In this document: one piece after another, positions 1-64,000 of the stretch | How the letters are laid out: every line of letters begins with the position of its first letter | How positions within the stretch are numbered: position 1 is the stretch's first letter | Source of the DNA: Paludibacter sp. 221 | GTDB taxonomy: Bacteria > Bacteroidota > Bacteroidia > Bacteroidales > Paludibacteraceae | Length of the DNA stretch: 64,000 nt | Direction of reading: 5' to 3' | Assembly (NCBI RefSeq): GCF_010501035.1 | Contig: NZ_QVMH01000001.1 | Coordinates: forward strand, 13,759-77,758 | Made by a program: the position numbers and the translations under genes | Notes under the pieces: generated by a model | Told to the model about the DNA's origin: nothing | Database searches by the model: none | The model's input: only the letters and a program-made list of their open reading frames with translations

Positions 1-28
1 AAACATATAATTTATCTCGATTTTTTTA

Positions 29-1018
29 TCAATATCCCCACTTCAGGTAAATTGCTCCCCATGTAAATCCGGCTCCAAAAGCAGTAAGAATGATATTGTC
101 ACCTTTCTTAAACTTTTTCTCCATCTCCCACAGCCCGATAGGAATACTTGCTGCCGAAGTGTTGCCGATATGTTCAATATTAATAAGAACTTTATCGTGA
201 TCGACTCCTGTACGTTTCTGTACGGCATCGATAATACGGAGGTTGGCCTGATGAGGAATCAACCAACTTATATCGTCACCGGTCAGGTTGTTACGTTCCA
301 TTATCTCGGCCGATACTTCGGCCATATCATACACCGCATTTTTGAATACAGCTTGCCCTTCCTGATAAACATAGTGAAGTTTGTTGTCGACTGTTTCGTG
401 CGAAGCCGGCATCATAGAGCCTCCAGCTTTCATATGAAGATGTTTTATCCCGGTACTATCTGTATGAAGTATAGCATCCATCACACCCAATTCTTCATTT
501 GTGGGTTCAACCAAAACCGCAGCTGCACCATCTCCAAAAATAGGAGCAGTAGCACGGTCTTCGTAATTTGTGATTGACGACATTTTTTCGGCACCTATAA
601 CAAGGGCTTTTTTAAACCGTCCTGATTCAACAAAAGCCGTAGCACTTGTCAACCCTACAATAAAACCGGAACAAGCTGCCTGTAAATCATAAGCCAGTGC
701 TCCTTTTATGCCAACTCTTTCGCAAACTACTGCTGCAGTAGCCGGAAAGATATAATCAGGGGTCGAAGTAGCACAGATAACAACATCAATTTCTTCCGGC
801 TTCACACCCGTTTTCTCGAATATTTCTTCTACGGCTTTGGCTGCCATATAAGAAGTACCTGTATTTTCTTTCTTCAGTATCCGGCGTTCTTTAATACCAA
901 TACGTGTAGTGATCCATTCATCGCTTGTATCCATCATGGTGCTCAACTCATGATTATTCAGAATGTAGTCGGGAAGATAACCTCCTACAGCGGTAATTAC
1001 AGCATGAACTTTAGACAT
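29..1018 (-). CDS. fabH: 3-oxoacyl-[ACP] synthase III
   Basis: Condenses an acyl-CoA primer with malonyl-ACP to start type II fatty acid synthesis in the cytosol. The 329-residue length is normal for the family. The active-site Cys116 lies in the motif AACSGF, and the His and Asn of the catalytic triad are in PHQANLR and GNTSAAS near residues 255 and 285. The gene ends 28 bases from the window edge. It is downstream of rpmF and the DUF177 gene on the same strand, the common fatty acid/ribosomal protein neighbourhood. Nothing looks damaged. Confidence 0.97.
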   Translation of the reverse strand: MSKVHAVITAVGGYLPDYILNNHELSTMMDTSDEWITTRIGIKERRILKKENTGTSYMAAKAVEEIFEKTGVKPEEIDVVICATSTPDYIFPATAAVVCERVGIKGALAYDLQAACSGFIVGLTSATAFVESGRFKKALVIGAEKMSSITNYEDRATAPIFGDGAAAVLVEPTNEELGVMDAILHTDSTGIKHLHMKAGGSMMPASHETVDNKLHYVYQEGQAVFKNAVYDMAEVSAEIMERNNLTGDDISWLIPHQANLRIIDAVQKRTGVDHDKVLINIEHIGNTSAASIPIGLWEMEKKFKKGDNIILTAFGAGFTWGAIYLKWGY

Positions 1019-1053
1019 AACTTTTCGATAGTGGTTAAAATTAAAAAAGAATG

Positions 1054-1080
1054 AAGCCCGAAGTGTCTTACTCTGGGCTT
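1054..1080 (-). terminator. hairpin between rpmF and fabH
   Basis: AAGCCC and GGGCTT arms enclose a 15-nt loop in the rpmF-fabH gap. On the minus strand the hairpin is followed by a T-rich stretch, so it could be a weak terminator or attenuator that lets some transcription reach fabH. The six-base stem is modest. Confidence 0.4.
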
Positions 1081-1115
1081 ACACATAATTTTACCAAATT
1101 AATATAATTTACGAA

Positions 1116-1301
1116 TTATACTGTAGCAAATTTTTCAATAGCTAATTTACCTCTATAGTAGCCACACTCGCCACATACAGTATGATAAATATGAGTAGCT
1201 CCACAATTTGAGCATACTGCTAATGTAGGAAGTTCTGCTTTATAATGAGTTCTTCTTTTTGCAGAACGTTGTTTCGATTGTCTTCTCTTGGGATGTGCCA
1301 T
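1116..1301 (-). CDS. rpmF: 50S ribosomal protein L32
   Basis: Small structural protein of the large ribosomal subunit, 61 residues. It begins MAHPKRRQSK as usual for L32. It has two CxxC pairs (Cys30/33 and Cys43/46), so this is the zinc-binding form and not a zinc-free paralogue. It lies between the DUF177 gene and fabH, a conserved order in bacteria. Confidence 0.98.
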   Translation of the reverse strand: MAHPKRRQSKQRSAKRRTHYKAELPTLAVCSNCGATHIYHTVCGECGYYRGKLAIEKFATV

Positions 1302-1403
1302 TTTTATCTAATTTTTTAATTGTTTTATACTTTAAATATCCTATGAGTAATGTTATATGCTTTTTAAAATTATCAGAGAATAAAACTTGTACTATATATA
1401 TTG

Positions 1404-1940
1404 TCAATCCTCTGCTATTTCATCTATTCCCATATCATCGTCGTCCAATTCCAATAAGGCATTTTCATCATCATCGTCGTCGCTACTACGGGCAATGTGC
1501 TTTTTAAGCTTGCTTATCATCGACTTGTTACATAAGCCGGGCTGGTGCACATGCTTTATCGGTATGTTCAGAATAATAAATTCATACAGGAACCACGCAA
1601 TGTTTATCGCGCCTTCTAACTCAGGCACAACCACCATTTCGTCCTCTTCCGAAAATGCATTGCCAAACTTCACCAATAAGTTCTCCTTATAAGTGATAGG
1701 CTGCTCCATATCGTCCAAGCAGCGGTCGCACGGAATCAGGATAACTCCGTCCAAATCAAACAACAACTCAAAGGTGTTATTTTCCTTTTTCCGTATAGTC
1801 ACCTTTGCTTTTACATTCCCTTTTTGAACCTCCGGACTGTCTATTTTCTTAAAAAAAACATCGTCAAGGACAAATTCTTTTACCACAGGACTCTCAGGAA
1901 GCCCTTTAAGAATGATATTGTATTGTTCAAATTTTGACAT
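1404..1940 (-). CDS. DUF177 (YceD-like) protein
   Basis: Member of the YceD/DUF177 family, which precedes rpmF in many bacteria and is linked to 23S rRNA or ribosome accumulation; the exact Bacteroidota role is not known to me. Visible are the CDRCLDDM motif near residue 95 and a very acidic C-terminal tail with runs of Asp. I chose the start MSKFEQY because related proteins begin this way; an upstream in-frame ATG at 1958 would add six residues. It is co-oriented with rpmF and fabH. Confidence 0.85.
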   Translation of the reverse strand: MSKFEQYNIILKGLPESPVVKEFVLDDVFFKKIDSPEVQKGNVKAKVTIRKKENNTFELLFDLDGVILIPCDRCLDDMEQPITYKENLLVKFGNAFSEEDEMVVVPELEGAINIAWFLYEFIILNIPIKHVHQPGLCNKSMISKLKKHIARSSDDDDDENALLELDDDDMGIDEIAED

Positions 1941-2061
1941 TTTACCAGCCATTTTCAAAACCGTGCAAAAGTACGAAAATTAGTTTTAATATGAAAACTT
2001 GTTTCGATTTTTATTATTTGTTAATATGAATTTCTTGATAAACAAGCCCTTTCGAGCATTT

Positions 2062-3729
2062 TTAAGTATATTTCCTCTTCCTTATCAATTGGTAAACAAA
2101 ACCAAAAACAAGCAACACTACAATTGGTAAAACAATGTTAAGTGTCTGAATAACAGTGCTTTTGCTTTTTATCAACTGCTTATTAAGTAGACCCAATGTC
2201 ACTGTCCGCGAACGAAGGTTCATCCACCCATCTTCATCAGTAAGATAAAGGACTGAGTTGCAGATAAAGTCCTTATTGCCAAATTGCCGGTTCATATACC
2301 GGTCGAACCCTAAAGGTATTATCTCATTCCCGGCAATCTCATTCCTGATAATATCACCATCTGCAACAATAATCTGCTTTGTAGCTACGCTTTGGCTTCT
2401 TTGAGGCAACAAATTACCCACCCCCCTCGGTTGCATACGATTGGCAAAGGCTGAAGAAAAAACACCTTCCAACGAAACCGCTACAGGTATATAACCCATA
2501 TTGAAGTAATCCGGTTCATTTACATCTGCCAAATCATTTAAATCAATAGTTGCAGGAGTTCTCACTACGTGCGTATTGTCCGATGTAGCCAACAGCAGGT
2601 TTGCACTTAATCCAGCATTCTCGCCCACAAGTTCCACCGCCGAACAAAAATCGGCCTTAACCTCCGCAATGTTACGTGTAACAGGGTGTGCATACGACGT
2701 AAGCAGCAAAGGAGCATAAAACCAAGGCATGGGCTCAAACTGAGGAGATTCCCCCGCAGGAGCTACATTAACAGGGATATTCACACTTTGTACATCTTGC
2801 AACAAGACTGGATTAATTCGTACCCCATACCGAAAAAACATGTCATTTAGGTTTAAATCCATCTCGATAGCAGGTGATACTCCAGTAGCAGATAATTCTT
2901 CGCGCGCTATCTTCACCCCCTCTACAAGCCACAGCACTTTACCTCCGTTCATTATATATTGGTCGATGATGTACTTATCAGATTCGCTGAATGGAGCTGT
3001 AGGTTTAGCTATAATTATAGCCTTGTAAGGATTCAGCACCGAAGCGTCATCTCCCAAGACACCCCTGTCAACCTGAAAATACTTGCTTAATGTTTTGCTT
3101 ATATCAAATGTATCATCTTCCGAAAGTTCTCCGTGCCCTTCGATAAAAGCTATTTTTCTCACGTCATTCAATATCAACTGGCGGATAGCATCAGTCACTT
3201 CAAATTCCAGATTCTCTATTGATATATTTAAGCTCTCTTCGCGCGATACACCATAAACATCTTTAATCAGGTTTACAGGAAGCGTACGGTTATTATAGCT
3301 TAACACAATCCAAGGAAAAATAATGCTTTGAACTATTTTACCATCCTTATCTCTCTCGTTGAGCATAGCAGGCGTCAATCCTTTAGCCTGAAGTTCGGCA
3401 AATTTCTCTTGACGTTTCCCCACCGATTCGATTAACGAAACATCTTCGTACCGGATTGTGATATTCCTGTTGGCATATATTGCAAGTTCTTCAAGAAGCT
3501 CAACTGTGGCATTCCGCAAACGCAAAAAACCGGGATTCAGATTCCCATTTAAATAAACGGTTACCTCCATTGGCTCTGTCACACGCTGCATAAGCAGCTT
3601 TGTTTGCGGAGCAATACTATACCTCTTATCCGAAGTCAGGTCGACACGGAAAAAGAAGAAAGATGACACCACTACAAGTATCAAAGTTGCAAATACAGGA
3701 ATAATATTTTTGTAAATATTCTTCACCAA
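2062..3729 (-). CDS. gldG: GldG-like ABC transporter auxiliary protein
   Basis: 555 residues with one N-terminal membrane helix (about residues 9-28), a large extracytoplasmic region containing the IAFIEGHGE segment typical of GldG, and one C-terminal helix (about 525-547). In gliding Bacteroidota GldG works with GldA and GldF. Homologues persist in non-gliding Bacteroidales, where the substrate is unknown. No gldF is adjacent: the upstream side of this gene faces the tRNA and the island. That may be ancestral or a result of insertion. Confidence 0.88.
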   Translation of the reverse strand: MVKNIYKNIIPVFATLILVVVSSFFFFRVDLTSDKRYSIAPQTKLLMQRVTEPMEVTVYLNGNLNPGFLRLRNATVELLEELAIYANRNITIRYEDVSLIESVGKRQEKFAELQAKGLTPAMLNERDKDGKIVQSIIFPWIVLSYNNRTLPVNLIKDVYGVSREESLNISIENLEFEVTDAIRQLILNDVRKIAFIEGHGELSEDDTFDISKTLSKYFQVDRGVLGDDASVLNPYKAIIIAKPTAPFSESDKYIIDQYIMNGGKVLWLVEGVKIAREELSATGVSPAIEMDLNLNDMFFRYGVRINPVLLQDVQSVNIPVNVAPAGESPQFEPMPWFYAPLLLTSYAHPVTRNIAEVKADFCSAVELVGENAGLSANLLLATSDNTHVVRTPATIDLNDLADVNEPDYFNMGYIPVAVSLEGVFSSAFANRMQPRGVGNLLPQRSQSVATKQIIVADGDIIRNEIAGNEIIPLGFDRYMNRQFGNKDFICNSVLYLTDEDGWMNLRSRTVTLGLLNKQLIKSKSTVIQTLNIVLPIVVLLVFGFVYQLIRKRKYT

Positions 3730-3840
3730 TCAGGGATGAATTAAAAACGCGTTAATTTCAAAAGCAAAGATATGCTTTTTTCAGTAGCCGGAACCAGCAT
3801 AAATCATTTTTTAATTAAGGAAAAATATTTTTTACGATTT

Positions 3841-3870
3841 TTGGTATTTAATAAAAAAGTCATATCTTTG
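3841..3870 (+). promoter_or_regulatory. promoter of tRNA-Ser
   Basis: TTG at 3841-3843, a 19-base gap and TATCTTTG at 3863-3870 match the Bacteroidota primary-sigma consensus (TTG / TAnnTTTG). The tRNA begins 28 bases after the -7 element. Confidence 0.8.
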
Positions 3871-3897
3871 CACCGCATTTAGAGCAAAACCACTTTA

Positions 3898-3983
<86 letters not shown>

Positions 3984-4008
3984 AAATAAGCAAAGCAAAA
4001 ACAAGATA

Positions 4009-4042
4009 ATCCCTGTAAATTAGACGTTTACAGGGATTTTTG
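4009..4042 (+). terminator. tRNA-Ser terminator
   Basis: Perfect 11-bp stem, ATCCCTGTAAA (4009-4019) with TTTACAGGGAT (4027-4037), and a seven-base loop, followed by T's. It closes the tRNA transcript before the island integrase. Confidence 0.85.
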
Positions 4043-4234
4043 TTTTTGAGAGAATAGCAGAAAACAGCAATTTGGAGTACTTTTCTCAGACTTATTCGGG
4101 GAGGAGCAAGAAAAATAGGAAAAGCTCCCCTATTTATGGTTAACGGGTTGTTTTTCAACATAATGCCGTTCTTTGCGTAGTTCTGTTCCCACTGATATTT
4201 CATATATTTCGAACCCAATTAAAAATTGAAATGT

Positions 4235-5458
4235 ATGAAAAGAATGACCTTCAAAATCCTGTTTGTCGTAAAGGCATCACGGGTCGCAAAAGATGGGAAA
4301 AGTCCTGTTTATTTGCGTGTTACAGTCAACGGACAACGATGTGAAACATCCATTAGCCTTAGAGTTGACTTCAAAAAGTGGAATACTATCGCTGAAAAGG
4401 TAATCGGGGACGATCGGGGAGACCAAGAAATCAATTTCCGTTTAGACACCATCCGCATGCGAATAATGCAAATCTATCGCGAGATGGAATTTGACCGCAA
4501 AGAGATTACTGCACATAAGATTATCGACCAGTATTTGGGAAGAAACGACAAGCCAGTAATAATGCTACTCGATGTTTTTCGAGAACACAACGAGCGGTGC
4601 CGAAAGCTAATAGGCAAAGATATGGCTCCGGCGACAGTTACCCGTTATGAAACTTCGTTGAAGCATACAGCAAATTTTATCCAATTCAATTTCCACAAAG
4701 AAGACATTCCGATTACGGAAGTCAATCACAAATTTATTACGGATTACGAGTTTTATCTAAAAACCGAACGAAACTGCTCTCATAATTCGGCAACCAAGTA
4801 TCTGAAAAATTTCAAGAAAATTATTCGTATTGCTTTGGCAAACGACTATATTAGCAAAGATCCTTTCGCCAATATTAAGTTCACACTGGATGAGGTGGAA
4901 CGGGATTTCTTGGAAGACTCCGAAATTCAACGAATTATAGATAAAGAGATAACAATAGAGCGACTGGCACAGGTACGTGATATTTTTGTGTTTTCAATTT
5001 TTACCGGCCTCGCCTTTTCGGATTTGAAAGGACTTACAGCCGAACATATCGCCACCGACAATAATGGTGCATTGTGGATTAGGAAAAAGCGACAGAAGAC
5101 CAATAATATGTGTAATATCCCATTATTGGATGTTCCAAAACAGATACTGGCAAAGTATAAGACCCACCCTGTTTGTGTTCAGAAAGGAACTTTATTACCT
5201 GTTCTTTGCAACCAGAAGATGAACGCATATTTAAAAGAATTGGCTGATATATGTGGAATTGCAAAGAAGGTCTCAACACACACCGGTAGGCACAGCTTCG
5301 GAACGTCTGTCGCCTTAGCCAATGGAGTTTCAATTGAAAATGTAGCTAAAATGCTGGGGCATTCCGATACAAAGATGACTCGCCATTATGCCAAAGTATT
5401 GGATAAAAGCATTATGCGAGATATGGAAGGGATAAATGGTAAATTTTCAATCGGATAA
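4235..5458 (+). CDS. tyrosine recombinase (island integrase)
   Basis: Site-specific recombinase of 407 residues with an N-terminal arm-binding domain, a SAM-like core-binding domain (about 100-200) and a C-terminal catalytic domain. The catalytic motifs HTGRH and LGHSDTKMTRHYAK, with the nucleophilic Tyr, are present. At the usual first Arg it has FTGLAFSD, as in the CTnDOT-type integrases of Bacteroidota, where that Arg is replaced. I use ATG 4235; an upstream TTG at 4226 is less likely. The position just after tRNA-Ser suggests it catalyses insertion there. Confidence 0.93.
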   Translation: MKRMTFKILFVVKASRVAKDGKSPVYLRVTVNGQRCETSISLRVDFKKWNTIAEKVIGDDRGDQEINFRLDTIRMRIMQIYREMEFDRKEITAHKIIDQYLGRNDKPVIMLLDVFREHNERCRKLIGKDMAPATVTRYETSLKHTANFIQFNFHKEDIPITEVNHKFITDYEFYLKTERNCSHNSATKYLKNFKKIIRIALANDYISKDPFANIKFTLDEVERDFLEDSEIQRIIDKEITIERLAQVRDIFVFSIFTGLAFSDLKGLTAEHIATDNNGALWIRKKRQKTNNMCNIPLLDVPKQILAKYKTHPVCVQKGTLLPVLCNQKMNAYLKELADICGIAKKVSTHTGRHSFGTSVALANGVSIENVAKMLGHSDTKMTRHYAKVLDKSIMRDMEGINGKFSIG

Positions 5459-5461
5459 ATT

Positions 5462-5830
5462 ATGAAACGAGATGTAATAACCATAGAAAATGGAATTGTA
5501 TCCGTTCCGGTATCAGCCGAAATCTGGATGACACAACACCAGCTAGCCGATTTGTTCCAATGTTTTGTAAGCAAAATAAATGCAAACATTCGTGCCATTC
5601 TGAAAACTAGCGTATTTGATGAAACCAATGTTTGTCGGACTTATTATTACAAGAATGGTGATTTTGTTGAACAATATAGTTTGGAAATGATTGTGGCTCT
5701 TTCATTTCGGATTAAGTCGAAGAATACAGAAATCTTTCGGGAGTGGTTAATGAATAAAGTAGTATTTCAAAATGGTCACCAACTGCTCTTAATTAGCAAT
5801 TCTCGGAGCAATAAGTCAATGCTAAATTGA
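5462..5830 (+). CDS. RhuM-like protein, short
   Basis: 122 residues starting three bases after the integrase stop, so probably co-transcribed. The sequence (IWMTQHQLADLF, then a stretch resembling RSKNTEIFREW) matches the start of the RhuM/KilA-N-like family common on Bacteroidota islands. Those proteins have been annotated as virulence or DNA-binding proteins without a firm function. It is shorter than full RhuM proteins (over 300 residues) and its last 20 residues look out of register, so it may be a truncated copy. Confidence 0.6.
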   Translation: MKRDVITIENGIVSVPVSAEIWMTQHQLADLFQCFVSKINANIRAILKTSVFDETNVCRTYYYKNGDFVEQYSLEMIVALSFRIKSKNTEIFREWLMNKVVFQNGHQLLLISNSRSNKSMLN

Positions 5831-5857
5831 TTTTTCTTATTTTTCGTTCACAAAAGA

Positions 5858-5938
5858 ACAGGAAGAGAATAAAACACCAAACCCAATGCCCTGGCGGGTT
5901 TCCTTTGGAAAGGTTTGTCTAATTTATTCTCTTCCTGT
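5858..5938. repeat. long inverted repeat between convergent genes
   Basis: A perfect 16-bp inverted repeat (5858-5873 and 5923-5938, ACAGGAAGAGAATAAA and its complement) encloses 49 bases that contain further pairing (AAACCC/GGGTTT). It sits between the convergent RhuM-like gene and the helix-turn-helix gene. A bidirectional terminator is the simplest reading; a recombination site or structured RNA is also possible. Confidence 0.6.
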
Positions 5939-5979
5939 ACGATAAAAGTTGCCGAAAAAAAGAAAAAATAATATTGTGT

Positions 5980-6285
5980 TTAGGGTTGATTCCGGAAAGC
6001 TTCATGGTATCCGTCGTTAAGCAGTTTTTCTACATCCGATGACCGATACAGTATCTTGCCGCCCAGTTTGATATAGGGAATACGCCCCTCGTTCCTATAA
6101 TCCTGTAGACTCCTCCGACTCAGCTTTAATTTCTTTGATAGTTCCTCATCCGTATAGAAACTCTCCCCATTCAATGTTGGTTTGCGGGGTGTGAATAATT
6201 TCTCTATCGCAGTAGATAGCCGTTCGAGTGAAAGGAAAAATGATTTTACCCTTTCGTTTTCTGATGTAATTAATTGATTGCTCAT
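5980..6285 (-). CDS. helix-turn-helix protein (excisionase-like)
   Basis: 101 residues with a MerR/excisionase-type domain in the C-terminal half (DEELSKKLKLSRRSLQDYR, then IPYIKLGGKILYR). Proteins of this type on Bacteroidota elements act as excision factors or transcription regulators. It overlaps the next helix-turn-helix gene by four bases, so the pair is translationally coupled. A role in excision of the island is inferred from context. Confidence 0.8.
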   Translation of the reverse strand: MSNQLITSENERVKSFFLSLERLSTAIEKLFTPRKPTLNGESFYTDEELSKKLKLSRRSLQDYRNEGRIPYIKLGGKILYRSSDVEKLLNDGYHEAFRNQP

Positions 6286-6593
6286 ACCTGTTTTCCTTTG
6301 TATTTAGCTTGCTTGCGTTTTTCTTCTACCACTGGAACGATTTTTTCCACGTCTTCCGGTTTGTAATAAGTTTTATGGCTGATTTGGGTATATGCCAGTG
6401 TTCCGTTATCCCGTAACGTTTGAAGTGTCCGCTTCGAGATGTTCAAAAGCTGGCATACGTCCTGATTATCCAACCATTCTTTCATATCCCTGTCTCCATG
6501 CAAGCGGCATAGATACTCCATCCGGCTTGCAAAATCTTCAAACTTGGAAAGCATTTTTTCGAAAGTTTGTGCTTCAATGTTTATTATTTCCAT
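6282..6593 (-). CDS. helix-turn-helix protein (excisionase-like)
   Basis: 103 residues, first gene of the pair. The C-terminal DNA-binding domain (NQDVCQLLNISKRTLQTLRD and THKTYYKPEDVEKI region) resembles its neighbour, suggesting an old duplication. Such tandem pairs are common beside integrases in Bacteroidota transposons, where they influence excision. Bases 6594-6805, upstream, contain no convincing gene. Confidence 0.8.
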   Translation of the reverse strand: MEIINIEAQTFEKMLSKFEDFASRMEYLCRLHGDRDMKEWLDNQDVCQLLNISKRTLQTLRDNGTLAYTQISHKTYYKPEDVEKIVPVVEEKRKQAKYKGKQV

Positions 6594-6805
6594 ATCTTTA
6601 TTTTTTAAGTATTAATTTCAATCGAAGCACAAATATATATACAAAAAATCGGTTAAATAGCAAAGAATCAGGCTGTGGCAGCATTTGTCCGGGGTTGTCC
6701 GGGGTTTCGGAGACAAACTCATTTCAGAAATGGAATAATTTTCTCTTAGAAAAGGAAACAGCCCTCGAAAATCAATCCGAAGGCTGCCCCGTTTTACACG
6801 AGCCA

Positions 6806-7396
6806 TTACTCCCGTATAAATTTTCGGAACTCCTCATTTTTGATGGAGTCATAAGGAGCGTTCCCTTCTGCCTGTTCAAAAGCCAACAATATACGTTCCT
6901 GCGCACGGGGTATCCGTGTTATTATCTGCTCGAAGAGGTCAGTATCACAAAGTTCAAATGCTACATTTAAGGCAGCCTTCTTTTCCTCTCTGTCAACTGT
7001 TCTGCCTGATGCCAGACCGCCCAACATCTGAAGTTCCTCAAAAGAAGTCCCATGCCCCCATGTGCCTATTTGTCTTGCTTTTGAAATTGCTGCTACAAAG
7101 TTTTTCTCTGTCAATTCTTCGAGTAGCTCTTTACTTACCAGCGAGCGGGCAACCTTTACACGTAGCTCATAAGTACGATTCTCCACATAAAGCGTGGTGT
7201 CTTTAAATCTCTTTAATATCGAACCGGTTACTTTTTTATATGCTTTTACCACCTGTCCCCAAGTAGCATCATAGATTCTTTTCAAGAGTCTACGGTGCAT
7301 ATCGCCAAAAGCCCTGCGTAGCGGACCACTCAGAAGCATCCCCGCCCAAAACCACAGGCTAACCAATACATAGAATTTTATAAATACTTTGTTCAT
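6806..7396 (-). CDS. unknown membrane-anchored island protein
   Basis: 196 residues, with one hydrophobic segment at the N-terminus (about residues 6-24, VLVSLWFWAGMLL) and a charged, mainly helical remainder. I recognise no domain. It follows the DUF3408 and ParA genes directly (one-base overlap with DUF3408), so it probably belongs to the same maintenance or transfer operon. An inner-membrane protein facing the cytosol is the most I can infer. Confidence 0.75.
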   Translation of the reverse strand: MNKVFIKFYVLVSLWFWAGMLLSGPLRRAFGDMHRRLLKRIYDATWGQVVKAYKKVTGSILKRFKDTTLYVENRTYELRVKVARSLVSKELLEELTEKNFVAAISKARQIGTWGHGTSFEELQMLGGLASGRTVDREEKKAALNVAFELCDTDLFEQIITRIPRAQERILLAFEQAEGNAPYDSIKNEEFRKFIRE

Positions 7397-7875
7397 TATT
7401 CTGTCGGGTTTATATTATTCGTTTGGTAAATGGTATCTATCTCTTCTTTGAACGTATCCAAATGGTTCAGGATAATATTCTCCACATAGCTGCTGATAGT
7501 CGCTTTTGATTCATCCATCAGATGAACAATTCGCATTAACCGGCGGTGGGTTGTGGCGGTAATGTACAGCGGCTTCCGGTGTGTGAAATCTATCCGGTTG
7601 AAGAACAAACTTTGATAATCTGCCTGCGGTTTGCGCTTTCTCCTCTCTGTTGGTTTTACCGGAGGCTCGGCAACATTAGTCACTAGTTCCTCGATTTCTT
7701 CAGTTGGCTCAACAATTTGTCCGGCTATTTTCTTCTTCATCTCTGTCTCCATCACTTCCGAATCCACACTGGCGGACTTTACTTCTTCCGGTGCTGTATT
7801 CTCCATAGTCTTTTCCAACGGTACACCCTGATGTACCATTGAGCGGAGTTTATCGAATTTATTTTCTGTTGCCAT
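7396..7875 (-). CDS. DUF3408 protein
   Basis: 159 residues. The disordered, charged N-terminal half is followed by a conserved C-terminal ribbon-helix-helix-like region (YITATTHRRLMRIVHLMDE). DUF3408 proteins accompany ParA on Bacteroides conjugative and mobilizable elements (the TraB position). A DNA-binding partner of ParA is the usual inference. It overlaps both neighbours by about one base, so translation is coupled. Confidence 0.8.
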   Translation of the reverse strand: MATENKFDKLRSMVHQGVPLEKTMENTAPEEVKSASVDSEVMETEMKKKIAGQIVEPTEEIEELVTNVAEPPVKPTERRKRKPQADYQSLFFNRIDFTHRKPLYITATTHRRLMRIVHLMDESKATISSYVENIILNHLDTFKEEIDTIYQTNNINPTE

Positions 7876-8651
7876 TATAATTGAGGTTTAAGGTGAATAA
7901 TCTCCATAATTTCATTAACCAGCAAATCCAAGTTGCTGCCTTTGAGTAAATTCCTATCAGCAGGAAAGATTGTGGATAGAAAAACAGCATCGCTACCCTC
8001 GATGGACTGTTCCTTGTCGTAGCGGACGGATTGCGGGATAACTGTCTGCATCAGCGGTAATCCAAATTGGCAGATAAGTTTCTTGTAGTGTTCGAGCCAG
8101 TCTTTCTTGATACGTCCATCGACACGATTCCAAAACAGATGGATGGCTTTCAGGTTCAGGTCTTTGTATTCCCCCAACACTTCTTTTACAGGAACAATGA
8201 ATGAGAGTGTACTCTCCATTGACATCCGAGAGGGAGCCATTGGCACGAAAACATAATCCATCGACATAAAGGTTGAAATTACCCCATCGTTGTTGATGGT
8301 TCCCGGCAGGTCGAAAAATACCACATCATAGTCGGCTGGTTCGCTAGCCAAAAACTCACGGGCTTTCAGGATTGCTTCTTCCGGTTTGGAGCATACGATG
8401 GGATAGGTCTGTTTACCCAGCGAATCAAACAGGGCAATAGCTTTGGACTGATAGTGCAGGTTGGTTTCCAACTGCCGGATTTCACGTTTACGCATGTCGT
8501 AGACACTGCATTGCGGATAGTCGCAATCCATTACGGCAACATTCAGTTCTTTGAAGTAATGCAGATAGCTTGCCACGAGTACTGTAAATGTACTTTTGCC
8601 GACACCACCCTTTTGAGTGGAGAAGGCGATAAATAACGGTTCTTTTTTCAT
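7875..8651 (-). CDS. ParA-family ATPase
   Basis: 258 residues of the MinD/ParA fold. The deviant Walker A is QKGGVGKST near residue 12 and a Walker B-like stretch is VVFFDLPG. On Bacteroides elements this gene takes the TraA position and is implicated in maintenance or regulation of transfer. I chose ATG 8651 (MKKEPLF) because the 17 codons upstream are not conserved-looking. It is the first gene of the three-gene operon 8651-6806, and the repeats at 8650-8815 may be its binding sites. Confidence 0.88.
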   Translation of the reverse strand: MKKEPLFIAFSTQKGGVGKSTFTVLVASYLHYFKELNVAVMDCDYPQCSVYDMRKREIRQLETNLHYQSKAIALFDSLGKQTYPIVCSKPEEAILKAREFLASEPADYDVVFFDLPGTINNDGVISTFMSMDYVFVPMAPSRMSMESTLSFIVPVKEVLGEYKDLNLKAIHLFWNRVDGRIKKDWLEHYKKLICQFGLPLMQTVIPQSVRYDKEQSIEGSDAVFLSTIFPADRNLLKGSNLDLLVNEIMEIIHLKPQL

Positions 8652-8815
8652 CTTGTTTTCAATTTTTAGAATTACACATATTGATATTTGTAAGTTTTTC
8701 AAGCTTTATTATTTTATTGTTTTCAAGTTTCCTTGTTTTCAAATTACCAAACCGCCAAGTTTTCATGTTTGATATTTTTCAAGTTTTCAAAATGTAAAAC
8801 CAACTTGAAAAACTT
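8650..8815. repeat. TTTTCAAG repeat cluster upstream of parA
   Basis: At least six copies of TTTTCAAG or close variants, some in opposite orientation, occur in the promoter region of the ParA operon. Among them are 8720-8727, 8736-8743, two joined copies around 8776-8792, and the palindromic AACTTGAAAAACTT at about 8801-8814. A partition (parS-like) or autoregulatory site is plausible. The region is also very AT-rich, so some copies may be chance. Confidence 0.45.
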
Positions 8816-9485
8816 CTAATCAGAAAAACAGCAGATTTTCCAAGTCTCAAAATTTATCGATAGATTGAAATTTGTATATTATCCTGTCTATAAAAACTGC
8901 CAATTTTAAACCTTCCAATCTTTCAGCCGCGAATGTATAACATTCTGTTTGTCAATATACAATGTCGGTTTCTTATGCATTGAAAGGGTGCGTTTTGCGC
9001 CAAAGGCTTGCTGTTAAGAAGGCTATTTGAATAATTGCAGGACAAGTATGTTTTTTTATCTCTCAATGGTTTGTCGGAATTTACATTTGGCAAATCGGGG
9101 CAATTCGCACCGATTGCTTTCCGGTCAAATAAGCAATATATAGCAGAGTTACACATGTCAATCCGGCTTTGATATTGACCGGATATTATTAATTTTCTTC
9201 GTGGTCTGAAATATTAAAATGACAGACCGATGAATGAAGAAAATTATTTTAAGGCGACCTCCAATTTAAGTCGCGTTAGAGAATCCGGGCTTCTACGTTT
9301 TATGCCCCGGATAGTGTGTAATAGTTGCCACCGAAGCAAAAAACAAAGAGCCTCACGCCTCTTTATTTTTTTGTCGTCGTCAAAGGAGCAAGGTAATCGC
9401 ACGGGTAACCCGAAATTCGCCTGTGGCTCTTTCTTGTTCCTCCTGTGCATACCTTGCCCTGCGGGGCTGCGAACTCCTGCACCCG
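8816..9485. other. long intergenic region, nested inverted repeat at 9191-9245
   Basis: No convincing gene is seen here on either strand. The main structure is a nested inverted repeat: AATTTTCTTC (9191-9200) with GAAGAAAATT (9236-9245), inside which GGTCTG (9203-9208) pairs with CAGACC (9223-9228). Composition turns GC-rich after about 9400, unlike the flanks. Given its place between the divergent ParA operon and mob genes, it probably carries promoters and part of the transfer origin. Confidence 0.5.
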
Positions 9486-9597
9486 CTCCCGATGGTCGGC
9501 TGGTTTGGGTTCGCCTGACAACCTTTCCGCTATTCTCCCGATGGTCGCATGCTAGTCAGGTTGTCTTGCAAGCCTTCATTTCATCTCCCGGTGGTCG
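9486..9597. other. candidate oriT with three direct repeats
   Basis: CTCCCGATGGTCG occurs at 9486-9498 and 9535-9547, and CTCCCGGTGGTCG at 9585-9597, spaced 49 and 50 bases apart. GACAACCT (9517-9524) and AGGTTGTC (9558-9565) form an inverted repeat around the middle copy. The array ends about 70 bases before the MobC-like gene, the usual place for oriT in Bacteroides mobilizable elements. The nick site cannot be named from sequence alone. Confidence 0.5.
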
Positions 9598-9665
9598 CTT
9601 TCGTTTTGGCTTGCCCGGCTATCTGAATAGCCAGAAAGATTCCATAACCTTCGAATGTATATGTT

Positions 9666-10016
9666 ATGGAAGATAAGAAAGAGGAGAAGCCCAAACGTGG
9701 TCGTCCGGCTAAGGAGAAAGAGAAGTTAAATCGCTCAATCAATCTCAAATTGACAGAGAAAGACTTCGGTTTAATCAAGGAGAAAGCGGAGAAAATAGGG
9801 ATGAAAGCGACACAATATGCACGGGAAATGGTGCTTAAAGGAGGTGTCAAATCCCGTTTTACATTGGAGGAACTTGACCTTATGCGAAAACTTTCAGGTA
9901 TAGCAAATAACCTGAACCAGATCGCAAAAAAAGCTAATCAGGCAGGATATATTGCGGAAAGCATTAATATAATGGGAATGATGATCAGAATTAAAAGGAT
10001 ACTGGATGATCGCTAA
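9666..10016 (+). CDS. MobC/BmgB-like relaxosome protein
   Basis: 116 residues. A lysine-rich start with an AT-hook-like RGRPAKEK is followed by a ribbon-helix-helix region (INLKLTEKDFGLIKEKAEK) and the LSGIANNLNQIAKKAN segment typical of MobC/plasmid mobilization relaxosome proteins. Such proteins bind oriT and help the relaxase nick. Its stop overlaps the relaxase start by 11 bases. Confidence 0.88.
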   Translation: MEDKKEEKPKRGRPAKEKEKLNRSINLKLTEKDFGLIKEKAEKIGMKATQYAREMVLKGGVKSRFTLEELDLMRKLSGIANNLNQIAKKANQAGYIAESINIMGMMIRIKRILDDR

Positions 10017-11268
10017 GAATATCAAGGGAAAGTCATTTAAGGGATGTGTATCATATGTGATGAACGATACTGCCAAGTTGCTTGAAGCTGAAGGTGTATT
10101 AGATTCAAGTAAACAGGATATTATCCGCAGTTTTGCCATACAACGTTCCGGCAGAAAGGAAATCAAGCAGCCTGTCGGACACATTCCATTGTCATTTGCT
10201 CCCGAAGATAAGGATAGAATGACGAATGATTTTATGGTACAATTAGCTAAGGAATACATGGAAGAAATGGGTATTAAAAACACCCAATATATCATTGCCC
10301 GGCATTACAACACCGACAATGAACACATTCATATTGTCTATAACCGAATCGACAATAACCTGAAATTAATATCAGTCAACCACGATTACAAACGGAATAT
10401 CAAGGTCTGTAAGAAACTAAAAGACAAACATGGATTGACTTATGGCAAGGACAAAGAAAGGGTTAAGCGAGAGAAATTAAGGAATCCGGATAAGGCAAAA
10501 TATTATATCCATGATGCGATTAAAACCGTTCTGCCGAATTGCAAAACACCTAATGACCTGCGATATAATCTTCAAAAATTCGGGATAGAGCTTGAGTACA
10601 AGCACAAACGAACAACATCTGAGATTGAGGGAGTATCATTCCGGTACGGAGATATAGCATTCAAAGGCTCTGAGGTAGATAGAAAATACAGCTTTGGAAA
10701 TCTGAAAGAGGAGTTCCAGAAAAATCTTTTGGAAGAAAACAAGCAAATAGAAGAAACATACTTGCGACAACAGGTGGAGCAAAGAACTAAACTAGAAACC
10801 GATGAAAAAGCTAAACAACAAACCCAAAGCAAGCCGAAACTTCCATCTATTGGTGGTACTGAATTGATGTCTGAGCAATGGCAAATATTAAAAGACGGTG
10901 GGCATGTTTATCTTGAAAACATGAATCGTAGCAATGGAGATGGTAAATTCTCCTCCTATGTTTTCCTTAACGACGAAAAGAGCAAAGCCTTTTTTAGCGA
11001 CAAGAATCCCGATGAGTTTGTCAAATACGGCAAATACGAAATGCGCATACGAGATAAGATACTCATAGAAAATGGCTATGTCACAAAAGCCAAAGTAAAA
11101 TGGTGGGGCATGGGAAGCTATGCAAACCCTTACTTGTGGAAAGAGAATAAAGTAGATGCCCAATATAAAGAATCGTGGAGTGATCCACGATTGCAGAAAA
11201 CTCAAAAGGAGGAGCAAAAGCCAAAGCAACCCATCGTTCAGAAGAAAAATAGAGGGCAAAAGAGGTAA
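10006..11268 (+). CDS. MobA/BmgA-like relaxase
   Basis: 420 residues. The relaxase/mobilization domain occupies the first 250 or so residues, with the metal-binding histidine motif in RHYNTDNEHIHIVYNRI (about residues 98-115). The C-terminal half is charged and helical. It should nick oriT and lead the transferred strand, using a helper element's coupling protein and secretion system, none of which is encoded here. It is translationally coupled to the MobC-like gene. Confidence 0.92.
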   Translation: MIAKNIKGKSFKGCVSYVMNDTAKLLEAEGVLDSSKQDIIRSFAIQRSGRKEIKQPVGHIPLSFAPEDKDRMTNDFMVQLAKEYMEEMGIKNTQYIIARHYNTDNEHIHIVYNRIDNNLKLISVNHDYKRNIKVCKKLKDKHGLTYGKDKERVKREKLRNPDKAKYYIHDAIKTVLPNCKTPNDLRYNLQKFGIELEYKHKRTTSEIEGVSFRYGDIAFKGSEVDRKYSFGNLKEEFQKNLLEENKQIEETYLRQQVEQRTKLETDEKAKQQTQSKPKLPSIGGTELMSEQWQILKDGGHVYLENMNRSNGDGKFSSYVFLNDEKSKAFFSDKNPDEFVKYGKYEMRIRDKILIENGYVTKAKVKWWGMGSYANPYLWKENKVDAQYKESWSDPRLQKTQKEEQKPKQPIVQKKNRGQKR

Positions 11269-11325
11269 ATCCAAACAGGGGATGAGAATATTAACAACAA
11301 ATTTATTAAGTAAAAACAGATAAAA

Positions 11326-12516
11326 ATGACTTCAGTAAAGATAAAATTTAGAAAATCAACTATAAAGAATAAGGAGGGAGTCCTCTATATTCAATTAATT
11401 CATAGCCGTGAAACTAAGCTTATTACGACAAGGTTTCGATTGCATTCTTTTGAGTGGGATAATCGTTCATCCACAGTAATAACAAATACCATAGACTCCG
11501 AAAGGATGTCTTACTTACAAAACATAAAAGACGGATTGGAATCAGAGGTCAGGCAGATTTATGATTTAATCTCCATACTTGAAAAACGAGGCGACTATAC
11601 CACTAAGGAACTGGTTGAATACTATGCCAATAACTCTTTTAATGGTTACTTCTTTCCTTTCATAAAATATCAAATCAAGGAGTTGAAATCTGAAAATCGA
11701 ACTAAAACCGCATCAATATATGAAACTGCAAGGAGAAGTTTTTCCCGCTTCCGGTATGGAGAAGATATTCGAATCGACAAGATAGACAGCTCATTGATGC
11801 AACGGTACGAAACTTATCTGAAAAATAATGGGGTCTCACAGAATAGTATTTCTTGCTATATGCGAGCATTGAGAGTTACATACAATCAGGCAGTACAAAA
11901 AGGTTTGACAATCTCAAAGAACCCATTTAAAGATGTTTATACAGGCATATACAAAACCTCTAAAAGAGCTGTAAATGAAGATATAATCACCAAGCTAATA
12001 AAACTTGACCTTTCAGAATATAGCCACTTACTATTAGCACGGGATCTTTTCACGTTTAGTTTTTACACACGAGGTATGTCCTTTGTCGATATGGCTAATC
12101 TCAAGCAAAGCAATCTAAAGAACGGTTATCTCGTCTACTGCCGTAGTAAAACCAAACAAGCCCTGAGTATCAAGGTAGAAAAATGTATTGAAGAAATAAT
12201 AGACCGATACAAAGAAATTGCTATTGATGACTATATTCTTCCTATATACACTTCTCAAAACCGAGATTATAACAGCCATTTACGAACTTACAACAAACGT
12301 CTCAAACGAATTTCGGAACTACTTAATCTGGAAAAGCCGTTGAGTTCATATGTCTCACGGCATTCTTGGGCAACGATAGCCCTACGCAAAGGGATTTCCG
12401 TACAAGTCATAAGTGAAGGAATGGGGCATGAAAACGAGAAGACAACCCGAATATACTTAGCTTCTTTGGATCAATCTGTTATAGACGATGCAAATTCCCA
12501 GATAATCGCACTATAA
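11326..12516 (+). CDS. invertase-type tyrosine recombinase
   Basis: 396 residues with an arm-type N-terminus, a SAM-like domain (about 105-195) and a catalytic domain. The active-site blocks are FYTRGMSFVDM, YVSRHSWAT and GMGHENEKTTRIYLA with the nucleophilic Tyr. The FYTRGMSFVDM signature is that of Bacteroides Tsr-type recombinases, many of which invert nearby DNA. The gene ends 15 bases before a 32-bp inverted repeat whose partner lies 315 bases further on, so promoter inversion is its probable job. A role in island integration cannot be excluded. Confidence 0.92.
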   Translation: MTSVKIKFRKSTIKNKEGVLYIQLIHSRETKLITTRFRLHSFEWDNRSSTVITNTIDSERMSYLQNIKDGLESEVRQIYDLISILEKRGDYTTKELVEYYANNSFNGYFFPFIKYQIKELKSENRTKTASIYETARRSFSRFRYGEDIRIDKIDSSLMQRYETYLKNNGVSQNSISCYMRALRVTYNQAVQKGLTISKNPFKDVYTGIYKTSKRAVNEDIITKLIKLDLSEYSHLLLARDLFTFSFYTRGMSFVDMANLKQSNLKNGYLVYCRSKTKQALSIKVEKCIEEIIDRYKEIAIDDYILPIYTSQNRDYNSHLRTYNKRLKRISELLNLEKPLSSYVSRHSWATIALRKGISVQVISEGMGHENEKTTRIYLASLDQSVIDDANSQIIAL

Positions 12517-12531
12517 ATACCGTCTAAAAAA

Positions 12532-12563
12532 GATACCACCTCTTGTTTAGAGGTGGTACTATA
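12532..12563 (+). repeat. left inverted repeat of invertible segment
   Basis: 32 bases, the reverse complement of 12879-12910 with a single mismatch. Each copy is itself a near-palindrome (TACCACCTC / GAGGTGGTA around TTGTTTA), as expected for a tyrosine recombinase core site. Similarity stops sharply at both ends. Confidence 0.85.
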
Positions 12564-12878
12564 CTAAAATTCGCGCACGCGCAAAGATACAAAAGTATTT
12601 CTAAAGAGGAAACAGAAAACGTTAAGTTTTTAACATATACCATATATGCACCCGTATTTTTCGATAATATCTCTGTATATCAGCATGTTTATATGAATGT
12701 TTGAAAAATATCTTTCCAATAACTTCCTAAGCAAGATAAGAAGCTGATAATGAGCGTCCTCTAAAACGACCTCACAAACCTTTCCTTCTTTGTTTGCAAA
12801 ATCGTTCGAAAAACTACTTACATATAATAAACCTAACGCTAAAATTGGCTTGTAACCAACATTATACAAGAAATATTA
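12564..12878. promoter_or_regulatory. predicted invertible promoter segment (OFF orientation)
   Basis: A 315-base gene-free segment bounded by inverted repeats. On the minus strand it holds TATCTTTG at 12589-12582, a perfect Bacteroidota -7 element with only a weak -33 about 20 bases upstream, and a GC-rich GCGCACGCGC just after it. In this copy transcription would run left, antisense into the recombinase gene. After inversion the -7 element would sit at about 12853-12860, pointing at the 13028 operon. I see no plus-strand promoter between the right repeat and 13028. Confidence 0.7.
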
Positions 12879-12910
12879 TATAGTACCACCTCTAAACAAG
12901 AAGTGGTATC
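12879..12910 (-). repeat. right inverted repeat of invertible segment
   Basis: Matches 12532-12563 in reverse complement at 31 of 32 positions (the difference is A at 12901). If the segment flips, this repeat becomes part of the 5' leader of the downstream operon and could fold as a hairpin there. Confidence 0.85.
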
Positions 12911-13027
12911 AATGAAAAATATAGCAAAGCCACGAAAATAAAATAACATAGGAAAAAGTGAAGATAAAGGGTTCGTCTTCATTTTTTAGTAACAGAACCC
13001 AAATGTTAAACAAATAAATAAATAATT

Positions 13028-13714
13028 ATGGGATTTTTTTTAGTAATTCTTATTGGTGTTGGTGCGTTTATCGCATTTAAGTTTTTAAAGGGGAATGATA
13101 CCCCATATGTAAAAGAACGAATTAAAGGGAGACCTGAGAATCAAAAAAAAGTTATCAGATACTTTTGTAATGATGATGGTTGCTTTTCAAGTAGGATGAA
13201 AGATGAAGAGTATGATGGCATGGTAAGATCAGTTTTAAATTCAATGGATTTTAGACAAAAAGCCCTTAATAAAATCGGTTTAGATGAAGATCAAGTAAAA
13301 GAAATAGATCCTGTTCATTTTGAGAACTATTTGTTTGGCAAAAAACATTTTGCTCGTTTTGGCAAAGACCATAAATGGCGTAGTTCTGCTTACCAAGTAA
13401 GTTGGCTTTTTTTTAGCGATACTCAAGTTTATTTGTATCAATATACATTTAACATGGACGAGGATGGAAAACAAGAGAAGACAGAAGAGTATTTCTATAA
13501 AGATATAACTAATTTTTCGGCATCTTCAGACACGGAGGAATCTCCAGTTTACGACCCTAAACAGAAAAAAGAAATACTGAAGAATATAGATTCTTGTCGT
13601 TTTGCAATTACAGTACCCGGTGATAAGCTCTGGTGTGCGATGGATCAGAATGATTATACCGAAAGAGCTATCCAAGCCATGAAAGCAAAATTAAGAGAAA
13701 AGAAAAATTCATAA
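13028..13714 (+). CDS. unknown protein with one membrane helix
   Basis: 228 residues. Residues 3-20 form one strongly hydrophobic helix, so the rest is probably cytoplasmic or, less likely, periplasmic. The centre (about 115-170, VSWLFFSDTQVYLYQYTFN) looks like a beta-rich, possibly pleckstrin-like domain; that is a guess. It is the first gene of the seven-gene operon that ends at 20483. Its leader contains no consensus promoter in this orientation. Composition is AT-rich, like the rest of the operon. Confidence 0.8.
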   Translation: MGFFLVILIGVGAFIAFKFLKGNDTPYVKERIKGRPENQKKVIRYFCNDDGCFSSRMKDEEYDGMVRSVLNSMDFRQKALNKIGLDEDQVKEIDPVHFENYLFGKKHFARFGKDHKWRSSAYQVSWLFFSDTQVYLYQYTFNMDEDGKQEKTEEYFYKDITNFSASSDTEESPVYDPKQKKEILKNIDSCRFAITVPGDKLWCAMDQNDYTERAIQAMKAKLREKKNS

Positions 13715-13718
13715 CGAT

Positions 13719-14225
13719 GTGGATGTTGTAAATATATTCAAATCAAGAAAGATAAAACACACCATCGTTGAAAGAACCCCTAGTGGATCAGAACAAAATG
13801 TTGCAAAATCATATTGTTTACATCGCCCTCTTTACAGACCTAAAACTAATATAAAAAAGGTCTTAATCTGGTTGTTTTGGTTTGAAGTAGGAATCATTCT
13901 AACCACTTTTGTACTAGGTTTTATTTTGAGATACTTCGGGGCTTCTTTCTCTTCTTTTTTTGGAAGGGATATATTTTATATATATAATCTTATTAGTCTA
14001 TTATTCCTAATGATATTTCTTAAACGAATACTTATTCTAATAATAGAATTATATCAGCATTATGCTCCTGAAGAAATGCGTAGGAAATGCCTTCTAATGC
14101 CAACTTGTTCTGAATACGCATTATTGGCATTGCAGAAGCATGGTGTAATTAAGGGACTATATAAGACCTACATCCGTTTAACAAAAAAATGCAAAGGAGA
14201 GACTTATTATATTGATTATCCATAG
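13719..14225 (+). CDS. membrane protein with YidD domain
   Basis: 168 residues starting at GTG, four bases after the previous stop; the ATG just upstream is in a closed frame. Two membrane helices lie at about residues 48-70 and 85-110. The C-terminus (from residue 120) carries the YidD signature: MPTCSEYALLAL, then KHGVIKG and RLTKKC with its cysteines. Ordinary YidD is a small peripheral protein that aids YidC-dependent membrane insertion. This version has membrane anchors and sits in an accessory operon, so it probably serves the operon's own membrane assembly. Confidence 0.8.
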   Translation: MDVVNIFKSRKIKHTIVERTPSGSEQNVAKSYCLHRPLYRPKTNIKKVLIWLFWFEVGIILTTFVLGFILRYFGASFSSFFGRDIFYIYNLISLLFLMIFLKRILILIIELYQHYAPEEMRRKCLLMPTCSEYALLALQKHGVIKGLYKTYIRLTKKCKGETYYIDYP

Positions 14226-14243
14226 ATTTATTTTTTAGAGAAC

Positions 14244-16913
14244 ATGGTGTCCACTACTTTATTGTCAAATAATGAAAGCATCGGTTTAGGAGTTATAGAA
14301 ATAGTTTCAATTCCTAGCATATCGATATTATCTAATAAATATTCTGATATACAATCCATGTCTATCGAATATAAAAAAGAAATGGGTAATTTGTTGGTGG
14401 AGGTTTACCAGTATTATAAAATGCTAAATATCACAAATGGATTACCCAATGATATTTCACTGGAAGTGCTGTGGACAACTCATTCAGTTTCTAACCAGCC
14501 ATATAAAGCGAATATAAAAATATTCTTATTGGTGCGGTCTATTGGAAATGACAATTATTCTGTTGAAAAAAATATAAACTCTATTTTGGAGATATGTAAA
14601 ACGACCTTGGATATACAAAAGTATGAGTATAAAACAATTTCTTATGAAGAGTTTGTGCCAATCATCAATAATATTGAAGACCAGTCTATTTGTGCAATAG
14701 TAAAAGAAGAAAGAATAGAAAATCTTCAAAATCAGATATTACCAGTTTGCTATTCTTTTGATCAAATACCTAATAGTGAGACAGATTTGAGTAAGATAGT
14801 CAACACATTGATTAATTATCCTAATTGTGCAATATCATTTCAATTAATACCAACATCTTATACTCTAAATGAAACGCAAGAGATTGACAGAATGACTCAA
14901 ATGCTTGATACTCTACACAAAGGTATCGCAGAGCAAGGAGTCGGAAATATAAGCTTCTCTTTAGCTGAAAAACAAGCTCAAATATATAAATATTATACAC
15001 AAAATAAAGGAAATGCTCTTTTCTATTTTAATATCTTAATTTATGGAGATGTAGATGCCGTATCAAATATATCAACTCGTGTTTATGGACAACTTAATGC
15101 ATCAACAATAAATAATGCAGGTCTAAAATTCATAAATTTATTACCCAATGAGGTAAATAAGGATGACAATTTCTATCCTCTTCCTTGGGCAATAAATGAA
15201 TTGCTATTAGGAGCAGAAAGAGAACATCATATATGGGATGGGGGACAAATCTCTGCCAATTATTACAAATTACCCTATATTATCACATTTGAAGAAGCTT
15301 CTGAATTTTTCAGACTCCCTTTTGGCAATGATAAAATATCTGCAGGGTTGGTTGTAAACGAATCTAGCAAGAGAGGTAAAACATATACCGATGATATAAT
15401 AAATTCAGGTGATATAGAAGTCGGAATGCTTAAATCCTCATCAAAAGGTGATAAAATAGGATTTTCTCTAAAAGATCTAGCTAAACATATGTTGATAGTT
15501 GGAACACCCGGATCGGGGAAAACAACTTTTTCTGTTAGCTTATTGGATCGTTTATGGAAGCAACACAATATCCCCTTTTTGGTTATTGAGCCTGCAAAGA
15601 ATGAATATCGGGCTCTAATTCAAAGCATTCCTGATTTGCAGGTGTTCACACCCGGAAAGAATTTCATTTCTCCATTCATATTTAATCCATTTATTCCCCC
15701 AAAAAATGTCAAACTAGAAACTTATAAGTCAACATTAAAAACAGCCTTTGCAGCTGCTGTTTCTATGTCTACACCACTTGATAAAATATTTGAAGAAGCA
15801 ATAAATAATTGTTATTCAGATTTCAGGTGGCTTGATTCTTACACTAGCGACGATAAAGGTGAAATTTTCAATATAACAGATTTCATTAAATGTTTCCAAC
15901 AAACATTTGATGAAATAGGTTATACAGGAGATGCTAAAAATATTGGCCGTGCAGGTATTGTTCGCTTAAATAGTTTAATAAATCTATTTGATAATTACTT
16001 TTCTATTCCTATTGAAGATCTATTACAAAAACCTACGATTATAGAGCTTGCAGCAATTGAAAACAGTGATCAAAAAGCATTGATTATTTCTCTCCTATTG
16101 TTATCCATTCTTGCCTATGTCAATGCAAATTATATCGGCGAAGGAGGTTTAAAGAATGTCATTTTATTGGAAGAGGCACATGTCCTTTTGGATGCAGACA
16201 CTAATGCAGGGCAAGGAGAAGCAAACCCAAGTGCAATCGCACAAGGACTTGTAAAAAGAATGCTTGCCGAAATTCGATCTTATGGTGTTGGGTTAATTGT
16301 TGCAGATCAATCGCCACGTAAAGTTTCTGTAGATGTTGTTGCCCTTACGGATATGAAACTAGCTTTTAGGTTGGTTGAGGCAACCGACAAACAAATTCTT
16401 GCTGATAGCACCAATATGTCAGATACGCAAGCACAGAGATTAGCCAAGTTAAAACCAGGAGAAGCATTTTTCTTTTTTAATAAGTTAGATGAACCAGAAG
16501 AAATTGTTACAGAAGATTATCGATTACAAAATAATATTAGCATTTCATTGTCAGATGAAGGAATAAAATCTTTGTCGACATATTGGAATGATAAGTCGGA
16601 TAAGCTATGTCCCTATCCAGAATGCCAACATGTGAGTTACTGTTCTACCAAATGTGATTATTCAAGGCGCATTTTGGCAAAAGAAATATCCCGAAGAATA
16701 TTTGTCCGAAATTTCAAACAAAACGATTCTAATTTCGATCCTGTAAAGAAAGTTTTTGGACAGATATCGAAAATGATTATAGTAGAGCTAAATGATGAAC
16801 CCTTCAATAAGGAATTACTATTATGTGTAAAAGCACAACTATGGCGGAAAATAAAGTACGGAACAAAAATTCCAGTAAGTGACACTCAGATACAAAAATC
16901 TTTAGAAAAATAA
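14244..16913 (+). CDS. HerA/DUF87-type ATPase
   Basis: 889 residues. The N-terminal 400 or so are of unrecognised fold. The ATPase domain has Walker A GTPGSGKT (residues 420-427), Walker B VILLEEAH (about 639-646) and a following IVADQSPR segment, as in HerA/FtsK/VirB4-class hexameric pumps. A cysteine cluster, CPYPECQHVSYCSTKC (about 788-803), suggests a zinc-binding tail. HerA relatives move DNA, and several anti-phage systems use one. No partner nuclease such as NurA, Sir2 or DUF4297 is present, so the substrate is unknown. Confidence 0.85.
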   Translation: MVSTTLLSNNESIGLGVIEIVSIPSISILSNKYSDIQSMSIEYKKEMGNLLVEVYQYYKMLNITNGLPNDISLEVLWTTHSVSNQPYKANIKIFLLVRSIGNDNYSVEKNINSILEICKTTLDIQKYEYKTISYEEFVPIINNIEDQSICAIVKEERIENLQNQILPVCYSFDQIPNSETDLSKIVNTLINYPNCAISFQLIPTSYTLNETQEIDRMTQMLDTLHKGIAEQGVGNISFSLAEKQAQIYKYYTQNKGNALFYFNILIYGDVDAVSNISTRVYGQLNASTINNAGLKFINLLPNEVNKDDNFYPLPWAINELLLGAEREHHIWDGGQISANYYKLPYIITFEEASEFFRLPFGNDKISAGLVVNESSKRGKTYTDDIINSGDIEVGMLKSSSKGDKIGFSLKDLAKHMLIVGTPGSGKTTFSVSLLDRLWKQHNIPFLVIEPAKNEYRALIQSIPDLQVFTPGKNFISPFIFNPFIPPKNVKLETYKSTLKTAFAAAVSMSTPLDKIFEEAINNCYSDFRWLDSYTSDDKGEIFNITDFIKCFQQTFDEIGYTGDAKNIGRAGIVRLNSLINLFDNYFSIPIEDLLQKPTIIELAAIENSDQKALIISLLLLSILAYVNANYIGEGGLKNVILLEEAHVLLDADTNAGQGEANPSAIAQGLVKRMLAEIRSYGVGLIVADQSPRKVSVDVVALTDMKLAFRLVEATDKQILADSTNMSDTQAQRLAKLKPGEAFFFFNKLDEPEEIVTEDYRLQNNISISLSDEGIKSLSTYWNDKSDKLCPYPECQHVSYCSTKCDYSRRILAKEISRRIFVRNFKQNDSNFDPVKKVFGQISKMIIVELNDEPFNKELLLCVKAQLWRKIKYGTKIPVSDTQIQKSLEK

Positions 16914-16916
16914 ACA

Positions 16917-18005
16917 ATGGACGAAGAATATAACGAATCAGAAGACACCTCTGACGTATCGTCGGATATGGACAGTTCCGATATTGAAACCTCGGATAAT
17001 AGTTTCGAAGATGGGGATATCCCTGAAGATACAGCAACCGAAGATTTTGAATCAGATGACACGTGGGATGACAGTGTCCTTTCTGAAGATACGGACGAAA
17101 TAGAAGAAGACGATAACTTTGACGAAGAAAACGGAGATGATGCTTCGGACGCTGAAGTTGAAGAAGATTTCGAAAACGATGATTTTGAAGAATCGCCGAC
17201 GGAAGACGTCGAGGAAGAAGAAATAACTGAAAATACAGAAACAGAAGAAACAGAGTCCGGAGAAGATTCTGAGAATGAAACAGAGGTTCCCGAAGATGAT
17301 GAATCCATAGTAGATTCGGAGGAAGAAAGTCAAGATGACACCAACAGCCAAAGTGATTTAGAAGAAGATGCTGACTCGGAAGAATCTAAGGAAACCAATG
17401 AAGATGAAGAAAATCCGGAGAGTAGGTCATTAAATGATATACTGGAAGATCCGAATGTTGACGACCAAACTAAAGATAAATTATCAGAATTGTCAGGAAG
17501 GAAACAAAGCAACGATAGTAACGGTGATGATGGAGAAACTGGAGATACTTCTCCGGAAGAACCTGATGGCGATGACGAAGGCAAAAAGGATTCTTTTATA
17601 AAACCCGATGACGACTACCAAAATGAAAGGGGATCACGACCATATTATGAAGAAGAAATTCCCGAAGAAGATGTAATAGAAGAGGAGGAAGAAACTTCTT
17701 TCAGCAATGAAAAAGATCACTCCTTGCGACATTTGGAGGAAGATCAGGAAAGGGAAAGAGAAGAAGAAGCAGAAGAGCAAAGGGCTGAAGAAGAATCTGA
17801 GAAACAAAGCGTTGAAGAGCAAGAAACTGAAGAACAGCAAAAAATAGAAGAAGAGCAGGAAGAAGAAAATACAAGAAACCAAGAGATCGAACGAATCAAC
17901 AGGCTGCGAGGCATTTCGTCCGAATCTGACACTCGTAACAAAAGTGATTCAAACAATCAAGATTCAAATTATAATCCTTACTATAACAGAGATAGGCAAC
18001 GATAG
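16917..18005 (+). CDS. extremely acidic, disordered protein
   Basis: 362 residues starting three bases after the ATPase stop. Residues 1-200 are dominated by Asp, Glu and Ser. About 245-325 is a Glu/Gln/Arg-rich stretch likely to form a single long helix or coiled coil. No signal peptide or membrane segment is seen. The function is unknown. Such acidity suits a DNA mimic, a protein-binding scaffold or a chaperone-like linker. It is placed between the ATPase and the SPFH protein, and may connect the two. Confidence 0.8.
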   Translation: MDEEYNESEDTSDVSSDMDSSDIETSDNSFEDGDIPEDTATEDFESDDTWDDSVLSEDTDEIEEDDNFDEENGDDASDAEVEEDFENDDFEESPTEDVEEEEITENTETEETESGEDSENETEVPEDDESIVDSEEESQDDTNSQSDLEEDADSEESKETNEDEENPESRSLNDILEDPNVDDQTKDKLSELSGRKQSNDSNGDDGETGDTSPEEPDGDDEGKKDSFIKPDDDYQNERGSRPYYEEEIPEEDVIEEEEETSFSNEKDHSLRHLEEDQEREREEEAEEQRAEEESEKQSVEEQETEEQQKIEEEQEEENTRNQEIERINRLRGISSESDTRNKSDSNNQDSNYNPYYNRDRQR

Positions 18006-18029
18006 TTATAAATTTAAAATTACAGCAAT

Positions 18030-19199
18030 ATGGGACTTTTCAATAAAAATCCGAATGAAGCAGATTACACTGGAGGTAAAAAGCATTGGGCTGATGTCAT
18101 TAAGAATTCCGGAGCAGGTGAACTTTTGATATGGAAGCAACCCGAAGAAGACTTTAATACCAATTCAACCCTGATCGTCATGCCTGGTGAGGAGGCCATC
18201 TTCATTAAGGACGGACGTGTAGAAACAGTTTCGGAAAACGGGAAATATAACTTAAAGACAGACAATTATCCTTTCATAAGCCGTATCAGAAATGCTTTTA
18301 CTGGAGGAATAAGCGTTTTCAACTGTGTAGTCTATTTCGTCAGGAAAGCACATAGCGCAGAAATAGGTTGGGGCACGCCTGCTCCGATTCAGGTCAGAGA
18401 TCCTTTATTAGGGATGATGACCAATGTGCAGGCTCATGGTTCATTTAAGATTAAAATAGATAACTCCGTAAAATTCCTGGAAAAACTATTGGGTAACAAT
18501 GTTTTCTTCGAAACCCAGGAAGGAATGAATAAATATTTTTTCAATCAATTTATTCAACACATTACCGATTCCATTCAAGAAGCAATCGAGAGTTCAGATG
18601 AAGAAATCACTCGTACTTTCAAGAAAAAAGCTTTTCTGGCTGAAAATGTTATTTGCCCTATCCTTCAAAAAATCGTCGACAATTACGGGTTGATATTAGA
18701 AGAATTCGTAATTTCTACATTGAGATTTGTTGATGATGAATTACGCCAGAATTATGAGATGCGAATTCAACAAATGAATTTAGATGCAAGAGAGAAAGTT
18801 ATAAATGCTCAAGCTGATAAGTCTGTTTTTGGCGTTTTAGGAGATGACTGGGGGCGCCAACAAGCTGCTAATATCTTGTCTGATGTAGCAAACAATCCAG
18901 GAGCAGGAGGTGTTGCTTCCGCTGGAGCTGGGTTAGGTATGGGAATGGCTGCCGGAGGTGTTTTTGGAGGAATGGCTCAGCAAATATTCAATCCAATGCA
19001 ACAACAGCCAGCACAACAGCAACCTGTTCAACAACCATCAGGACGATTTACGCAGAAAAATGAAAGCCAAAGTGAGAATGCCGCTTCAAGTGATAACCCT
19101 GTGGAGAAAATAAAACAATTGAAAGAAATGCTTGATATTGGTGCTATATCACAAGAAGAATTTGATACAAAGAAACAAGAAATACTTAATCGAATGTAA
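18030..19199 (+). CDS. YdjI-like SPFH protein with SHOCT tail
   Basis: 389 residues. An SPFH/band-7-type domain of the virion core protein/YdjI class occupies about 40-260. A Gly/Ala-rich and then Gln/Pro-rich linker (about 290-345) follows, with a C-terminal SHOCT motif (KIKQLKEMLDIGAISQEEFD). SPFH proteins form membrane-bound oligomeric platforms. In Bacillus subtilis YdjI acts with YdjG, YdjH and the PspA homologue YdjF in the membrane stress response. Here it would be the scaffold at the membrane, with the zinc-ribbon and four-TM proteins downstream as partners. Confidence 0.85.
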   Translation: MGLFNKNPNEADYTGGKKHWADVIKNSGAGELLIWKQPEEDFNTNSTLIVMPGEEAIFIKDGRVETVSENGKYNLKTDNYPFISRIRNAFTGGISVFNCVVYFVRKAHSAEIGWGTPAPIQVRDPLLGMMTNVQAHGSFKIKIDNSVKFLEKLLGNNVFFETQEGMNKYFFNQFIQHITDSIQEAIESSDEEITRTFKKKAFLAENVICPILQKIVDNYGLILEEFVISTLRFVDDELRQNYEMRIQQMNLDAREKVINAQADKSVFGVLGDDWGRQQAANILSDVANNPGAGGVASAGAGLGMGMAAGGVFGGMAQQIFNPMQQQPAQQQPVQQPSGRFTQKNESQSENAASSDNPVEKIKQLKEMLDIGAISQEEFDTKKQEILNRM

Positions 19200-19209
19200 G
19201 ATTAAAAAT

Positions 19210-19887
19210 ATGAAAACAACACTATGGATTATATTAGATGCTATTTTTTTGATAGTGTTTAATGTTTTATTCTTCTTGATTGGAGGAAGTGAACATCCAG
19301 CTTCGGTCTGGATTTCCTACGGGTTCATTCACTTTGCATACATAATGCTTTTACTCACACCATTATTTGTTCGCAAAGGGAGTGGGCAGGAAAATTATCG
19401 TCGCCCATTATTCGGAATATCCACTTCCTATTTTTTCCTCGAATTGGTAATCGGTGTCACTTTCATATTGATTGTTCCCGACAATTTTAAGTGGGCTTTG
19501 GCTATCCAGTTGATTCTGATGGCAGTATATATCATTTTAATGGTTGCCAATATGATAGCCAATGAGCATACTGCCGACAGCATCGAAAAGAGAGAGAATG
19601 AATTGAAATATATAAAAAATGCTTCTACTTCGCTAGATTCAATCATGAAGCAGCTTTCCGACAAAGAATTAAGAAGAAAAGTAGAAAAAGTATACGATCT
19701 CATTCATAGCAGTCCTACTCAGTCTTCTTATAGTGTATTTCAAATAGAGCAAGATGTTATAAATGAAATAGACAATCTTCAGGACGCTGTAATAAGTGGA
19801 GACGCTGATTCAATAACCCGAATTTCGAACAAAATATACAGGCTTGCAGAAAATAGAAACCGACAATTAAAGTTTAATAGTAAATAA
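19210..19887 (+). CDS. four-TM membrane protein
   Basis: 225 residues from ATG 19210; a longer frame from 19132 overlaps the SPFH gene and is unlikely. Four hydrophobic helices fill about residues 3-120, followed by a charged helical C-terminal region of about 100 residues predicted to be cytoplasmic. I recognise no family. The position resembles YdjH in the Bacillus ydj cluster, but I cannot claim homology. Confidence 0.8.
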   Translation: MKTTLWIILDAIFLIVFNVLFFLIGGSEHPASVWISYGFIHFAYIMLLLTPLFVRKGSGQENYRRPLFGISTSYFFLELVIGVTFILIVPDNFKWALAIQLILMAVYIILMVANMIANEHTADSIEKRENELKYIKNASTSLDSIMKQLSDKELRRKVEKVYDLIHSSPTQSSYSVFQIEQDVINEIDNLQDAVISGDADSITRISNKIYRLAENRNRQLKFNSK

Positions 19888-19889
19888 AT

Positions 19890-20483
19890 ATGGCTCATCA
19901 AGTAATCGAATTATCATGCCCCGGCTGTGGGGCGCGTGTAACTACCAATCAAAGTGAATGCATGTATTGCTACAAACCGATTATAATATCAACATTTAAT
20001 AGTGTATATTCTATGCCGATGCCTGAAGTAAATAAGTATGCAGGAGCGTATCGTAAAGCATTGACGGAAAACCCTGATGATCAAGACTTAAACGCGTCTA
20101 TTGCGATGTGCTACCTAAAGTTGAAGCTATATGATCAAGCTCTACCTGCTTTCGAAAAAGCAATAGAAGACAATTTTGATAATTCGGAGATCTTTTTTTA
20201 TGCCGCAGTAAGCTTGTTAAAAGGACAAAAAGCTTTTGTTTCACCTCGTCCGAATATTGATAAAATAATAGAATATTTGAATGCTGCAATAATGATTGAA
20301 CCTAAAGGTGTATACTACTATTTTTTATCATATATTAAATATGATTATTTCAGTCGAAAATATCTTAACATAACTCCAACATTTGAAGAAACGCTACAAT
20401 TAGCAAGAGAAAATGGGGTATCTGATTTTGATGTTGAACAACTATTTTTGATACTAAATGTGCAAAAGCCAGAATGTATGTAG
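19890..20483 (+). CDS. zinc-ribbon and TPR protein
   Basis: 197 residues, starting two bases after the previous stop. The zinc ribbon uses Cys10, Cys13, Cys24 and Cys27. Tetratricopeptide-like helices follow from about residue 50 (NASIAMCYLKLKLYDQALPA). Zinc-ribbon proteins of this type pair with YdjI-like SPFH proteins and probably bind them. It is the last gene of the operon; no strong terminator follows. Confidence 0.82.
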   Translation: MAHQVIELSCPGCGARVTTNQSECMYCYKPIIISTFNSVYSMPMPEVNKYAGAYRKALTENPDDQDLNASIAMCYLKLKLYDQALPAFEKAIEDNFDNSEIFFYAAVSLLKGQKAFVSPRPNIDKIIEYLNAAIMIEPKGVYYYFLSYIKYDYFSRKYLNITPTFEETLQLARENGVSDFDVEQLFLILNVQKPECM

Positions 20484-21007
20484 TTCATATGTACCCTATT
20501 TTGCATTTTAAAAAGCTGATATTTTGTTTTTTTTGAAGAAAACTTTCAATAGCTTTCTCTATTAAGTAATTTTTCCTGTCTTTGTAATCGTAAGTTGTTT
20601 TTATGTTGAAATTTTAGAGCCAAAAGGTTCAGAGATGAAACAGCAGAAATTATATCGACCCAGTATGATGTTTATCGAAATAGTAGAAAATGATTTGTAG
20701 ACGCGAAAGAGATCATCTCCTTGACCAAAATTTGCAAATACAGAAAAATTACTTAACTTTGTGTCAAGCTAATCAACCTGCTCAAAGCGGGGCAAATTGA
20801 TGAAGTTATCTCGTTACTTATCCGTTACCTATTCTGAATTATAGCCGAGCCAAACGGTTGATTCAGAAATGAATAATCAAAAAGCATAGTTTTGTCTCTA
20901 AATCGTTACCTGCTTCAACCATTTCAAAATAGATTATGATTTGTCTGAAATTGACCGTGTGTATATGGGGCATCTTTCTATTCATATGTAATTTTCCGCG
21001 GCATAAA
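20484..21007. other. gene-free region
   Basis: I see no complete gene here. A short open stretch near 20765-20837 could be the decayed end of a lost gene, since it lacks a start and is only about 23 codons. Nothing else stands out. Confidence 0.4.
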
Positions 21008-21061
21008 TGTCAAGTTTATAGTGCGATAAACTTGACATTGTAAAAAATGTTTGTATCTTTG
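21008..21061 (+). promoter_or_regulatory. promoter with palindromic operator for DUF6088 gene
   Basis: TGTCAAGTTTAT (21008-21019) and ATAAACTTGACA (21026-21037) form a perfect 12-bp inverted repeat around a six-base centre. The right arm contains the -33 TTGACA, and TATCTTTG follows at 21054-21061. A dimer bound to the repeat would cover the -33, as expected for autorepression. The start codon is only four bases beyond the -7, so the message is either leaderless or has another start site. Confidence 0.75.
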
Positions 21062-21065
21062 TAGC

Positions 21066-21791
21066 ATGTCATTAGCAAGTGAAATACGAACAAGGATAAA
21101 TAAATTCCCAGAGGGTAAAACCTTTGGTTACTCCGATTTACTCATTGCTAAAGAAGATTATGTTACAGCTGCAAAGGCATTGGAACGTCTGCAAAAAGAA
21201 GGTTTGATAAAAAAGATGTCCAAAGGTATTTTTTATAAGCCACAACAAACTGTTTTTGGAGAACTAAAGCCGGATTATACTGAGATGTTACGTCCTTATC
21301 TTTTCGAGAATGGGAGGCGAGTTGCATACGAAACCGGATATTCTCTTTATAACAGACTTAAGTTGACCACACAGGTAGCTTTTCGAATTAAAATTGCTAG
21401 CCGTGATAGGCGTATTTCGGTTAATAAAGGTGCATTGAAAATTGATACGGTGAAAAGCTACGTTGATGTGACAGATACCAATTACAAATTGTTGGAGTTG
21501 CTCGATGCCCTCAAGGATATAAAACGCATACCCGATGCTTCGACAGACAACAGTATTGTTATTTTAAGTAGTTTAATCAATAAACTGAGTGATAAGCAGA
21601 TTGCTGAAATGATAAAATATGCTTTGTCATATCCGCCACGAGTAAAAGCCCTACTGGGTGCTATCTTGGAAAATATTAACAATCAAGTAAGTACAAACAA
21701 ACTAAAACAGAGTCTTAATCCACTTACTAAGTTTGAATTGGGCATAAAGAAGTCTGTCCTACCAACCATTAACAACTGGAACATAGAATGA
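21066..21791 (+). CDS. DUF6088 / AbiEi-like antitoxin
   Basis: 241 residues. An N-terminal winged helix (FGYSDLLIAKEDYVTAAKAL, then GLIKKMSKGIFYK) and a C-terminal region match the AbiEi/DUF6088 antitoxin class. These proteins repress their own promoter and neutralise an AbiEii nucleotidyltransferase. I use ATG 21066; the upstream TTG lies inside the promoter. The usual toxin partner is not next to it. An AbiEii-like gene comes 1.1 kb later after an unrelated regulator, so it may be an orphan or may act on that toxin. Confidence 0.85.
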   Translation: MSLASEIRTRINKFPEGKTFGYSDLLIAKEDYVTAAKALERLQKEGLIKKMSKGIFYKPQQTVFGELKPDYTEMLRPYLFENGRRVAYETGYSLYNRLKLTTQVAFRIKIASRDRRISVNKGALKIDTVKSYVDVTDTNYKLLELLDALKDIKRIPDASTDNSIVILSSLINKLSDKQIAEMIKYALSYPPRVKALLGAILENINNQVSTNKLKQSLNPLTKFELGIKKSVLPTINNWNIE

Positions 21792-21850
21792 AACTGCACC
21801 TAAAGGGAATAAATTGAAAATAATTGTATTTTATTGTGTTTACCTCAGAT

Positions 21851-21909
21851 AATTACCTTATATTTGCAACAATTACCTGTTATGGGTAATTATGATAAAT
21901 TAAGGTAAT
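21851..21909 (+). promoter_or_regulatory. promoter and AATTACC operators for regulator gene
   Basis: TATATTTG at 21859-21866 is a good -7 element. AATTACC occurs at 21851-21857 and 21871-21877, and GGTAATT at 21885-21891 with a further GGTAAT at 21904-21909. The middle pair makes an inverted repeat just downstream of the promoter. Two such pairs flanking the start suggest autorepression by the winged-helix protein encoded next. Confidence 0.65.
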
Positions 21910-21913
21910 CGTG

Positions 21914-22882
21914 ATGAGTGATGTTCAAAAATATCTGCAAGACATACTTGGCTTATCTGGGACTATAAAGAAAGTGCCGGACATGCTGATTAAGAAACTT
22001 CCGTTATACTTGAGCCATACCTATAATTATCGCTTACTCGAATTGGAAGACCATTCTCTTTTGCTTGCAGAAGATGTTGACACAGCACCTAAAACTGTAA
22101 GTCAGCTAAAGAAGCAAGTAAAAACGATATATCAATATACAGAATTGCCTGTCGTTTTTGTGTTGAACAATCTAAGTCCACAAATGAGGTATAGGATGGT
22201 TAAAGAACGGCTCAATTTTATAGTACCTGAAAACCAAATATATCTGCCTGATTTACTTATTTATCTGAAAGAGAATAAGCCGCAAACCTATTCGTTCCCG
22301 GAACAGTTAAGCCCTGCGGCTCAAATGTTATTGCTCTATCATTTACAGGTGGAGCATTTAGAAGAATTCTCATTTAAAGAAATCGCAGAGAAGCTAAATT
22401 ACTCGCCTAAAACAATAACAAAGATTGTATCAGAACTGAAAGCAAAAAAGTTATGCAAAACCACAGGAACAAAAGAAAAACGAGTTGCTTTTGAGGTTGA
22501 TAGGAAACTATTATGGCAGATAGCTGAACCTCAAATGCAATCGCCGATTATTAAGTCCTATTTTACAAACGTAAAAGAGAGTCTGGCTTTTTGCAAATCG
22601 GGAGATATAGCTTTAGCTCATTACACTTTTTTGACAGATACTAAAAAGGAAATGTATGCCGTCTATAAGAATGAATTTGAAGAGTTAAGGAAAAACGATT
22701 TTTGGGAGTATTTAGATGAAACGGAAGGAAATATGCAGGTTGAAGTATGGAAATACAATCCTCGCTTATTAAGTGATAATGGATATATAGATCCTCTATC
22801 TTTATATCTGTGTTATCGGGAAGATTCAAATGAGCGTGTGGAAGCTGAATTAAAAGAACTAATAAACAAAGAAAAATGGTAA
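21914..22882 (+). CDS. winged-helix regulator, antitoxin-like
   Basis: 322 residues. The centre (about 140-200, FKEIAEKLNYSPKTITKIVSELKAKKLC) is a MarR-like winged helix, with a C-terminal domain of unknown fold. It overlaps the nucleotidyltransferase gene by seven bases, so the two are coupled, and its own operator region is repetitive. These points fit an antitoxin-type regulator for the next gene. The first codon could instead be GTG 21911. Confidence 0.75.
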   Translation: MSDVQKYLQDILGLSGTIKKVPDMLIKKLPLYLSHTYNYRLLELEDHSLLLAEDVDTAPKTVSQLKKQVKTIYQYTELPVVFVLNNLSPQMRYRMVKERLNFIVPENQIYLPDLLIYLKENKPQTYSFPEQLSPAAQMLLLYHLQVEHLEEFSFKEIAEKLNYSPKTITKIVSELKAKKLCKTTGTKEKRVAFEVDRKLLWQIAEPQMQSPIIKSYFTNVKESLAFCKSGDIALAHYTFLTDTKKEMYAVYKNEFEELRKNDFWEYLDETEGNMQVEVWKYNPRLLSDNGYIDPLSLYLCYREDSNERVEAELKELINKEKW

Positions 22883-23646
22883 GAGGATTAGATATATTTC
22901 GGGAGTATTTCAAGGGGTATGCAGGCAATTATGTGATTATTGGCGGAACTGCATGCAGTGAACTTATCGAAGATGAAGGCCTGAAACCACGAGCAACAAA
23001 GGATATTGATGCGATTCTGATTGTGGAAGCATTAAGTGATGAATTTGTTAAACGATTCTGGGAGTTTATTAGAGCCGGAGAATATGAGTTGTGGCAAACC
23101 ATATCTGAAAAGACACAATTCTACCGGTTTATTAAACCTAAATCAGAAGGTTTTCCTTTACAAATTGAACTCTTTTCAAGAGTACCAGATCTGATTAAAG
23201 TGCCGGAAGGCTCGCATTTGACTCCAATTCCTGTCGGAGAAGATTTATCAAGTCTTTCTGCTATCCTTTTGGATGATGACTATTACCACTATGCAACATC
23301 TCATACGGTAGTTTTAGATGATCTAAATTTCGTGGATAAAGATGCCATTGTTGTACTTAAGGCAATAGCATATATTAATAACTCGAAGCGTAAAGCAGGA
23401 GGTGAGTCGGTAAGATCGGAGGATATTACAAAACACAAAAACGATATTTTTCGTATTACCTCAACCTTTACCGGAAGTGACAGATATGAAATCCCGGAAG
23501 TTATAAAGAATGATTTAAGGACATTTCTTGAAATGATAAAAGAAGATGGTTTGGGAACAACCGGGTTATCCAAAGAATTAGGACTTGGAGCAGAAATTAC
23601 CATTGATGAGTTTACTACTCAATTAAAGACTGTGTTTGGATTATGA
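22876..23646 (+). CDS. AbiEii-like nucleotidyltransferase toxin
   Basis: 256 residues. The nucleotidyltransferase core shows VIIGGTACSEL near residue 20 and ATKDIDAIL near residue 43, the GG and DxD-type motifs of the AbiEii/DNA polymerase beta-like fold. AbiEii-type toxins modify tRNA or other targets with nucleotides and can cause abortive infection. It is coupled to the upstream regulator by overlap and to the phosphoesterase by a four-base overlap. The substrate cannot be told from sequence. Confidence 0.78.
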   Translation: MVRGLDIFREYFKGYAGNYVIIGGTACSELIEDEGLKPRATKDIDAILIVEALSDEFVKRFWEFIRAGEYELWQTISEKTQFYRFIKPKSEGFPLQIELFSRVPDLIKVPEGSHLTPIPVGEDLSSLSAILLDDDYYHYATSHTVVLDDLNFVDKDAIVVLKAIAYINNSKRKAGGESVRSEDITKHKNDIFRITSTFTGSDRYEIPEVIKNDLRTFLEMIKEDGLGTTGLSKELGLGAEITIDEFTTQLKTVFGL

Positions 23647-24410
23647 AAATACAGTACGCATCCGACTTACATCTTGAATTTCATGATAATTCAAGGTTTC
23701 TAAAGGAATCTCCACTTATTCCGGTAGGTGATATTCTTATCCTTGCGGGTGATATTGGATACCTGAATGATGATAATTACAGCAAGCATCCATTTTGGGA
23801 TTGGGCTTCGGAGAATTTCAAGCAAGTGATTGTCGCTGTAGGAAACCACGAGTTGTATAAGTATTACGACTTGGCAAAGATGCCACATGGGTTGGTTTGT
23901 TCCATTCGAGAGAATGTGAAGTGTTACTATAACGATGTTATCAGCATAGAGGATACCGACATAATTGTTTCAACATTGTGGGCAAAAATACCATTAGAGG
24001 AAGCCTATCTAACAGAGCGTGGTGTTACTGATTTTCATCGTATTCTGTTCAATGGAGAAATATTGACTTTTGCCGATTTCAATCGCGAACACGACAACTG
24101 TTTTCGTTTTATTCAGGATGAAGTAACAAAAAGCATAGCAAAACATATTATTGTTGTGACCCATCACGTCCCATCATTTCAATTAGCATCTCCTGATTTT
24201 GCAGGAAGCAAAATAAACGGAGCATTTACAGTCGAGCTAATAGAATACATTGAATCCAGCCCAATAGAATATTGGATTTATGGACATTCGCATCGTAATA
24301 TAGACAAACAGATAGGGAATACCTATTGTGTTTCCAATCAGTTGGGCTATGTCTCACATAATGAACATTTAACCTTTGATCCGCAAAAAATGATCATAAT
24401 AAATGGATGA
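23643..24410 (+). CDS. calcineurin-like metallophosphoesterase
   Basis: 255 residues with the full metal-binding set in order: SDLHLE (residue 8), GDIG (about 37), GNHE (about 68), THHVPS (about 174) and GHSHRN (about 217). The family cleaves phosphoester bonds in nucleotides, nucleic acids or proteins. The overlap with the nucleotidyltransferase gene suggests the two act on one pathway, perhaps with the phosphoesterase removing what the transferase adds; that is inference. Confidence 0.88.
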   Translation: MKIQYASDLHLEFHDNSRFLKESPLIPVGDILILAGDIGYLNDDNYSKHPFWDWASENFKQVIVAVGNHELYKYYDLAKMPHGLVCSIRENVKCYYNDVISIEDTDIIVSTLWAKIPLEEAYLTERGVTDFHRILFNGEILTFADFNREHDNCFRFIQDEVTKSIAKHIIVVTHHVPSFQLASPDFAGSKINGAFTVELIEYIESSPIEYWIYGHSHRNIDKQIGNTYCVSNQLGYVSHNEHLTFDPQKMIIING

Positions 24411-24549
24411 GAAGCAAATAACAAAAGAATTTTATGAAGATATTCGAAAACTTGTAGAAGAATCGGAAAAAATCTATAGGCTAGCTGAACAAGAGTATGC
24501 GCCTATGTACGGGGGTAAAAAAGAAAAATCGAAAAAGCGTTTTTCTTAA
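24403..24549 (+). CDS. small charged protein
   Basis: 48 codons starting inside the end of the phosphoesterase gene (eight-base overlap). It is rich in Lys and Glu and probably helical, with a GGKKEKSKK tail. No family is recognised. The overlap and the length make it a likely translated cistron, possibly a regulator or accessory peptide of the upstream enzymes. Confidence 0.6.
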   Translation: MDEKQITKEFYEDIRKLVEESEKIYRLAEQEYAPMYGGKKEKSKKRFS

Positions 24550-24666
24550 AATCATATAATTTATTTGATATATAGCAAGTTACGAGTAAAAAAGCGTAAG
24601 AGTAAATTAAAATGAATCATCGAAAAAGGGAATTACATGTCCCTTGATTGTCCGTTGACCAGGTAT

Positions 24667-24695
24667 AAAGGGAGCTTTTACAGCTCCTTTTTTTA
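24667..24695 (+). terminator. terminator after the AbiE-like module
   Basis: GGAGCT (24671-24676) pairs with AGCTCC (24682-24687) around a five-base loop, extended by an A-rich 5' flank and a run of seven T's. It would end transcription from the toxin-antitoxin-like operon and lies just before the composition change at about 24700. Confidence 0.8.
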
Positions 24696-24839
24696 ATTAT
24701 GGCGTGGCGAATACCCTAAAACCCCATAAATACAGCATAAACCGCCCCATTTAAGCCCTGTTTTATTACCACATAACTGCTATTTAAACAGCGGTTAACA
24801 GCAAGCCACAAAAACCCGTTTTTCCTGTTTTTTACCTTT

Positions 24840-24874
24840 GGGCGGTCAAATGGGCGGTCAAATGGGCGGTCAAA
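24840..24874. repeat. 12-bp tandem repeat, three copies
   Basis: GGGCGGTCAAAT is repeated at 24840-24851, 24852-24863 and 24864-24874 (last copy without its final T). It lies in the gene-free region between the terminator at 24695 and the first prophage gene. Twelve bases is close to one helical turn, so a protein would bind all copies on one face. Transposase or repressor sites at the phage left end are the likely use. Confidence 0.7.
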
Positions 24875-25131
24875 AGATGGCATTTTCGAGAGCCCACCGA
24901 CATACATAAAGCCATTAAAACAACGAAAAAGCCACAAAAACAGGCTTAACATACCCCATAAAGCCACAAAAAAGCACTTTGTTTTCAGTATAAATACCTT
25001 ATTTTCAGTTATTTAATTGAAAAACGACGTTTTTTCTTACCGGATTTATACAATTATTTGTCTTTTGCGTCGCTTAATATGCTTATTAACTGACTCATAA
25101 GCTCTTTATCTTTGATATAAACATTAATACA
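24875..25131. other. prophage left-end region, gene-free
   Basis: AT-rich, with no credible gene. AAGCCACAAAAA-type words occur at about 24930 and 24960 and, left of the tandem repeat, at about 24813. These spaced repeats resemble a transposase-binding end. TTTTCAGT occurs twice near 24980-25010. Confidence 0.4.
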
Positions 25132-25509
25132 TCATAAAGTTAGCGAATGAAACTGGTTTATAATATCTTGCGCAACCTTTCTATCTATAGCAGTTATTGT
25201 CATTGATAGACTAAAACTATCTATTATTAGCTTGTTTGAAAATGCACTTCCTAATGATAAAGAAGTTATGTTTTTTAGTGGAAAATCGTGTCTTACAACT
25301 GTAAATAGTACTTTAGATGTAAATATAAGACGTTTGTCGGTAAGCGTGAGTACTCCAGGGGTGTTTGTGCTTCCAATATTACAATTTATTGCTATAATAA
25401 CATTTTCAGTGGGCAATAATGACTCCAGCATAACGCCAATAGATTTTTTACATACTCTTATTGATTTGCCTTTAAAAAGCCCTTGTTTATCTAATTCCTC
25501 CTGTGTCAT
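25132..25509 (-). CDS. bacterial PH-domain protein
   Basis: 125 residues. The C-terminal 90 form a bacterial pleckstrin-like domain (VLTLTDKRLIFTSK, YokE/bPH type) after a short helical start. It follows the repressor on the same strand with five bases between, so it is expressed in the lysogen. Possible roles are superinfection exclusion or another lysogenic trait. No enzymatic motif is seen. Confidence 0.7.
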   Translation of the reverse strand: MTQEELDKQGLFKGKSIRVCKKSIGVMLESLLPTENVIIAINCNIGSTNTPGVLTLTDKRLIFTSKVLFTVVRHDFPLKNITSLSLGSAFSNKLIIDSFSLSMTITAIDRKVAQDIINQFHSLTL

Positions 25510-25514
25510 AGTTT

Positions 25515-26210
25515 TTACACATTTGTGTTATAACGAATTGATAATTTTACTATTGCTAAAGCCCGTATATCAGATTTAAAAATATCTTTAGGGGCATGGT
25601 GTGGGTTCTGACTTACTAAACATAAATATTCATCACCTTTGTCGGACTTCTGTACATACTTAAATGTGAGATACTGGTCGCCCTCTACATTTATATCAAT
25701 TAGGTACATTTCTCCATAATATATACTCTCTATGCTATGTATTGTTTTGTAACAAACAATATCGCCAGCTTTAAGTATTGGGTACATACTATCACCGCGC
25801 ACAAATATTGCCCCATCGCATTTGGGAGCATTCGGTACGCTGATAAAGTCGACGGGTATTTGATTTACATCAGAGCTGAATAGTGTGGTAAGCCCTGCGC
25901 TTGCCTCTAACTCATAAAGTGGTATTTCCTGATGAACCATTCCTGCGCCGTCCGTCTTTAACTTGTAGGGCGTTATCTTTGTTTTAACAAGTTCATTTTC
26001 GCCCTTTATCATTTCGCCTTTTCCAGTTAACAGCCACTCGGGATTAATATCGGGTATTTCCGATAATATATTTTCGATAGCATTTGAATTCAGGGGCGTT
26101 TTTTTTGCATTTCCTCTAAAGCTGGCTGACGTCATACCAATTTTTAAATAAAATTCTTCTTTCGGTATTCCCTTGTATTCAATGAATTGTATAATTCTTT
26201 CTTTTATCAT
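25515..26210 (-). CDS. CI-like repressor with S24 peptidase domain
   Basis: 231 residues. The N-terminal helix-turn-helix domain (about 1-65) is followed by a LexA/CI-type S24 domain with the catalytic Ser in RGDSMYPILKAGD (about residue 142) and a downstream Lys of the dyad. It should maintain lysogeny and self-cleave on DNA damage. It faces the early operon across a shared region with two palindromes. Confidence 0.9.
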   Translation of the reverse strand: MIKERIIQFIEYKGIPKEEFYLKIGMTSASFRGNAKKTPLNSNAIENILSEIPDINPEWLLTGKGEMIKGENELVKTKITPYKLKTDGAGMVHQEIPLYELEASAGLTTLFSSDVNQIPVDFISVPNAPKCDGAIFVRGDSMYPILKAGDIVCYKTIHSIESIYYGEMYLIDINVEGDQYLTFKYVQKSDKGDEYLCLVSQNPHHAPKDIFKSDIRALAIVKLSIRYNTNV

Positions 26211-26232
26211 CGCAAATTAATTATCATTTTAT

Positions 26233-26285
26233 TTGGTTTATCGAAAATATATTTTCTATATTTGCATTGCCTTTCACAATGAAAG
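26233..26285 (+). promoter_or_regulatory. early promoter with repressor operators
   Basis: TTG at 26233-26235, a 21-base gap and TATATTTG at 26257-26264 form the early promoter. GAAAATATATTTTC (26243-26256) is a perfect palindrome between the two elements. CTTTCACAATGAAAG (26271-26285) is a second palindrome over the start site. Both are placed to block transcription when bound by the repressor or the small early protein. Confidence 0.7.
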
Positions 26286-26324
26286 ACGCGATAAAGGTAC
26301 ATAAAACAATTAAAAATAAAAATT

Positions 26325-26519
26325 ATGGTCAGAAAAGAGATTTTAGTCGGCAATGGTCAAAAGTTGAAGCTAAAGAAGCTGTTTAATACCTCGTATCCTA
26401 CAGTGCGTACTGCATTAGCATTTAAAACAAATACCGCCCTTGCTTACAGGATAAGAGAAGCAGCCCTAAAAATGGGCGGTGTAGTAGTAGAACGTTCGGA
26501 AACTCAAAAAGCAATATGA
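26325..26519 (+). CDS. small DNA-binding-like early protein
   Basis: 64 residues, basic, first gene of the early operon. LKLKKLFNTSYPTVRTALAF reads as a helix-turn-helix-like stretch. Its place opposite the repressor suits a Ner/Cro-like protein that shuts down early or repressor transcription. Homology is not certain. Confidence 0.65.
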   Translation: MVRKEILVGNGQKLKLKKLFNTSYPTVRTALAFKTNTALAYRIREAALKMGGVVVERSETQKAI

Positions 26520-26647
26520 AAGCATTTATCTACTGGCTTTTTGATAAGCTACTGAGCGACCCGCTTAATGAACGTATTTGCCTGGCAATACTTGCTCCAA
26601 TAGGTGCTTATCTTATCTATTTATTAATCAGATTATCAATAATATAA
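26516..26647 (+). CDS. 43-residue membrane peptide
   Basis: ATG overlaps the previous stop by four bases. One hydrophobic helix (about residues 21-43) follows an amphipathic start. Function unknown; the overlap with its neighbour supports translation. Confidence 0.55.
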   Translation: MKAFIYWLFDKLLSDPLNERICLAILAPIGAYLIYLLIRLSII

Positions 26648-26651
26648 AATC

Positions 26652-27107
26652 ATGGGGAAATTATCAACTAATACAATAGCAAAAAACTGTACAAATTTAA
26701 TAGACTGTTGCGACGGATATATAGAAGTGCGTGAGGCTTCAAGATACCGTCGAAGCCTCGGTAAAACTCCTTTTAAATATTATGACACCCGTCGCCGTGC
26801 TTTGTGGAGTAAGATAATAGGCTTTGTAAGAATTCAGACCACATTTAACGAAGTCGAAATAAAGAAACTTGAAAAGGTTGATAGTTTCGGTTCGCCATTC
26901 AAAGCCAAAATTTCCGAAATAGCAATCAACAAGAATATTGCAAAACATAATGAATCGGTTATTCAACGGGTTCAGGAAAATCGGGCAAGTTGCCGAGAGC
27001 GGTGCGAGCATCTTTTAAAAGCCGCTGAGTCTCGCTATAAACAAAACGTTGATATTGAGCCCACAACTCGAAATTTGACTCCTTTAAATAATTCTCGAAG
27101 AATTTAA
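26652..27107 (+). CDS. unknown basic early protein
   Basis: 151 residues, rich in Arg and Lys, with a CCDGYIEVREASRYRRSLGK segment. I recognise no family. It follows the membrane peptide after four bases and so fits the early operon. Its 3' third overlaps a minus-strand reading frame (26959-27189); at most one is likely to be fully real over the overlap. Confidence 0.5.
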   Translation: MGKLSTNTIAKNCTNLIDCCDGYIEVREASRYRRSLGKTPFKYYDTRRRALWSKIIGFVRIQTTFNEVEIKKLEKVDSFGSPFKAKISEIAINKNIAKHNESVIQRVQENRASCRERCEHLLKAAESRYKQNVDIEPTTRNLTPLNNSRRI

Positions 27108-27189
27108 CTCGCACCTCCAGTAATTCGATAGATGCCTGTATAGCCTCTATTTGTTGATGCTGTGCTTTAAGAATTTCGATATAATCCAT
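26959..27189 (-). CDS. possible coiled-coil protein, antisense
   Basis: 76 residues with heptad-like spacing (KAQHQQIEAIQASIELLEV), well formed for its length but on the strand opposite the early operon. It overlaps the basic protein gene by 149 bases. Its start would be just left of the transposase hairpin. Either it is a small lysogen-expressed gene or a chance frame. Confidence 0.4.
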   Translation of the reverse strand: MDYIEILKAQHQQIEAIQASIELLEVRVKFFENYLKESNFELWAQYQRFVYSETQRLLKDARTALGNLPDFPEPVE

Positions 27190-27247
27190 AATTATTGATT
27201 TTAAGAATTAGACAGTATAAAGTTAATCAATTATTCCGATAGGCAAG

Positions 27248-27270
27248 CGCCCGGGTTCGAGCCCCGGGCG
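27248..27270 (+). other. tRNA T-arm-like hairpin before the transposase
   Basis: CGCCCGGG (27248-27255) and CCCGGGCG (27263-27270) form a perfect eight-base stem with a TTCGAGC loop. The stem-loop has the GGTTCGAGCCC box of a tRNA T-arm, and TTCC/GGAA can extend it. No D-arm or anticodon arm is present upstream, so it is not a whole tRNA. It ends 23 bases before the transposase start and may affect its translation. Confidence 0.6.
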
Positions 27271-27293
27271 GGAACAAAAAAACATTTCAGATT

Positions 27294-29285
27294 ATGCAGT
27301 ACTTTAATAATATACTTTGCTTTGAGGCTGGTTGGTTGGTTGATAATGAGATATGTACTTTTAGTATATACAAGCATGCCATAGAGCGCAAACAAATACA
27401 GGTTGTACGCCGTGCGAGCCGGGGTACTCCGGCACTGGTGGCTTATGATAGTTTGCCCGACCGATTTAAGGCAGCAATAGTGGAAAAAATGGGCGGCGAC
27501 CCCTATAAAATGGCTAAACAAAACATTTTAGAGGGTTTGATAGAGCACAACACTGAGGCGAGTGTGTTTTTTGAGGGTTACAAGCTAAGCGACGGGCGGT
27601 ACCTGCCTATAAAAACGCGCCGCGAATACTATGCAAATGCTATTGTTCTGGACGCTATTGGGGTGTTTATCGCTACACAGGTGGTACCACGCAAGGCAAA
27701 AGGGCAAAAAACGGGCGGTGCGTGGAAGTACATAAGCGAGGCGGTGCAAAGCCTCGACCGCACGCAGTACCCGCACACCTTGCCCGAAAACTCGGAGTCT
27801 CTACAACGCAAATATGACAAATACAAGGCTGAAAGCTACACAGGGCTAATACACGCTAATTTTCTGAAAGGTATAAGAAACGCGGCAAGCATAAACGACA
27901 AAGTAAAAGAGAGCCTTGTAATCGAATTGCTTGCCGACCCGCGCAACCTGGATAATGAGCAAGTGGCACGCTTGTATAACCAAATAGCCGAGCCGATGGG
28001 CTGGCGTAAGATAACAGGCGCAACGGTGGCAAACTGGCGCGACCGCTACGAAATGGAGATATACGCCGGTAGGCGTGGTTCGGTTGCTTTCTCAAACAAA
28101 AAGGCTATGCAGGTGAAGCGCTCAGCTCCCACAAGCCCGCTTTTTTACTGGACGCTCGACGGCTGGGATGTAGAATTGCTCTACCAAAAACACAACGGTA
28201 AAACAATAACCTACCATAACCGCCCCACGGTGGTTGTAGTGCTCGACCCTTGTTGTAAATATCCTATAGGCTATGCGGTAGGCACGCACGAAACGCCGGA
28301 ATTGATAAAAGCGGCTTTGCGCAACGCGGCGCAACATACCGCCCGGCTATTCGGCTCGATGTACCGAGCCCATCAAATACAATCAGACAGATACGCCTAC
28401 AATACCTTAGAGCCGCTTTATGCAGCTATGGGTAAGCACGTAACGCCAGCCCGTGCAAAGAACGCTAAGGCAAAGGTTATTGAGCCGTATTTTGGGTATA
28501 TCAATAAAACATACTGCCAAACGCAGCCTAACTGGTCGGGCTTTGGTATTACCTCCGGCAAAGACAAACAGCCAAACAGCGAATTTCTGAATAAATATAA
28601 AACGCATTTTCCCGACTTCGCGGGCGTGTGCGAGCAAGTGGAGCTCGTTATCGAAATGGAGCGTCAAAAGAAACGCGACGAATACCTGGAGCTTTGGAGC
28701 AAAACCGCTGAGGCTGACAAAATACCATTGTCGTACGAAAGCTATTTGTATCATTTTGGCGAAAGTACAGGCTATAAAAATATGTTGCAGGGCGACGGTA
28801 TGAATGTTACAATACGGGGTATTAAGCAGCATTTTGATTGTTTCGACCTGAATTTTCGCAAACACGCCTCGGTGCAATGGGCGGTACTGTTTGACCCTGA
28901 CGACACTACGCGCATACTGGCTATAAATGACGACGGTACACTCCGTTTTATACTGGAGAAAAAGCATGTACAGCCTATGGCGCTGAAAGACCGCCAGGCG
29001 GGCGACGGCGAGGCGCTGAGCCGCGTAAACCAGTTTAATTGTGAAATGGTGGAGTATGTAACCGATTTCAGAGCCGATACAGGCGAAACGGTGCGCGACT
29101 TCCTACAGGAGCGCGAGAGACAACTAAGCGGCACGCTTGCCCGCCTGATGCTGACTGACAGCCGGGGGCAACACAAAGATAACCGCAATATCGACGCGGG
29201 CAGAAAGCCTAAGGTAAGCCCCACCGAGATAATAAACAAAAAAACTGAAAAACAAAAAGTAGAAACGATATACGATTTAATGTAA
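27294..29285 (+). CDS. Mu A-type DDE transposase
   Basis: 663 residues, the same length as MuA. It binds the phage ends and performs integration and replicative transposition. The catalytic triad is Asp289 (in TLDGWD), Asp365 (in QSDRYA) and Glu397 (in VIEPYFG), inside an RNase H-like core. A Mu-type beta-barrel domain and a C-terminal MuB-interacting tail follow. The N-terminal region contains DNA-binding winged-helix-like segments. MuB-like ATPase lies directly downstream, as in Mu. Confidence 0.92.
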   Translation: MQYFNNILCFEAGWLVDNEICTFSIYKHAIERKQIQVVRRASRGTPALVAYDSLPDRFKAAIVEKMGGDPYKMAKQNILEGLIEHNTEASVFFEGYKLSDGRYLPIKTRREYYANAIVLDAIGVFIATQVVPRKAKGQKTGGAWKYISEAVQSLDRTQYPHTLPENSESLQRKYDKYKAESYTGLIHANFLKGIRNAASINDKVKESLVIELLADPRNLDNEQVARLYNQIAEPMGWRKITGATVANWRDRYEMEIYAGRRGSVAFSNKKAMQVKRSAPTSPLFYWTLDGWDVELLYQKHNGKTITYHNRPTVVVVLDPCCKYPIGYAVGTHETPELIKAALRNAAQHTARLFGSMYRAHQIQSDRYAYNTLEPLYAAMGKHVTPARAKNAKAKVIEPYFGYINKTYCQTQPNWSGFGITSGKDKQPNSEFLNKYKTHFPDFAGVCEQVELVIEMERQKKRDEYLELWSKTAEADKIPLSYESYLYHFGESTGYKNMLQGDGMNVTIRGIKQHFDCFDLNFRKHASVQWAVLFDPDDTTRILAINDDGTLRFILEKKHVQPMALKDRQAGDGEALSRVNQFNCEMVEYVTDFRADTGETVRDFLQERERQLSGTLARLMLTDSRGQHKDNRNIDAGRKPKVSPTEIINKKTEKQKVETIYDLM

Positions 29286-29305
29286 AACAATAAAAATAAA
29301 ACACT

Positions 29306-30199
29306 ATGAACGAGCAAATTAAACAACAAATTAAAGAAGCCTTGCAGATGTATTGTAACCGATACAAAAACCCACTGAAACCACAAGAAAAGGGTATAAA
29401 TAAAGCTGCTAATAGCCTGAGAAATGTGTCGAGTGCGACTATTTCGCAGATACTTAACGGGAATTGGGATTTGATAGCCAACGAGATGTGGCGGCGTGTG
29501 GCGGCTCAAATCGGTTTCGCGAACGAGGGCTGGGTATTTGTCGAAACTAGTGTAAGCAACACGCTGTATCATTTACTTGCCGATGCTCAGGCAACCGAGC
29601 AAGGCGAAAGCGAAGTACACGCCATTGTAGGGCACGCAGGCTGTGGAAAAACGGCAACGGCTCAGAAATACGCCGCCGAAAATAAAAACGCTTATCACCT
29701 GGTTTGCTCCGAGTATTGGAATCGTAAAACTTTTTTGCTGGAACTTATGGAGGCTATGGGCTTGGACTCGTCGGGCTATACGGTTAACGAGATGGTGCGA
29801 TACATTGTAAAAGAGCTAAAAAGCCAGCAATGCCCGCTTATCATCATGGACGAAGCCGACAAACTGAGCGACCAGGTGCTTTATTTCTTTATCACTATGT
29901 ACAACCAGTTAGAGGACTATTGCGGGCTTGTGTTGCTGGCTACTGATTTCCTCGAAAAACGCATTAAGCGAGGCGTGCAAAACAAACGAAAGGGTTATAA
30001 TGAGATTTATAGCCGGATAGGTCGCCGCTTCATTGTTTTGCAGGGTAATACTTACGACGACCAGGCGGCAATATGCCAGGCTAACGGCTTGAATGATTCG
30101 CGCTCTATTGAGAAAATAATAGACAATAGCGAATGCGATTTAAGGCGCGTAAAGAAGCTAACCAAGGCAAATATCAAGAAAACAAAGAAAGTGGCTTAA
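29306..30199 (+). CDS. MuB-like AAA ATPase
   Basis: 297 residues. A helix-turn-helix-like N-terminus (about 20-70) is followed by an AAA domain with Walker A VGHAGCGKTAT (about residue 110) and Walker B LIIMDEADK (about 187). MuB proteins coat target DNA in an ATP-dependent manner, deliver it to the transposase and give target immunity. It begins 21 bases after the transposase gene. Confidence 0.88.
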   Translation: MNEQIKQQIKEALQMYCNRYKNPLKPQEKGINKAANSLRNVSSATISQILNGNWDLIANEMWRRVAAQIGFANEGWVFVETSVSNTLYHLLADAQATEQGESEVHAIVGHAGCGKTATAQKYAAENKNAYHLVCSEYWNRKTFLLELMEAMGLDSSGYTVNEMVRYIVKELKSQQCPLIIMDEADKLSDQVLYFFITMYNQLEDYCGLVLLATDFLEKRIKRGVQNKRKGYNEIYSRIGRRFIVLQGNTYDDQAAICQANGLNDSRSIEKIIDNSECDLRRVKKLTKANIKKTKKVA

Positions 30200-30232
30200 A
30201 AACGATTTTAAACAGTAATTAAACAGTGTATA

Positions 30233-30895
30233 ATGAGTGAGGTAACCCCACGGAAAAACAAACGAGCCCTTTCGCCTAACGAGGTGGCGACCTATAAACC
30301 CGAGGTATTAGCATTTACGGGCGAATGGCGGGGGGCTATCGGGTTGCCTGAGCTAAAGGGTGCGTGGATAGTTTTCGGCGATTCGGGACACGGAAAAACA
30401 AGCTTTGCGCTGAAATTAGGTAAATACTTTGCTCAGTTGGGAAAGCGCACGGCTTACGACTCTATTGAAGAGGGTTTGTCGCTCTCAATGCGCGATGCTT
30501 TTCTCCGTACAGGCATGTCGGATGTGTCGGGTAAATTCCTGCTACTGGATAAAGAGCCGATAAGCGAGCTTAAAGAGCGGCTAAAAAAACGCCGTTCGCC
30601 CGAGGTTATAATTATCGACTCAGTGCAATATACAAATCTTAAAACAAAAGAATACAAAGAACTTATAGACGATTTTCCTAACAAGCTATTCATTTTTATA
30701 TCACACGAAAAAAATGGAGAACCCAAAGGCGCACTGGCTCAGGCAATTTATTACGACGCTTTTGTCTGTATCCGGGTTCAGGGCTTTATCGCCAATGTAA
30801 CAAAAACGCGTTACGGCGGTGCCGGCGAAATAACCATAAGCGAACAAAAAGCACGAGAATACTGGGCAATGGCAAAAAAGAAAGAAAAAGAATAA
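30233..30895 (+). CDS. RecA-like ATPase
   Basis: 220 residues. Walker A FGDSGHGKTS (about residue 43) and Walker B EVIIIDSVQ (about 125) define a RecA/DnaB-type P-loop fold. It is a second ATPase next to the MuB-like gene, an arrangement seen in other Bacteroidota Mu-like phages but not in Mu. A replication or DNA-loading role is likely; the partner is unknown. Confidence 0.78.
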   Translation: MSEVTPRKNKRALSPNEVATYKPEVLAFTGEWRGAIGLPELKGAWIVFGDSGHGKTSFALKLGKYFAQLGKRTAYDSIEEGLSLSMRDAFLRTGMSDVSGKFLLLDKEPISELKERLKKRRSPEVIIIDSVQYTNLKTKEYKELIDDFPNKLFIFISHEKNGEPKGALAQAIYYDAFVCIRVQGFIANVTKTRYGGAGEITISEQKAREYWAMAKKKEKE

Positions 30896-30907
30896 CATTT
30901 TTAAAAT

Positions 30908-31207
30908 ATGAAAAAAAATTATAAACACGATTTTTATAATAGACTACAAGACTTAAACAAAACAATAGGTTTTGTTCTAGTCGACTTTCTAGAGAAATAC
31001 GATTTGAAAATCGGCTGTATGTATGAAGTAAAAACAGTAGATGGCAAAAGCTTTTATGGCTTTTTTCGTCATCTTAAAGTCTCTGTTTATCACAATGGTT
31101 TAGATGTATGGAGTTGCTTTTATAAAGTAAAAAAAGACGGTACGCCCTCAAAAATTGATGATGGAGCTCACATGTCCAAAATAATAGAAATTACAAAAAT
31201 CCATTAA
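30908..31207 (+). CDS. unknown early protein
   Basis: 99 residues, no recognised family. The middle (KIGCMYEVKTVDGKSFYGFFR) has the look of a small beta-barrel. It is AT-richer than its neighbours. Membership in the early operon is supported by spacing of 12 and one bases to the flanking genes. Confidence 0.65.
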   Translation: MKKNYKHDFYNRLQDLNKTIGFVLVDFLEKYDLKIGCMYEVKTVDGKSFYGFFRHLKVSVYHNGLDVWSCFYKVKKDGTPSKIDDGAHMSKIIEITKIH

Positions 31208-31208
31208 T

Positions 31209-31652
31209 ATGAAAACAACTAACCCTCATGCCTGGTTTTTTGCCCACCTCAAAACGATAGAGGGCTACGGGCTGGGATATGATGATGTGATAAAAGAGTC
31301 TATCATATTGGAGTATTCCAATCATAAAACGGAAAGCTTAAAGGAGCTTTACGAGAAATACCCGCAAGCGTATAAGCGTATGCGTAACGATTTGTCGGTA
31401 AAGACAAAAAAGCACGACGGCGAACTCGACAAGGCACGCAAACGACTAATAGCGGCAATTTTTGCCAGCCTGGAGGGCAACGGATATACGCCCGACATGG
31501 ACTACGTTAAGCGGGTGGCTTGCTGTGCTGCTAAAGTAAAACAGTTCAACAACATAACGTTGCGCTCACTTAAAAATCTCTACAACAAGTTCACACATAA
31601 GAATTACAAAGCATTTTTAGACAATTTAATCAATAAAGTAAACTTGAATTAA
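31209..31652 (+). CDS. unknown early phage protein
   Basis: 147 residues, helical and basic. The C-terminal half (KRLIAAIFASLEGNGYTPD onward) resembles a segment seen in Bacteroidota phage proteins placed near Gam, similar in position to GemA of Mu. I cannot confirm homology to GemA. Confidence 0.65.
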   Translation: MKTTNPHAWFFAHLKTIEGYGLGYDDVIKESIILEYSNHKTESLKELYEKYPQAYKRMRNDLSVKTKKHDGELDKARKRLIAAIFASLEGNGYTPDMDYVKRVACCAAKVKQFNNITLRSLKNLYNKFTHKNYKAFLDNLINKVNLN

Positions 31653-31672
31653 TCATTTAAAAAATAACAAAC

Positions 31673-32188
31673 ATGGCAAAAAGAGTAAAAGCAACCATTA
31701 TGACAAACATTTCGGACGAAAAAATGAATGAGGCATTGACCATTTACGCAAACGCTGACGCGCAAATAGTAAAGATAAACGCCGATTTAGACGTTAAATT
31801 TACCAAGTTACGCGACTCAAAGGCTGACGAGCTGGCAAAACTGGAGGCAGAGAAAAGCGAAGCCTTTGAGCTAATAAAGGCTTACGCCCTGGAAAATAAA
31901 GAAACGCAATTTTCGAAGAAAAAGAGCCTGGAGCTTACGCATGGGGTTATCGGTTTCCGTATGGGTACTCCCAAAATAAAAACGCTTAAAGGCTATACCC
32001 TAAAAGCGGTTGCCAAAATTTTGGAAAAACTAAATCCTGATTACGTACGCAAAACGGTGGAGGTTGATAAAGAAAAACTAATTGCAGACCGAGAAAAAGA
32101 GGGTATGGCTGAAACGATGCGAGAATGTGGTATTGAGGTGGTGCAAGACGAGGCTTTTTATATTGAGTTGAAAAAGGAAAATGAATAA
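31673..32188 (+). CDS. Gam-like host-nuclease inhibitor
   Basis: 171 residues. A coiled N-terminal half is followed by LELTHGVIGFRMGTPKIKTL and a closing GIEVVQDEAFYIELK, typical of Mu Gam. Gam is a Ku-like dimer that binds DNA ends and blocks RecBCD-type exonucleases. It is in the correct Mu position after the transposition genes. Confidence 0.85.
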   Translation: MAKRVKATIMTNISDEKMNEALTIYANADAQIVKINADLDVKFTKLRDSKADELAKLEAEKSEAFELIKAYALENKETQFSKKKSLELTHGVIGFRMGTPKIKTLKGYTLKAVAKILEKLNPDYVRKTVEVDKEKLIADREKEGMAETMRECGIEVVQDEAFYIELKKENE

Positions 32189-32345
32189 GCCTGAATATAT
32201 TGTCGACCTGTGTAACGGGCTTTGGTGTGTATTCAAAATGGAATATATCGGGTCAAGCAGTTACGGCAATAAAATAAGTAGCTATCATACACGAAAAGAG
32301 GCGCAAAACGAAGCCGACAGGCTTAATAAAATAAGCGAATTATAA
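32181..32345 (+). CDS. small early protein
   Basis: 54 codons overlapping the Gam stop by eight bases. The sequence (YIVDLCNGLWCVFKMEYIGS, then a helical tail) has no recognised family. The overlap and the next gene's spacing support translation. Confidence 0.6.
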   Translation: MNKPEYIVDLCNGLWCVFKMEYIGSSSYGNKISSYHTRKEAQNEADRLNKISEL

Positions 32346-32367
32346 CCATTTAAACAGTATTTAAATA

Positions 32368-32571
32368 ATGAGTAACAAATCAAGTTCAACAGGTGGCGGC
32401 ATTAGTATTTTGGGCGCTATTTTCATCGTATTTTTAGTATTAAAGCTTGTAGGTGTTTCGGCGGTTGCCGAATGGTCGTGGTGGTGGGTATTTTCTCCTA
32501 TCTGGTTGCCTTTGGCTTTCTTTTTTATAATTTACCTAATTATAGTTATTGTAAAAATAATCAGAGATTAA
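32368..32571 (+). CDS. two-TM small membrane protein
   Basis: 67 residues. After a Ser/Gly-rich start, two hydrophobic helices occupy about 13-30 and 40-62. Function unknown. Placement in the early region argues against a holin, which is found later at 50311. Confidence 0.6.
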   Translation: MSNKSSSTGGGISILGAIFIVFLVLKLVGVSAVAEWSWWWVFSPIWLPLAFFFIIYLIIVIVKIIRD

Positions 32572-32586
32572 TAACCTTTTAAGACA

Positions 32587-32727
32587 ATGATTGAAATAAA
32601 ACAAAGAAACGGAATGTGGGAGGCGTATGTAGATGGTGCGCTATTCCATTACGACGGCGATTTGGAAATGTTGTTATACTTTCTATCTCAAAACGTAGAA
32701 AACATTAAAAACGAGTTTTACGAATGA
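32587..32727 (+). CDS. small acidic protein
   Basis: 46 codons, ending in a four-base ATGA overlap with the next gene. Sequence (QRNGMWEAYVDGALFHYDGD) has no family I recognise. The coupling is the best evidence that it is real. Confidence 0.55.
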   Translation: MIEIKQRNGMWEAYVDGALFHYDGDLEMLLYFLSQNVENIKNEFYE

Positions 32728-33176
32728 CACGAGAACAACAACTTAAAACCCTACAAAGCACAAAGGCGAGCAAAGAGCAATTACGCGAAGCGCTCGCCGC
32801 GGCTTTGGGCGTACGGTATGAGCGGGCAAATCGCGAGAAAGTGGTAACGATTTTTACCGAGTGCCGCGACGTGTTCCTGAAAACGTATAAGGCTAATACG
32901 GGATTAGATTACTCTTTTGGAGCAAAAGACGGGCGAGCGTTAGCCTGCATTATAGAAAAGATAGGAAACGCCCACGATGGCAACGATACGGAAAGCCTCG
33001 TAACCTTTAAGGCGCTTATTGGTAATTTGCCCGAGTGGTACAAACAAAATGCTTTCTCTCTTACTGTAATTAACAACAAGTTTAACGAAATAGTAGCAAG
33101 CATACGAAAAAATGGCGAAAAAACAGGAATTACAAACGACTACAAAGCTCGCGTCCTTAAAGACCTTATCTCCTGA
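32724..33176 (+). CDS. unknown phage protein
   Basis: 150 residues, helical, starting inside the previous stop. No domain recognised. Its end overlaps the DUF6633-like gene by 65 bases, a long but tolerated overlap for this compact region. Confidence 0.6.
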   Translation: MTREQQLKTLQSTKASKEQLREALAAALGVRYERANREKVVTIFTECRDVFLKTYKANTGLDYSFGAKDGRALACIIEKIGNAHDGNDTESLVTFKALIGNLPEWYKQNAFSLTVINNKFNEIVASIRKNGEKTGITNDYKARVLKDLIS

Positions 33177-33666
33177 CGTATTGGGGCGCGAGCTGGTGCA
33201 TGTACGTACGGTAAGCGACGCCCTGGCAATGGCCGCCGGCGATAGGGATAAATATCCGAGCCTGGCAGTATTGCGCCGCGATTATGGAGCGGAAAAGGTA
33301 GAGGCGGTTATCAAACTGCATATTATTGACCTTTGCGAAAACGTAAACCTGAAACGCCCGCTACGCGATAGCCAGGTAGACAACATTGCCCGCGAGGTGG
33401 TGGCTACCTATTGCAATCTGACTATTGCCGATGTGCAGGTAGTGTTCCGTAGGGCAAAGAACGGCGAGCTGGGCGAGTTTTACGAAAGTCTGGATATGCC
33501 TAAAATAATGAGCTGGTTTCGCACCTATTTTAATGAGCGGTGCGAGCTGGCGGCTGATATGAGCCAAAACAGCCGCGTATGGGATAAGGGCGACAATGTA
33601 ACACCCGAACGGGCACGCCAACAACTGGATAAACTGGAAAAACAACTTAAAAGAGCTAACAAATGA
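33112..33666 (+). CDS. DUF6633-like phage protein
   Basis: 184 residues. It resembles the DUF6633 proteins of Bacteroidota phages and elements, whose function is unknown. The central region (RPLRDSQVDNIAREVVATY) and the following VFRRAKNGELGEFYESLD are suggestive of a replication-linked protein (DnaT/primosome-like regions show similar phrases); this is weak. Confidence 0.6.
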   Translation: MAKKQELQTTTKLASLKTLSPDVLGRELVHVRTVSDALAMAAGDRDKYPSLAVLRRDYGAEKVEAVIKLHIIDLCENVNLKRPLRDSQVDNIAREVVATYCNLTIADVQVVFRRAKNGELGEFYESLDMPKIMSWFRTYFNERCELAADMSQNSRVWDKGDNVTPERARQQLDKLEKQLKRANK

Positions 33667-33932
33667 GTAAAAAAGAAGTGATATTAAGGATAAAGCCTCC
33701 AATTACCGGGCTTAGGAGCGACAGCGAAGTATTTAGATATGACGCTTTCAAGTGTCCATCGTGCCAGGGGCGCGGATATTTTACAAAAAATAACGAGTAT
33801 CACGGCTCGGCGGGCGACGATATAGATATAACGGATTGCCACCGATGTAACGGTACCGGGCGGCTATGTGCCAACATTGTTATACGCTGGATGCCTGACG
33901 AAGTAATGGGAGACTTTAACACAAAAAAATAA
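33663..33932 (+). CDS. small zinc-finger protein
   Basis: 89 residues with CPSCQGRGYF and CHRCNGTGRLC, two DnaJ-type CxxCxGxG half-motifs that would bind one zinc ion. It overlaps the previous gene by four bases. It ends just before a terminator hairpin. A chaperone-like or nucleic-acid-binding role is possible. Confidence 0.65.
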   Translation: MSKKEVILRIKPPITGLRSDSEVFRYDAFKCPSCQGRGYFTKNNEYHGSAGDDIDITDCHRCNGTGRLCANIVIRWMPDEVMGDFNTKK

Positions 33933-33968
33933 AAGCCTCGCATTGTCCTGAAACAATTAGAGGCTTTG
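33932..33968 (+). terminator. terminator after the early block
   Basis: AAAGCCTC (33932-33939) pairs with GAGGCTTT (33960-33967), with ATTGT/ACAAT extending the inside of the stem. The T-run is short, so this could be partial termination. Confidence 0.55.
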
Positions 33969-34007
33969 TAGCTGACTGTTACAAAGATAAACTAAAAAAT
34001 CGGGACT

Positions 34008-34262
34008 ATGCAAGGAACTATAGAAAAAAGACGCGAAAGCCGCCGTATGAACGTATTGAAACGCGCTGAGATTATACAGAGTATAGTAGCTGAAAATTTT
34101 GAACCCGGCAATCAGAGTAAGTCCAGGGCTCAGGCGTACCGTCAGCATATAAACAAACTTTACCCAATGGGTGAGCGGACGTTTTGGCGCTATATGAGTA
34201 TCAATGTAAAAGAAGAAATGCACGAAGCCCAGAAAGGGCAACTGGCAATTGATTTTAATTAA
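34008..34262 (+). CDS. small helical protein, possible late regulator
   Basis: 84 residues, basic, with an N-terminal helix and GERTFWRYMSINVKEEM, which could be part of a helix-turn-helix. It lies alone between two terminators at the end of the early/middle region, where Mu encodes its C activator. A link to the divergent late promoters at 41341-41538 is inference. Confidence 0.55.
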   Translation: MQGTIEKRRESRRMNVLKRAEIIQSIVAENFEPGNQSKSRAQAYRQHINKLYPMGERTFWRYMSINVKEEMHEAQKGQLAIDFN

Positions 34263-34283
34263 GCCGAAAGAAAATAAATTTTA

Positions 34284-34320
34284 ACAAAAGCCTTGCAGAA
34301 ATGCAGGGCTTTTGTATTTT
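34284..34320 (+). terminator. terminator
   Basis: ACAAAAGCCTTGCA (34284-34297) and TGCAGGGCTTTTGT (34302-34315) form a 14-base stem with one wobble pair and a four-base loop, followed by TATTTTT. It isolates the secreted-protein gene that begins at 34341. Confidence 0.8.
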
Positions 34321-34340
34321 TGGATAAAAATTTAATAGAT

Positions 34341-34910
34341 ATGAAAAAGATAATTTTATTAATAACTGTATGTGTCTCATTTTGTATTAACGCACAAAAT
34401 AGAGATTATCATAATTTAGCTTCAAACTCTGTATTAAATAAACTCTCAAATACCGACTATAAAACAGTCAATGAATTATCAGATAGTTTATTTTCAGTGT
34501 TAAGCAAGTCTTATATAAGAGAAAATTACAGCAATAGAGCTAATCATTATATAGTTGCCTTTTATCCTGATGAATTTGAAAGAGGTTCTGATGTCCCTTT
34601 TGTATCATTCTCATTTTTTAAACCAACTATTGGAGCAAACAAAGATTTAGGTATTGTTGGTAAAAGAGTGTTTAGAATAAATGAAATAGAGGGTACTTTT
34701 TTGGACTTATATGTCTTTTGGGAGTTGTTTTGCAAAGATTTAGGTGTTACGCCTGAGAGTAAAGAAATAATTGTAAATAAGCTACCTAAAAAAAGCGAGG
34801 AGCTTTTTTGGCTAAATTCTGATAATACAGATTGTTCAATACAGTTTTATAATAAAAATTATGGAGACTCGCCAAAATGGGTTATTGCTTACAAGGAATA
34901 TGTTAAGTAA
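34341..34910 (+). CDS. secreted protein, probable lysogenic-conversion gene
   Basis: 189 residues from ATG 34341. The signal peptide KKIILLITVCVSFCINAQ ends near residue 19, then a soluble domain of unknown function. The gene is markedly AT-rich against the surrounding phage, is flanked by its own terminators (34284-34320 and 34932-34967), and is not in a structural operon. Those are the usual marks of a moron expressed from the prophage. No enzymatic motif is visible. Confidence 0.75.
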   Translation: MKKIILLITVCVSFCINAQNRDYHNLASNSVLNKLSNTDYKTVNELSDSLFSVLSKSYIRENYSNRANHYIVAFYPDEFERGSDVPFVSFSFFKPTIGANKDLGIVGKRVFRINEIEGTFLDLYVFWELFCKDLGVTPESKEIIVNKLPKKSEELFWLNSDNTDCSIQFYNKNYGDSPKWVIAYKEYVK

Positions 34911-34931
34911 TACTTAAACACCGTTTAAACA

Positions 34932-34967
34932 CAGAAAAGCCCCACTAAAATTAGCGGGGCTTTTCTG
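34932..34967. terminator. bidirectional terminator
   Basis: CAGAAAAGCCCC (34932-34943) pairs perfectly with GGGGCTTTTCTG (34956-34967). It lies between the plus-strand secreted protein and the end of the minus-strand head operon and serves both. Confidence 0.85.
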
Positions 34968-34970
34968 TTG

Positions 34971-35477
34971 CTATACTGTTTCAATAGCTGCTTTAATTGT
35001 TGGTCGGGCTGGCGTGATGGGGCGCACGGGTACGGTGGTATTATCGGAGAAACCGATGGTGTAAGTTATATCGCGCTGGTACACACCGTCGGCACGCTTT
35101 ACGCGTTGCATGCTTTGGCGTATGGGTGCGGCGAATCCCACGGGCAAGAAGTCTTGCCCATGTAAGGCTCGGTTTACTTTCTCATATATTGCCCAGCCCT
35201 TTTTTGCGTTGTTTTTTTGGCTTTGCGGGGCTGCATTTGAGGTGTTGCTCAGGCGGAGCAAATAAAGCTTAACCACTACCGTTAAAACGCCCCGTTGGGC
35301 AAGTTCGCCGTCGTTTGTAAAGGTGGCGTTTTGTATGTCGATAAGCGCACACGGAAATTTTACAAGCGGAAACTTATCGTAGTAATCCAGTTGCCCCCAG
35401 TCCTCGTCTATGTATAACAGTTCGGGTACTTGCACCATCAGGCGCGTTTGAAAATCTTGTATTAAATCAGCAATCAT
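34971..35477 (-). CDS. tail-completion/joining protein, Mu gp37-like
   Basis: 168 residues, last gene of the head operon. Composition and place (after the G-like gene) suit a head-tail joining or tail terminator protein such as Mu gp37. The sequence shows YQRDITYTIGF and a Pro/Thr-rich tail but no decisive motif. It overlaps the G-like gene by four bases. Confidence 0.6.
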   Translation of the reverse strand: MIADLIQDFQTRLMVQVPELLYIDEDWGQLDYYDKFPLVKFPCALIDIQNATFTNDGELAQRGVLTVVVKLYLLRLSNTSNAAPQSQKNNAKKGWAIYEKVNRALHGQDFLPVGFAAPIRQSMQRVKRADGVYQRDITYTIGFSDNTTVPVRPITPARPTIKAAIETV

Positions 35478-35962
35478 ATATTGAATATTTTGGTCATAAA
35501 GTCGTTTATTGAGCTTGGCAGTACTTCGTCTATATTTTCTTTAACAATTTGCTCCACCTCGGGGGCGTCTCCTATAAACTGGCGCTTTGGCATTTTCACA
35601 GTATGAGCCCCTACGCTTGCTTTTTGTGCGTAAGAAGCTTTTTTATTATTCTTACTGAAGCGTCCCTTTTGATTAAAATGTATCACTTGCTTACGCGCAG
35701 GCATGTTAATAGTTCCGCCCTCGTTGTGTATTTCGGTATATGGTTTGGACGAAGTAAAAACGATGCTCTCGCCTCTTACCTCCGATTTGATAGAATTACG
35801 CATAGCTGAGCTGCGTAGTAATAGCGAGCCGCGCGATACGGGTCGTTTGGTTGGTAGCCAGGGCGCACCGCTAAAAAACGCTTTACGTTCAAAGTTGCGG
35901 TCGTAAGCCTCTGTTAAATCAACTCTTACGTTTCTCAAAATTTTATCTATTGCTTTGTTCAT
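35474..35962 (-). CDS. virion morphogenesis protein, Mu G-like
   Basis: 162 residues with LLLRSSAMRNSI, YTEIHNEGG and PKRQFIGDAPEV, the successive landmarks of the phage virion morphogenesis (Mu gpG) family. It acts in late head/tail assembly. A 94-base gap separates it from the F-like gene and contains the small RNA candidate on the other strand. Confidence 0.82.
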   Translation of the reverse strand: MNKAIDKILRNVRVDLTEAYDRNFERKAFFSGAPWLPTKRPVSRGSLLLRSSAMRNSIKSEVRGESIVFTSSKPYTEIHNEGGTINMPARKQVIHFNQKGRFSKNNKKASYAQKASVGAHTVKMPKRQFIGDAPEVEQIVKENIDEVLPSSINDFMTKIFNI

Positions 35963-36058
35963 ATCAAAATAAGTTGTATATTTGTCTCAACATTGGAGAG
36001 GCGTCAGTACGCCACTCCCCCAGAAAGGGACAGGCGCTCAGCGTTTGCCCCTTTTTTT
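35955..36058 (+). ncRNA. candidate small RNA antisense within head operon
   Basis: A complete small transcription unit on the plus strand. TTG 35955-35957, a 19-base gap and TATATTTG 35977-35984 make a perfect promoter. A transcript starting near 35991 would fold as GGAG-A-GGCGT / ACGCC-A-CTCC (35995-36018) and then a long hairpin (36024-36054) ending in seven T's. No start codon or gene is inside. The RNA would be about 65-70 bases and lies in the gap between the F- and G-like genes. Confidence 0.6.
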
Positions 36059-37409
36059 ATTTTGAGCCTTTAAATACCTTTCGGAGTTTTTCTACCTTGT
36101 ATTTTTTCACCTCGCCGCTTTTCATTTTTATTATTACGGTTTCGATGGGCTTTGCGCGTCCTTTCTGTAACGCGGCTTTCAAGCCCGCCCATATTTCCTG
36201 CATTTTGTACTCATTTTCGAGATAAATATATACCTCCGATACCCCTTGTTTAGATGCTTCTTTGATGGCGTTTTGTACTGCGTTTTTGCCGCTCGGGCTC
36301 GTTGGTATTTTAGCATCTGAAAACTTGTTTGTAACCAGGTTGAGCGCATCGGGATTTTTAAGCCCGTGTTTGTTTACTACGCTTAGCAGGCGATATTTCG
36401 CCCCGTAATTTTTAGCCAAGTAAGTGTATGCCGTTGTGTTTTTTTCTTGTTCCTGGCTGTTTTGTATCAGGTGTTCGGGTTGTTGTATTTCGCCCCCGCT
36501 TTTATACTTCTTGCTTACTATTTTGTCGGGTGTTTCCCGTTTCTCGTTTTGCTCTATTTTTTTTAATACAAGTGCGCTTGCTGCCTTAAAATACGGGTGT
36601 GTCTCAGGAAAGATTGTTTTTCTCTTTCCCGGGTTAAAGCGAAACATTTCGCTTGTGTTTTTTCCTCCAGCTCCTATGGTGTACGTTGCTTTATTTCCCA
36701 GGTCGGCGGAGTTTTCGCTATTAGACACAGGATAACGCTCTTTTCGCACTTGTACTACATTGCACCTGCATCGCCACCCATTGGGTGGCATAAACTTAGA
36801 CCAAAACGGGTTGCTCGGTGGTAGGGTTATATTGTGTAGCAGTTGGTGCGAATAACGTACACGGTCGTCGTTTGCCGTACGGTACTGTAAATTATATTCG
36901 TCGCCGTCTTTTTCAAAATCCGCCCATTTGCTCGCCATTTGCGCCGACTGGGTAGCAAACAGGTATTCGCTTTCGAGGTATGCGCCGTTATAATCGTTGT
37001 GCACTCGGCGGGTGTCTTTAAAGAAGCGCGAAAAGGGCTTTATCTCGCCTTTATCGTCTACAAGCAAATCGCTTATCTCGCGCAGCTCGGCAAATGTTTT
37101 ACATCCCGAAAAGACATAGACGTTTTGCCTGAGGTGCTGTAGCATAGCCGCGGGTATTTCGTAAGCGATACCCTCCGAAATTGCACCCTGTAAAATGCTG
37201 TTTATCTCACCGGTTAATGCCTGTATGTGTTTATTGTCCAGGTCGTCTGCAGTAATGACGGTTTTTTTTTCGGTGTACGCCCAGCGCGCTATTTTGTTAA
37301 ACGCCTTAAGTAACCTATTATTTTCGGTTGCTGACAATGCGACACGCTCCTTATAGCCTCCACAATCGGGACATGTACAATTATAATACTCAGCAATAGC
37401 CCCTCCCAT
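36057..37409 (-). CDS. Mu F-like head protein with toxin-like C-terminal domain
   Basis: 450 residues. The N-terminal and middle part (to about 290) is the SPP1 gp7/Mu F-like minor head protein family, with the NPFWSKFMPPNGWRCRCNV stretch near residue 210. The last 130 residues (from AYTYLAKNYG) are an added domain, of the sort classed as phage-encoded Barnase/EndoU/RelE-like nucleases in such proteins. In F, the main part helps head assembly; the tail domain may be delivered with the DNA. Confidence 0.8.
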   Translation of the reverse strand: MGGAIAEYYNCTCPDCGGYKERVALSATENNRLLKAFNKIARWAYTEKKTVITADDLDNKHIQALTGEINSILQGAISEGIAYEIPAAMLQHLRQNVYVFSGCKTFAELREISDLLVDDKGEIKPFSRFFKDTRRVHNDYNGAYLESEYLFATQSAQMASKWADFEKDGDEYNLQYRTANDDRVRYSHQLLHNITLPPSNPFWSKFMPPNGWRCRCNVVQVRKERYPVSNSENSADLGNKATYTIGAGGKNTSEMFRFNPGKRKTIFPETHPYFKAASALVLKKIEQNEKRETPDKIVSKKYKSGGEIQQPEHLIQNSQEQEKNTTAYTYLAKNYGAKYRLLSVVNKHGLKNPDALNLVTNKFSDAKIPTSPSGKNAVQNAIKEASKQGVSEVYIYLENEYKMQEIWAGLKAALQKGRAKPIETVIIKMKSGEVKKYKVEKLRKVFKGSK

Positions 37410-37433
37410 CCTCCCCGCAGGGGAGGGGCTTAG
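37402..37433. repeat. GC-rich palindromic element
   Basis: CCCCTCC and GGAGGGG arms around a short centre, overlapping the start of the F-like gene and the gap to the portal gene. Related palindromes are at 43380-43411 and 51474-51503. Such elements are scattered in Bacteroidota genomes. Confidence 0.55.
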
Positions 37434-38662
37434 CGAAAATTTAGTTTTTTATCCTCCTTTGTTGGTTCTGATGGTTGTGGTGTGTCGAAACGGTCGCCCT
37501 CCACTTCGATGCCGAATTTCTCCTTTATAAATTTGTCCGATACTTTCTTATGCGGCATAACCCGTACCGTCATATCGAAAAGCTTGTCTAAATCCTCGGC
37601 GGCTGTAAACTTAAATTTCGAGGTCGTCGCCGGAATCCAGCCGATACGATACAAAGCGGGTATAACAAGACTATTCATATAAATCTCGCACATTCGGCGG
37701 TCGGCTTGTACCAGCCGGTCGGCTATTTCCATGCTTACCTTTTCTTTCGACTCGTTGCCGTTCTTTGTGTCTTGCCCTATGATAGCGCCGTTGAATAACA
37801 TGCTTATCTCGTTTTTGGCGTGTCCGATAAGATTGCTATAAACGTCTCCGTTCGTATTTACTCCCTGGGCAAACTGAAATTCCTCCGTAGAGTCGATAAT
37901 AAACCACGCCGCCGCGCCTATGTCTCGCATCATTGCCTCGGCGTTATCCAGCATTTGCGGGTCGCGCGTGTCTGTTTTTAGCACACGGGGCGGTATACCG
38001 TAAATCTCGCACAGTTCCGACCAGCAACTCTCAGCAAATTTTTTAAACAGCACATAGGGAACGGCTTTGTTTAGCATCCCTAAGTGTCCCGAATTAAATT
38101 CCAGCAACCAGCGTTTGTACTCTTTTGCCTGGCGATATTCCAGGTAATTGTCGTACGACGCATCGGGATAGAAACGTCCGAAATCGGGAACTACATTGCG
38201 CCGCGGTATTAGTTCTACTTTAGGGCGATTGTCCTCGACCGATAGCTCAACCAGGGAATAGCCAAAATTTTCGCTATCCAGCATATAACCTAACAAATCG
38301 GGTATAAAATCGAACTCAGAAAGTATATCGGTCATTTTGGAGTCGATTTTTTTGTCGGCTGTACGCATCTCGAATCCCGCGGCGATGGTTTGTTCTTTTC
38401 GGTTATTTATTTGCGACGTTAGGTGCGGGTCGTCCGAAACAATAGTAAAAATATCTTGTAAAAGATATTGCTTTGGGTTATTGGCTGTAAGTGCCAGCTC
38501 GCGCGCCCGTTGCAGGTCGGCGATGTCTCGCCGTGTCATGCTTACCGACTTGCGTACAGTCATGGGGGCGTAATTTCCTCTTTTGTCCCGTAAGTTTGCC
38601 CCGTTGTTTATTTTAGCCTGGAGTGTTGCCAGGGTGCGAAGTGCTATGTTGTGAAAGTTCAT
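37430..38662 (-). CDS. portal protein, Mu gp29-like (DUF935)
   Basis: 410 residues of the DUF935 family. Characteristic segments are LTSQINNRKEQTIAAGFEM (about residue 80) and YGIPPRVLKTDTRDPQML (about 220). The portal ring is the gate for DNA packaging and the joint to the tail. Upstream are the gp36-like and terminase genes, as in Mu. Confidence 0.88.
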   Translation of the reverse strand: MNFHNIALRTLATLQAKINNGANLRDKRGNYAPMTVRKSVSMTRRDIADLQRARELALTANNPKQYLLQDIFTIVSDDPHLTSQINNRKEQTIAAGFEMRTADKKIDSKMTDILSEFDFIPDLLGYMLDSENFGYSLVELSVEDNRPKVELIPRRNVVPDFGRFYPDASYDNYLEYRQAKEYKRWLLEFNSGHLGMLNKAVPYVLFKKFAESCWSELCEIYGIPPRVLKTDTRDPQMLDNAEAMMRDIGAAAWFIIDSTEEFQFAQGVNTNGDVYSNLIGHAKNEISMLFNGAIIGQDTKNGNESKEKVSMEIADRLVQADRRMCEIYMNSLVIPALYRIGWIPATTSKFKFTAAEDLDKLFDMTVRVMPHKKVSDKFIKEKFGIEVEGDRFDTPQPSEPTKEDKKLNFR

Positions 38663-38739
38663 ATCTTTTAAGTTTAAAGGAAAAAAGAGAAAGGAAAAAG
38701 TACTTTATACTTTTACCTTTTTGCTTTCTACTGTTTTTT

Positions 38740-39207
38740 TTACTCGTGGTTAAATTTTGGGCGACTACCATAGCGGAAAAGCTTCTTATTTGCGTCGCCG
38801 CCCGGGGCGTCGGGGTCTATTGTTGGTAAATCGGGCGTAAGTGTAGGCGCTCCGTTTATCCCTGCTACTTTGCCGAGCCAGTCGATAGCGCGGTCGTACC
38901 GTTCCTTTACGTGTTCGTGTATAATATCGACATTTGCCAGGCGGCAAACACGGTAACAGGCTATATCTTTGCAAATCTCCAAAATAAGGGGGTCGCGGTC
39001 GTCGCCCACCGCTCCGAAAATTTTAGCAACATCGTAAAGCGGTCGCCCATCTTGCCATTGTTTTTGGTTGCTCGGGTTTAGATAGCTTTTTATTTCGGAC
39101 ACAGCCGATTTTATAGCCATCACGACTATTGTATCGTCGCCCTCGGTTATTTCGCCCATTTGGTAGCTGTACATTACCGAGCGCATTTCGTCAATTTCTA
39201 CAAACAT
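38740..39207 (-). CDS. DUF1320 head-completion protein, Mu gp36-like
   Basis: 155 residues. The segments EIKSYLNPSNQ and ILEICKDIACYRVCRLANVD fit DUF1320 (Mu gp36), which acts in neck or head completion. The C-terminus is Pro/Asp-rich. It lies between terminase and portal. Confidence 0.82.
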   Translation of the reverse strand: MFVEIDEMRSVMYSYQMGEITEGDDTIVVMAIKSAVSEIKSYLNPSNQKQWQDGRPLYDVAKIFGAVGDDRDPLILEICKDIACYRVCRLANVDIIHEHVKERYDRAIDWLGKVAGINGAPTLTPDLPTIDPDAPGGDANKKLFRYGSRPKFNHE

Positions 39208-39334
39208 GCTTTTTTAATTTACGATTTATCTATTTACTATTTATCTGGAAGTTACAGAAGTTACAGAATTTACTAACTTCATTTAACTTCCGTAAATTCT
39301 ATAAATTCTATTCTCGCTATTCGCTATTTACTGT

Positions 39335-40891
39335 TTAAAAACGGCGGTTTGCCCGTTGTTGTGTCCTGTATGTTCCCTGGCGTCGCGCCAGGTTTTCGTC
39401 TAATACTTTGTATCCGCCCTCTATGCAGTCGGGTGCGTCGATAGCTCCTTTGTAGGTTGGCGAAACAACCCCGAATTGTTCTACAACCGTTTGCATGTGT
39501 TGGTTGTCCTTTTCGCGTTCGTTGAATACCAGTAAGCCCAAGCGGTTAGCGGGCTCAAGCGTTCCCTCTATACGGGTAAATTTTTCGGGTTTTTTGCGTG
39601 TGTCGGGGCGTATAGGCACGATATAGCCCTTTGTGCGTCCTATCTCCTTAAAAAGCGGTATAAATACTTGCTCGTAAAATGGGTTTTGCAGGCTGTTATT
39701 TTCGATGTAGTAATACACTTGCACGCCCTTTGTAAGCTCGTAAATATCGTAAAACCATTGTACAAAGCGGGCGTTAGTGGTTTGCTCGCAAAACACCTTT
39801 ATAACGTATGTTACGCCGAGCTTGTCGCGCCCCATCAGGGCGACTACTTTGTAAGAATTGTTTTTTACGTCGGCATTGGAGGGGCTTGGGTCGGCATAAA
39901 CGATTAATTGCTCCAGCTGGCGAAGTGCCGGCACTTTGCCCCAGTTTAATTTTTTAAATACGCGCCCCTCGGTTTGCGGGTTATTGAAATACTCGGTTTG
40001 CGCCGCCGCGTACGATATAGTACTGAGTACGCGGTCGATGTCGTCCTCGCTGTTTTTCGCCTCCCATGAGCTCTTGCCGTTTGTGCGAATGTTCACTATA
40101 TCCACATAGTCGGCTTTTTTCATTAACTCAGTAACACAGCAATACTCAGCTATGATGTTGCCACATACCAGCACCAGCAGCGGCACATTGACCGCCCGCG
40201 TAGGTATTAACGCTCCGAAAATCCAATTAACCCGTTTTGTTATTATATCGGGGTTGCGGCAATCCTGGTCGGTGTCTATATCGTCAATCAGGATAACGTC
40301 GGGTCGGGCTGCATCGTTCCGCGTTCCGCGCGGGCTTTGGTCTGCACCAACGGCACGGAAAGACGCGCCTTTACGGGTCTTAAATTCGGTATCTTTCCAC
40401 TTAAATGAACGCTGTACGCCATAATCGTTTATAATACGCTGGTTGCTATCCAGGTTGGCGCGGTAAGGCTCTAAAAGCCGCTTAGCGTTATCCTCGGAGT
40501 TAGAGACCATAATAACGTTACGTTTTTTACCAGTGAGTACCAGCATTAAAACGTTTTTCATAGCCTGTGTGGATTTTGCCAGCTCGCGCGCCCAGGCGTC
40601 GACTTCGAACCACTCGCCTCGTATGCAACGCTCACGCGCTTCGCCTTTTACCTCGCTCCCGGGGTTTCCCTGTATGCGCTTTGTAGAGCGTATGTGAAAC
40701 GGGGCGGGCGCGTAAGCGTTGTACATAGGCAAGTAATAGGCAAACCATGCCTCGGGGTCAGCCTCCAGGCGTTTAATGCGGGCTTGCTTTTGGGCGTAAG
40801 TTTCGGCTATATCTATTACTGTAGCTCGTTTGAGTGCTTCGCGGTACGTCTCCCAGTTACTAAAAGCTTGTTTGTCTGCTATTTTTGCCAT
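39335..40891 (-). CDS. terminase large subunit, Mu gp28-like
   Basis: 518 residues. The ATPase half has VILIDDIDTD as Walker B (about residue 200) and a Walker A-like region before it. The nuclease half starts at IVYADPSPSNAD (about 335), whose Asp is a metal ligand. The enzyme drives DNA into the head and cuts it. The adjacent gene is its small partner, with two bases between. Confidence 0.85.
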   Translation of the reverse strand: MAKIADKQAFSNWETYREALKRATVIDIAETYAQKQARIKRLEADPEAWFAYYLPMYNAYAPAPFHIRSTKRIQGNPGSEVKGEARERCIRGEWFEVDAWARELAKSTQAMKNVLMLVLTGKKRNVIMVSNSEDNAKRLLEPYRANLDSNQRIINDYGVQRSFKWKDTEFKTRKGASFRAVGADQSPRGTRNDAARPDVILIDDIDTDQDCRNPDIITKRVNWIFGALIPTRAVNVPLLVLVCGNIIAEYCCVTELMKKADYVDIVNIRTNGKSSWEAKNSEDDIDRVLSTISYAAAQTEYFNNPQTEGRVFKKLNWGKVPALRQLEQLIVYADPSPSNADVKNNSYKVVALMGRDKLGVTYVIKVFCEQTTNARFVQWFYDIYELTKGVQVYYYIENNSLQNPFYEQVFIPLFKEIGRTKGYIVPIRPDTRKKPEKFTRIEGTLEPANRLGLLVFNEREKDNQHMQTVVEQFGVVSPTYKGAIDAPDCIEGGYKVLDENLARRQGTYRTQQRANRRF

Positions 40892-40893
40892 AC

Positions 40894-41340
40894 CTACAAT
40901 TTAGTTTTGATATACCCGTCGAAAAGGTCGCTTAACTCTTTTGCTTTGTCTACGTCGAAACCTCGCACCCATTCAAGCAAGCCGATAGATACGTCGACAA
41001 TATCGCGTATGCCCGTTTCGCTTTCCAGTTTCTGAGCGGCGGCGGATAGCTTGTTGAGTACATCAGCCTCTTTGCTGTTTGCGAAGCGTTGCCCTGGGTC
41101 TCGTTTGGCGATAATATCGTTTATTTCGTTTATCTGAGCGTAATATCGGGCGAGCTGTTTTTCTTTGGTTATTGTCAGGCTCGCCAGTTCTAAATCCCAT
41201 TTTTCAGCATTTACCCAGCGTGTAATTGTTTTAGGGTTTACACCCACCAACTCGGCGATTTCTTTTTGCTGATACTGACCTGTAAGAAAGAGCGCTTTCG
41301 CGTTCTTTTTTTTTGTGTCCTGTTTTGAAGTTTTACCCAT
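40894..41340 (-). CDS. terminase small subunit-like (DUF1804-type)
   Basis: 148 residues. The N-terminal helix-turn-helix (QQKEIAELVGVNPKTITRWV, about residues 25-45) should recognise phage DNA; the rest is helical. It is the first gene of the minus-strand head operon and directly precedes the large subunit. Confidence 0.75.
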   Translation of the reverse strand: MGKTSKQDTKKKNAKALFLTGQYQQKEIAELVGVNPKTITRWVNAEKWDLELASLTITKEKQLARYYAQINEINDIIAKRDPGQRFANSKEADVLNKLSAAAQKLESETGIRDIVDVSIGLLEWVRGFDVDKAKELSDLFDGYIKTKL

Positions 41341-41364
41341 CGTTTACAATATGCCAATATGCTA

Positions 41365-41409
41365 ATGTGCCGATTTGCCAATTATCGGCAAATTATTTTC
41401 ATGGCACAT
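41365..41409. promoter_or_regulatory. nested inverted repeat at divergent late promoters
   Basis: ATGTGCC (41365-41371) pairs with GGCACAT (41403-41409), and inside it ATTTGCC (41373-41379) pairs with GGCAAAT (41387-41393). The structure lies between the divergent head and tail operons, where a late activator would bind. No consensus -7 is seen close by, which would fit activator-dependent promoters. Confidence 0.55.
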
Positions 41410-41538
41410 CAGCACATTAATTAATAGGGCAAAATTGAGGGTTTAAATACTGATAATAAAAAAGTTATGCCATTATAACAGAGCTTTTTTGCAAGCTGTT
41501 TCGAGGGCGGTAAGTTTGCGGTGTAATTGAGTAAAACA

Positions 41539-42498
41539 ATGGACGAAAAAGAAAAAAAAGAAACCCCGGAGACCGAGAAAGATTTTACCCTTTCGGATAG
41601 TAGCCGGATAAATACAAAGGGTTTTCGTGTAGACCTGGCGGGCGGGCGTTACGAGCGTTTCGACGCAAACCCCGTGATGTTATACGACCATGATACAAAG
41701 CATTTGATAGGACGCTGGGAAAACCGCCGCGTCGAAAACGGGGTAATGATGGCTAAGCCTGTATTTAACCTTAAAAATGCTTTTGCGGCAGAAAAAGCAC
41801 AGGAGGTAAAAGACGAATTTCTGAGGGGTGCGTCTATTGGTCTTATTCCTTATCAAATGGAAAAAATAGGCGACGATTATGTGCTGACAGACTGGGAGTT
41901 ACTGGAGGCAAGTATTACACCTATACCATCGGATGCGGGAGCGGTACGCCTGTATAACGAAAAGCGCGAGATAATCACTTTTGAGCAATTAAAACTAAGT
42001 TTTTTAAATAACAATCAAACAACTAAGACAATGGACGAAAAGGAAACTATCGTACTGACGGCTGTAACCCGTCAAAGCCTCGGTTTGTCTGCAACCCCAA
42101 CGGCTAAGCAAATAGAGCTCGCCGTACAGGAAAAGGATGACAAGATAGAGGAATTAAACAGCAAAATTAAAACCCTGCAAGCGGCACAGGTCGACGCTTA
42201 TCTCTCTCAGGCTGTAAAAGACGGCAAAATAACCGAGGCAGAAAAGAGCGAATATGTGAAGCTATCACAAGGCGACAATTTCGACAATGTAAAGGCGATA
42301 ATCGACGCCAAAAAAACAGAAAGCACCGTATCACTTAAAGATATGGCGGCAAAAACAAACCTAACGGCTGGCGACCGTGCGAGCTGGACTTATCTAAAAT
42401 GGTCGCAAGACGACCCCGACGGATTGCGTAAGCTACAGCACGAAAACCCGACCGAATTTGACAGGATTCTCCAGGAGTACACCAAAAACAACAAGTAA
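41539..42498 (+). CDS. prohead protease with fused scaffold
   Basis: 319 residues from ATG 41539 (TTG 41527 is possible). The first 150 match HK97-type prohead protease (S78): MLYDHDTKHLIGRW and a GASIGLIP block, with the His and Ser expected for catalysis. The last 160 are helical and lack protease motifs, as in scaffold proteins. An internal ATG at 42031, in frame and with the same context as the first ATG (both read ACAATGGACGAAAA), may produce the scaffold alone, as Mu does with I and Z. Confidence 0.82.
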   Translation: MDEKEKKETPETEKDFTLSDSSRINTKGFRVDLAGGRYERFDANPVMLYDHDTKHLIGRWENRRVENGVMMAKPVFNLKNAFAAEKAQEVKDEFLRGASIGLIPYQMEKIGDDYVLTDWELLEASITPIPSDAGAVRLYNEKREIITFEQLKLSFLNNNQTTKTMDEKETIVLTAVTRQSLGLSATPTAKQIELAVQEKDDKIEELNSKIKTLQAAQVDAYLSQAVKDGKITEAEKSEYVKLSQGDNFDNVKAIIDAKKTESTVSLKDMAAKTNLTAGDRASWTYLKWSQDDPDGLRKLQHENPTEFDRILQEYTKNNK

Positions 42499-42522
42499 TT
42501 AACATTTTAAACATTTAAAATT

Positions 42523-43377
42523 ATGGCATACGTAGTTCATTTATTTTTAGCAGTATTCATTGAGCTTTTTTACCCGGACGACTCGTGGTTAAACGAGTTG
42601 GAAGATTACGACCACATGGTCAAGTACGACACTATCAACCTTGCCGAAGTAGGCGCCGACCCCGAAGTATTGGAAAACAACACTACCTATCCGTTAGTGC
42701 CTGTAAGCCGCGAGGATAATAAAATCACCGCCCAGCTTTCCACGTTCGACACCAAACCGACACACATAACTAATGTGGAGGATATGAACGTAGACTATAA
42801 AAAAACAAAGTCGGTAATGGGTCAACACGTAAACTCATTGCGCACAAAGTGCTCAAAATCGGGGGCTTTCAACTTATCGCCCCAAAGCAATACAGCCGAT
42901 GCACCCGTTTTGAAAACCACAGGCGCGGCAAATGCAAAGGGTTATAAAGCAATGACTTTTGAGGATATTACAAACTTATCCTTAGCTTTTGACGAAGCCG
43001 ACATACCACAAGAGGGGCGTGTAATTGTGCTTTGCCCTCAGCATAAAGCTGACTTGAAAAACCAAAATATCAAGCTTTACAAGGCGATGATGAGCGACAA
43101 GGAGATAGACGGTTTCAAAATCTATACCCACACGGGTAACCCGACCTACAACCCAGCCACCGGCGAAAAAAATCCATACGGAACGCTTGCGGGCAATCCG
43201 AGCTCATTCGCTTTTTACAAAGCGCGAACACTAAGAGCCCGCGGAACTGTAACGGCGGAGGCGGAAAGGCATTTTGCAACTTATCGGGGTAACCTGGTGG
43301 GCGCTCAGGTTCGTTTTGTGGCGATGGCATTAGGCAAAAAAGCGGCTGGAGCAATTTACAGCGACACCGCTGCGTAA
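42523..43377 (+). CDS. major capsid protein, Mu T-like
   Basis: 284 residues, directly after the protease/scaffold gene. The segment QHVNSLRTKCSKSGAF and the ending RFVAMALGKKAAGAIY fit Bacteroidota Mu-like capsid proteins. It builds the head shell. The hydrophobic stretch at the start (AYVVHLFLAVF) is unusual for a capsid but may be cleaved or buried. Confidence 0.75.
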   Translation: MAYVVHLFLAVFIELFYPDDSWLNELEDYDHMVKYDTINLAEVGADPEVLENNTTYPLVPVSREDNKITAQLSTFDTKPTHITNVEDMNVDYKKTKSVMGQHVNSLRTKCSKSGAFNLSPQSNTADAPVLKTTGAANAKGYKAMTFEDITNLSLAFDEADIPQEGRVIVLCPQHKADLKNQNIKLYKAMMSDKEIDGFKIYTHTGNPTYNPATGEKNPYGTLAGNPSSFAFYKARTLRARGTVTAEAERHFATYRGNLVGAQVRFVAMALGKKAAGAIYSDTAA

Positions 43378-43379
43378 AA

Positions 43380-43411
43380 GCCTCCCCAACCCCTCCAAAA
43401 GGAGGGGCTAA
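43380..43411. repeat. GC-rich palindromic element
   Basis: CCCCTCC-AAAA-GGAGGGG plus outer GCCTCCCC, immediately after the capsid gene. It could act as a stem-loop that separates messages or stops transcription weakly. It shares the sequence of the element at 51474-51503 in the opposite orientation. Confidence 0.6.
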
Positions 43412-43436
43412 TTTTCTAATCACTAATAGTATTATT

Positions 43437-43862
43437 ATGGCAAATGATAAAAAGACTAATACAAAGGCTAAGGCTGGAGATACAGCGGTACAACCAGGAA
43501 CAAACCCCAATGCCCAACCGTCGGGAACGCAGGGCGCAACTGATACAAACCCGCAAGAAAATACAAATCAAACAGGGCAAGGCGATAGTCAGCAAGGAGC
43601 TGGTAAAGAGAGTGCCCCGCTGGATACTACAAGCAAAAGCAAAACACCTAAAACGCAAGGGAATAAGCCTGCAAGTAATGCAAAAGAGCCAAAGGCAAAC
43701 GCCGAAAAACGTACCAAAATAGCGAACGATATTTTTACGAAAAACTCGGCTTTAAATGCTGTTTATTTTACCTCTGATTTTTTGCCATTTGGCAATGAAA
43801 ACGATGCACGTAAGCACGCCGTAACCCTAAAAGACAACACAGTAACTACAATAAGTAGGTAG
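43437..43862 (+). CDS. head-associated protein with disordered start
   Basis: 141 residues. The first 100 are low complexity (Lys, Thr, Asn, Gln, Gly, Pro); the last 35 (LNAVYFTSDFLPFGNENDA) look folded. Position after the capsid suggests a head decoration or joining protein. No family recognised. Confidence 0.6.
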   Translation: MANDKKTNTKAKAGDTAVQPGTNPNAQPSGTQGATDTNPQENTNQTGQGDSQQGAGKESAPLDTTSKSKTPKTQGNKPASNAKEPKANAEKRTKIANDIFTKNSALNAVYFTSDFLPFGNENDARKHAVTLKDNTVTTISR

Positions 43863-43905
43863 TGGGTAGATAGTAGCGGATAGCGAGTAGCTTAACTATC
43901 CTACC
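43862..43905. repeat. intergenic TAG-rich repeat
   Basis: Made of repeated TAGTAGCGGATAGCGAGTAG-like words and their complements; the same words recur at 56607-56655. It sits between the head-associated gene and the tail sheath gene and has no coding content. Confidence 0.55.
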
Positions 43906-43954
43906 CGCTACTAACAAATAGTAAATTGTAAATGAATAAATTGTAAATAAAACA

Positions 43955-45151
43955 ATGGCAACATTACCTTATGTAAAAATAGATTACGGAAACGGCGCGC
44001 TCGGGCAAGCTATCGCCAGCGCTGACAGTTTGCTTTGCCTGGTGGTTGTCGGGGCGGTGGCGGTGGCTGACACTTTCACGCTGGCACAACATTATGCTTT
44101 GCGTAAATACGGCGACCTGGAAAATATGGGCATTACGGCTGATAATAACCCCGAAATTGAAAAGCTGGTTAGTGACTTCTACAAAGAGGCTCAGGAGGGT
44201 ACAAAGGTTTACCTCGTCGGCTATCCCGATACACTGCACATGTCGGATGTGCTGGAAAAAACAAACCCCTACGCCCGCAATGTAATAGAGGCTACAAATG
44301 GCGAGATACGGGGGCTTATCGTTACCAAAAAGGCGGGGGCTCAGCCTGATATAGAAAACGGGCTATCGTCGGACGTAGAAGCCTCGAAACTGGCGGCGCA
44401 AGAGCTGGGCAACTGGGCTACAGAGGTGCGTTTTGCTCCTATTTTCACGCTGATAGATGGTTTGAATTACCAGGGCGACCCCGAGGCGCTGGAAGATATG
44501 ACAAAGCAAGGTTATAACCGTGTAGGCGTGGTTATCGGCGCGAGCTCGGCGGGTTCAGCCAATCAAGCTATAGGTTTGATTGCCGGACGTATAGCAGCTT
44601 CGTCCGTTCAGCGTAATATCGGACGGGTGCAAGACGGAGCGCTCAATGTGCTCGCGCTGTATGCAGGCGATAAACCTATAGAGCTGGCAGATATTGAAAC
44701 GCTGGTAAACAAAGGCTATATTACGTTTCGCACGTTTACGGGTGTATCGGGCTACTACATAGCCGGCGACCCGCTGGCAACAAAGCCAACAGACGACTAC
44801 AACGCGATAACCCGCCGCCGTGTGATTGACAAAGCCTATCGTATTGCCTATGCTGTATTGATAGAGAAATTAATCGACGAGATACCTGTAAACACCAACG
44901 GTACAATGATAGAGACCTACGCCCGCGCTTTCGAGCTGGCAGTAGAAAACGCCATTGTTACCAATATGACGGCAAACGGCGAACTATCGACCGACCCGTC
45001 GGACTCAACCGACCGCGGCGTAACCTGCAAGATAGACCGTACTATAAATGTGTTGGCTACAAATAGGGTTGGCGCTGAGCTCCGCGTACGTCCACACGGT
45101 TACGCCAAATACATAAACGTTTTACTCGGTTTCACAGTAACACAAAATTAA
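43955..45151 (+). CDS. tail sheath protein (DUF2586-like)
   Basis: 398 residues. Size and position, just before the tube gene, fit a contractile tail sheath of the DUF2586 type. Segments ATEVRFAPIFTLIDGLNYQG (middle) and RIAYAVLIEKLIDEIPVNTN (C-terminal) are consistent with sheath domains. Contraction of this tube drives DNA injection. Confidence 0.75.
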   Translation: MATLPYVKIDYGNGALGQAIASADSLLCLVVVGAVAVADTFTLAQHYALRKYGDLENMGITADNNPEIEKLVSDFYKEAQEGTKVYLVGYPDTLHMSDVLEKTNPYARNVIEATNGEIRGLIVTKKAGAQPDIENGLSSDVEASKLAAQELGNWATEVRFAPIFTLIDGLNYQGDPEALEDMTKQGYNRVGVVIGASSAGSANQAIGLIAGRIAASSVQRNIGRVQDGALNVLALYAGDKPIELADIETLVNKGYITFRTFTGVSGYYIAGDPLATKPTDDYNAITRRRVIDKAYRIAYAVLIEKLIDEIPVNTNGTMIETYARAFELAVENAIVTNMTANGELSTDPSDSTDRGVTCKIDRTINVLATNRVGAELRVRPHGYAKYINVLLGFTVTQN

Positions 45152-45155
45152 GATT

Positions 45156-45584
45156 ATGGCATTAAGTGATTTATTTTTAATTAATGGACGCGAGTACGAG
45201 TGGGCTGATATATGCCTGGTTGTGGGCGGTATCGAAATAAAAGGCTTTCGTAGTATAAATTACAAAGAGAGCCAGGAAAAAGAGCCTTTGCACGCCAAAG
45301 GTAATAAGCCGCGAAGCATACAGCGGGGCAATAAAACCTACACGGGTTCACTCCTGTTTACACAGAGCGAAATAATCGCCCTTAAAACAGCGACGGGCAC
45401 TCGTTCGCTCTTGGATATACAAACCGACATTATTATCGCCTATGTACCCGAGAACTCGGCAAAAATAAGGACTATTTCAATCCTGGGTGCTGAGTTTACC
45501 GACATCGAAGAAAAGATGGCACAAGGCGATAAGTTTATGGAGATAGAGTTGCCATATGTGGCGCTTGATACATTCGGAATTTAA
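45156..45584 (+). CDS. tail tube protein
   Basis: 142 residues. The segment EIKGFRSINYKESQEKEPL and the flat beta-rich rest are typical of contractile-phage tube proteins (Mu M-like). It is four bases after the sheath gene. The tube passes DNA. Confidence 0.72.
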   Translation: MALSDLFLINGREYEWADICLVVGGIEIKGFRSINYKESQEKEPLHAKGNKPRSIQRGNKTYTGSLLFTQSEIIALKTATGTRSLLDIQTDIIIAYVPENSAKIRTISILGAEFTDIEEKMAQGDKFMEIELPYVALDTFGI

Positions 45585-45608
45585 TTGTAATTAAACAGCA
45601 TTTAAACA

Positions 45609-45917
45609 ATGGAAGAAAATATTATCAATCCTACGCCCGAGCAGATAGCGGGCTGGAAAAAGCAATACAAAACGGTGCATAAGCTCACCATCGGCGACAA
45701 AGTGGCTTATCTGAAAAATCCCGACCGCCGTACCTTGTCGTTGGCAATGACGAAAATAGCTAAAAGCGACATTATCGGAGGCTCGGAGGCAATACTCGAA
45801 AACTGCTGGCTGGGTGGCGACGCTGAGATAAAGACCGACGACGAACTGTTTATGGCGGCGGTGGGTAAAGTAGGCGATTTAATCCAGGTTAAAGACGCCG
45901 AGCTGGAAAAGCTTTAA
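45609..45917 (+). CDS. tail assembly chaperone, short form
   Basis: 102 residues, acidic, between the tube and tape-measure genes, the fixed place of tail assembly chaperones (lambda G, Mu gp41). The stop at 45915-45917 would be bypassed by a -1 shift to give the long form, which ends at 46078. Confidence 0.75.
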   Translation: MEENIINPTPEQIAGWKKQYKTVHKLTIGDKVAYLKNPDRRTLSLAMTKIAKSDIIGGSEAILENCWLGGDAEIKTDDELFMAAVGKVGDLIQVKDAELEKL

Positions 45918-46078
45918 GGTTAGCGGAGGTTGACGAAAGGCGCGAGGCTATCCGCATACTCGACGGACAACTGCGCTACTACCTGCATATAGACCCCGAC
46001 ACGCTAACCGACGACGAGTGGGCTATGCACATTAAGACACTGGAATATATACGGAAACAAGAAGCCGAGAAAAAATGA
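45893..46078 (+). CDS. tail assembly chaperone, frameshift extension
   Basis: Open frame in -1 relative to the short form, with no ATG near its beginning. It encodes about 55 further residues, starting RLAEVDERREA, rich in charged residues, and ends in ATGA overlapping the tape-measure start (46075-46078). The shift must occur between 45893 and the short-form stop. GGAAAAG at 45905-45911 is the best slip candidate but is not a classical heptamer. The long form would have about 156 residues. Confidence 0.65.
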   Translation, partial: RRRAGKALRLAEVDERREAIRILDGQLRYYLHIDPDTLTDDEWAMHIKTLEYIRKQEAEKK

Positions 46079-47832
46079 GCAATGTTTTTACATACGTTAT
46101 TAACCTACGCGACCAAATGTCGGGAACGTTACGCCGCGTTGGCGGTTCGCTGGTAGAGCGGAAGAGAGAAGCCCAGAACTTACGGCGCGAGGTACAACGG
46201 CTCAACGCCCAACCTATCAATATAGGCGAAAGGCTGGGCGCGGCTTTCCGAAATATTCCTTTTTCCCAGTACATTTTTAACCCGCTTACAATTGCCGGCA
46301 TTGTAGGTGGTCGGGCTCTTAAACTGGGCATTGACGAGGAAATGCGCGGCGCGTCGTTTGAGGTTTTGTTTGGCGGGGAGGAAAACGCCCGTAAGATAGT
46401 TGATAATATCGACGCTTACGCCCGCAAAACCACTTACGGCAAAGAGGGCTTAAGTGCCGCTGTGCAAACAATGGCGGGCTTTGGTATCGCCCAAGAGCGA
46501 ATAATGCCAAACCTTAAGGCTATCGGCGAAATAGCAATGGGCGACAAGGGTAAGCTAAACAGCCTGACGCTCGCCTTTTCGCAAATGTCGGCAACGGGGC
46601 AACTGATGGGGCAAGACCTCAACCAAATGATAAACGCGGGCTTTAACCCGCTTTTGCAGATGTCGAAAGACACGGGTAAAAGTGTCGGCGTACTGAAAGA
46701 GGAAATGGGTAAGGGTAAAATTTCGGCGGAAATGGTCGCCCAGGCTTTCCAAAAAGCCACTCAGGAGGGCGGACAATTTTACGGTATGTCCGAAAAAATG
46801 AGCCAAACACTGGGCGGTCAATGGTCGCTGGCAATGGCAAATATCAACGACAAGTTACTGGCTCTTTACGATATTATTCAGCCTTATTTATTACCCGCTA
46901 TAAAGGCTTTTAACTTGTTGCTTACCGACACGGGGACTTTTATCGACAAGGTAGTAGGCAGGCTCGAAAGGTGGTATAACCAGCATAGGGTTTTAGGCAC
47001 TGTTATAATAGCCGCAACCGCCGCACTGGTAGCTTATAAAACGGTTACGCTGGCAATAACCATTGCGACGAAAGCATGGGTAATAGCTCAGGGCATTTTA
47101 GACGCTGTAATGGCTCTTAACCCCGTAGGGCTGATAATAGCGAGCGTAGTGGCTCTTATTGCCGTTATTGCTTTTCTGATAATTAAAATAGACGGTTGGG
47201 GTGAAGCCTGGCAAAATACGATAAACGGCTGTAAGCTTATTTTTCAGCTCTATGTTGAGAGTATCAAGTATTATTTTAATACGATGATAAACGGCTTGAT
47301 GATAGGCTTGAATAAGATACAGGAGGGCTGGTACAGGTTTAAGGAGGCTTTGGGGCTGGGAGATAGCACGCAGAACAACCAAATGTTAGCCCAGATACAA
47401 GCCGACACCGACCGCCGCAAACAGGAAATAACCGACGGGGCGCAAAATATTGTAGACCTGGGGCGCGAAGCAATGGGGGCGTTTAAAAAAGCGGGACAAA
47501 GCCTCTCGTGGAATGATACCACGCTTGCCGATGTTACCAACGGTTTGAAATCGAAACTCGGTATTTCGACGGCTGGCGTTCCCGGTATGGAGGGGATGGG
47601 CGGTTCGGGCAGTACAGGCACCGGTGGAACTCCCACGGGCGAAAGCGGCACAACGGCTAACAACATAACGACCGGCGGCTCAAAAACAACACATATAACG
47701 TTCAATGTAAAAGAAATGGGCAATAATATGACAGTAAACGCCGGTAGTATACGCGAGGGGGCTAAAAAAGCGGGTGACATCGTACTGGAGGAATTATCCA
47801 GCGCGCTATTAATGGTAACGGCAAATATGTAG
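46075..47832 (+). CDS. tape measure protein
   Basis: 585 residues. Landmarks are the EEMRGASFEVLFGGEENAR region, the lysine-rich middle (QDLNQMINAGFNPLLQM) and hydrophobic segments at about 310-370. A Gly/Ser/Thr-rich tail follows. The protein sets tail length; with the usual 0.15 nm per residue this would suit a tail near 85-90 nm. It is coupled to the chaperone frame by ATGA. Confidence 0.88.
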   Translation: MSNVFTYVINLRDQMSGTLRRVGGSLVERKREAQNLRREVQRLNAQPINIGERLGAAFRNIPFSQYIFNPLTIAGIVGGRALKLGIDEEMRGASFEVLFGGEENARKIVDNIDAYARKTTYGKEGLSAAVQTMAGFGIAQERIMPNLKAIGEIAMGDKGKLNSLTLAFSQMSATGQLMGQDLNQMINAGFNPLLQMSKDTGKSVGVLKEEMGKGKISAEMVAQAFQKATQEGGQFYGMSEKMSQTLGGQWSLAMANINDKLLALYDIIQPYLLPAIKAFNLLLTDTGTFIDKVVGRLERWYNQHRVLGTVIIAATAALVAYKTVTLAITIATKAWVIAQGILDAVMALNPVGLIIASVVALIAVIAFLIIKIDGWGEAWQNTINGCKLIFQLYVESIKYYFNTMINGLMIGLNKIQEGWYRFKEALGLGDSTQNNQMLAQIQADTDRRKQEITDGAQNIVDLGREAMGAFKKAGQSLSWNDTTLADVTNGLKSKLGISTAGVPGMEGMGGSGSTGTGGTPTGESGTTANNITTGGSKTTHITFNVKEMGNNMTVNAGSIREGAKKAGDIVLEELSSALLMVTANM

Positions 47833-47842
47833 TAATGGCTAC

Positions 47843-47856
47843 GAGTTACAGGTTAC
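47843..47856. repeat. GAGTTAC/AGGTTAC intergenic repeat
   Basis: Two joined seven-base units, the complement of those at 52693-52720. They lie in the 67-base gap before the DUF6046-like gene. Confidence 0.5.
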
Positions 47857-47899
47857 AAGTAGGCGGGTAAATGGCAAATGAATAAATGGTAAATAAAAA

Positions 47900-48403
47900 A
47901 TGACTCCCTTAAATCCTTTTTTCAGACGTAGCGATGTGATACTGCGTGAAGTGGTGGAGCTGGTAGAGAGCGGACAAAAAGTAACAATGACAATGCCGTT
48001 TTCGTTCCAATTGGCAAGCGGAGACTGGTGGCTTTTGCCTTACGAGCCGTTAGTATCAGTAGAGGGCGAAAACGTGATAATAACGCGTAATGTAGCAAAA
48101 CAGGCAGGGCGCGGCACTATCAAGGAACGCTGGAGTGAGGGTGATATAAAAATAACTATTGAGGGCACATTTGTAAACGCCGACATAAATAAGTATCCAG
48201 ATACAGAGATACAAAAGCTCCGCCAGGTAATCAGCCAGCGGCGGGCTGTCGGGGTGCAAAACGAGTTGTTGCAGCTTTTAAACGTCAATCAAATAGTAAT
48301 TAAAGATTACAGCCTCCCATTCAGCAAAGGTGCAAATGTGCAAAATTATAGCCTTTCGTGCCTCAGCGATGACAGTTACAACCTTTTTATTGAAGTGAAA
48401 TAA
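47900..48403 (+). CDS. DUF6046-like baseplate protein
   Basis: 167 residues, beta-rich, before the hub gene. It resembles DUF6046 proteins of Bacteroidota phages, found at this place in the tail operon. A role in linking tube or tape to the hub (as DNA-circulation or LysM proteins in Mu) is inferred. Confidence 0.65.
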   Translation: MTPLNPFFRRSDVILREVVELVESGQKVTMTMPFSFQLASGDWWLLPYEPLVSVEGENVIITRNVAKQAGRGTIKERWSEGDIKITIEGTFVNADINKYPDTEIQKLRQVISQRRAVGVQNELLQLLNVNQIVIKDYSLPFSKGANVQNYSLSCLSDDSYNLFIEVK

Positions 48404-48404
48404 A

Positions 48405-49373
48405 GTGTACGACATTGGTTACGACATACAAATAGGTAAATATCGGCTGGGCTTGCTCCAGTCGGTCGAAATTAATAAGTCGGTCGATTTGCTGGCGCAA
48501 ACGGCTGTTATCGTTCTGCCCGGTGTTGGTTACAACCAGACGTTAGACCACGAGCAATATATTAAGGCGGGCGACCCCGTAACCATTAAATTTGGTTACG
48601 ATGATGAGCTGGTGACGGAATTTGAGGGATATGTACGGCGCATTGACACGGACGACGATAGCCTGACGATAAACTGCGAAGATAGTATATACTTAACGCG
48701 TAAGGCAATAGCGCCTAAAGAGTTTGTAAATTGTAAAGTGCGAGATGTGGCGGCTTATTGTGCTAAAACCTTGGGCTTTTCGCTGGACTGTACGATAGAC
48801 ACCGAGGGGCACTATTTTGATAAGTTCACCATTAGCCCGAACGATACGGTTTTTAATGTGCTCAGCAAGCTAAAAGAAGCCACAAAGGGGCAAATATATA
48901 TTACTGGAAACAACCGCCTGAATGTGCACCCGCCATACATACAAAAAGGCGGTGATGTGGTGTACAATTTTGCGATAAACATCGAGGTTTCGAGCCTTAA
49001 ATACCGTAATGAGAGCGACCGCCTTTTGCTGGTAGTGGCTAACGGCGTGGGGGCTGACGGCAAAAAAATAAAAGCCACGGCGGGCAAAGCCGGAGGCGAT
49101 GTGGACAAGATAGACGTAAAATTTCCCATATCGCAAAAAGCATTGCAACAACTGGCAAATAACCAGTTAAAATACAAATCGTACACGGGTTACGAGGGTA
49201 ATGTAACAAGCTGGTTAATTCCTTACGTAGAGCCTACCTGGAGCGCGCGGATAGTGGATAAGGACTACGAGTATAAAGAGGGTGTATATTATGTAATGGC
49301 GGTAAAAACGGAACTTAGCGAGTCGGGCGGTGTGCGTACGGTGGAACTGGGTCGTCGGCTGGCAATGAAATAA
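48405..49373 (+). CDS. baseplate hub protein, gpD/Mu gp44-like
   Basis: 322 residues from GTG 48405, one base after the previous stop. Domain order and the segments VTIKFGYDDEL and SPNDTVFNVLSKLKEATKGQ fit the late control D / T4 gp27-like hub family. It forms the central ring that holds the spike. Confidence 0.82.
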   Translation: MYDIGYDIQIGKYRLGLLQSVEINKSVDLLAQTAVIVLPGVGYNQTLDHEQYIKAGDPVTIKFGYDDELVTEFEGYVRRIDTDDDSLTINCEDSIYLTRKAIAPKEFVNCKVRDVAAYCAKTLGFSLDCTIDTEGHYFDKFTISPNDTVFNVLSKLKEATKGQIYITGNNRLNVHPPYIQKGGDVVYNFAINIEVSSLKYRNESDRLLLVVANGVGADGKKIKATAGKAGGDVDKIDVKFPISQKALQQLANNQLKYKSYTGYEGNVTSWLIPYVEPTWSARIVDKDYEYKEGVYYVMAVKTELSESGGVRTVELGRRLAMK

Positions 49374-49378
49374 GAGAT

Positions 49379-49978
49379 ATGGATAAACGGGCGCAAATAG
49401 TACAATTACTTTCTGACTTGCTGAAAAATGGCAGGGGTAACGCATTTTTTACCGCTCAGGTGGTAAGCGTAGAGGGCGATACTTGTACGGTGATGGTTGA
49501 CGAGTTGGAGTTAACGGGTGTACGCCTGAAACCAACCACCGACGTAAATAAAATTGCAATAGGCAATGTGGAGACTGGCTGGGAGTTGGTGGAGACTAAG
49601 ATGACTATAATTCCGGCTATTGACAGTATGGTGTTGGTAGGCTCTTTCTCGGGCGACTTCAATAACTTATTTGTTTTGCAAGCAGACATTGCCGACGAGG
49701 TGTACTGTAGAACTGGTGCAATGTCCGTGAGAATGAATAAAGAGGGTATTGTATTTAACGACGGAAAACTGGGGGGGCTGGTAAAACTGGAGGAACTAAC
49801 GAAGAAAATAAACACACTTGAAAGCGATTTAAACACCCTTAAACAGATTTTTTCGGCATGGGTAACAGCACCGGGCGACGGCGGGGCGGCTTTGAAACTC
49901 GCAGCTACTACCTGGGCATTACAAGGGATAACGCAAACGAAAAGCTCAGAGCTTGCAAATGAAAAAGTAAGGCAATGA
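49379..49978 (+). CDS. baseplate spike protein, gpV/Mu gp45-like
   Basis: 199 residues. The N-terminal OB-like part (FFTAQVVSVEGDTCTVMVDE) and a following repeat-like strand region match phage spike proteins. A helical tail closes the protein. It follows the hub and overlaps the gp25-like gene by four bases. Confidence 0.75.
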   Translation: MDKRAQIVQLLSDLLKNGRGNAFFTAQVVSVEGDTCTVMVDELELTGVRLKPTTDVNKIAIGNVETGWELVETKMTIIPAIDSMVLVGSFSGDFNNLFVLQADIADEVYCRTGAMSVRMNKEGIVFNDGKLGGLVKLEELTKKINTLESDLNTLKQIFSAWVTAPGDGGAALKLAATTWALQGITQTKSSELANEKVRQ

Positions 49979-50307
49979 AAGGAACGGCAATAACACTGAA
50001 TAGCGAAACGAGCGACCTGGATATAAAAGTAACCCGTAATAGCTCGGGGATGATAACCGGCGGGCTGGTGGTAGATGATGTACAAAAGCAAAATAAGGCT
50101 CTTTTGATATATATGCACCCTGGCGAGATAAAAGAACACCCGCAAATAGGCGTAGGTATTGCGTCGATGCTGTTGTCGAGTGAAACGTTGCTTTATAAGC
50201 ATAAGATGCGCAAGCAACTGGAAGCGGACGGCTTCCAAATAAATCACCTGGAAATAGAGACGACGCCCGAGGGTAAAGTAGATATACAAATTAATGCCAA
50301 TTATTAA
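49975..50307 (+). CDS. baseplate wedge protein, gpW/gp25-like
   Basis: 110 residues. The segment LLIYMHPGEIKEHPQIGVGI is diagnostic of the gp25/W lysozyme-like fold family, which is structural, not enzymatic. It forms part of the wedge around the hub. Confidence 0.72.
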   Translation: MKGTAITLNSETSDLDIKVTRNSSGMITGGLVVDDVQKQNKALLIYMHPGEIKEHPQIGVGIASMLLSSETLLYKHKMRKQLEADGFQINHLEIETTPEGKVDIQINANY

Positions 50308-50310
50308 CAA

Positions 50311-50532
50311 ATGAATAAATTAAAATTTCAACTCATTATATCTGCCTTATTGATAATTGTAGGGTGTGGTCTTTTAATAGCAGGCTTTTGCGTTCCGCCG
50401 GTTGGAAAAATAGATAACTCGGTGCTTATTGCTTTCGGCGAAATACTAACCTTTGTCGGGACGGTTTTCGGCATTGACTACAGTTACAAATCAAAAATAC
50501 AAAAAAACAAAAATTGCGATGAAGAAAAGTAA
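50311..50532 (+). CDS. putative holin
   Basis: 73 residues with two hydrophobic helices (about 8-28 and 38-58) and a charged tail, the class II holin layout. It starts the lysis cassette, overlapping the endolysin gene by 14 bases. It would form pores that trigger lysis. Confidence 0.65.
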   Translation: MNKLKFQLIISALLIIVGCGLLIAGFCVPPVGKIDNSVLIAFGEILTFVGTVFGIDYSYKSKIQKNKNCDEEK

Positions 50533-50962
50533 ATACTTTAAAATAACCGAATTGGTTTGTAAGCATGTTTTCGACCGTTTCGGCGAAAAGGCTTGGATGT
50601 TTGTTTCCGATGACTTTATTACAATGCTCGACTTTATCAAGGAATTATTTTCTGATAAAAACGTAATTATAAATAATTGGAACGTAGGCGGTCAGTTTTC
50701 GCAACGCGGAATCCGCTGCAACTTATGCAGTTTAGTAAGTTCTAAAAAAGTCGCCTATCTGTCGGCGCACGTTACCGCAAACGGTTTTGATTTTTCTATT
50801 CCCGGATTAACTGCCGATGAGGTGCGAAAAACAATTGAGGTAAACGAAAATAAATTACCGTTTCCTATTCGATTGGAAGATGGCGAATCCGCACCAACTT
50901 GGTGTCATATCGATTGGCATAAAACTGACGACAATAAAAAAATAACATACTTCAAAGGATGA
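50519..50962 (+). CDS. endolysin, M15-type peptidase
   Basis: 147 residues from ATG 50519. Metal ligands are visible in SAHVTANGFDFS (His, Asp) and WCHIDWH (His), the D-Ala-D-Ala carboxypeptidase/M15 pattern. It cuts peptidoglycan cross-links at lysis. No signal peptide, so it depends on the holin upstream. Confidence 0.82.
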   Translation: MKKSKYFKITELVCKHVFDRFGEKAWMFVSDDFITMLDFIKELFSDKNVIINNWNVGGQFSQRGIRCNLCSLVSSKKVAYLSAHVTANGFDFSIPGLTADEVRKTIEVNENKLPFPIRLEDGESAPTWCHIDWHKTDDNKKITYFKG

Positions 50963-51504
50963 AAACAATTATTTACACACTCTTAGCATTCGTATTACTC
51001 CTTTCGGGTTGCAAAACAACAAAGCAAGCCACTAAGACCGATACGGCTATAAAAGAGTCGGTAATGCTTGATATTTCGGCGGAAACCACAGAAACGAAAC
51101 AGGACGAAGCGAGAGAGACAGTCGCCCATCAGGAAGCAATCACCGAAAACGTAAGCGAAACAACAACGGTTATAAAACTATCGGAACCAAACGCCGACGG
51201 GATACAGCACATTTCGGAAATAGTTGTAAAAGAGCGCAATAAACAGACCGCCAAAGCAGCTACTACGACCGCCGAAACGGAACAAAAAACAGTGTCGGAA
51301 AAAGAGGCGACAATAACCGACCGGTCGACCAGCGATACGGATACGGCAAGCACTACCAGCGAGACGACAAAGGAAAAAATAAAGCTACCGGCGTGGTGGT
51401 ATGTTATTTTGATATCCGGTTGTATTTTGTTTGGGTTTAGCGTTCGACGGCTTGCGAAGTCAAAATCAATAAAGCCTCCCTTTGGGGGAGGTTGGAGGGG
51501 CTGA
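50959..51504 (+). CDS. unimolecular spanin
   Basis: 181 residues. A lipoprotein signal with LLLSGCKTT (Cys18) places the N-terminus in the outer membrane, a long Thr/Glu-rich periplasmic rod follows, and one helix (about 137-155, WWYVILISGCILFGF) enters the inner membrane. This is the u-spanin layout, in which one protein fuses the two membranes at the last lysis step. Its end runs into a GC-rich palindrome, so the last ten residues are repeat-encoded. Confidence 0.75.
   Translation: MKTIIYTLLAFVLLLSGCKTTKQATKTDTAIKESVMLDISAETTETKQDEARETVAHQEAITENVSETTTVIKLSEPNADGIQHISEIVVKERNKQTAKAATTTAETEQKTVSEKEATITDRSTSDTDTASTTSETTKEKIKLPAWWYVILISGCILFGFSVRRLAKSKSIKPPFGGGWRG
51474..51503. repeat. GC-rich palindromic element
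   Basis: GCCTCCC and GGGGGAGG with GGAGGGGC lie over the end of the spanin gene. The sequence matches the elements at 37402-37433 and 43380-43411. Confidence 0.55.
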
Positions 51505-51505
51505 T

Positions 51506-51778
51506 ATGATAATCACAGTACAACAAGGGCAAACGCTTTTTGATATTGCCGTGCAGCATTGCGGCGATGCACAGGCGGTTATACCTATCGCTCAGGCAAA
51601 CGATATTTCGATAACCGGCGAGCTTGTCGCTGGTACTTCTTTAGCGATACCCGAACCACTGAATAAAAGGATAGTAAATTACTATAAAATAAACAACATT
51701 GTTCCGGCAACCGCAATAACCGGTACTCCGGGCGATAGTCGGATTTTTGACAGCACATTCGACAATACATTTGAATAA
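51506..51778 (+). CDS. LysM-like tail protein
   Basis: 90 residues from ATG 51506. The N-terminal half (VQQGQTLFDIAVQHCGDA) is a LysM-like fold as in tail protein X and related hub-linking proteins. The C-terminal third is unstructured. It follows the lysis cassette and precedes the J-like gene. Confidence 0.65.
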   Translation: MIITVQQGQTLFDIAVQHCGDAQAVIPIAQANDISITGELVAGTSLAIPEPLNKRIVNYYKINNIVPATAITGTPGDSRIFDSTFDNTFE

Positions 51779-51825
51779 AAAAATAAGGTCTTGAATCTTG
51801 GTTCTTGACTCATGGTTCTAAAAAT

Positions 51826-52686
51826 ATGGCACGCACGATAGACGAAATAAAACAAACGATTACCGACCTCTTTATAAGTTACGAGGCGGTGCAAAACGCA
51901 TACAGCCTTACGCCCGGATTGACTTTTGAGCAACAATTCTCAAAGGTAAGCCTCGAAAGCATATTCTTTTACGTCGTTGCCTTTGCCGTATGGACGCTCG
52001 AAAGCCTGTTTGATATTTTTCTTTCGTCGGTCGACGAAAGAATACAAAACCAACGGGCGCATACGCTCGGCTGGTATCGCTTGGCGGCTTTAAATTTCCA
52101 ATTTGGGGGCGTGTGGCGCGATGATATTACCGAATACAATAACGACGCTTTAACAGACGACGAAATAGAAGCGCAACGCATTGTAAAAAAATGCTCGGTA
52201 ACGAAAGCCGATAGCATCAAACCCACACTTATTGTGAAAGTGGCAAAAGCCGACGGCTCGCCGCTTACCGGCGACGAAAAACAAGCCTTTGACGCATACA
52301 TGGAAGATGTAGCCGACGCGGGTGTAAACATATCCGCTATATCAGCACCAGCCGACCGCTTAGTTCTCTATATGACTATACGCTACGACGGTATGACACT
52401 GGACGCTAACGGTATGAAATTTCTTGACGGCTCACATCCAGTTGCCGATGGCGTTAAACAGCATTTAAACGCATTGGAATGGAACGGTGTATTTTACCCG
52501 TCGATGCTGGAGCAATACTTAATGACACAGCAAGGCAATGGTGTACGAGTGGCAACGGTACGGACGGCGTATGCCGGTGTAAATGGTGGTAATCTGAGCG
52601 AGATAGCCGATAAATACGAGCCTTACAGTGGCGCGATACATTGCGATACTGATGTAGACCTGTATGTAACATATGAAAAATTTTAA
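51826..52686 (+). CDS. baseplate J-like protein
   Basis: 286 residues. A helical start, two beta domains (from DSIKPTLIVKVAKADGSPL) and an ending GAIHCDTDVDLYVTYE fit gpJ/Mu gp47-type wedge proteins. I use ATG 51826; a longer start at 51805 is not supported. It forms the outer baseplate ring. Confidence 0.75.
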   Translation: MARTIDEIKQTITDLFISYEAVQNAYSLTPGLTFEQQFSKVSLESIFFYVVAFAVWTLESLFDIFLSSVDERIQNQRAHTLGWYRLAALNFQFGGVWRDDITEYNNDALTDDEIEAQRIVKKCSVTKADSIKPTLIVKVAKADGSPLTGDEKQAFDAYMEDVADAGVNISAISAPADRLVLYMTIRYDGMTLDANGMKFLDGSHPVADGVKQHLNALEWNGVFYPSMLEQYLMTQQGNGVRVATVRTAYAGVNGGNLSEIADKYEPYSGAIHCDTDVDLYVTYEKF

Positions 52687-52692
52687 ATACTT

Positions 52693-52720
52693 GTAACTCG
52701 TAACCTGTAACTCGTAACTG
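52693..52720. repeat. 7-bp tandem repeat GTAACYN
   Basis: Four joined units, GTAACTC, GTAACCT, GTAACTC, GTAACTG, end one base before the next start codon at 52722. The complement of two units is at 47843-47856. Confidence 0.65.
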
Positions 52721-52721
52721 A

Positions 52722-53213
52722 ATGAGTGTTTTTAAAGTCGATTGGAATAAACTTGTATTGTTGCTTTTGCCTCCGGCATTGCGCAAAGCGCGTATTTACG
52801 CCTTTCTTTCGGCGGCTATTGAGCCGTTGAGAGAAACGTATTACCGCTTTGAAAACACGCGCGCGGAAACCGATTTTCTGCTGAAATACAACACCGGCAA
52901 GCGCAATGTAGAGATAGCCTTACGCGCTCGCTTTAACGATGATGGTATTTATATCGAAAATGTAAAACCGCGTGAGGATTTAGCATTGCCATTTTATTTA
53001 GTCGATTATTTGAAAACGCCAGGGTACGACGACGCTATCGAAAAATCGGTTTTACCCGCTTATCTCCCTTTTCACATCGACCCTGAACGCACCGTTACAG
53101 ATTTTATTATATATGTGCCCGAAACTACCTATTTAACCGGCGCGCAAGCTATTTACGATTTTGCAAGCTATTTCGTGTCACCCTGTTTTACTTACGAAGT
53201 AAAACGCTATTAA
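52722..53213 (+). CDS. tail protein I-like baseplate protein
   Basis: 163 residues. Place after gpJ and segments LRKARIYAFLSAAIEPLRETYYRF and LPFHIDPERTVTDFIIYV suit the P2 I/Mu gp48-type family, which joins fibre to baseplate. Confidence 0.65.
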   Translation: MSVFKVDWNKLVLLLLPPALRKARIYAFLSAAIEPLRETYYRFENTRAETDFLLKYNTGKRNVEIALRARFNDDGIYIENVKPREDLALPFYLVDYLKTPGYDDAIEKSVLPAYLPFHIDPERTVTDFIIYVPETTYLTGAQAIYDFASYFVSPCFTYEVKRY

Positions 53214-53246
53214 ACATTAATAATTAACAATTAAACATTAATATGT

Positions 53247-53924
53247 ATGAATTACTTTGATATTCCGGTAGAACAAAATTACCCGGTTAACAAGCGTTTT
53301 TTCGACTTTATGCAGTTGACGTGGCAGTCGCAAATAAAAATGCTTACAGCCATGTATGGCAACAACCTGATACTATACGGCGTGGAGCTGGCAGGTAATC
53401 AGCGTACCGCCGGAGCGGTGGTAATCAACGGCGAGCTGTTGCCCTTTGCTGCGTCGCCCGACAATGCGAAAATACTGATAGAGCAAACAGTCGAAAACGC
53501 GCTTTACAAAACAGGCGAATTACGCCCCTCATTCTACACCCGTACAGCGAAATGCTCGGCAACCGGGACAATCAATTTGGCAGACTTGAAGCGTGTCGTT
53601 ATCAACATACCGTCGCCCACGGATTGGCAGAACTGCACGCCTGCATCAAACATTACCGTCACACAAACACTGCAAGCGCGTGTTAACGAGCGTGGGAAAG
53701 TGGAATTGCGAGGGGAATATATGCGGATTTCGGCGGGTGGGTATTTTGATTTTACACTGCCTGCTGCCTGCAAGCCTGCGAAAAACAGAATGGGGATGAT
53801 AGTTACAACAGGCACAGGATACGGATATATGCCGCTGTATGTCACTAATGACGGAAAGGCGAGGTGCGATGCTGTGTTTTCGAATGTAAATGTGGTGCTT
53901 GATAATTGCGAATTTGAATTATAG
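53247..53924 (+). CDS. tail-tip or fibre-linker protein
   Basis: 225 residues, mostly beta, with no family recognised. A repeat-like segment at about 70-140 (ENALYKTGELRPSFYTRTAK) and a Gly/Thr-rich end. Sits between baseplate and collagen-like fibre genes, so a linker role is inferred. Confidence 0.55.
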   Translation: MNYFDIPVEQNYPVNKRFFDFMQLTWQSQIKMLTAMYGNNLILYGVELAGNQRTAGAVVINGELLPFAASPDNAKILIEQTVENALYKTGELRPSFYTRTAKCSATGTINLADLKRVVINIPSPTDWQNCTPASNITVTQTLQARVNERGKVELRGEYMRISAGGYFDFTLPAACKPAKNRMGMIVTTGTGYGYMPLYVTNDGKARCDAVFSNVNVVLDNCEFEL

Positions 53925-53999
53925 AAATTTGGTGGAAAGGTAAAAGTTGAAAGTGTAAAGTACTTTTTCCTTTTCCCTTTAAACTTTAAACTTTAAAAA

Positions 54000-54791
54000 A
54001 TGAGTTTAACAGATATAGCCCGTCAATTATGGACGGTAATAAAAAACGAACGTAACGAGAAAAAGAATACCGCCGAGCGCGTTGGGTCGGCTGGTATGGC
54101 AATTCTCGACGCATTGGAAAATGCCACACCCTACATCGGAGCAAACGGCAATTGGTGGATAGGCGGGGCAGATACGGGTAAAACATCAAAAGGCGATACG
54201 GGGGTAAGCGTGTCGGGCGTACAGGTGGATGCCGTCGGCGACCTGATAATAACATTCTCGGACAATACGCAGCACAACGCCGGATACGTGAAAGGTGAAA
54301 AAGGCGATACAGGCTCACAGGGTGCAAAAGGCGATACGGGTAACGACGGAAAATCAGCCTATCAATACGCTATTGACGGCGGTTATACAGGTACAGAGGA
54401 GGAATTTTATCAGGCATTAAGCGGTATAATTAATACCACCTATGCCACCACCGAAGCGAATAATTATTTGCCCTTGACACTTGAGAACCCGATATTGCGC
54501 GTAAATGTAAATGGTGGTACAGGTACGCTCGCTTTCAACTTTCCATCGGTATTGCCGAAAGAAAACGCATCGTTGCGCATGATAGTGAATAACAGCCGTA
54601 GTGCGCTTGTTAACATCGCTATGCCAAATGGTGATATTATTCGGGATGATATTATTTATCACTTAATTAATTGCTCCGATGACAGTACCATTACTGTTGC
54701 ACCCGCCAAAAGTGTTGAATTTCATTTGGCGTTTGATAAATTAGAAGAGGGAGATTTTGAAATACGAATTGCAAACCTAAGAGAGTTATAA
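54000..54791 (+). CDS. collagen-like tail fibre protein
   Basis: 263 residues. A helical start is followed by two stretches of Gly-X-Y triplets at about 100-120 (KGEKGDTGSQGAKGDTGNDG) and a beta-rich C-terminal head. Collagen-like rods form trimers and hold a receptor-binding part away from the tail. Two bases separate it from the leucine-rich-repeat fibre gene. Confidence 0.78.
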   Translation: MSLTDIARQLWTVIKNERNEKKNTAERVGSAGMAILDALENATPYIGANGNWWIGGADTGKTSKGDTGVSVSGVQVDAVGDLIITFSDNTQHNAGYVKGEKGDTGSQGAKGDTGNDGKSAYQYAIDGGYTGTEEEFYQALSGIINTTYATTEANNYLPLTLENPILRVNVNGGTGTLAFNFPSVLPKENASLRMIVNNSRSALVNIAMPNGDIIRDDIIYHLINCSDDSTITVAPAKSVEFHLAFDKLEEGDFEIRIANLREL

Positions 54792-54793
54792 AA

Positions 54794-56611
54794 ATGAGAC
54801 GGCGTTTTTTTGGAGGTAGTAATTACATCACCTTTACCCATACAGTGACGGCTGAAAATCTAATTGCAGGTTTTTATGTTGTAGGTGCAAAGCAGATAGA
54901 TTGGGGCGATGGACAAACCACCATCGTAGCTACTTACGCTGCCTCTGTAAACCATGTTTACGATACAACAGGCATTTATAAAGTAACTGTATATGGAAAT
55001 ATAGTTGAGTTTAACAGTGCTTATACTGCCGTACATCGTGCCATATTGAATACGATAGATGTAAGTCACGCTCCTAACTTGATGATTTTGCGCTGTCAGG
55101 ATAGTAGTTTAACCGAATTGGACATAACAAAAAATACAGCATTACAAATATTGTATTGTTTTAACAACCCTATCGTGTCGTTAGATACAAGTAGAAATAT
55201 TGCATTAACAGCACTTTATTGTTCGTATTGCAATCTGTCGGCAGTGAATGTGACAAATAATACAGAATTAACAACACTTTATTTACATGGTAACTCGCTT
55301 ACCTCGTTAGATGTAACGCATAATACGAAACTGCAAGTGTTATATTGCTATGGTTGTTTGATAGGGGGTATTTTAGATGTTAGCCGTTGTGCTGGTTTAC
55401 GTACTTTCCGTTGCGATATTAATCGAATTGAAAGCCTCATAATGGGTAATCATCCATTTTTGACATCTATAAATTGTTACAGTAACCTAATAGCAGGTAC
55501 ACTTGATTTGCGGGGTTGCCCTGCTTTGCAAACATTGACGTGTCATATCAATCAAATAGCCGAATTATTATTAAATTGCCCTGTCCTGACAATCATAAGT
55601 GGACATACTAACCAGTGGGCAACGATAGATTTAAGCAGCTGTGTTAATCTGCTTACTCTGGCTATTTCGTACAACGCAAATTTGACATCACTCGATTTAA
55701 GCAATAATACAAAAATCACCAATATAGCAGTAAACAATACTTCTTTGCTGTCAATAAACCTGAGCGAAAATGTAGATTTAATTTATTTAAATGCGGCTAA
55801 TACGCCTATTGCTTTGCTCGACATAAGCAATAACAGTAAACTGGCATGGGTGAAAACAGGCGGTAAAACCAATACACTTAAAGTAGCATCTATCGCACAA
55901 TTCAATAACTTTACAAATACCATTTTGTCGTACACCATGCAGGGTATTAATGCAACGCAATACTTGAGCATGTACGATGTTGCGAACGTGGTTGACGTGA
56001 ACGATAATCCGATAAGTTTTACCGATTTGCTTAATAATCTTGCTTCTTGCATTCAGTCAAATAATCTGTTTGATTATCCGCAATGGCAATGGTTTCACCC
56101 TCTAACAGCCAACGAAACAAAAGACTTGTATCGTATGGGCAATATATTTGAAAATCTGCTGTATCGTTCGAAAATAGGCGCGCAATTCAGTTTATCAGAA
56201 GGACGTAATGTTGCAGCAATAGTTCAAAATTTCACACACACCCGCTCAGTATATCATAATAGCGAACTAACAGGCGATATGGAGTTAAGTGTGCAAATTA
56301 TTTGTATGCCGGATGCCGAATTTGTGATTATTCCGTATGTGGCTAATTACAACGGCTACGAATATGGCGACCGATTCCGATTTAAAGGAAACGAAGCACA
56401 GGAAGCCGATAAATTCGAGGTGCTGGGTAATGCGCAATACAGCTACGAAATAAACGGCGATGGCAACTATGTAATTACCCTTACAGGCATCAGGATTAAC
56501 CGTTATTTGCTAAGCACTATAGCAACATATCTGTATGAAAACAAATACCCCGCCGAAAGCAACCCGTACACGAGTAAGGTATTAGCTTTTACGCAAGCGA
56601 GTAACGAGTAG
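54794..56611 (+). CDS. leucine-rich-repeat fibre protein with PKD-like domain
   Basis: 605 residues. Residues 5-75 (AKQIDWGDGQTTIVA and GIYKVTVYGN) form a PKD-like beta domain. Residues 80-350 hold about ten leucine-rich repeats of the type LDLSNNTKLxxLxCxxN, followed by a beta-rich C-terminus of about 200 residues. The repeats are a probable receptor-binding surface. It follows the collagen-like rod gene, so the two probably form one fibre. Confidence 0.8.
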   Translation: MRRRFFGGSNYITFTHTVTAENLIAGFYVVGAKQIDWGDGQTTIVATYAASVNHVYDTTGIYKVTVYGNIVEFNSAYTAVHRAILNTIDVSHAPNLMILRCQDSSLTELDITKNTALQILYCFNNPIVSLDTSRNIALTALYCSYCNLSAVNVTNNTELTTLYLHGNSLTSLDVTHNTKLQVLYCYGCLIGGILDVSRCAGLRTFRCDINRIESLIMGNHPFLTSINCYSNLIAGTLDLRGCPALQTLTCHINQIAELLLNCPVLTIISGHTNQWATIDLSSCVNLLTLAISYNANLTSLDLSNNTKITNIAVNNTSLLSINLSENVDLIYLNAANTPIALLDISNNSKLAWVKTGGKTNTLKVASIAQFNNFTNTILSYTMQGINATQYLSMYDVANVVDVNDNPISFTDLLNNLASCIQSNNLFDYPQWQWFHPLTANETKDLYRMGNIFENLLYRSKIGAQFSLSEGRNVAAIVQNFTHTRSVYHNSELTGDMELSVQIICMPDAEFVIIPYVANYNGYEYGDRFRFKGNEAQEADKFEVLGNAQYSYEINGDGNYVITLTGIRINRYLLSTIATYLYENKYPAESNPYTSKVLAFTQASNE

Positions 56612-56655
56612 ATAGTAGCGAGTAGACGCTATCCGCTACTATCTACCCGCTACAA
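56607..56655. repeat. intergenic TAG-rich inverted repeat
   Basis: GAGTAGATAGTAGCGAGTAG pairs with its near-complement in CTATCCGCTACTATCTACCC. The words match 43862-43905. It lies between the fibre gene and its possible assembly gene. Confidence 0.55.
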
Positions 56656-56689
56656 AAAAATAATAATTAAACATTAACAATTAATAATT

Positions 56690-57085
56690 ATGTACTATTA
56701 CATCCACAATAACAGCATTTTCGCCTTTGCAAAGGCACTGCCCGAGGGGTACAAAACGTCGGATAAATACGAAGACAGATACACCGCCTACGTGCTTTTA
56801 AGCGACAAACAAGCCACTTTTTACGAAGCAAATAAAACGGCAACGGTGTACGAGGTGTGGAATATGAAATTGAACGATATACTCGTGCTATCTCCCGCCG
56901 ACCAGCGGCAAGCGGCATACGCTACACAACCGATTATTGATTGGCAGGGCGAGATGATAACCGTTGACGAAGCTAACAAGCTGTTTTTAGACTATTCGGC
57001 TGAGGGTAAGGCGGAAATAATTACCGAACTGCAAGGGCTGATACGAGAAGCGAAAGAAGCGATAAGGGGGCAATATAAGGGGTAA
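56690..57085 (+). CDS. possible fibre assembly protein
   Basis: 131 residues, helical at the end (AEIITELQGLIREAKEAI). No motif recognised. Its position after the fibre genes is typical for fibre assembly chaperones, which is the only basis for the name. Confidence 0.5.
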   Translation: MYYYIHNNSIFAFAKALPEGYKTSDKYEDRYTAYVLLSDKQATFYEANKTATVYEVWNMKLNDILVLSPADQRQAAYATQPIIDWQGEMITVDEANKLFLDYSAEGKAEIITELQGLIREAKEAIRGQYKG

Positions 57086-57088
57086 AAT

Positions 57089-57922
57089 ATGAAAAATTAT
57101 AATAGTGCACCGTTGCCGTTTCAGGGGCAAAAAAGATATTTTTTAAAGTCGTTTAAACAGTGTTTAAAGAGTTTTAAAAATATTGCAGTAGTTGTTGACC
57201 TATTCGGCGGCTCGGGTTTGCTATCACACGCGGCAAAGGAAGTATTGCCAAATGCGAGGGTGATTTACAATGATTACGACGGATTTAGCACGCGTTTAAA
57301 CAACGTTGAGCGTACAAATGAGTTATTGTCCTATATAAGAGTCATTCTAAGCGACACGCCTCGCGAAAAACGCATAAACGACACTCATAAAAATGCGGTA
57401 CTTTCCAGGATTGAGCAAGCCGAGAAAAGCGGCTTTGTCGATTATATTACGTTATCGTCGTCGTTGCTATTCTCTGCAAATTATGTTAATAGTTTCGACG
57501 AGCTCAAAGCATCTACTTTGTACAACAATGTAAAGCAAAGCGATTATAACGCGACCAATTATTTAAAAGGCTTAGAGGTTGTAAAATATGATTATTTAGA
57601 GTTGTATAATCAATATAAAAATATTCCAGGCGTTTTATTTATTCTCGACCCGCCATATTTGACAACTGATACAAAAACATATCTTTCCAACCAATATTGG
57701 AAGCTTGCCGATTTCCTGAACGTTATTAATGTGCTCAACGAAAGTAATTATATCTTTTTTACATCAAATAAAAGCTCTTTAGTTGAGTTATGCGAATGGT
57801 TAAAAGAAAACCATAACATCAACAATCCGTTCGAAAATGCAATGCTTAAAACGCAAGAAATACAGATAAACCGAAATACAAAATATATTGATATGATGTT
57901 TGTAAAACAAAAAGCCTCGTAA
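57089..57922 (+). CDS. DNA adenine methylase (Dam-type)
   Basis: 277 residues of the D12 class. DLFGGSGLLSHAAKE (about residue 37) binds S-adenosylmethionine and DPPYLTTDTKTYL (about 193) is the catalytic loop. It would put N6-methyl on adenine at an unknown site, protecting phage DNA from restriction. It is at the right end, where Mu has its mom modification gene, and starts three bases after its neighbour. Confidence 0.88.
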   Translation: MKNYNSAPLPFQGQKRYFLKSFKQCLKSFKNIAVVVDLFGGSGLLSHAAKEVLPNARVIYNDYDGFSTRLNNVERTNELLSYIRVILSDTPREKRINDTHKNAVLSRIEQAEKSGFVDYITLSSSLLFSANYVNSFDELKASTLYNNVKQSDYNATNYLKGLEVVKYDYLELYNQYKNIPGVLFILDPPYLTTDTKTYLSNQYWKLADFLNVINVLNESNYIFFTSNKSSLVELCEWLKENHNINNPFENAMLKTQEIQINRNTKYIDMMFVKQKAS

Positions 57923-57944
57923 AATTTGGCTTAATTCATAATGT

Positions 57945-57993
57945 AAAAATAGCGTAAAAACTTGGATTGCACAAGTTTTCACGCTATTTTTTT
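57945..57993 (+). terminator. terminator at prophage right end
   Basis: AAAAATAGCGT (57945-57955) pairs with ACGCTATTTTT (57981-57991), and inside AAAACTTG (57957-57964) with CAAGTTTT (57972-57979), followed by TT. A symmetrical, strong structure that ends the late operon. Confidence 0.85.
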
Positions 57994-58111
57994 GAGTTAT
58001 TTTGTTATTTATTAGACTGTTAGAAAAAATAGTGTTTTTTACGACTTTTCAATTTAAAAAGTCCGATTTTTCATTTTTGCGATTATATATTCAAAGAAAA
58101 ATAATATTTAT

Positions 58112-58873
58112 ATGCGTTCATTCATTCCCTTTGCCATTGTTTTTATTTTATACAGCATATTTGGGGCTTTACCAGCATTCCTTTTTATTGGTGTTGCTGA
58201 TACTACTTGGGCGAATATCGCATATTTCCTCACTCATTTCTTGTTTATGATAGCTGTTTTTATATGGTATGTAAAAAAAAATGGATACTGGGACTTTTTA
58301 TTAAAAAAACAAGAAATATTATTATTGGGATTTTCTCTAATCTTAACTGTTGGAACCTTATTTTTATTATACATATTGCAACATTATGAACATGTGTTTA
58401 ATGCAGAGCTATTTGTTGTTCGCTGGTATCAAGTGGATAGTAGTGCTATTATATTTGATAACATACAAATTAACAATATTGCCAAACCTACGCTTAATAT
58501 AGGCCCTGTATTAAGAGGGCTTATTTGTGCACCTATTTTTGAAAGCATATTGGTTTTATCTCTTTTTCAAAACAAGATGTATGAAAAGATGCCTCCATAT
58601 ATTGCAATAATAATATCTGCCATTGTTTTTGCACTTATACATCTTAATTTGTCAGATATATTTGGTTTGTTCATATCCGGGCTGTTATTCGGACTTGTAT
58701 ATTATAAATCAAAGAACCTAACAATTCCTATTTTGTGCCATTTTCTTTGGAATTTTGTAGCTACTTTTTTAGTATTTATTCCGACTCAAATAAATGGAGA
58801 GTCGCTAATAGCTCTTCTTTTAGTAACTATTGGGTTTGTAGTGTCCTTACTATACATACTTAAGTACAACTGA
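58112..58873 (+). CDS. CPBP-family membrane protein
   Basis: 253 residues with about eight membrane helices. The CPBP motifs are visible but altered: motif 1 reads APIFESILVLSLF (the usual second Glu and the Arg are missing), motif 2 FALIHLN and motif 3 HFLWNFVA are present. CPBP proteins are intramembrane proteases or bacteriocin-maturation and immunity factors. Before a double-glycine peptide gene, a maturation or immunity role is likely. The altered motif favours immunity or binding. Confidence 0.78.
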   Translation: MRSFIPFAIVFILYSIFGALPAFLFIGVADTTWANIAYFLTHFLFMIAVFIWYVKKNGYWDFLLKKQEILLLGFSLILTVGTLFLLYILQHYEHVFNAELFVVRWYQVDSSAIIFDNIQINNIAKPTLNIGPVLRGLICAPIFESILVLSLFQNKMYEKMPPYIAIIISAIVFALIHLNLSDIFGLFISGLLFGLVYYKSKNLTIPILCHFLWNFVATFLVFIPTQINGESLIALLLVTIGFVVSLLYILKYN

Positions 58874-58917
58874 GTTGAAAACCGAACAGAACAATCAATA
58901 AGCTAAATCAAAAACGC

Positions 58918-59106
58918 ATGAAAAATTTAACAAAAAAAATGGATGAACTGGCAAAAGTAATACCAATCATTCGTGAAAATGCACAACGTGGCTTCATTGG
59001 AGGTACAGGGTATACTGGAACAGGTACTGTAACTGGCTATGTAGGTACAGGATATTATGATAGCACCGGATATATGGGTACTGGCCACATTGGTGGGAAA
59101 ACATGA
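58918..59106 (+). CDS. double-glycine leader peptide with Thr/Gly/Tyr-rich core
   Basis: 62 residues. The first 29 form a helical leader ending FIGG, the cut site expected for a C39 peptidase. The core is a run of TGYTG/TGT/GYVGTGYY-like units, with no Cys. It is encoded before HlyD and C39-ABC genes, so the exporter should cut after GG and secrete the core. I do not recognise a known class; bacteriocin, signal or surface peptide are all possible. Confidence 0.7.
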   Translation: MKNLTKKMDELAKVIPIIRENAQRGFIGGTGYTGTGTVTGYVGTGYYDSTGYMGTGHIGGKT

Positions 59107-59416
59107 TAATTATGTAGAACAAGTTCTGAACAAAGCGGATAAATATAGCTTAGAATACAGGTTGAATACAGTGGAGAAAGATTGTTTTTATTATCCAACT
59201 TCGGCACTTCCTCAAAAACCATTCTATATTCGTCATGGACAATACAATTTAACAAATCAAGCTAACATTATTTATCCCCGAAAAGCTATGGAGGGAATTA
59301 TATTTATAAAAACAGTTTATCCGGTACATATTATAAACGGAGAACAGCCTTTCCATGAAAAATACAATAAGTTAATGGACAAATTTAATTTTTATGAGTC
59401 TTTAATTAAAATGTAA
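59090..59416 (+). CDS. unknown protein overlapping the peptide gene
   Basis: About 108 residues if started at TTG 59090; an ATG at 59057 would overlap the peptide by 50 bases. The frame is +1 relative to the peptide, so a frameshift could fuse the two. The sequence (FYIRHGQYNLTNQANIIYPR) has no recognised family. It may be an immunity or accessory protein, or the original C-terminal part of a longer precursor. Confidence 0.55.
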   Translation: MVGKHDNYVEQVLNKADKYSLEYRLNTVEKDCFYYPTSALPQKPFYIRHGQYNLTNQANIIYPRKAMEGIIFIKTVYPVHIINGEQPFHEKYNKLMDKFNFYESLIKM

Positions 59417-59427
59417 AATAATACTCT

Positions 59428-60735
59428 ATGCAAGAAAAAATTCACCCCGAAAATTCTATAAATCAGAAAAGCGAAGAAGTTCAAACCATTATCGACCGTA
59501 TGCCTACCGAATGGACAAAGTGGGTTGCTTTGTTTGTAGGTTTACTAATCGGATTAGTGTTTTTAATGAGTTTTCTGATAAAGTATCCTGATACGGTAAA
59601 TGGAGAAATATCAGTAACGGCAAATGTAGCTCCGGTGCGTCTTGTAGCCAATGCTAATGGACGAATGTACCTGGTTCAAAACAACAAAAAGCAACTTCAT
59701 ATTAATGATGTAATTGCATATATCGAAAGTGGAGCTAATTATAAAGATGTTTTATACCTGGACTCTTTATTGAAAAATGCTATGAGTGATAATATATCCA
59801 GTGTTGATTTGCCCGAACACCTGATATTAGGGGAAATAGGTTCTAACTACAGTTCGTTTGTACTTGCATGCAAACAATATGGAAGAATTCAAAACTCGGA
59901 TATATATAAAACAATGCGTAATAACCTGGAGCAACAGATCGTCTCCGACCAAAAGATAATCTCCAATGTTGAAAAAGAATTAGCTCTAAAGGAAGAAATA
60001 GTCAAACACTCAAAAGACCAACTGGACAAAGACAGTATTCTTCTCACGATGAAAGGAGTTAGCGAACATGAGTATAGGGAAAAGTATAAAAGTTTTCTTT
60101 CATTGCAAGAATCATTTTTAAGCCTGCAAAGTAATCTGCTTATAAAACAATCGGAGATAAACAGGAATAAACTTGAAATACAACGCATCATACTGGAAGA
60201 AACAGAGAACAAAGAAAAGGCATATTCCGAACTCGTCACTAATAAAACACAATTAAACAATGCAATAAATAGTTGGAAAGAAAAATACCTGCTATATACG
60301 CCTATATCCGGTGAGCTTGAATATCTTGGATTTTGGCGTGAAAACAGTTTTGTGCAAGCAGGCAATGAACTCTTTTCGATTATTCCGGAAAAGAATACAG
60401 TAATAGGAGAAGTCATTATCCCTTCGTATGGTTCGGGTAAAGTAGAGATAGGACAAAAAGCAAATGTTAAAATAAGTAATTATCCTTATGACGAATACGG
60501 TCTTATCGAAGGAGTGGTGCATTCTATTTCACGGATAACCAATAAAATTAAGACCTCAGAAGGAACAAACGAAGTGTATCTGGTAATAATTTCTTTTCCG
60601 AATGGAACAAAAACAAATTTTGGAATGGAACTTCCATTGGATTTTGAGACAAAAGGAACAGTGGAAATTATAACTAAGCCAAAACGCCTGATAGCCCGTT
60701 TATTTGACAACCTTAAATCAAAAACTGTAAAATAA
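59428..60735 (+). CDS. HlyD-family membrane fusion protein
   Basis: 435 residues. One membrane helix at about 25-47, a long helical hairpin (about 140-290) and a beta-barrel end with PKRLIARLF. It links the inner-membrane transporter to an outer-membrane channel in type I secretion. It starts 11 bases after the preceding gene; the transporter start is directly after its stop. Confidence 0.88.
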   Translation: MQEKIHPENSINQKSEEVQTIIDRMPTEWTKWVALFVGLLIGLVFLMSFLIKYPDTVNGEISVTANVAPVRLVANANGRMYLVQNNKKQLHINDVIAYIESGANYKDVLYLDSLLKNAMSDNISSVDLPEHLILGEIGSNYSSFVLACKQYGRIQNSDIYKTMRNNLEQQIVSDQKIISNVEKELALKEEIVKHSKDQLDKDSILLTMKGVSEHEYREKYKSFLSLQESFLSLQSNLLIKQSEINRNKLEIQRIILEETENKEKAYSELVTNKTQLNNAINSWKEKYLLYTPISGELEYLGFWRENSFVQAGNELFSIIPEKNTVIGEVIIPSYGSGKVEIGQKANVKISNYPYDEYGLIEGVVHSISRITNKIKTSEGTNEVYLVIISFPNGTKTNFGMELPLDFETKGTVEIITKPKRLIARLFDNLKSKTVK

Positions 60736-62943
60736 ATGATACTTAAAAGATTCCCCGTTGAATACCAAATGGACTCGCAGGATTGCGGTCCTGCTTCCCT
60801 GAAAATAATCGCAAAACATTTCGGTAAATACTACTCTCTTCAGTACCTGCGTGACCGGTGCGGAATAACCAAAGAAGGTGTTTCGTTGTTGGATATCAGT
60901 ACGGGAGCCGAAAGCATTGGCCTACGTACATTGGCAATAAAATGTACAGTACAGGATGTAGTGAACAGTATCCCTTTTCCTGCTGTAATTTTTTGGAAAG
61001 AAAGCCATTTTATTGTGGTTTATTATGCCGATAAAAAATATATATGGGTGTCAGATCCCGCTAAAGGCAGAGTGAAATATACCCATGAGGAATTCCGTTT
61101 GGGGTGGTATCAGGATGGAGAACAACAGGGAGTTTTACTCGCTATAGAGCCTACCGTTGACTTTAAAGACCGGAAAGAAGACCGGAAACAACATAAAAAT
61201 AGTTTCGGGAGCATTTTAAAATACTTCTATCCTTATAAGAAACAGTTTGTGCTCATATTTGTCATAATGCTGATTGTTACTTTGCTGCAAGCTGTACTTC
61301 CATTTATTTCGAAAGCGGTGATTGATGTCGGGATAAAAACCTCGGATGTAAATTTCATCAACATGGTGTTAATCGGGAATATTAGTATATTGCTCAGTGT
61401 AATGATCTTTAATGTATTACGGGATTGGCTGCTGTTGCATATAACTTCCCGTGTGAACATTGCCCTCATATCTGATTATTTAGTAAAACTGATGAAACTG
61501 CCTGTCAGTTTTTTCGAGAATAAACTTTTTGGAGATATTCTTCAACGTGCAAAAGACCATGAACGTATTAGGGACTTTGTGATGAACAATTCGTTAGCCT
61601 TGATATTTTCATCATTAACTTTTGTTGTTTTTGCGATTATACTACTTATATATAACGCTGTAATATTCTACATATTCCTGGCCGGCTCCATTCTGTATGT
61701 TGGCTGGGTGCTGTTATTTCTCAAAATCAGGAAAAAGCTGGATTGGGAATATTTTGAATTGTTGTCAAAAGACCAGAGTTATTGGGTCGAAACCATCTCG
61801 GCCATGCAAGATATCAAAGTGTATAACTATGAAAAACACCGACGTTGGAAATGGGAAGAAATTCAGGCTAGGCTTTACCATATAAATAAGCGGGTACTGA
61901 CCGTAACCAATGCACAAAATCTGGGAGCACAATTTATAGATAATATAAAAAATATGGCTATCGTATTTTTTTGTGCGACTGCTGTAATTAATGGGGAGAT
62001 TACTTTTGGTGTTATGATATCCACTCAGTTTATTATCGGTATGCTGAATGGACCGTTAATACAGTTCATCAACTTTGTTGTATCGGCACAATACGCGAAA
62101 ATCAGCTTTTTGCGTATGAATGAAATCCGGCAATTGGAAGATGAAGACGAATTATTATCCATAGGTAACAATTCTATACTTCCTGAAGACAGGACTATAA
62201 CTCTCGAAAACGTGATGTTCCAATATACCCCGAACGGTTCGATGGTTCTTCGGAATATTTACTTACAAATCCCTGAAAAAAAGGTAACAGCTATCGTTGG
62301 AGGTAGTGGAAGTGGAAAGTCAACATTACTAAAATTGCTTGTCCGACTTTATAAGCCAAGTTATGGTGATATTAAAATGGGAGGTATGAATGTCAGCGCC
62401 GTTAATTTACGCCAATGGCGTAATCTGTGTGGAGTTGTAATGCAAGACGGAAAAATATTCAGCGATACTATTTTGAATAATATCGTGCTTGACGATGAAC
62501 ATATTGATTACGACAAACTAAGAAGAGCTTGTCGTATCGCTCAGATAGAAAATGAAATAAATGAAATGCCTAAAGACTATGAAACAAAAATAGGGGAAAC
62601 CGGTCGTGGTATAAGTGGTGGTCAGAAGCAACGTTTATTAATTGCGCGTGCCTTATATCGAAATCCAGAATTCCTGTTTCTCGATGAAGCTACCAACTCA
62701 TTGGATACTATCAATGAACAAAAAATAGTAGAAGCATTAAATGGAGCTTTTAAGCAAAGAACAGTGGTTATTATTGCACACAGGCTGAGTACAATCCGAA
62801 ATGCAGACCAAATAGTTGTTTTGGATAAAGGTTTTATTGTTGAGGTTGGCACACACAAGCAACTGATGGAGAGTAAGAGGCATTATTATCAATTAGTAAA
62901 TTCTCAAATGCAATCGTTAGAAGTTGATTGTTGTGACCAATGA
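60736..62943 (+). CDS. peptidase-containing ABC transporter (C39)
   Basis: 735 residues. The C39 domain (1-140) has catalytic Cys in QDCGPAS (Cys17), the His in SHFIVV and Asp in DPAKG. Six membrane helices follow (about 165-450). The ATPase domain has Walker A GGSGSGKST, signature ISGGQKQR, Walker B LFLDEAT and the switch His in IAHRLST. It should cut the leader of the GG peptide (58918) and pump the core, with HlyD. Confidence 0.93.
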   Translation: MILKRFPVEYQMDSQDCGPASLKIIAKHFGKYYSLQYLRDRCGITKEGVSLLDISTGAESIGLRTLAIKCTVQDVVNSIPFPAVIFWKESHFIVVYYADKKYIWVSDPAKGRVKYTHEEFRLGWYQDGEQQGVLLAIEPTVDFKDRKEDRKQHKNSFGSILKYFYPYKKQFVLIFVIMLIVTLLQAVLPFISKAVIDVGIKTSDVNFINMVLIGNISILLSVMIFNVLRDWLLLHITSRVNIALISDYLVKLMKLPVSFFENKLFGDILQRAKDHERIRDFVMNNSLALIFSSLTFVVFAIILLIYNAVIFYIFLAGSILYVGWVLLFLKIRKKLDWEYFELLSKDQSYWVETISAMQDIKVYNYEKHRRWKWEEIQARLYHINKRVLTVTNAQNLGAQFIDNIKNMAIVFFCATAVINGEITFGVMISTQFIIGMLNGPLIQFINFVVSAQYAKISFLRMNEIRQLEDEDELLSIGNNSILPEDRTITLENVMFQYTPNGSMVLRNIYLQIPEKKVTAIVGGSGSGKSTLLKLLVRLYKPSYGDIKMGGMNVSAVNLRQWRNLCGVVMQDGKIFSDTILNNIVLDDEHIDYDKLRRACRIAQIENEINEMPKDYETKIGETGRGISGGQKQRLLIARALYRNPEFLFLDEATNSLDTINEQKIVEALNGAFKQRTVVIIAHRLSTIRNADQIVVLDKGFIVEVGTHKQLMESKRHYYQLVNSQMQSLEVDCCDQ

Positions 62944-62951
62944 ATCTTTGA

Positions 62952-62990
62952 CTAGTCCTAAAAAAAACTGTAACGGTTTTTTAGGACTAG
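62952..62990 (+). terminator. terminator of the export operon
   Basis: CTAGTCCTAAAAAA (62952-62965) pairs with TTTTTTAGGACTAG (62977-62990). A second short palindrome, AAGTTAC/GTAACTT, lies at 62994-63012. Both probably stop converging transcription with asnA. Confidence 0.8.
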
Positions 62991-63068
62991 CCCAAGTTAC
63001 ATATTGTAACTTTTGAAAATTACAAAGGGACTTTTGGGACAGCCCCATTATCTTATTTTTTATCTTTC

Positions 63069-64000
63069 TTATATCAAGTGAATATCGAGTTTTTTACATT
63101 CTTCGCGCATTTCCTCCGACCAGATACTTGCCTGTATCTCCCCAATATGGGCTTTACGAAGGAAAAACATACACAGGCGCGACTGCCCTATACCTCCTCC
63201 GATAGAAAGCGGAAGGCTACCTTCGACCAATCGTTTGTGAAAATACAACTCCAAACGGTCTTGTTTACCTGTAATTTCCAACTGTTTCAGCAAGGCTTCT
63301 TTATTCACACGGATACCCATCGACGACACTTCAAACGGTATATTCAGTACCGGATTCCACAACATAATATCGCCATTAAGCCCCGGAAGCCCTTTCTCGC
63401 CAGCCGTGGTCCAATCGTCATAATCAGGAGCACGCCCATCGTGCTTGCTGCCATTGCTTAGCGTACTGCCTATACCTATGATGAATACGGCTTTGTGCTT
63501 TTTGGTAATTTCATGCTCGCGCTCCTTGGGCGACAAGTCCGGATACATCTGCAATAACTCCTCCGAATGAATGAAAGTAATTTCGGCTGGCAGGCAGGGC
63601 TTTATTTCCGGAAAACTTTCGGAAATCAGGTATTCGGTACACAAAAAGGCAGCATAAATACGACGTACAATAGATTTCAGAAAGTCGATATTACGCTCGT
63701 CTTCCGACATCACACGCTCCCAGTCCCACTGGTCGACATACAACGAGTGTATATTCCCCAACTCCTCGTCGGCACGTATAGCGTTCATATCGGTATAAAT
63801 ACCATAGCCTTCTTCGATATTATAATCGGCCAGCGTAACACGCTTCCACTTTGCCAGCGAATGTACAACTTCGGCACAAGCATCGCCCATATCTTTGATA
63901 GGAAAATTAACGGCGCGTTCCACCCCATTCAAATCATCATTAAGACCAGTACCCCGCAATACAAAAAGAGGTGCAGTAACACGGCGCAAGCGCAATTCGG
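63069..64000 (-). CDS. asnA: aspartate-ammonia ligase (partial at window end)
   Basis: Makes asparagine from aspartate and ammonia with ATP. About 310 residues are visible of a family near 340; the 5' end lies beyond 64000. Landmarks are SIGGGIGQSRLCMFFL (class II synthetase motif 3, near the end), LYVDQWDWE and FIIGIGSTLSNGSKHDGR. Convergent with the export operon. Its intact chromosomal look suggests the accessory region ends between 62944 and 63068. Confidence 0.95.
   Translation of the reverse strand, partial: ELRLRRVTAPLFVLRGTGLNDDLNGVERAVNFPIKDMGDACAEVVHSLAKWKRVTLADYNIEEGYGIYTDMNAIRADEELGNIHSLYVDQWDWERVMSEDERNIDFLKSIVRRIYAAFLCTEYLISESFPEIKPCLPAEITFIHSEELLQMYPDLSPKEREHEITKKHKAVFIIGIGSTLSNGSKHDGRAPDYDDWTTAGEKGLPGLNGDIMLWNPVLNIPFEVSSMGIRVNKEALLKQLEITGKQDRLELYFHKRLVEGSLPLSIGGGIGQSRLCMFFLRKAHIGEIQASIWSEEMREECKKLDIHLI

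Follow-up and report, generated by a model that had tools for sequence, protein, structure and literature searches.

In Bacteroides fragilis, the capsule promoters are controlled ON and OFF by inversion, and the recombinase involved, Mpi, is a serine recombinase that acts on many distant sites. The wider class of such invertons has been profiled (PMC11892184). The tyrosine recombinase of the plasmid pMMCAT has been assigned to a clade of invertases that act on invertible promoters, in work that also describes a method testing for reads in both orientations (PMC8748976). Since this pMMCAT enzyme stands among known invertases, the general class of switch is already known; the HerA–SPFH operon as its target is new. 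That operon lies in Paludibacter sp. 221, within the 64-kb window (the whole stretch of DNA that was analysed), where sequence comparison makes it very probable that positions 12532–12910 form a portable phase-variation cassette, that is, a recombinase-inverted promoter of the genes at 13028–20483, currently OFF. The elements of the putative cassette and its 5′ neighbours are:

9666–11268, plus strand: mobC-like and relaxase mobA/mobB genes, directly 5′ of the recombinase
11326–12516, plus strand: tyrosine recombinase of 396 aa, a predicted DNA invertase (Pfam domains and catalytic positions)
12532–12563, plus strand: left arm, a putative recombination site, GATACCACCTCTTGTTTAGAGGTGGTACTATA, with a near-palindromic core and a 5-bp asymmetric centre
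12533–12559, minus strand: left-arm hairpin resembling a terminator, with a CTTTTTT tail (terminator-like site search)
12564–12878, unstranded: putative invertible segment of 315 bp without a conserved gene, with homology throughout to the segment at locus L105
12582–12589, minus strand: −7 box TATCTTTG of a predicted Bacteroidota promoter, pointing left (OFF; exact TAnnTTTG search)
12879–12910, minus strand: right arm, a putative recombination site with one mismatch, CTTCT for CCTCT

The sequence-only reading had described 32-bp repeats matching at 31 positions, 315 bases apart and 15 bases past the recombinase, and the coordinates bear this out: the arms are identical in 31 of 32 bases, enclose 315 bp, and begin 15 bases beyond the recombinase end at 12516. 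They can be extended to 41 nt at 88% identity. Both arms are near-palindromic in themselves, TACCACCTCT-TGTTT-AGAGGTGGTA, and a near-palindrome with an asymmetric centre is the typical look of a tyrosine-recombinase core site. The arm core had no chance match in 100 shuffles, and the 64-kb window has no second pair of inverted repeats that scores comparably (arms of 18 nt or more, at most 1.5 kb apart). The description of the segment as gene-free also holds: its longest open frame, 79 codons from a TTG start, was considered as a hidden gene and rejected, because L105, the closest relative, has a homologous segment in which this frame is not conserved. The arrangement is thus that of an inverton, with inverted repeats of 10–40 nt flanking a short segment without a gene. 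A search with the segment in both forms returned no near-identical copy in 199 relative genomes, plasmids or viral contigs, and matches outside the window's own genome spanned 25–65 bases only; the inverted form of the 12532–12910 locus was therefore not seen in the collections searched.

The promoter box gives the segment its direction. As had been read, a perfect box, TATCTTTG, lies inside the segment on the minus strand at 12589–12582; because it points left, away from the operon, the present copy appears to be OFF. Its −33 element, TTTC, carries one mismatch to the consensus TTTG at a spacing of 19; a second box, TACTTTTG, adjoins it at 12597–12590, and in L105 the TATCTTTG box is conserved as CAAAGATA. 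Upon inversion, the box would occupy 12853–12860 on the plus strand, 167 bases before 13028, close to the earlier estimate of about 170. By sequence match, the promoter thus faces outward in one orientation toward a target gene on the matching strand. Across the whole window, both strands together hold 18 exact boxes with a −33 element within one mismatch. Directly past the −7 box, at 12572–12582, lies a GC-rich alternating stretch, CGCGCACGCGC, unusual in this AT-rich segment and possibly an operator. Terminator-like sites number three in the region, against a shuffle mean of 0.3.

These elements suggest a mechanism in which the recombinase encoded at 11326–12516 would bind both inverted near-palindromic sites and carry out recombination within the asymmetric centres, so that 12532–12910 would be inverted reversibly. 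In the present orientation, the promoter would fire left toward the terminator-like hairpin, leaving the operon OFF, and the left-arm hairpin with its CTTTTTT tail would stop leftward transcription, shielding the recombinase gene from antisense. In the inverted orientation, the promoter would read rightward through the right arm into 13028–20483 (ON), and the transcript would have a 5′ leader about 160 nt long. The hairpin of the right arm, on the plus strand, is weaker and has no T-tract, so that transcription after inversion could pass into 13028.

The recombinase itself matches Phage_int_SAM_5 (1.5e-21), Phage_integrase (2.6e-14) and Arm-DNA-bind_5 (8.5e-5) in Pfam. Its catalytic positions can be located by eye, namely Arg (TRGMS), Arg (SRHSWA), His (GHENE) and Tyr (RIYLAS), and in the HxxR box a Tyr replaces the first His (SYVSRH), likewise in the homologues inspected. 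None of the NCBI Xer or integrase equivalog models scored above its curated cutoff, the best being XerC at 57.7 bits versus 335.

The search for relatives of this enzyme covered 358 genomes from the family and 393 from the order, and the DNA 3′ of each gene was read. Many recombinases 39–72% identical to it have repeats just past the stop codon, most with a CTCT-N5-AGAG-like core, and recombinase identity correlates with repeat similarity (Mantel r 0.585; none of 2000 permutations as high). The repeats most like those of the window, by far, accompany the two closest recombinases, L105 (73% identical, score 24) and L070 (score 17; 66% identity over its surviving part). The locus thus has an adjacent putative invertase whose relatives share its site type. 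An outward TAnnTTTG sits 30–60 bp from one end in 29 of 37 repeat-bounded segments, where 500 first-order resamplings averaged 1.8 such segments and never exceeded 7. With the box limit set at 75 bp, 24 segments point toward the recombinase (OFF), seven toward the downstream genes (ON) and six have no box, although the 37 are not all independent, some loci being close relatives and pMMCAT being counted more than once. Some homologues, such as L063, L065, L069 and L074, have no repeats past the recombinase gene; together with the six box-less segments, this makes the arrangement common, not universal. Several homologue contigs stop 36–160 bases past the recombinase, which is expected if mixed orientations break assemblies and may reflect just that, other causes being possible.

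Direct views of inversion come from these homologues. The inverted form of the 216-bp pMMCAT segment was built and used as a query, and NZ_CP072238.1 was found to carry the segment in inverted form versus 17 sister plasmids in the other form, the inverted stretch being 100% identical between isolates. The ON form is that of pMMCAT of B. uniformis CL06T06C18, and the 17 sister plasmids are OFF. The pMMCAT recombinase is 47% identical to that of the window, with a UpxY polysaccharide operon directly downstream in the annotated region. In a second case, L130 and L143 of one genus differ by inversion of the promoter part between collinear flanks. The central claim of the sequence-only reading, a phase-variable promoter for the HerA–SPFH operon, thereby gains support from homologues with the same arrangement, from their occurrence in both orientations and from the exact pMMCAT inversion. 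On this reading, the Paludibacter copy would itself flip, its box would be the main promoter of the operon, and the switch would be used in the host. As a separate observation, two adjacent segments, each bounded by different repeats, lie behind the one recombinase of pMMCAT (L048, 4357–4942), and in the L104 plasmid the second segment is inverted and the first unchanged.

What stands behind related recombinases varies widely. UpxY polysaccharide operons are found at L048, L062, L068, L108, L126, L130, L142 and L143; type IIG and Eco57I-type restriction-modification at L110 (near copies L116 and L120) and L061; HKD-Snf2 helicases at L059 and L114; a ThiF/JAB operon at L066; a kinase-FHA-phosphatase operon at L070; and, by inspection, lipoprotein or surface-type operons at L112, L115 and L118. 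The cargo of L105 is a TerD/von Willebrand-domain stress operon (8861–9466 and neighbouring genes). At L131 (2210–4591, minus strand), the operon behind a related recombinase and its repeats encodes another PF13421 SPFH protein, with a GYF_2 domain, and a zinc-ribbon protein, so that SPFH operons stand behind such a cassette at least twice. Because these operons are unrelated to one another, recombinase and promoter together appear to constitute a portable ON/OFF cassette, one type of which fronts surface, restriction, stress and conflict operons alike.

In Paludibacter sp. 221, the cassette is followed by an operon of seven genes:

13028–13714, plus strand: operon gene 1, 228 aa, a membrane helix and a beta-rich domain (model pLDDT 86)
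13719–14225, plus strand: YidD-family membrane protein (PF01809, 9.8e-15)
14244–16913, plus strand: HerA/FtsK-type pumping ATPase, 889 aa (PF01935, 1.3e-13; PADLOC mad8/HerA)
16917–18005, plus strand: Asp/Glu-rich low-complexity protein, positionally conserved
18030–19199, plus strand: SPFH (Band_7_1) protein with a SHOCT tail (PF13421, 2.2e-28)
19132–19887, plus strand: membrane protein, true start probably near 19213 (open reading frame)
19890–20483, plus strand: zinc-ribbon TPR protein, with which the conserved set ends (TPR families; 50–72% identical in relatives)

The structural model of the gene 1 product had no significant match in the PDB (best a PH domain, E 0.066), and the SPFH protein matched no PDB sequence. 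Just past the gene 1 start codon, slippage may occur at a run of eight T (13033–13040), which could vary expression at a second level. The HerA ATPase is 64–80% identical to proteins of Azobacteroides and Firmicutes; a close version (80%) occurs in only one other genome of the order sample, and in Firmicutes (64–69%) it belongs to much the same gene set, near integrases or relaxases at L027, L029 and L030. No switch recombinase was found beside the HerA operons of other species, and no repeats lie upstream at the five Firmicutes loci examined. This distribution marks the operon as rare mobile cargo, and the switch was either gained in the Paludibacter sp. 221 lineage or lost elsewhere.

The same distribution implies that the operon can run from a fixed promoter, as the HerA operons of Azobacteroides and Firmicutes, free of recombinase and upstream repeats, would have to do. 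Conceivably, then, the segment inverts in front of a fixed weak promoter past 12910, and inversion raises expression rather than switching it on and off. This is unlikely, as the plus strand has no exact TAnnTTTG from 12350 to 13060 and none with an acceptable −33 element inside the HerA operon. The earlier statement that no other promoter is visible stands for the TAnnTTTG consensus, and for that consensus only. A less probable alternative is a switch that was formerly active and has since become locked, by decay of the right arm or by an inactive recombinase. The one arm mismatch and the single known orientation would fit, but the mismatch falls in the outer half, where no exchange takes place, mismatches of this kind recur in the homologues L062, L070 and L142, and the recombinase reading frame is intact.

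Least probable of all is that the recombinase is the integrase of a mobilizable element, with the repeats serving as attachment or arm sites or as terminators. The mobC–mobA genes directly upstream (mob genes also lie near the recombinases of L060, L110, L114, L116, L117 and L120), the N-terminal arm-binding domain as in integrases and the terminator-like left arm on the minus strand speak for it. Against it, recombinase and repeats stay linked beside unrelated operons, where the promoter is found in either orientation, a homologue has undergone exact inversion, the closest homologue L105 retains the segment in front of different downstream genes, and inverted sites yield inversion, not excision. 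An invertible promoter cassette, now OFF, thus remains the preferred reading.

As to what is switched, the operon is presumably an ON/OFF accessory module, for stress or conflict, that is costly when expressed; a widely transferred, little-studied operon under such a switch suggests that its expression is useful only sometimes. PADLOC matches the ATPase alone to HerA/mad8 models and the other operon proteins to none save a marginal TPR match. A known HerA anti-phage system, with a nuclease or SIR2-type partner or of the MADS type, was considered and rejected, there being no partner effector or complete MADS gene set. Literature searches found no paper on a HerA–SPFH operon and none joining invertons with anti-phage defence. 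Tentatively, the HerA-YidD-SPFH-TPR operon might be a mobile system for conflict or envelope defence that has not been described before. Bacteroidales would then have placed it, like the TerD, ThiF/JAB, type IIG restriction and helicase systems, behind a portable cassette with an invertible promoter, such that only part of the population pays the cost. Elsewhere in the window, AbiE-type genes occupy 21051–23646, with AbiEi at 21051 (PADLOC 1e-51), a probable AbiEii-like nucleotidyltransferase recognized by eye at 22876 and, between them at 21911, a winged-helix protein with weak CasR/CARF-type matches. A Mu-like prophage spans 26652 to about 58000, with a transposase at 27294 and terminase, portal, tail sheath and tape-measure genes.

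Among systems already described, the pMMCAT exopolysaccharide locus shares with the window repeats past the recombinase stop codon, an outward TAnnTTTG at a distance of about 40 bp from one of them and a target operon downstream on the same strand. It differs in its target, a polysaccharide operon with UpxY, in its repeat sequence and in having two repeat-bounded segments versus one. L105, in the Bacteroidales genome G467, is closer still, with a recombinase 72–73% identical, nearly the same repeat, the TATCTTTG box in its OFF orientation and a homologous 370-bp segment; unlike the window, it has the TerD/von Willebrand-domain operon in place of HerA–SPFH. The B. fragilis Mpi capsule-promoter invertons resemble the window in using promoter inversion as ON/OFF control, whereas the window has one tyrosine recombinase and one adjacent segment. 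On the side of the cargo, the Bacillus subtilis pspA-ydjGHI operon (PMC8581546) is alike by gene content in that an SPFH protein is encoded with membrane partners; it differs from the window in being under sigma-W control and in its lack of a HerA ATPase or YidD (PMC8581546).

What the first reader, a model, noticed from the sequence alone, without database searches (positions are those of the whole stretch)
13028..20483. Seven-gene HerA/SPFH/YidD operon: candidate undescribed system
The tight gene set combines an anchored YidD domain, a HerA-type ATPase with a zinc tail, a highly acidic protein, a YdjI-like SPFH-SHOCT scaffold, a four-TM protein and a zinc-ribbon/TPR protein. I know of no named system with this set. 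Parts match membrane-stress modules (ydjFGHI) and HerA-based defence. The mobile setting and predicted phase variation fit a costly defence or membrane machine.
Basis: partly seen in the sequence, partly recalled or inferred. Interest (0 to 1): 0.86.

Follow-up and report, generated by a model that had tools for sequence, protein, structure and literature searches.

The report
Phase-variable operon of toxin-linked ATPase machine
The seven genes are a real, widely shared operon: a membrane-attached molecular motor that in related gut bacteria sits next to interchangeable toxin genes (sometimes with their antidotes), so it is probably an undescribed toxin-handling or export machine; this copy carries only the toxin-less leader protein and sits behind an invertible on/off switch.

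Summary
In detail: seven tandem genes (13028-20483) encode a membrane-anchored PH-like protein, a TM-anchored YidD, an 889-aa HerA-class ATPase, an acidic disordered protein, an SPFH-SHOCT protein, a 4-TM protein and a Zn/TPR protein. A scan of ~85,000 species genomes found 113 relatives of the ATPase; the 80 examined span about ten phyla and share the arrangement (SPFH in 40 of 41 testable loci, acidic gene in 39, 4-TM in 35). The decisive clue is the acidic gene. In many relatives it is polymorphic: the same acidic leader, usually with an M-x(0-3)-[DE][FY] start, then a variable C-terminal domain. Pfam confirms Colicin-DNase/WHH, papain-fold toxin 1 and TNT toxins in six loci, two with SUKH immunity genes next door. 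The ATPase model matches full-length VirB4 of the type IV secretion system best. I conclude this is an undescribed polymorphic-toxin-linked, probably protein-translocating machine. The window copy has a leader without a toxin domain, and lies on a mobilizable element behind a tyrosine recombinase and inverted repeats whose best promoter match points away from the operon (OFF). Anti-phage defence and envelope-stress readings are less supported. Secretion itself is inferred, not shown.

The parts
11326..12516 (+). Tyrosine recombinase, candidate invertase of the switch
   Evidence: Phage_integrase 2.6e-14, Phage_int_SAM_5 1.5e-21; ends 16 nt before the left inverted repeat
12532..12572 (+). Left inverted repeat arm
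   Evidence: 41 nt, 88% complementary to the right arm
12573..12869 (.). Candidate invertible segment (297 nt)
   Evidence: Between the arms
12582..12612 (-). Best Bacteroides-type promoter match (TTTC-N19-TATCTTTG), pointing away from the operon: sequenced orientation would be OFF
   Evidence: One mismatch to TTTG-N19-TAnnTTTG; consensus match only
12870..12910 (-). Right inverted repeat arm
13028..13714 (+). g1: N-terminal TM plus PH-like domain
   Evidence: TM 1-23; AF2 pLDDT 91, pTM 0.85; VIA Z 8-9.9 to many PH domains, residues about 74-228; homologs in 40 loci
13719..14225 (+). g2: TM-anchored YidD
   Evidence: Pfam YidD 9.8e-15 at residues 102-158; TM 47-71 and 83-113; optional, 11 of 36 relatives
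14244..16913 (+). g3: HerA/VirB4-class ATPase, 889 aa, with Cys-rich tail
   Evidence: DUF87 1.3e-13; invariant Walker A and EEAH in 45 relatives; Foldseek best match R388 VirB4 2.4e-15
16917..18005 (+). g4: acidic disordered leader protein, starts MDEEY, no toxin domain
   Evidence: Net charge -127; no Pfam; hydropathy/charge score -0.21, lower than every relative scored; same slot as leader-toxin proteins of relatives
18030..19199 (+). g5: SPFH (Band_7_1) plus SHOCT, YdjI-like
   Evidence: Pfam 2.2e-28 and 1.4e-8; present in 40 of 41 relatives
19210..19887 (+). g6: 4-TM protein with helical tail
   Evidence: Four TM segments; 35 of 41 relatives
19890..20483 (+). g7: zinc-ribbon-like start plus TPR
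   Evidence: TPR_1 5.2e-8; weak zinc-ribbon hits; this or an alternative ~361-aa zinc-ribbon gene in 31 of 36 relatives

Best explanation
The operon encodes the machinery of an undescribed family of polymorphic-toxin-type systems. A VirB4/HerA-class ATPase (g3) works on a membrane platform (4-TM g6, PH-like g1, YidD g2, SPFH scaffold g5, Zn/TPR adaptor g7). It recognises cargo by a long acidic, unstructured N-terminal leader with a short [DE][FY] start motif and threads it across, or hands it over at, the membrane. In many relatives the cargo ends in an exchangeable toxin domain, at times followed by its own immunity protein. In this window the cargo gene keeps only the leader, so this copy is toxin-less or uses the leader protein itself. 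A recombinase-inverted promoter turns the operon on or off. Shown by computation: conserved gene set, polymorphic cargo with known toxin domains, two immunity neighbours, VirB4-like model, repeats plus recombinase. Inferred: complex assembly, leader recognition, export, inversion, and interbacterial targets.
For: Conserved neighbourhood across about ten phyla: SPFH 40/41, acidic leader 39/41 (1 of 2 misses is masked sequence), 4-TM 35/41; acidic-leader ORFs are 12/633 elsewhere in the same loci. Cargo slot carries Colicin-DNase 1.2e-25 with WHH (L078), WHH 8e-13 (L053) and 3e-7 (L052), papain-fold toxin 1 3e-15 and 3e-10 (L026, L033), TNT 7e-16 (L068); SUKH/SMI1 genes directly follow at L078 (2e-18) and L053 (4e-9). 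Start motif in 38/56 leaders against 5.1% of other ORFs and 11.6% of shuffled leaders. Foldseek: full-length R388 VirB4 is the best match (2.4e-15), ahead of HerA (1.1e-12); VIA aligns 588 residues with VirB4 against about 340 with motor-only chains. Distant ATPases of the superfamily on E. coli and Exiguobacterium plasmids are also followed by an HNH nuclease and SMI1/KNR4. Gaps of 200 nt or more after the cargo gene (room for an immunity gene) in 17/30 folded-cargo loci against 2/15 leader-only loci, Fisher p 0.009.
Against: The window cargo has no toxin domain, and neither do at least 15 related loci. Several toxin-bearing loci show no immunity gene. VirB4 likeness rests on a predicted model: inter-domain rmsd 20.9, DndH-C ties VirB4 on the motor (Z 33.2 against 33.1), and sequence profile comparison with VirB4 is not significant. 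No channel, pilus or outer-membrane part is recognisable in the operon. The start motif was chosen after seeing the sequences.
Confidence: 0.58

Rival explanations
1. Intracellular anti-invader defence of the HerA/FtsK capture type: the ATPase translocates invading DNA and the acidic-leader proteins are effectors that act inside the infected cell.
For: The motor is as close to DndH-C as to VirB4 and near the SIR2-HerA and DUF4297-HerA ATPases; distant PADLOC HerA/Mad8 hits; HerA/FtsK capture systems are described in the literature (PMC12839542); mobile setting.
Against: No partner Sir2, DUF4297, NurA or PglZ; membrane parts dominate; cargo domains are classic polymorphic toxins, two with SUKH immunity next door, which effectors needing only invader activation would not require.
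Confidence: 0.2
2. Envelope-stress or membrane-repair module like pspA-ydjGHI: SPFH scaffold and membrane proteins form a stress complex, with ATPase and acidic protein as regulators.
For: YdjI is an SPFH protein recruited by membrane partners YdjG/YdjH (PMC8581546); g5 is Band_7_1; Zn-ribbon and multi-TM partners recur.
Against: No PspA-type gene recognised among recurrent neighbours; the PSP survey mentions neither HerA nor YidD; toxin cargo is unexplained.
Confidence: 0.1
3. The acidic leader protein itself is the product (for example a secreted or scaffold-forming polyanion) and toxin domains were added later in some lineages; the window copy represents the basic function.
For: Leader-only cargo in the window and at least 15 loci, mostly one Bacteroidota clade; the leader, not the toxin, is the near-constant element.
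Against: Toxin-type cargo recurs in several phyla and beside distant ATPase subtypes.
Confidence: 0.1

Closest known systems
Polymorphic toxin systems delivered by type VII secretion (YueA/EssC-type FtsK-HerA ATPases, LXG toxins; PMC3482391)
   Same: FtsK-HerA superfamily ATPase; variable C-terminal toxin domains on a constant N-terminal trafficking part; immunity neighbours
   Different: No WXG/LXG domain seen; trafficking part is a disordered acidic leader; SPFH, YidD, PH-like and Zn/TPR partners; found in diderm phyla too
Type IV secretion VirB4 (R388 TrwK)
   Same: Best whole-length structural match of the ATPase model
   Different: No sequence-level support; none of the other VirB genes in the operon; Cys-rich tail
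DndFGH and HerA/FtsK capture or HerA-effector defence (SIR2-HerA, DUF4297-HerA)
   Same: Motor domain fold (DndH-C Z 33.2)
   Different: No matching effector or DNA-sensing partner; membrane platform; leader-toxin cargo
B. subtilis pspA-ydjGHI operon (PMC8581546)
   Same: YdjI-like SPFH protein with membrane partners
   Different: No PspA; has HerA/VirB4-class ATPase, YidD and acidic cargo
Crenarchaeal Ced system ATPases CedB/CedD (PMC11868833)
   Same: HerA-class motors with VirB4-like N-terminal parts; g3 hits the CedD model at 3.8e-24, far below its cut-off score
   Different: Ced moves DNA; no SPFH or acidic-leader cargo

Membership tests
Polymorphic toxin system | Constant N-terminal trafficking region with exchangeable C-terminal toxin domains | tested here: met
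   Met by the operon family (WHH/Colicin-DNase, papain-fold toxin 1, TNT on acidic leaders)
Polymorphic toxin system | A toxin domain in this copy | tested here: not met
   Window g4 has no Pfam domain and is disordered to the end
Polymorphic toxin system | Immunity gene next to the toxin | tested here: inconclusive
   SUKH at L078 and L053 and candidate small genes elsewhere, but many loci lack one; none in the window operon
Type VII secretion | WXG100/LXG substrates and EssC-type multi-domain ATPase | tested here: inconclusive
   No such Pfam hit in the window genes or in the 20 cargo and immunity proteins scanned; g3 has one motor domain; not every neighbour was scanned
Type IV secretion | VirB4-type ATPase | tested here: inconclusive
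   Structure supports it, sequence profile does not
Type IV secretion | VirB3/6/8/9/10 envelope parts in the operon | tested here: inconclusive
   No such Pfam family in any of the seven proteins; structural homologs of g6 not tested
HerA-based anti-phage defence (PADLOC) | HerA with its effector partner (Sir2, DUF4297, NurA) | tested here: not met
   Only HerA/Mad8 distant hits on g3, no partner hit on the other six proteins
PspA-YdjGHI stress module | PspA plus YdjI-like SPFH | tested here: inconclusive
   SPFH present; no PspA family in the seven proteins and none recognised among recurrent neighbours
Invertible-promoter phase variation | Inverted repeats, adjacent recombinase, promoter between them | tested here: met
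   Anatomy only
Invertible-promoter phase variation | Both orientations observed in a population | not testable with these tools
   Reads not available

The most novel reading that the evidence does not exclude
A new class of protein export or delivery machine, neither type IV nor type VII: a VirB4/HerA-class ATPase on an SPFH/YidD/PH-like membrane platform that recognises acidic disordered leaders, used by gut bacteria of many phyla to deploy polymorphic toxins and switched by promoter inversion.
Probability: 0.33. Interest if true: 0.93.

Novelty: new variant of a known kind. Interest (0 to 1): 0.8.

Why it matters
If true, a widespread, mobile, phase-variable operon that pairs a VirB4/HerA-class motor with exchangeable toxin cassettes is a new route of bacterial antagonism in gut communities. 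It would give YidD and YdjI-like SPFH proteins a concrete role and supplies a leader tag that makes the export hypothesis directly testable.

Tried and rejected
Viral origin: no related locus in viral contigs with a single-sequence query, which reaches close relatives only; no near DNA match in phages; two partial protein hits in short fecal phage records. PADLOC membership: only distant HerA/Mad8 hits. Lipocone link for YidD: that paper does not contain the word. att-site search: no copy of the tRNA-Ser 3' end elsewhere in the window, so the right end of the element was not found. Own-genome search for WHH, papain-fold and SMI1 families: none (only SMI1 had a ringing control, so the other two show nothing). 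Sequence comparison with VirB4: not significant (one VirB4 sequence only). PDB sequence search with g1: nothing. The hydropathy/charge measure of folding was crude: some Pfam-confirmed toxins fell just below zero, so the -0.09 cut was set after seeing the values; the 200-nt gap test was likewise chosen after an ORF-based test gave p 0.053.

Full report
Check. The seven ORFs and their short gaps are as described. Pfam gives YidD 9.8e-15, DUF87/HerA 1.3e-13, Band_7_1 2.2e-28 with SHOCT, and TPR; g1, the acidic protein and the 4-TM protein have no family above cut-off. The host genome holds one copy of the ATPase. Inverted repeats of 41 nt follow a tyrosine recombinase gene directly.

Relatives. 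In a sample of 300 genomes of the window's family, one other genome has a close relative (64% identity); a sample of the order gave one at 80%. A Priestia megaterium plasmid has a 33% relative over 83% of the length. An alignment scan of the species-genome collection found 113 relatives, 80 kept; it used two peptide patterns, so this is a lower bound. Mapping them gave a recurrent order, often Zn/TPR - g1 - YidD - ATPase - acidic - SPFH - 4-TM; in the window and a few others the Zn/TPR gene is last, and in many Bacteroidales a ~361-aa zinc-ribbon gene follows 4-TM instead. Where enough downstream sequence exists, SPFH is present in 40 of 41 loci, 4-TM in 35, the acidic leader in 39 (one of two misses is masked sequence); YidD (11/36) and g1 (19/36) are optional. 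The ATPase tree joins the window with an Azobacteroides MAG (full support) in a Bacillota-rich neighbourhood, apart from the main Bacteroidota clade. This suggests transfer, but the deeper branches are weakly supported and MAG labels can be wrong.

The acidic slot. The gene between ATPase and SPFH is not constant. It starts with an acidic, Ser/Thr-rich unstructured leader and in many loci ends in a different domain. Pfam names Colicin-DNase/WHH (L078, L053, L052), papain-fold toxin 1 (L026, L033) and TNT (L068); SUKH/SMI1 genes follow at L078 and L053. An HExxH-bearing family occurs in 11 loci and a 98-aa gene family in 10, usually side by side. Other C-terminal domains look like Cys-peptidases or zincins by eye and were not confirmed by Pfam. 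The start motif M-x(0-3)-[DE][FY] occurs in 38 of 56 leaders, against 51 of 1005 other ORFs and 11.6% of shuffled leaders; the window protein begins MDEEY. The motif was chosen after looking at the starts, so the contrast is descriptive. Leader-only cargo, as in the window and most Bacteroidales, is a real second class.

Machine. The AlphaFold2 model of the ATPase (pLDDT 86.6, pTM 0.57) has R388 VirB4 as its best Foldseek match along the whole length (2.4e-15), ahead of HerA (1.1e-12). VIA aligns 588 residues with VirB4 but about 340-350 with motor-only chains; on the motor alone DndH-C (Z 33.2) and VirB4 (Z 33.1) tie. The rmsd of 20.9 means that the domains are placed differently, and sequence comparison gives no support. 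g1 has a TM and a PH-like domain.

Wider class. More distant ATPases of this superfamily on plasmids are followed by an HNH/ENDO VII nuclease and SMI1/KNR4 in E. coli (with dynamin genes upstream) and by an HNH endonuclease and SMI1/KNR4 in Exiguobacterium. The E. coli nuclease also has an acidic N-terminus. A locus of the same family as the window (L012) has an FtsA-like gene (weak hit) before the ATPase and HExxH proteins with small partner genes after it. Not every inspected plasmid shows this: Acinetobacter and Photobacterium neighbours were not toxin-annotated.

Switch. The best Bacteroides-type promoter match in the candidate invertible segment lies on the minus strand at 12582-12612 and points away from the operon, so the sequenced orientation would be OFF. 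Perfect inverted repeats of 20 and 19 nt between a tyrosine recombinase gene and the operon also occur at L055 and L071. Among 456 random stretches of the same loci one reached 19.

Setting. The operon lies on what looks like a mobilizable element: tRNA-Ser 3898-3983, integrase 4226-5458, ParA-like 7875-8702, MobC/NikA 9666-10016 and relaxase-like 10006-11268 (the relaxase is assigned by eye).

Literature. No held paper contains YidD, HerA and SPFH together. The main polymorphic-toxin survey names FtsK/HerA ATPases for T7SS and mentions neither SPFH nor YidD in the held text. The PSP survey mentions neither HerA nor YidD. The library is open-access only, so an earlier description elsewhere cannot be excluded.

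Verdict. A real, conserved, apparently undescribed operon family. It is best read as a polymorphic-toxin-linked translocation machine; the window copy is toxin-less and switchable. Export, leader recognition and inversion are inferred.

Noticed in passing
window 21051-23646: Genes just downstream resemble an AbiE-type pair by eye: a DUF6088 protein (Pfam 3.5e-8) and a nucleotidyltransferase-like protein at 22876-23646 with no Pfam hit.
   Followed up: partly
window 3898-11268: tRNA-Ser followed by an integrase, ParA-like, DUF3408, MobC/NikA and relaxase-like genes: a mobilizable element whose right end was not found.
   Followed up: partly
L100 1200-9599; L104 4621-8547: Distant HerA-class ATPases on E. 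coli (behind two dynamin genes) and Exiguobacterium plasmids are followed by an HNH nuclease and SMI1/KNR4, suggesting a wider toxin-linked ATPase class.
   Followed up: partly
L055 8303-9964; L071 4894-5998: Tyrosine recombinase plus 20-nt or 19-nt perfect inverted repeats directly upstream of the operon, as in the window: recurrent switch.
   Followed up: partly
L034 6582-7600; L040 4968-6007: Recurrent pair of an HExxH-bearing acidic-leader protein and a 98-aa protein, candidate toxin and partner.
   Followed up: partly
L046 12691-15804; L048 4695-5912: Tandem multi-TM genes of about 184-213 aa inserted between the ATPase and the cargo gene.
   Followed up: no
L012 6257-14136: Another HerA-class locus with an FtsA-like gene (weak hit, 0.0012) and two HExxH proteins each followed by a small gene.
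   Followed up: no
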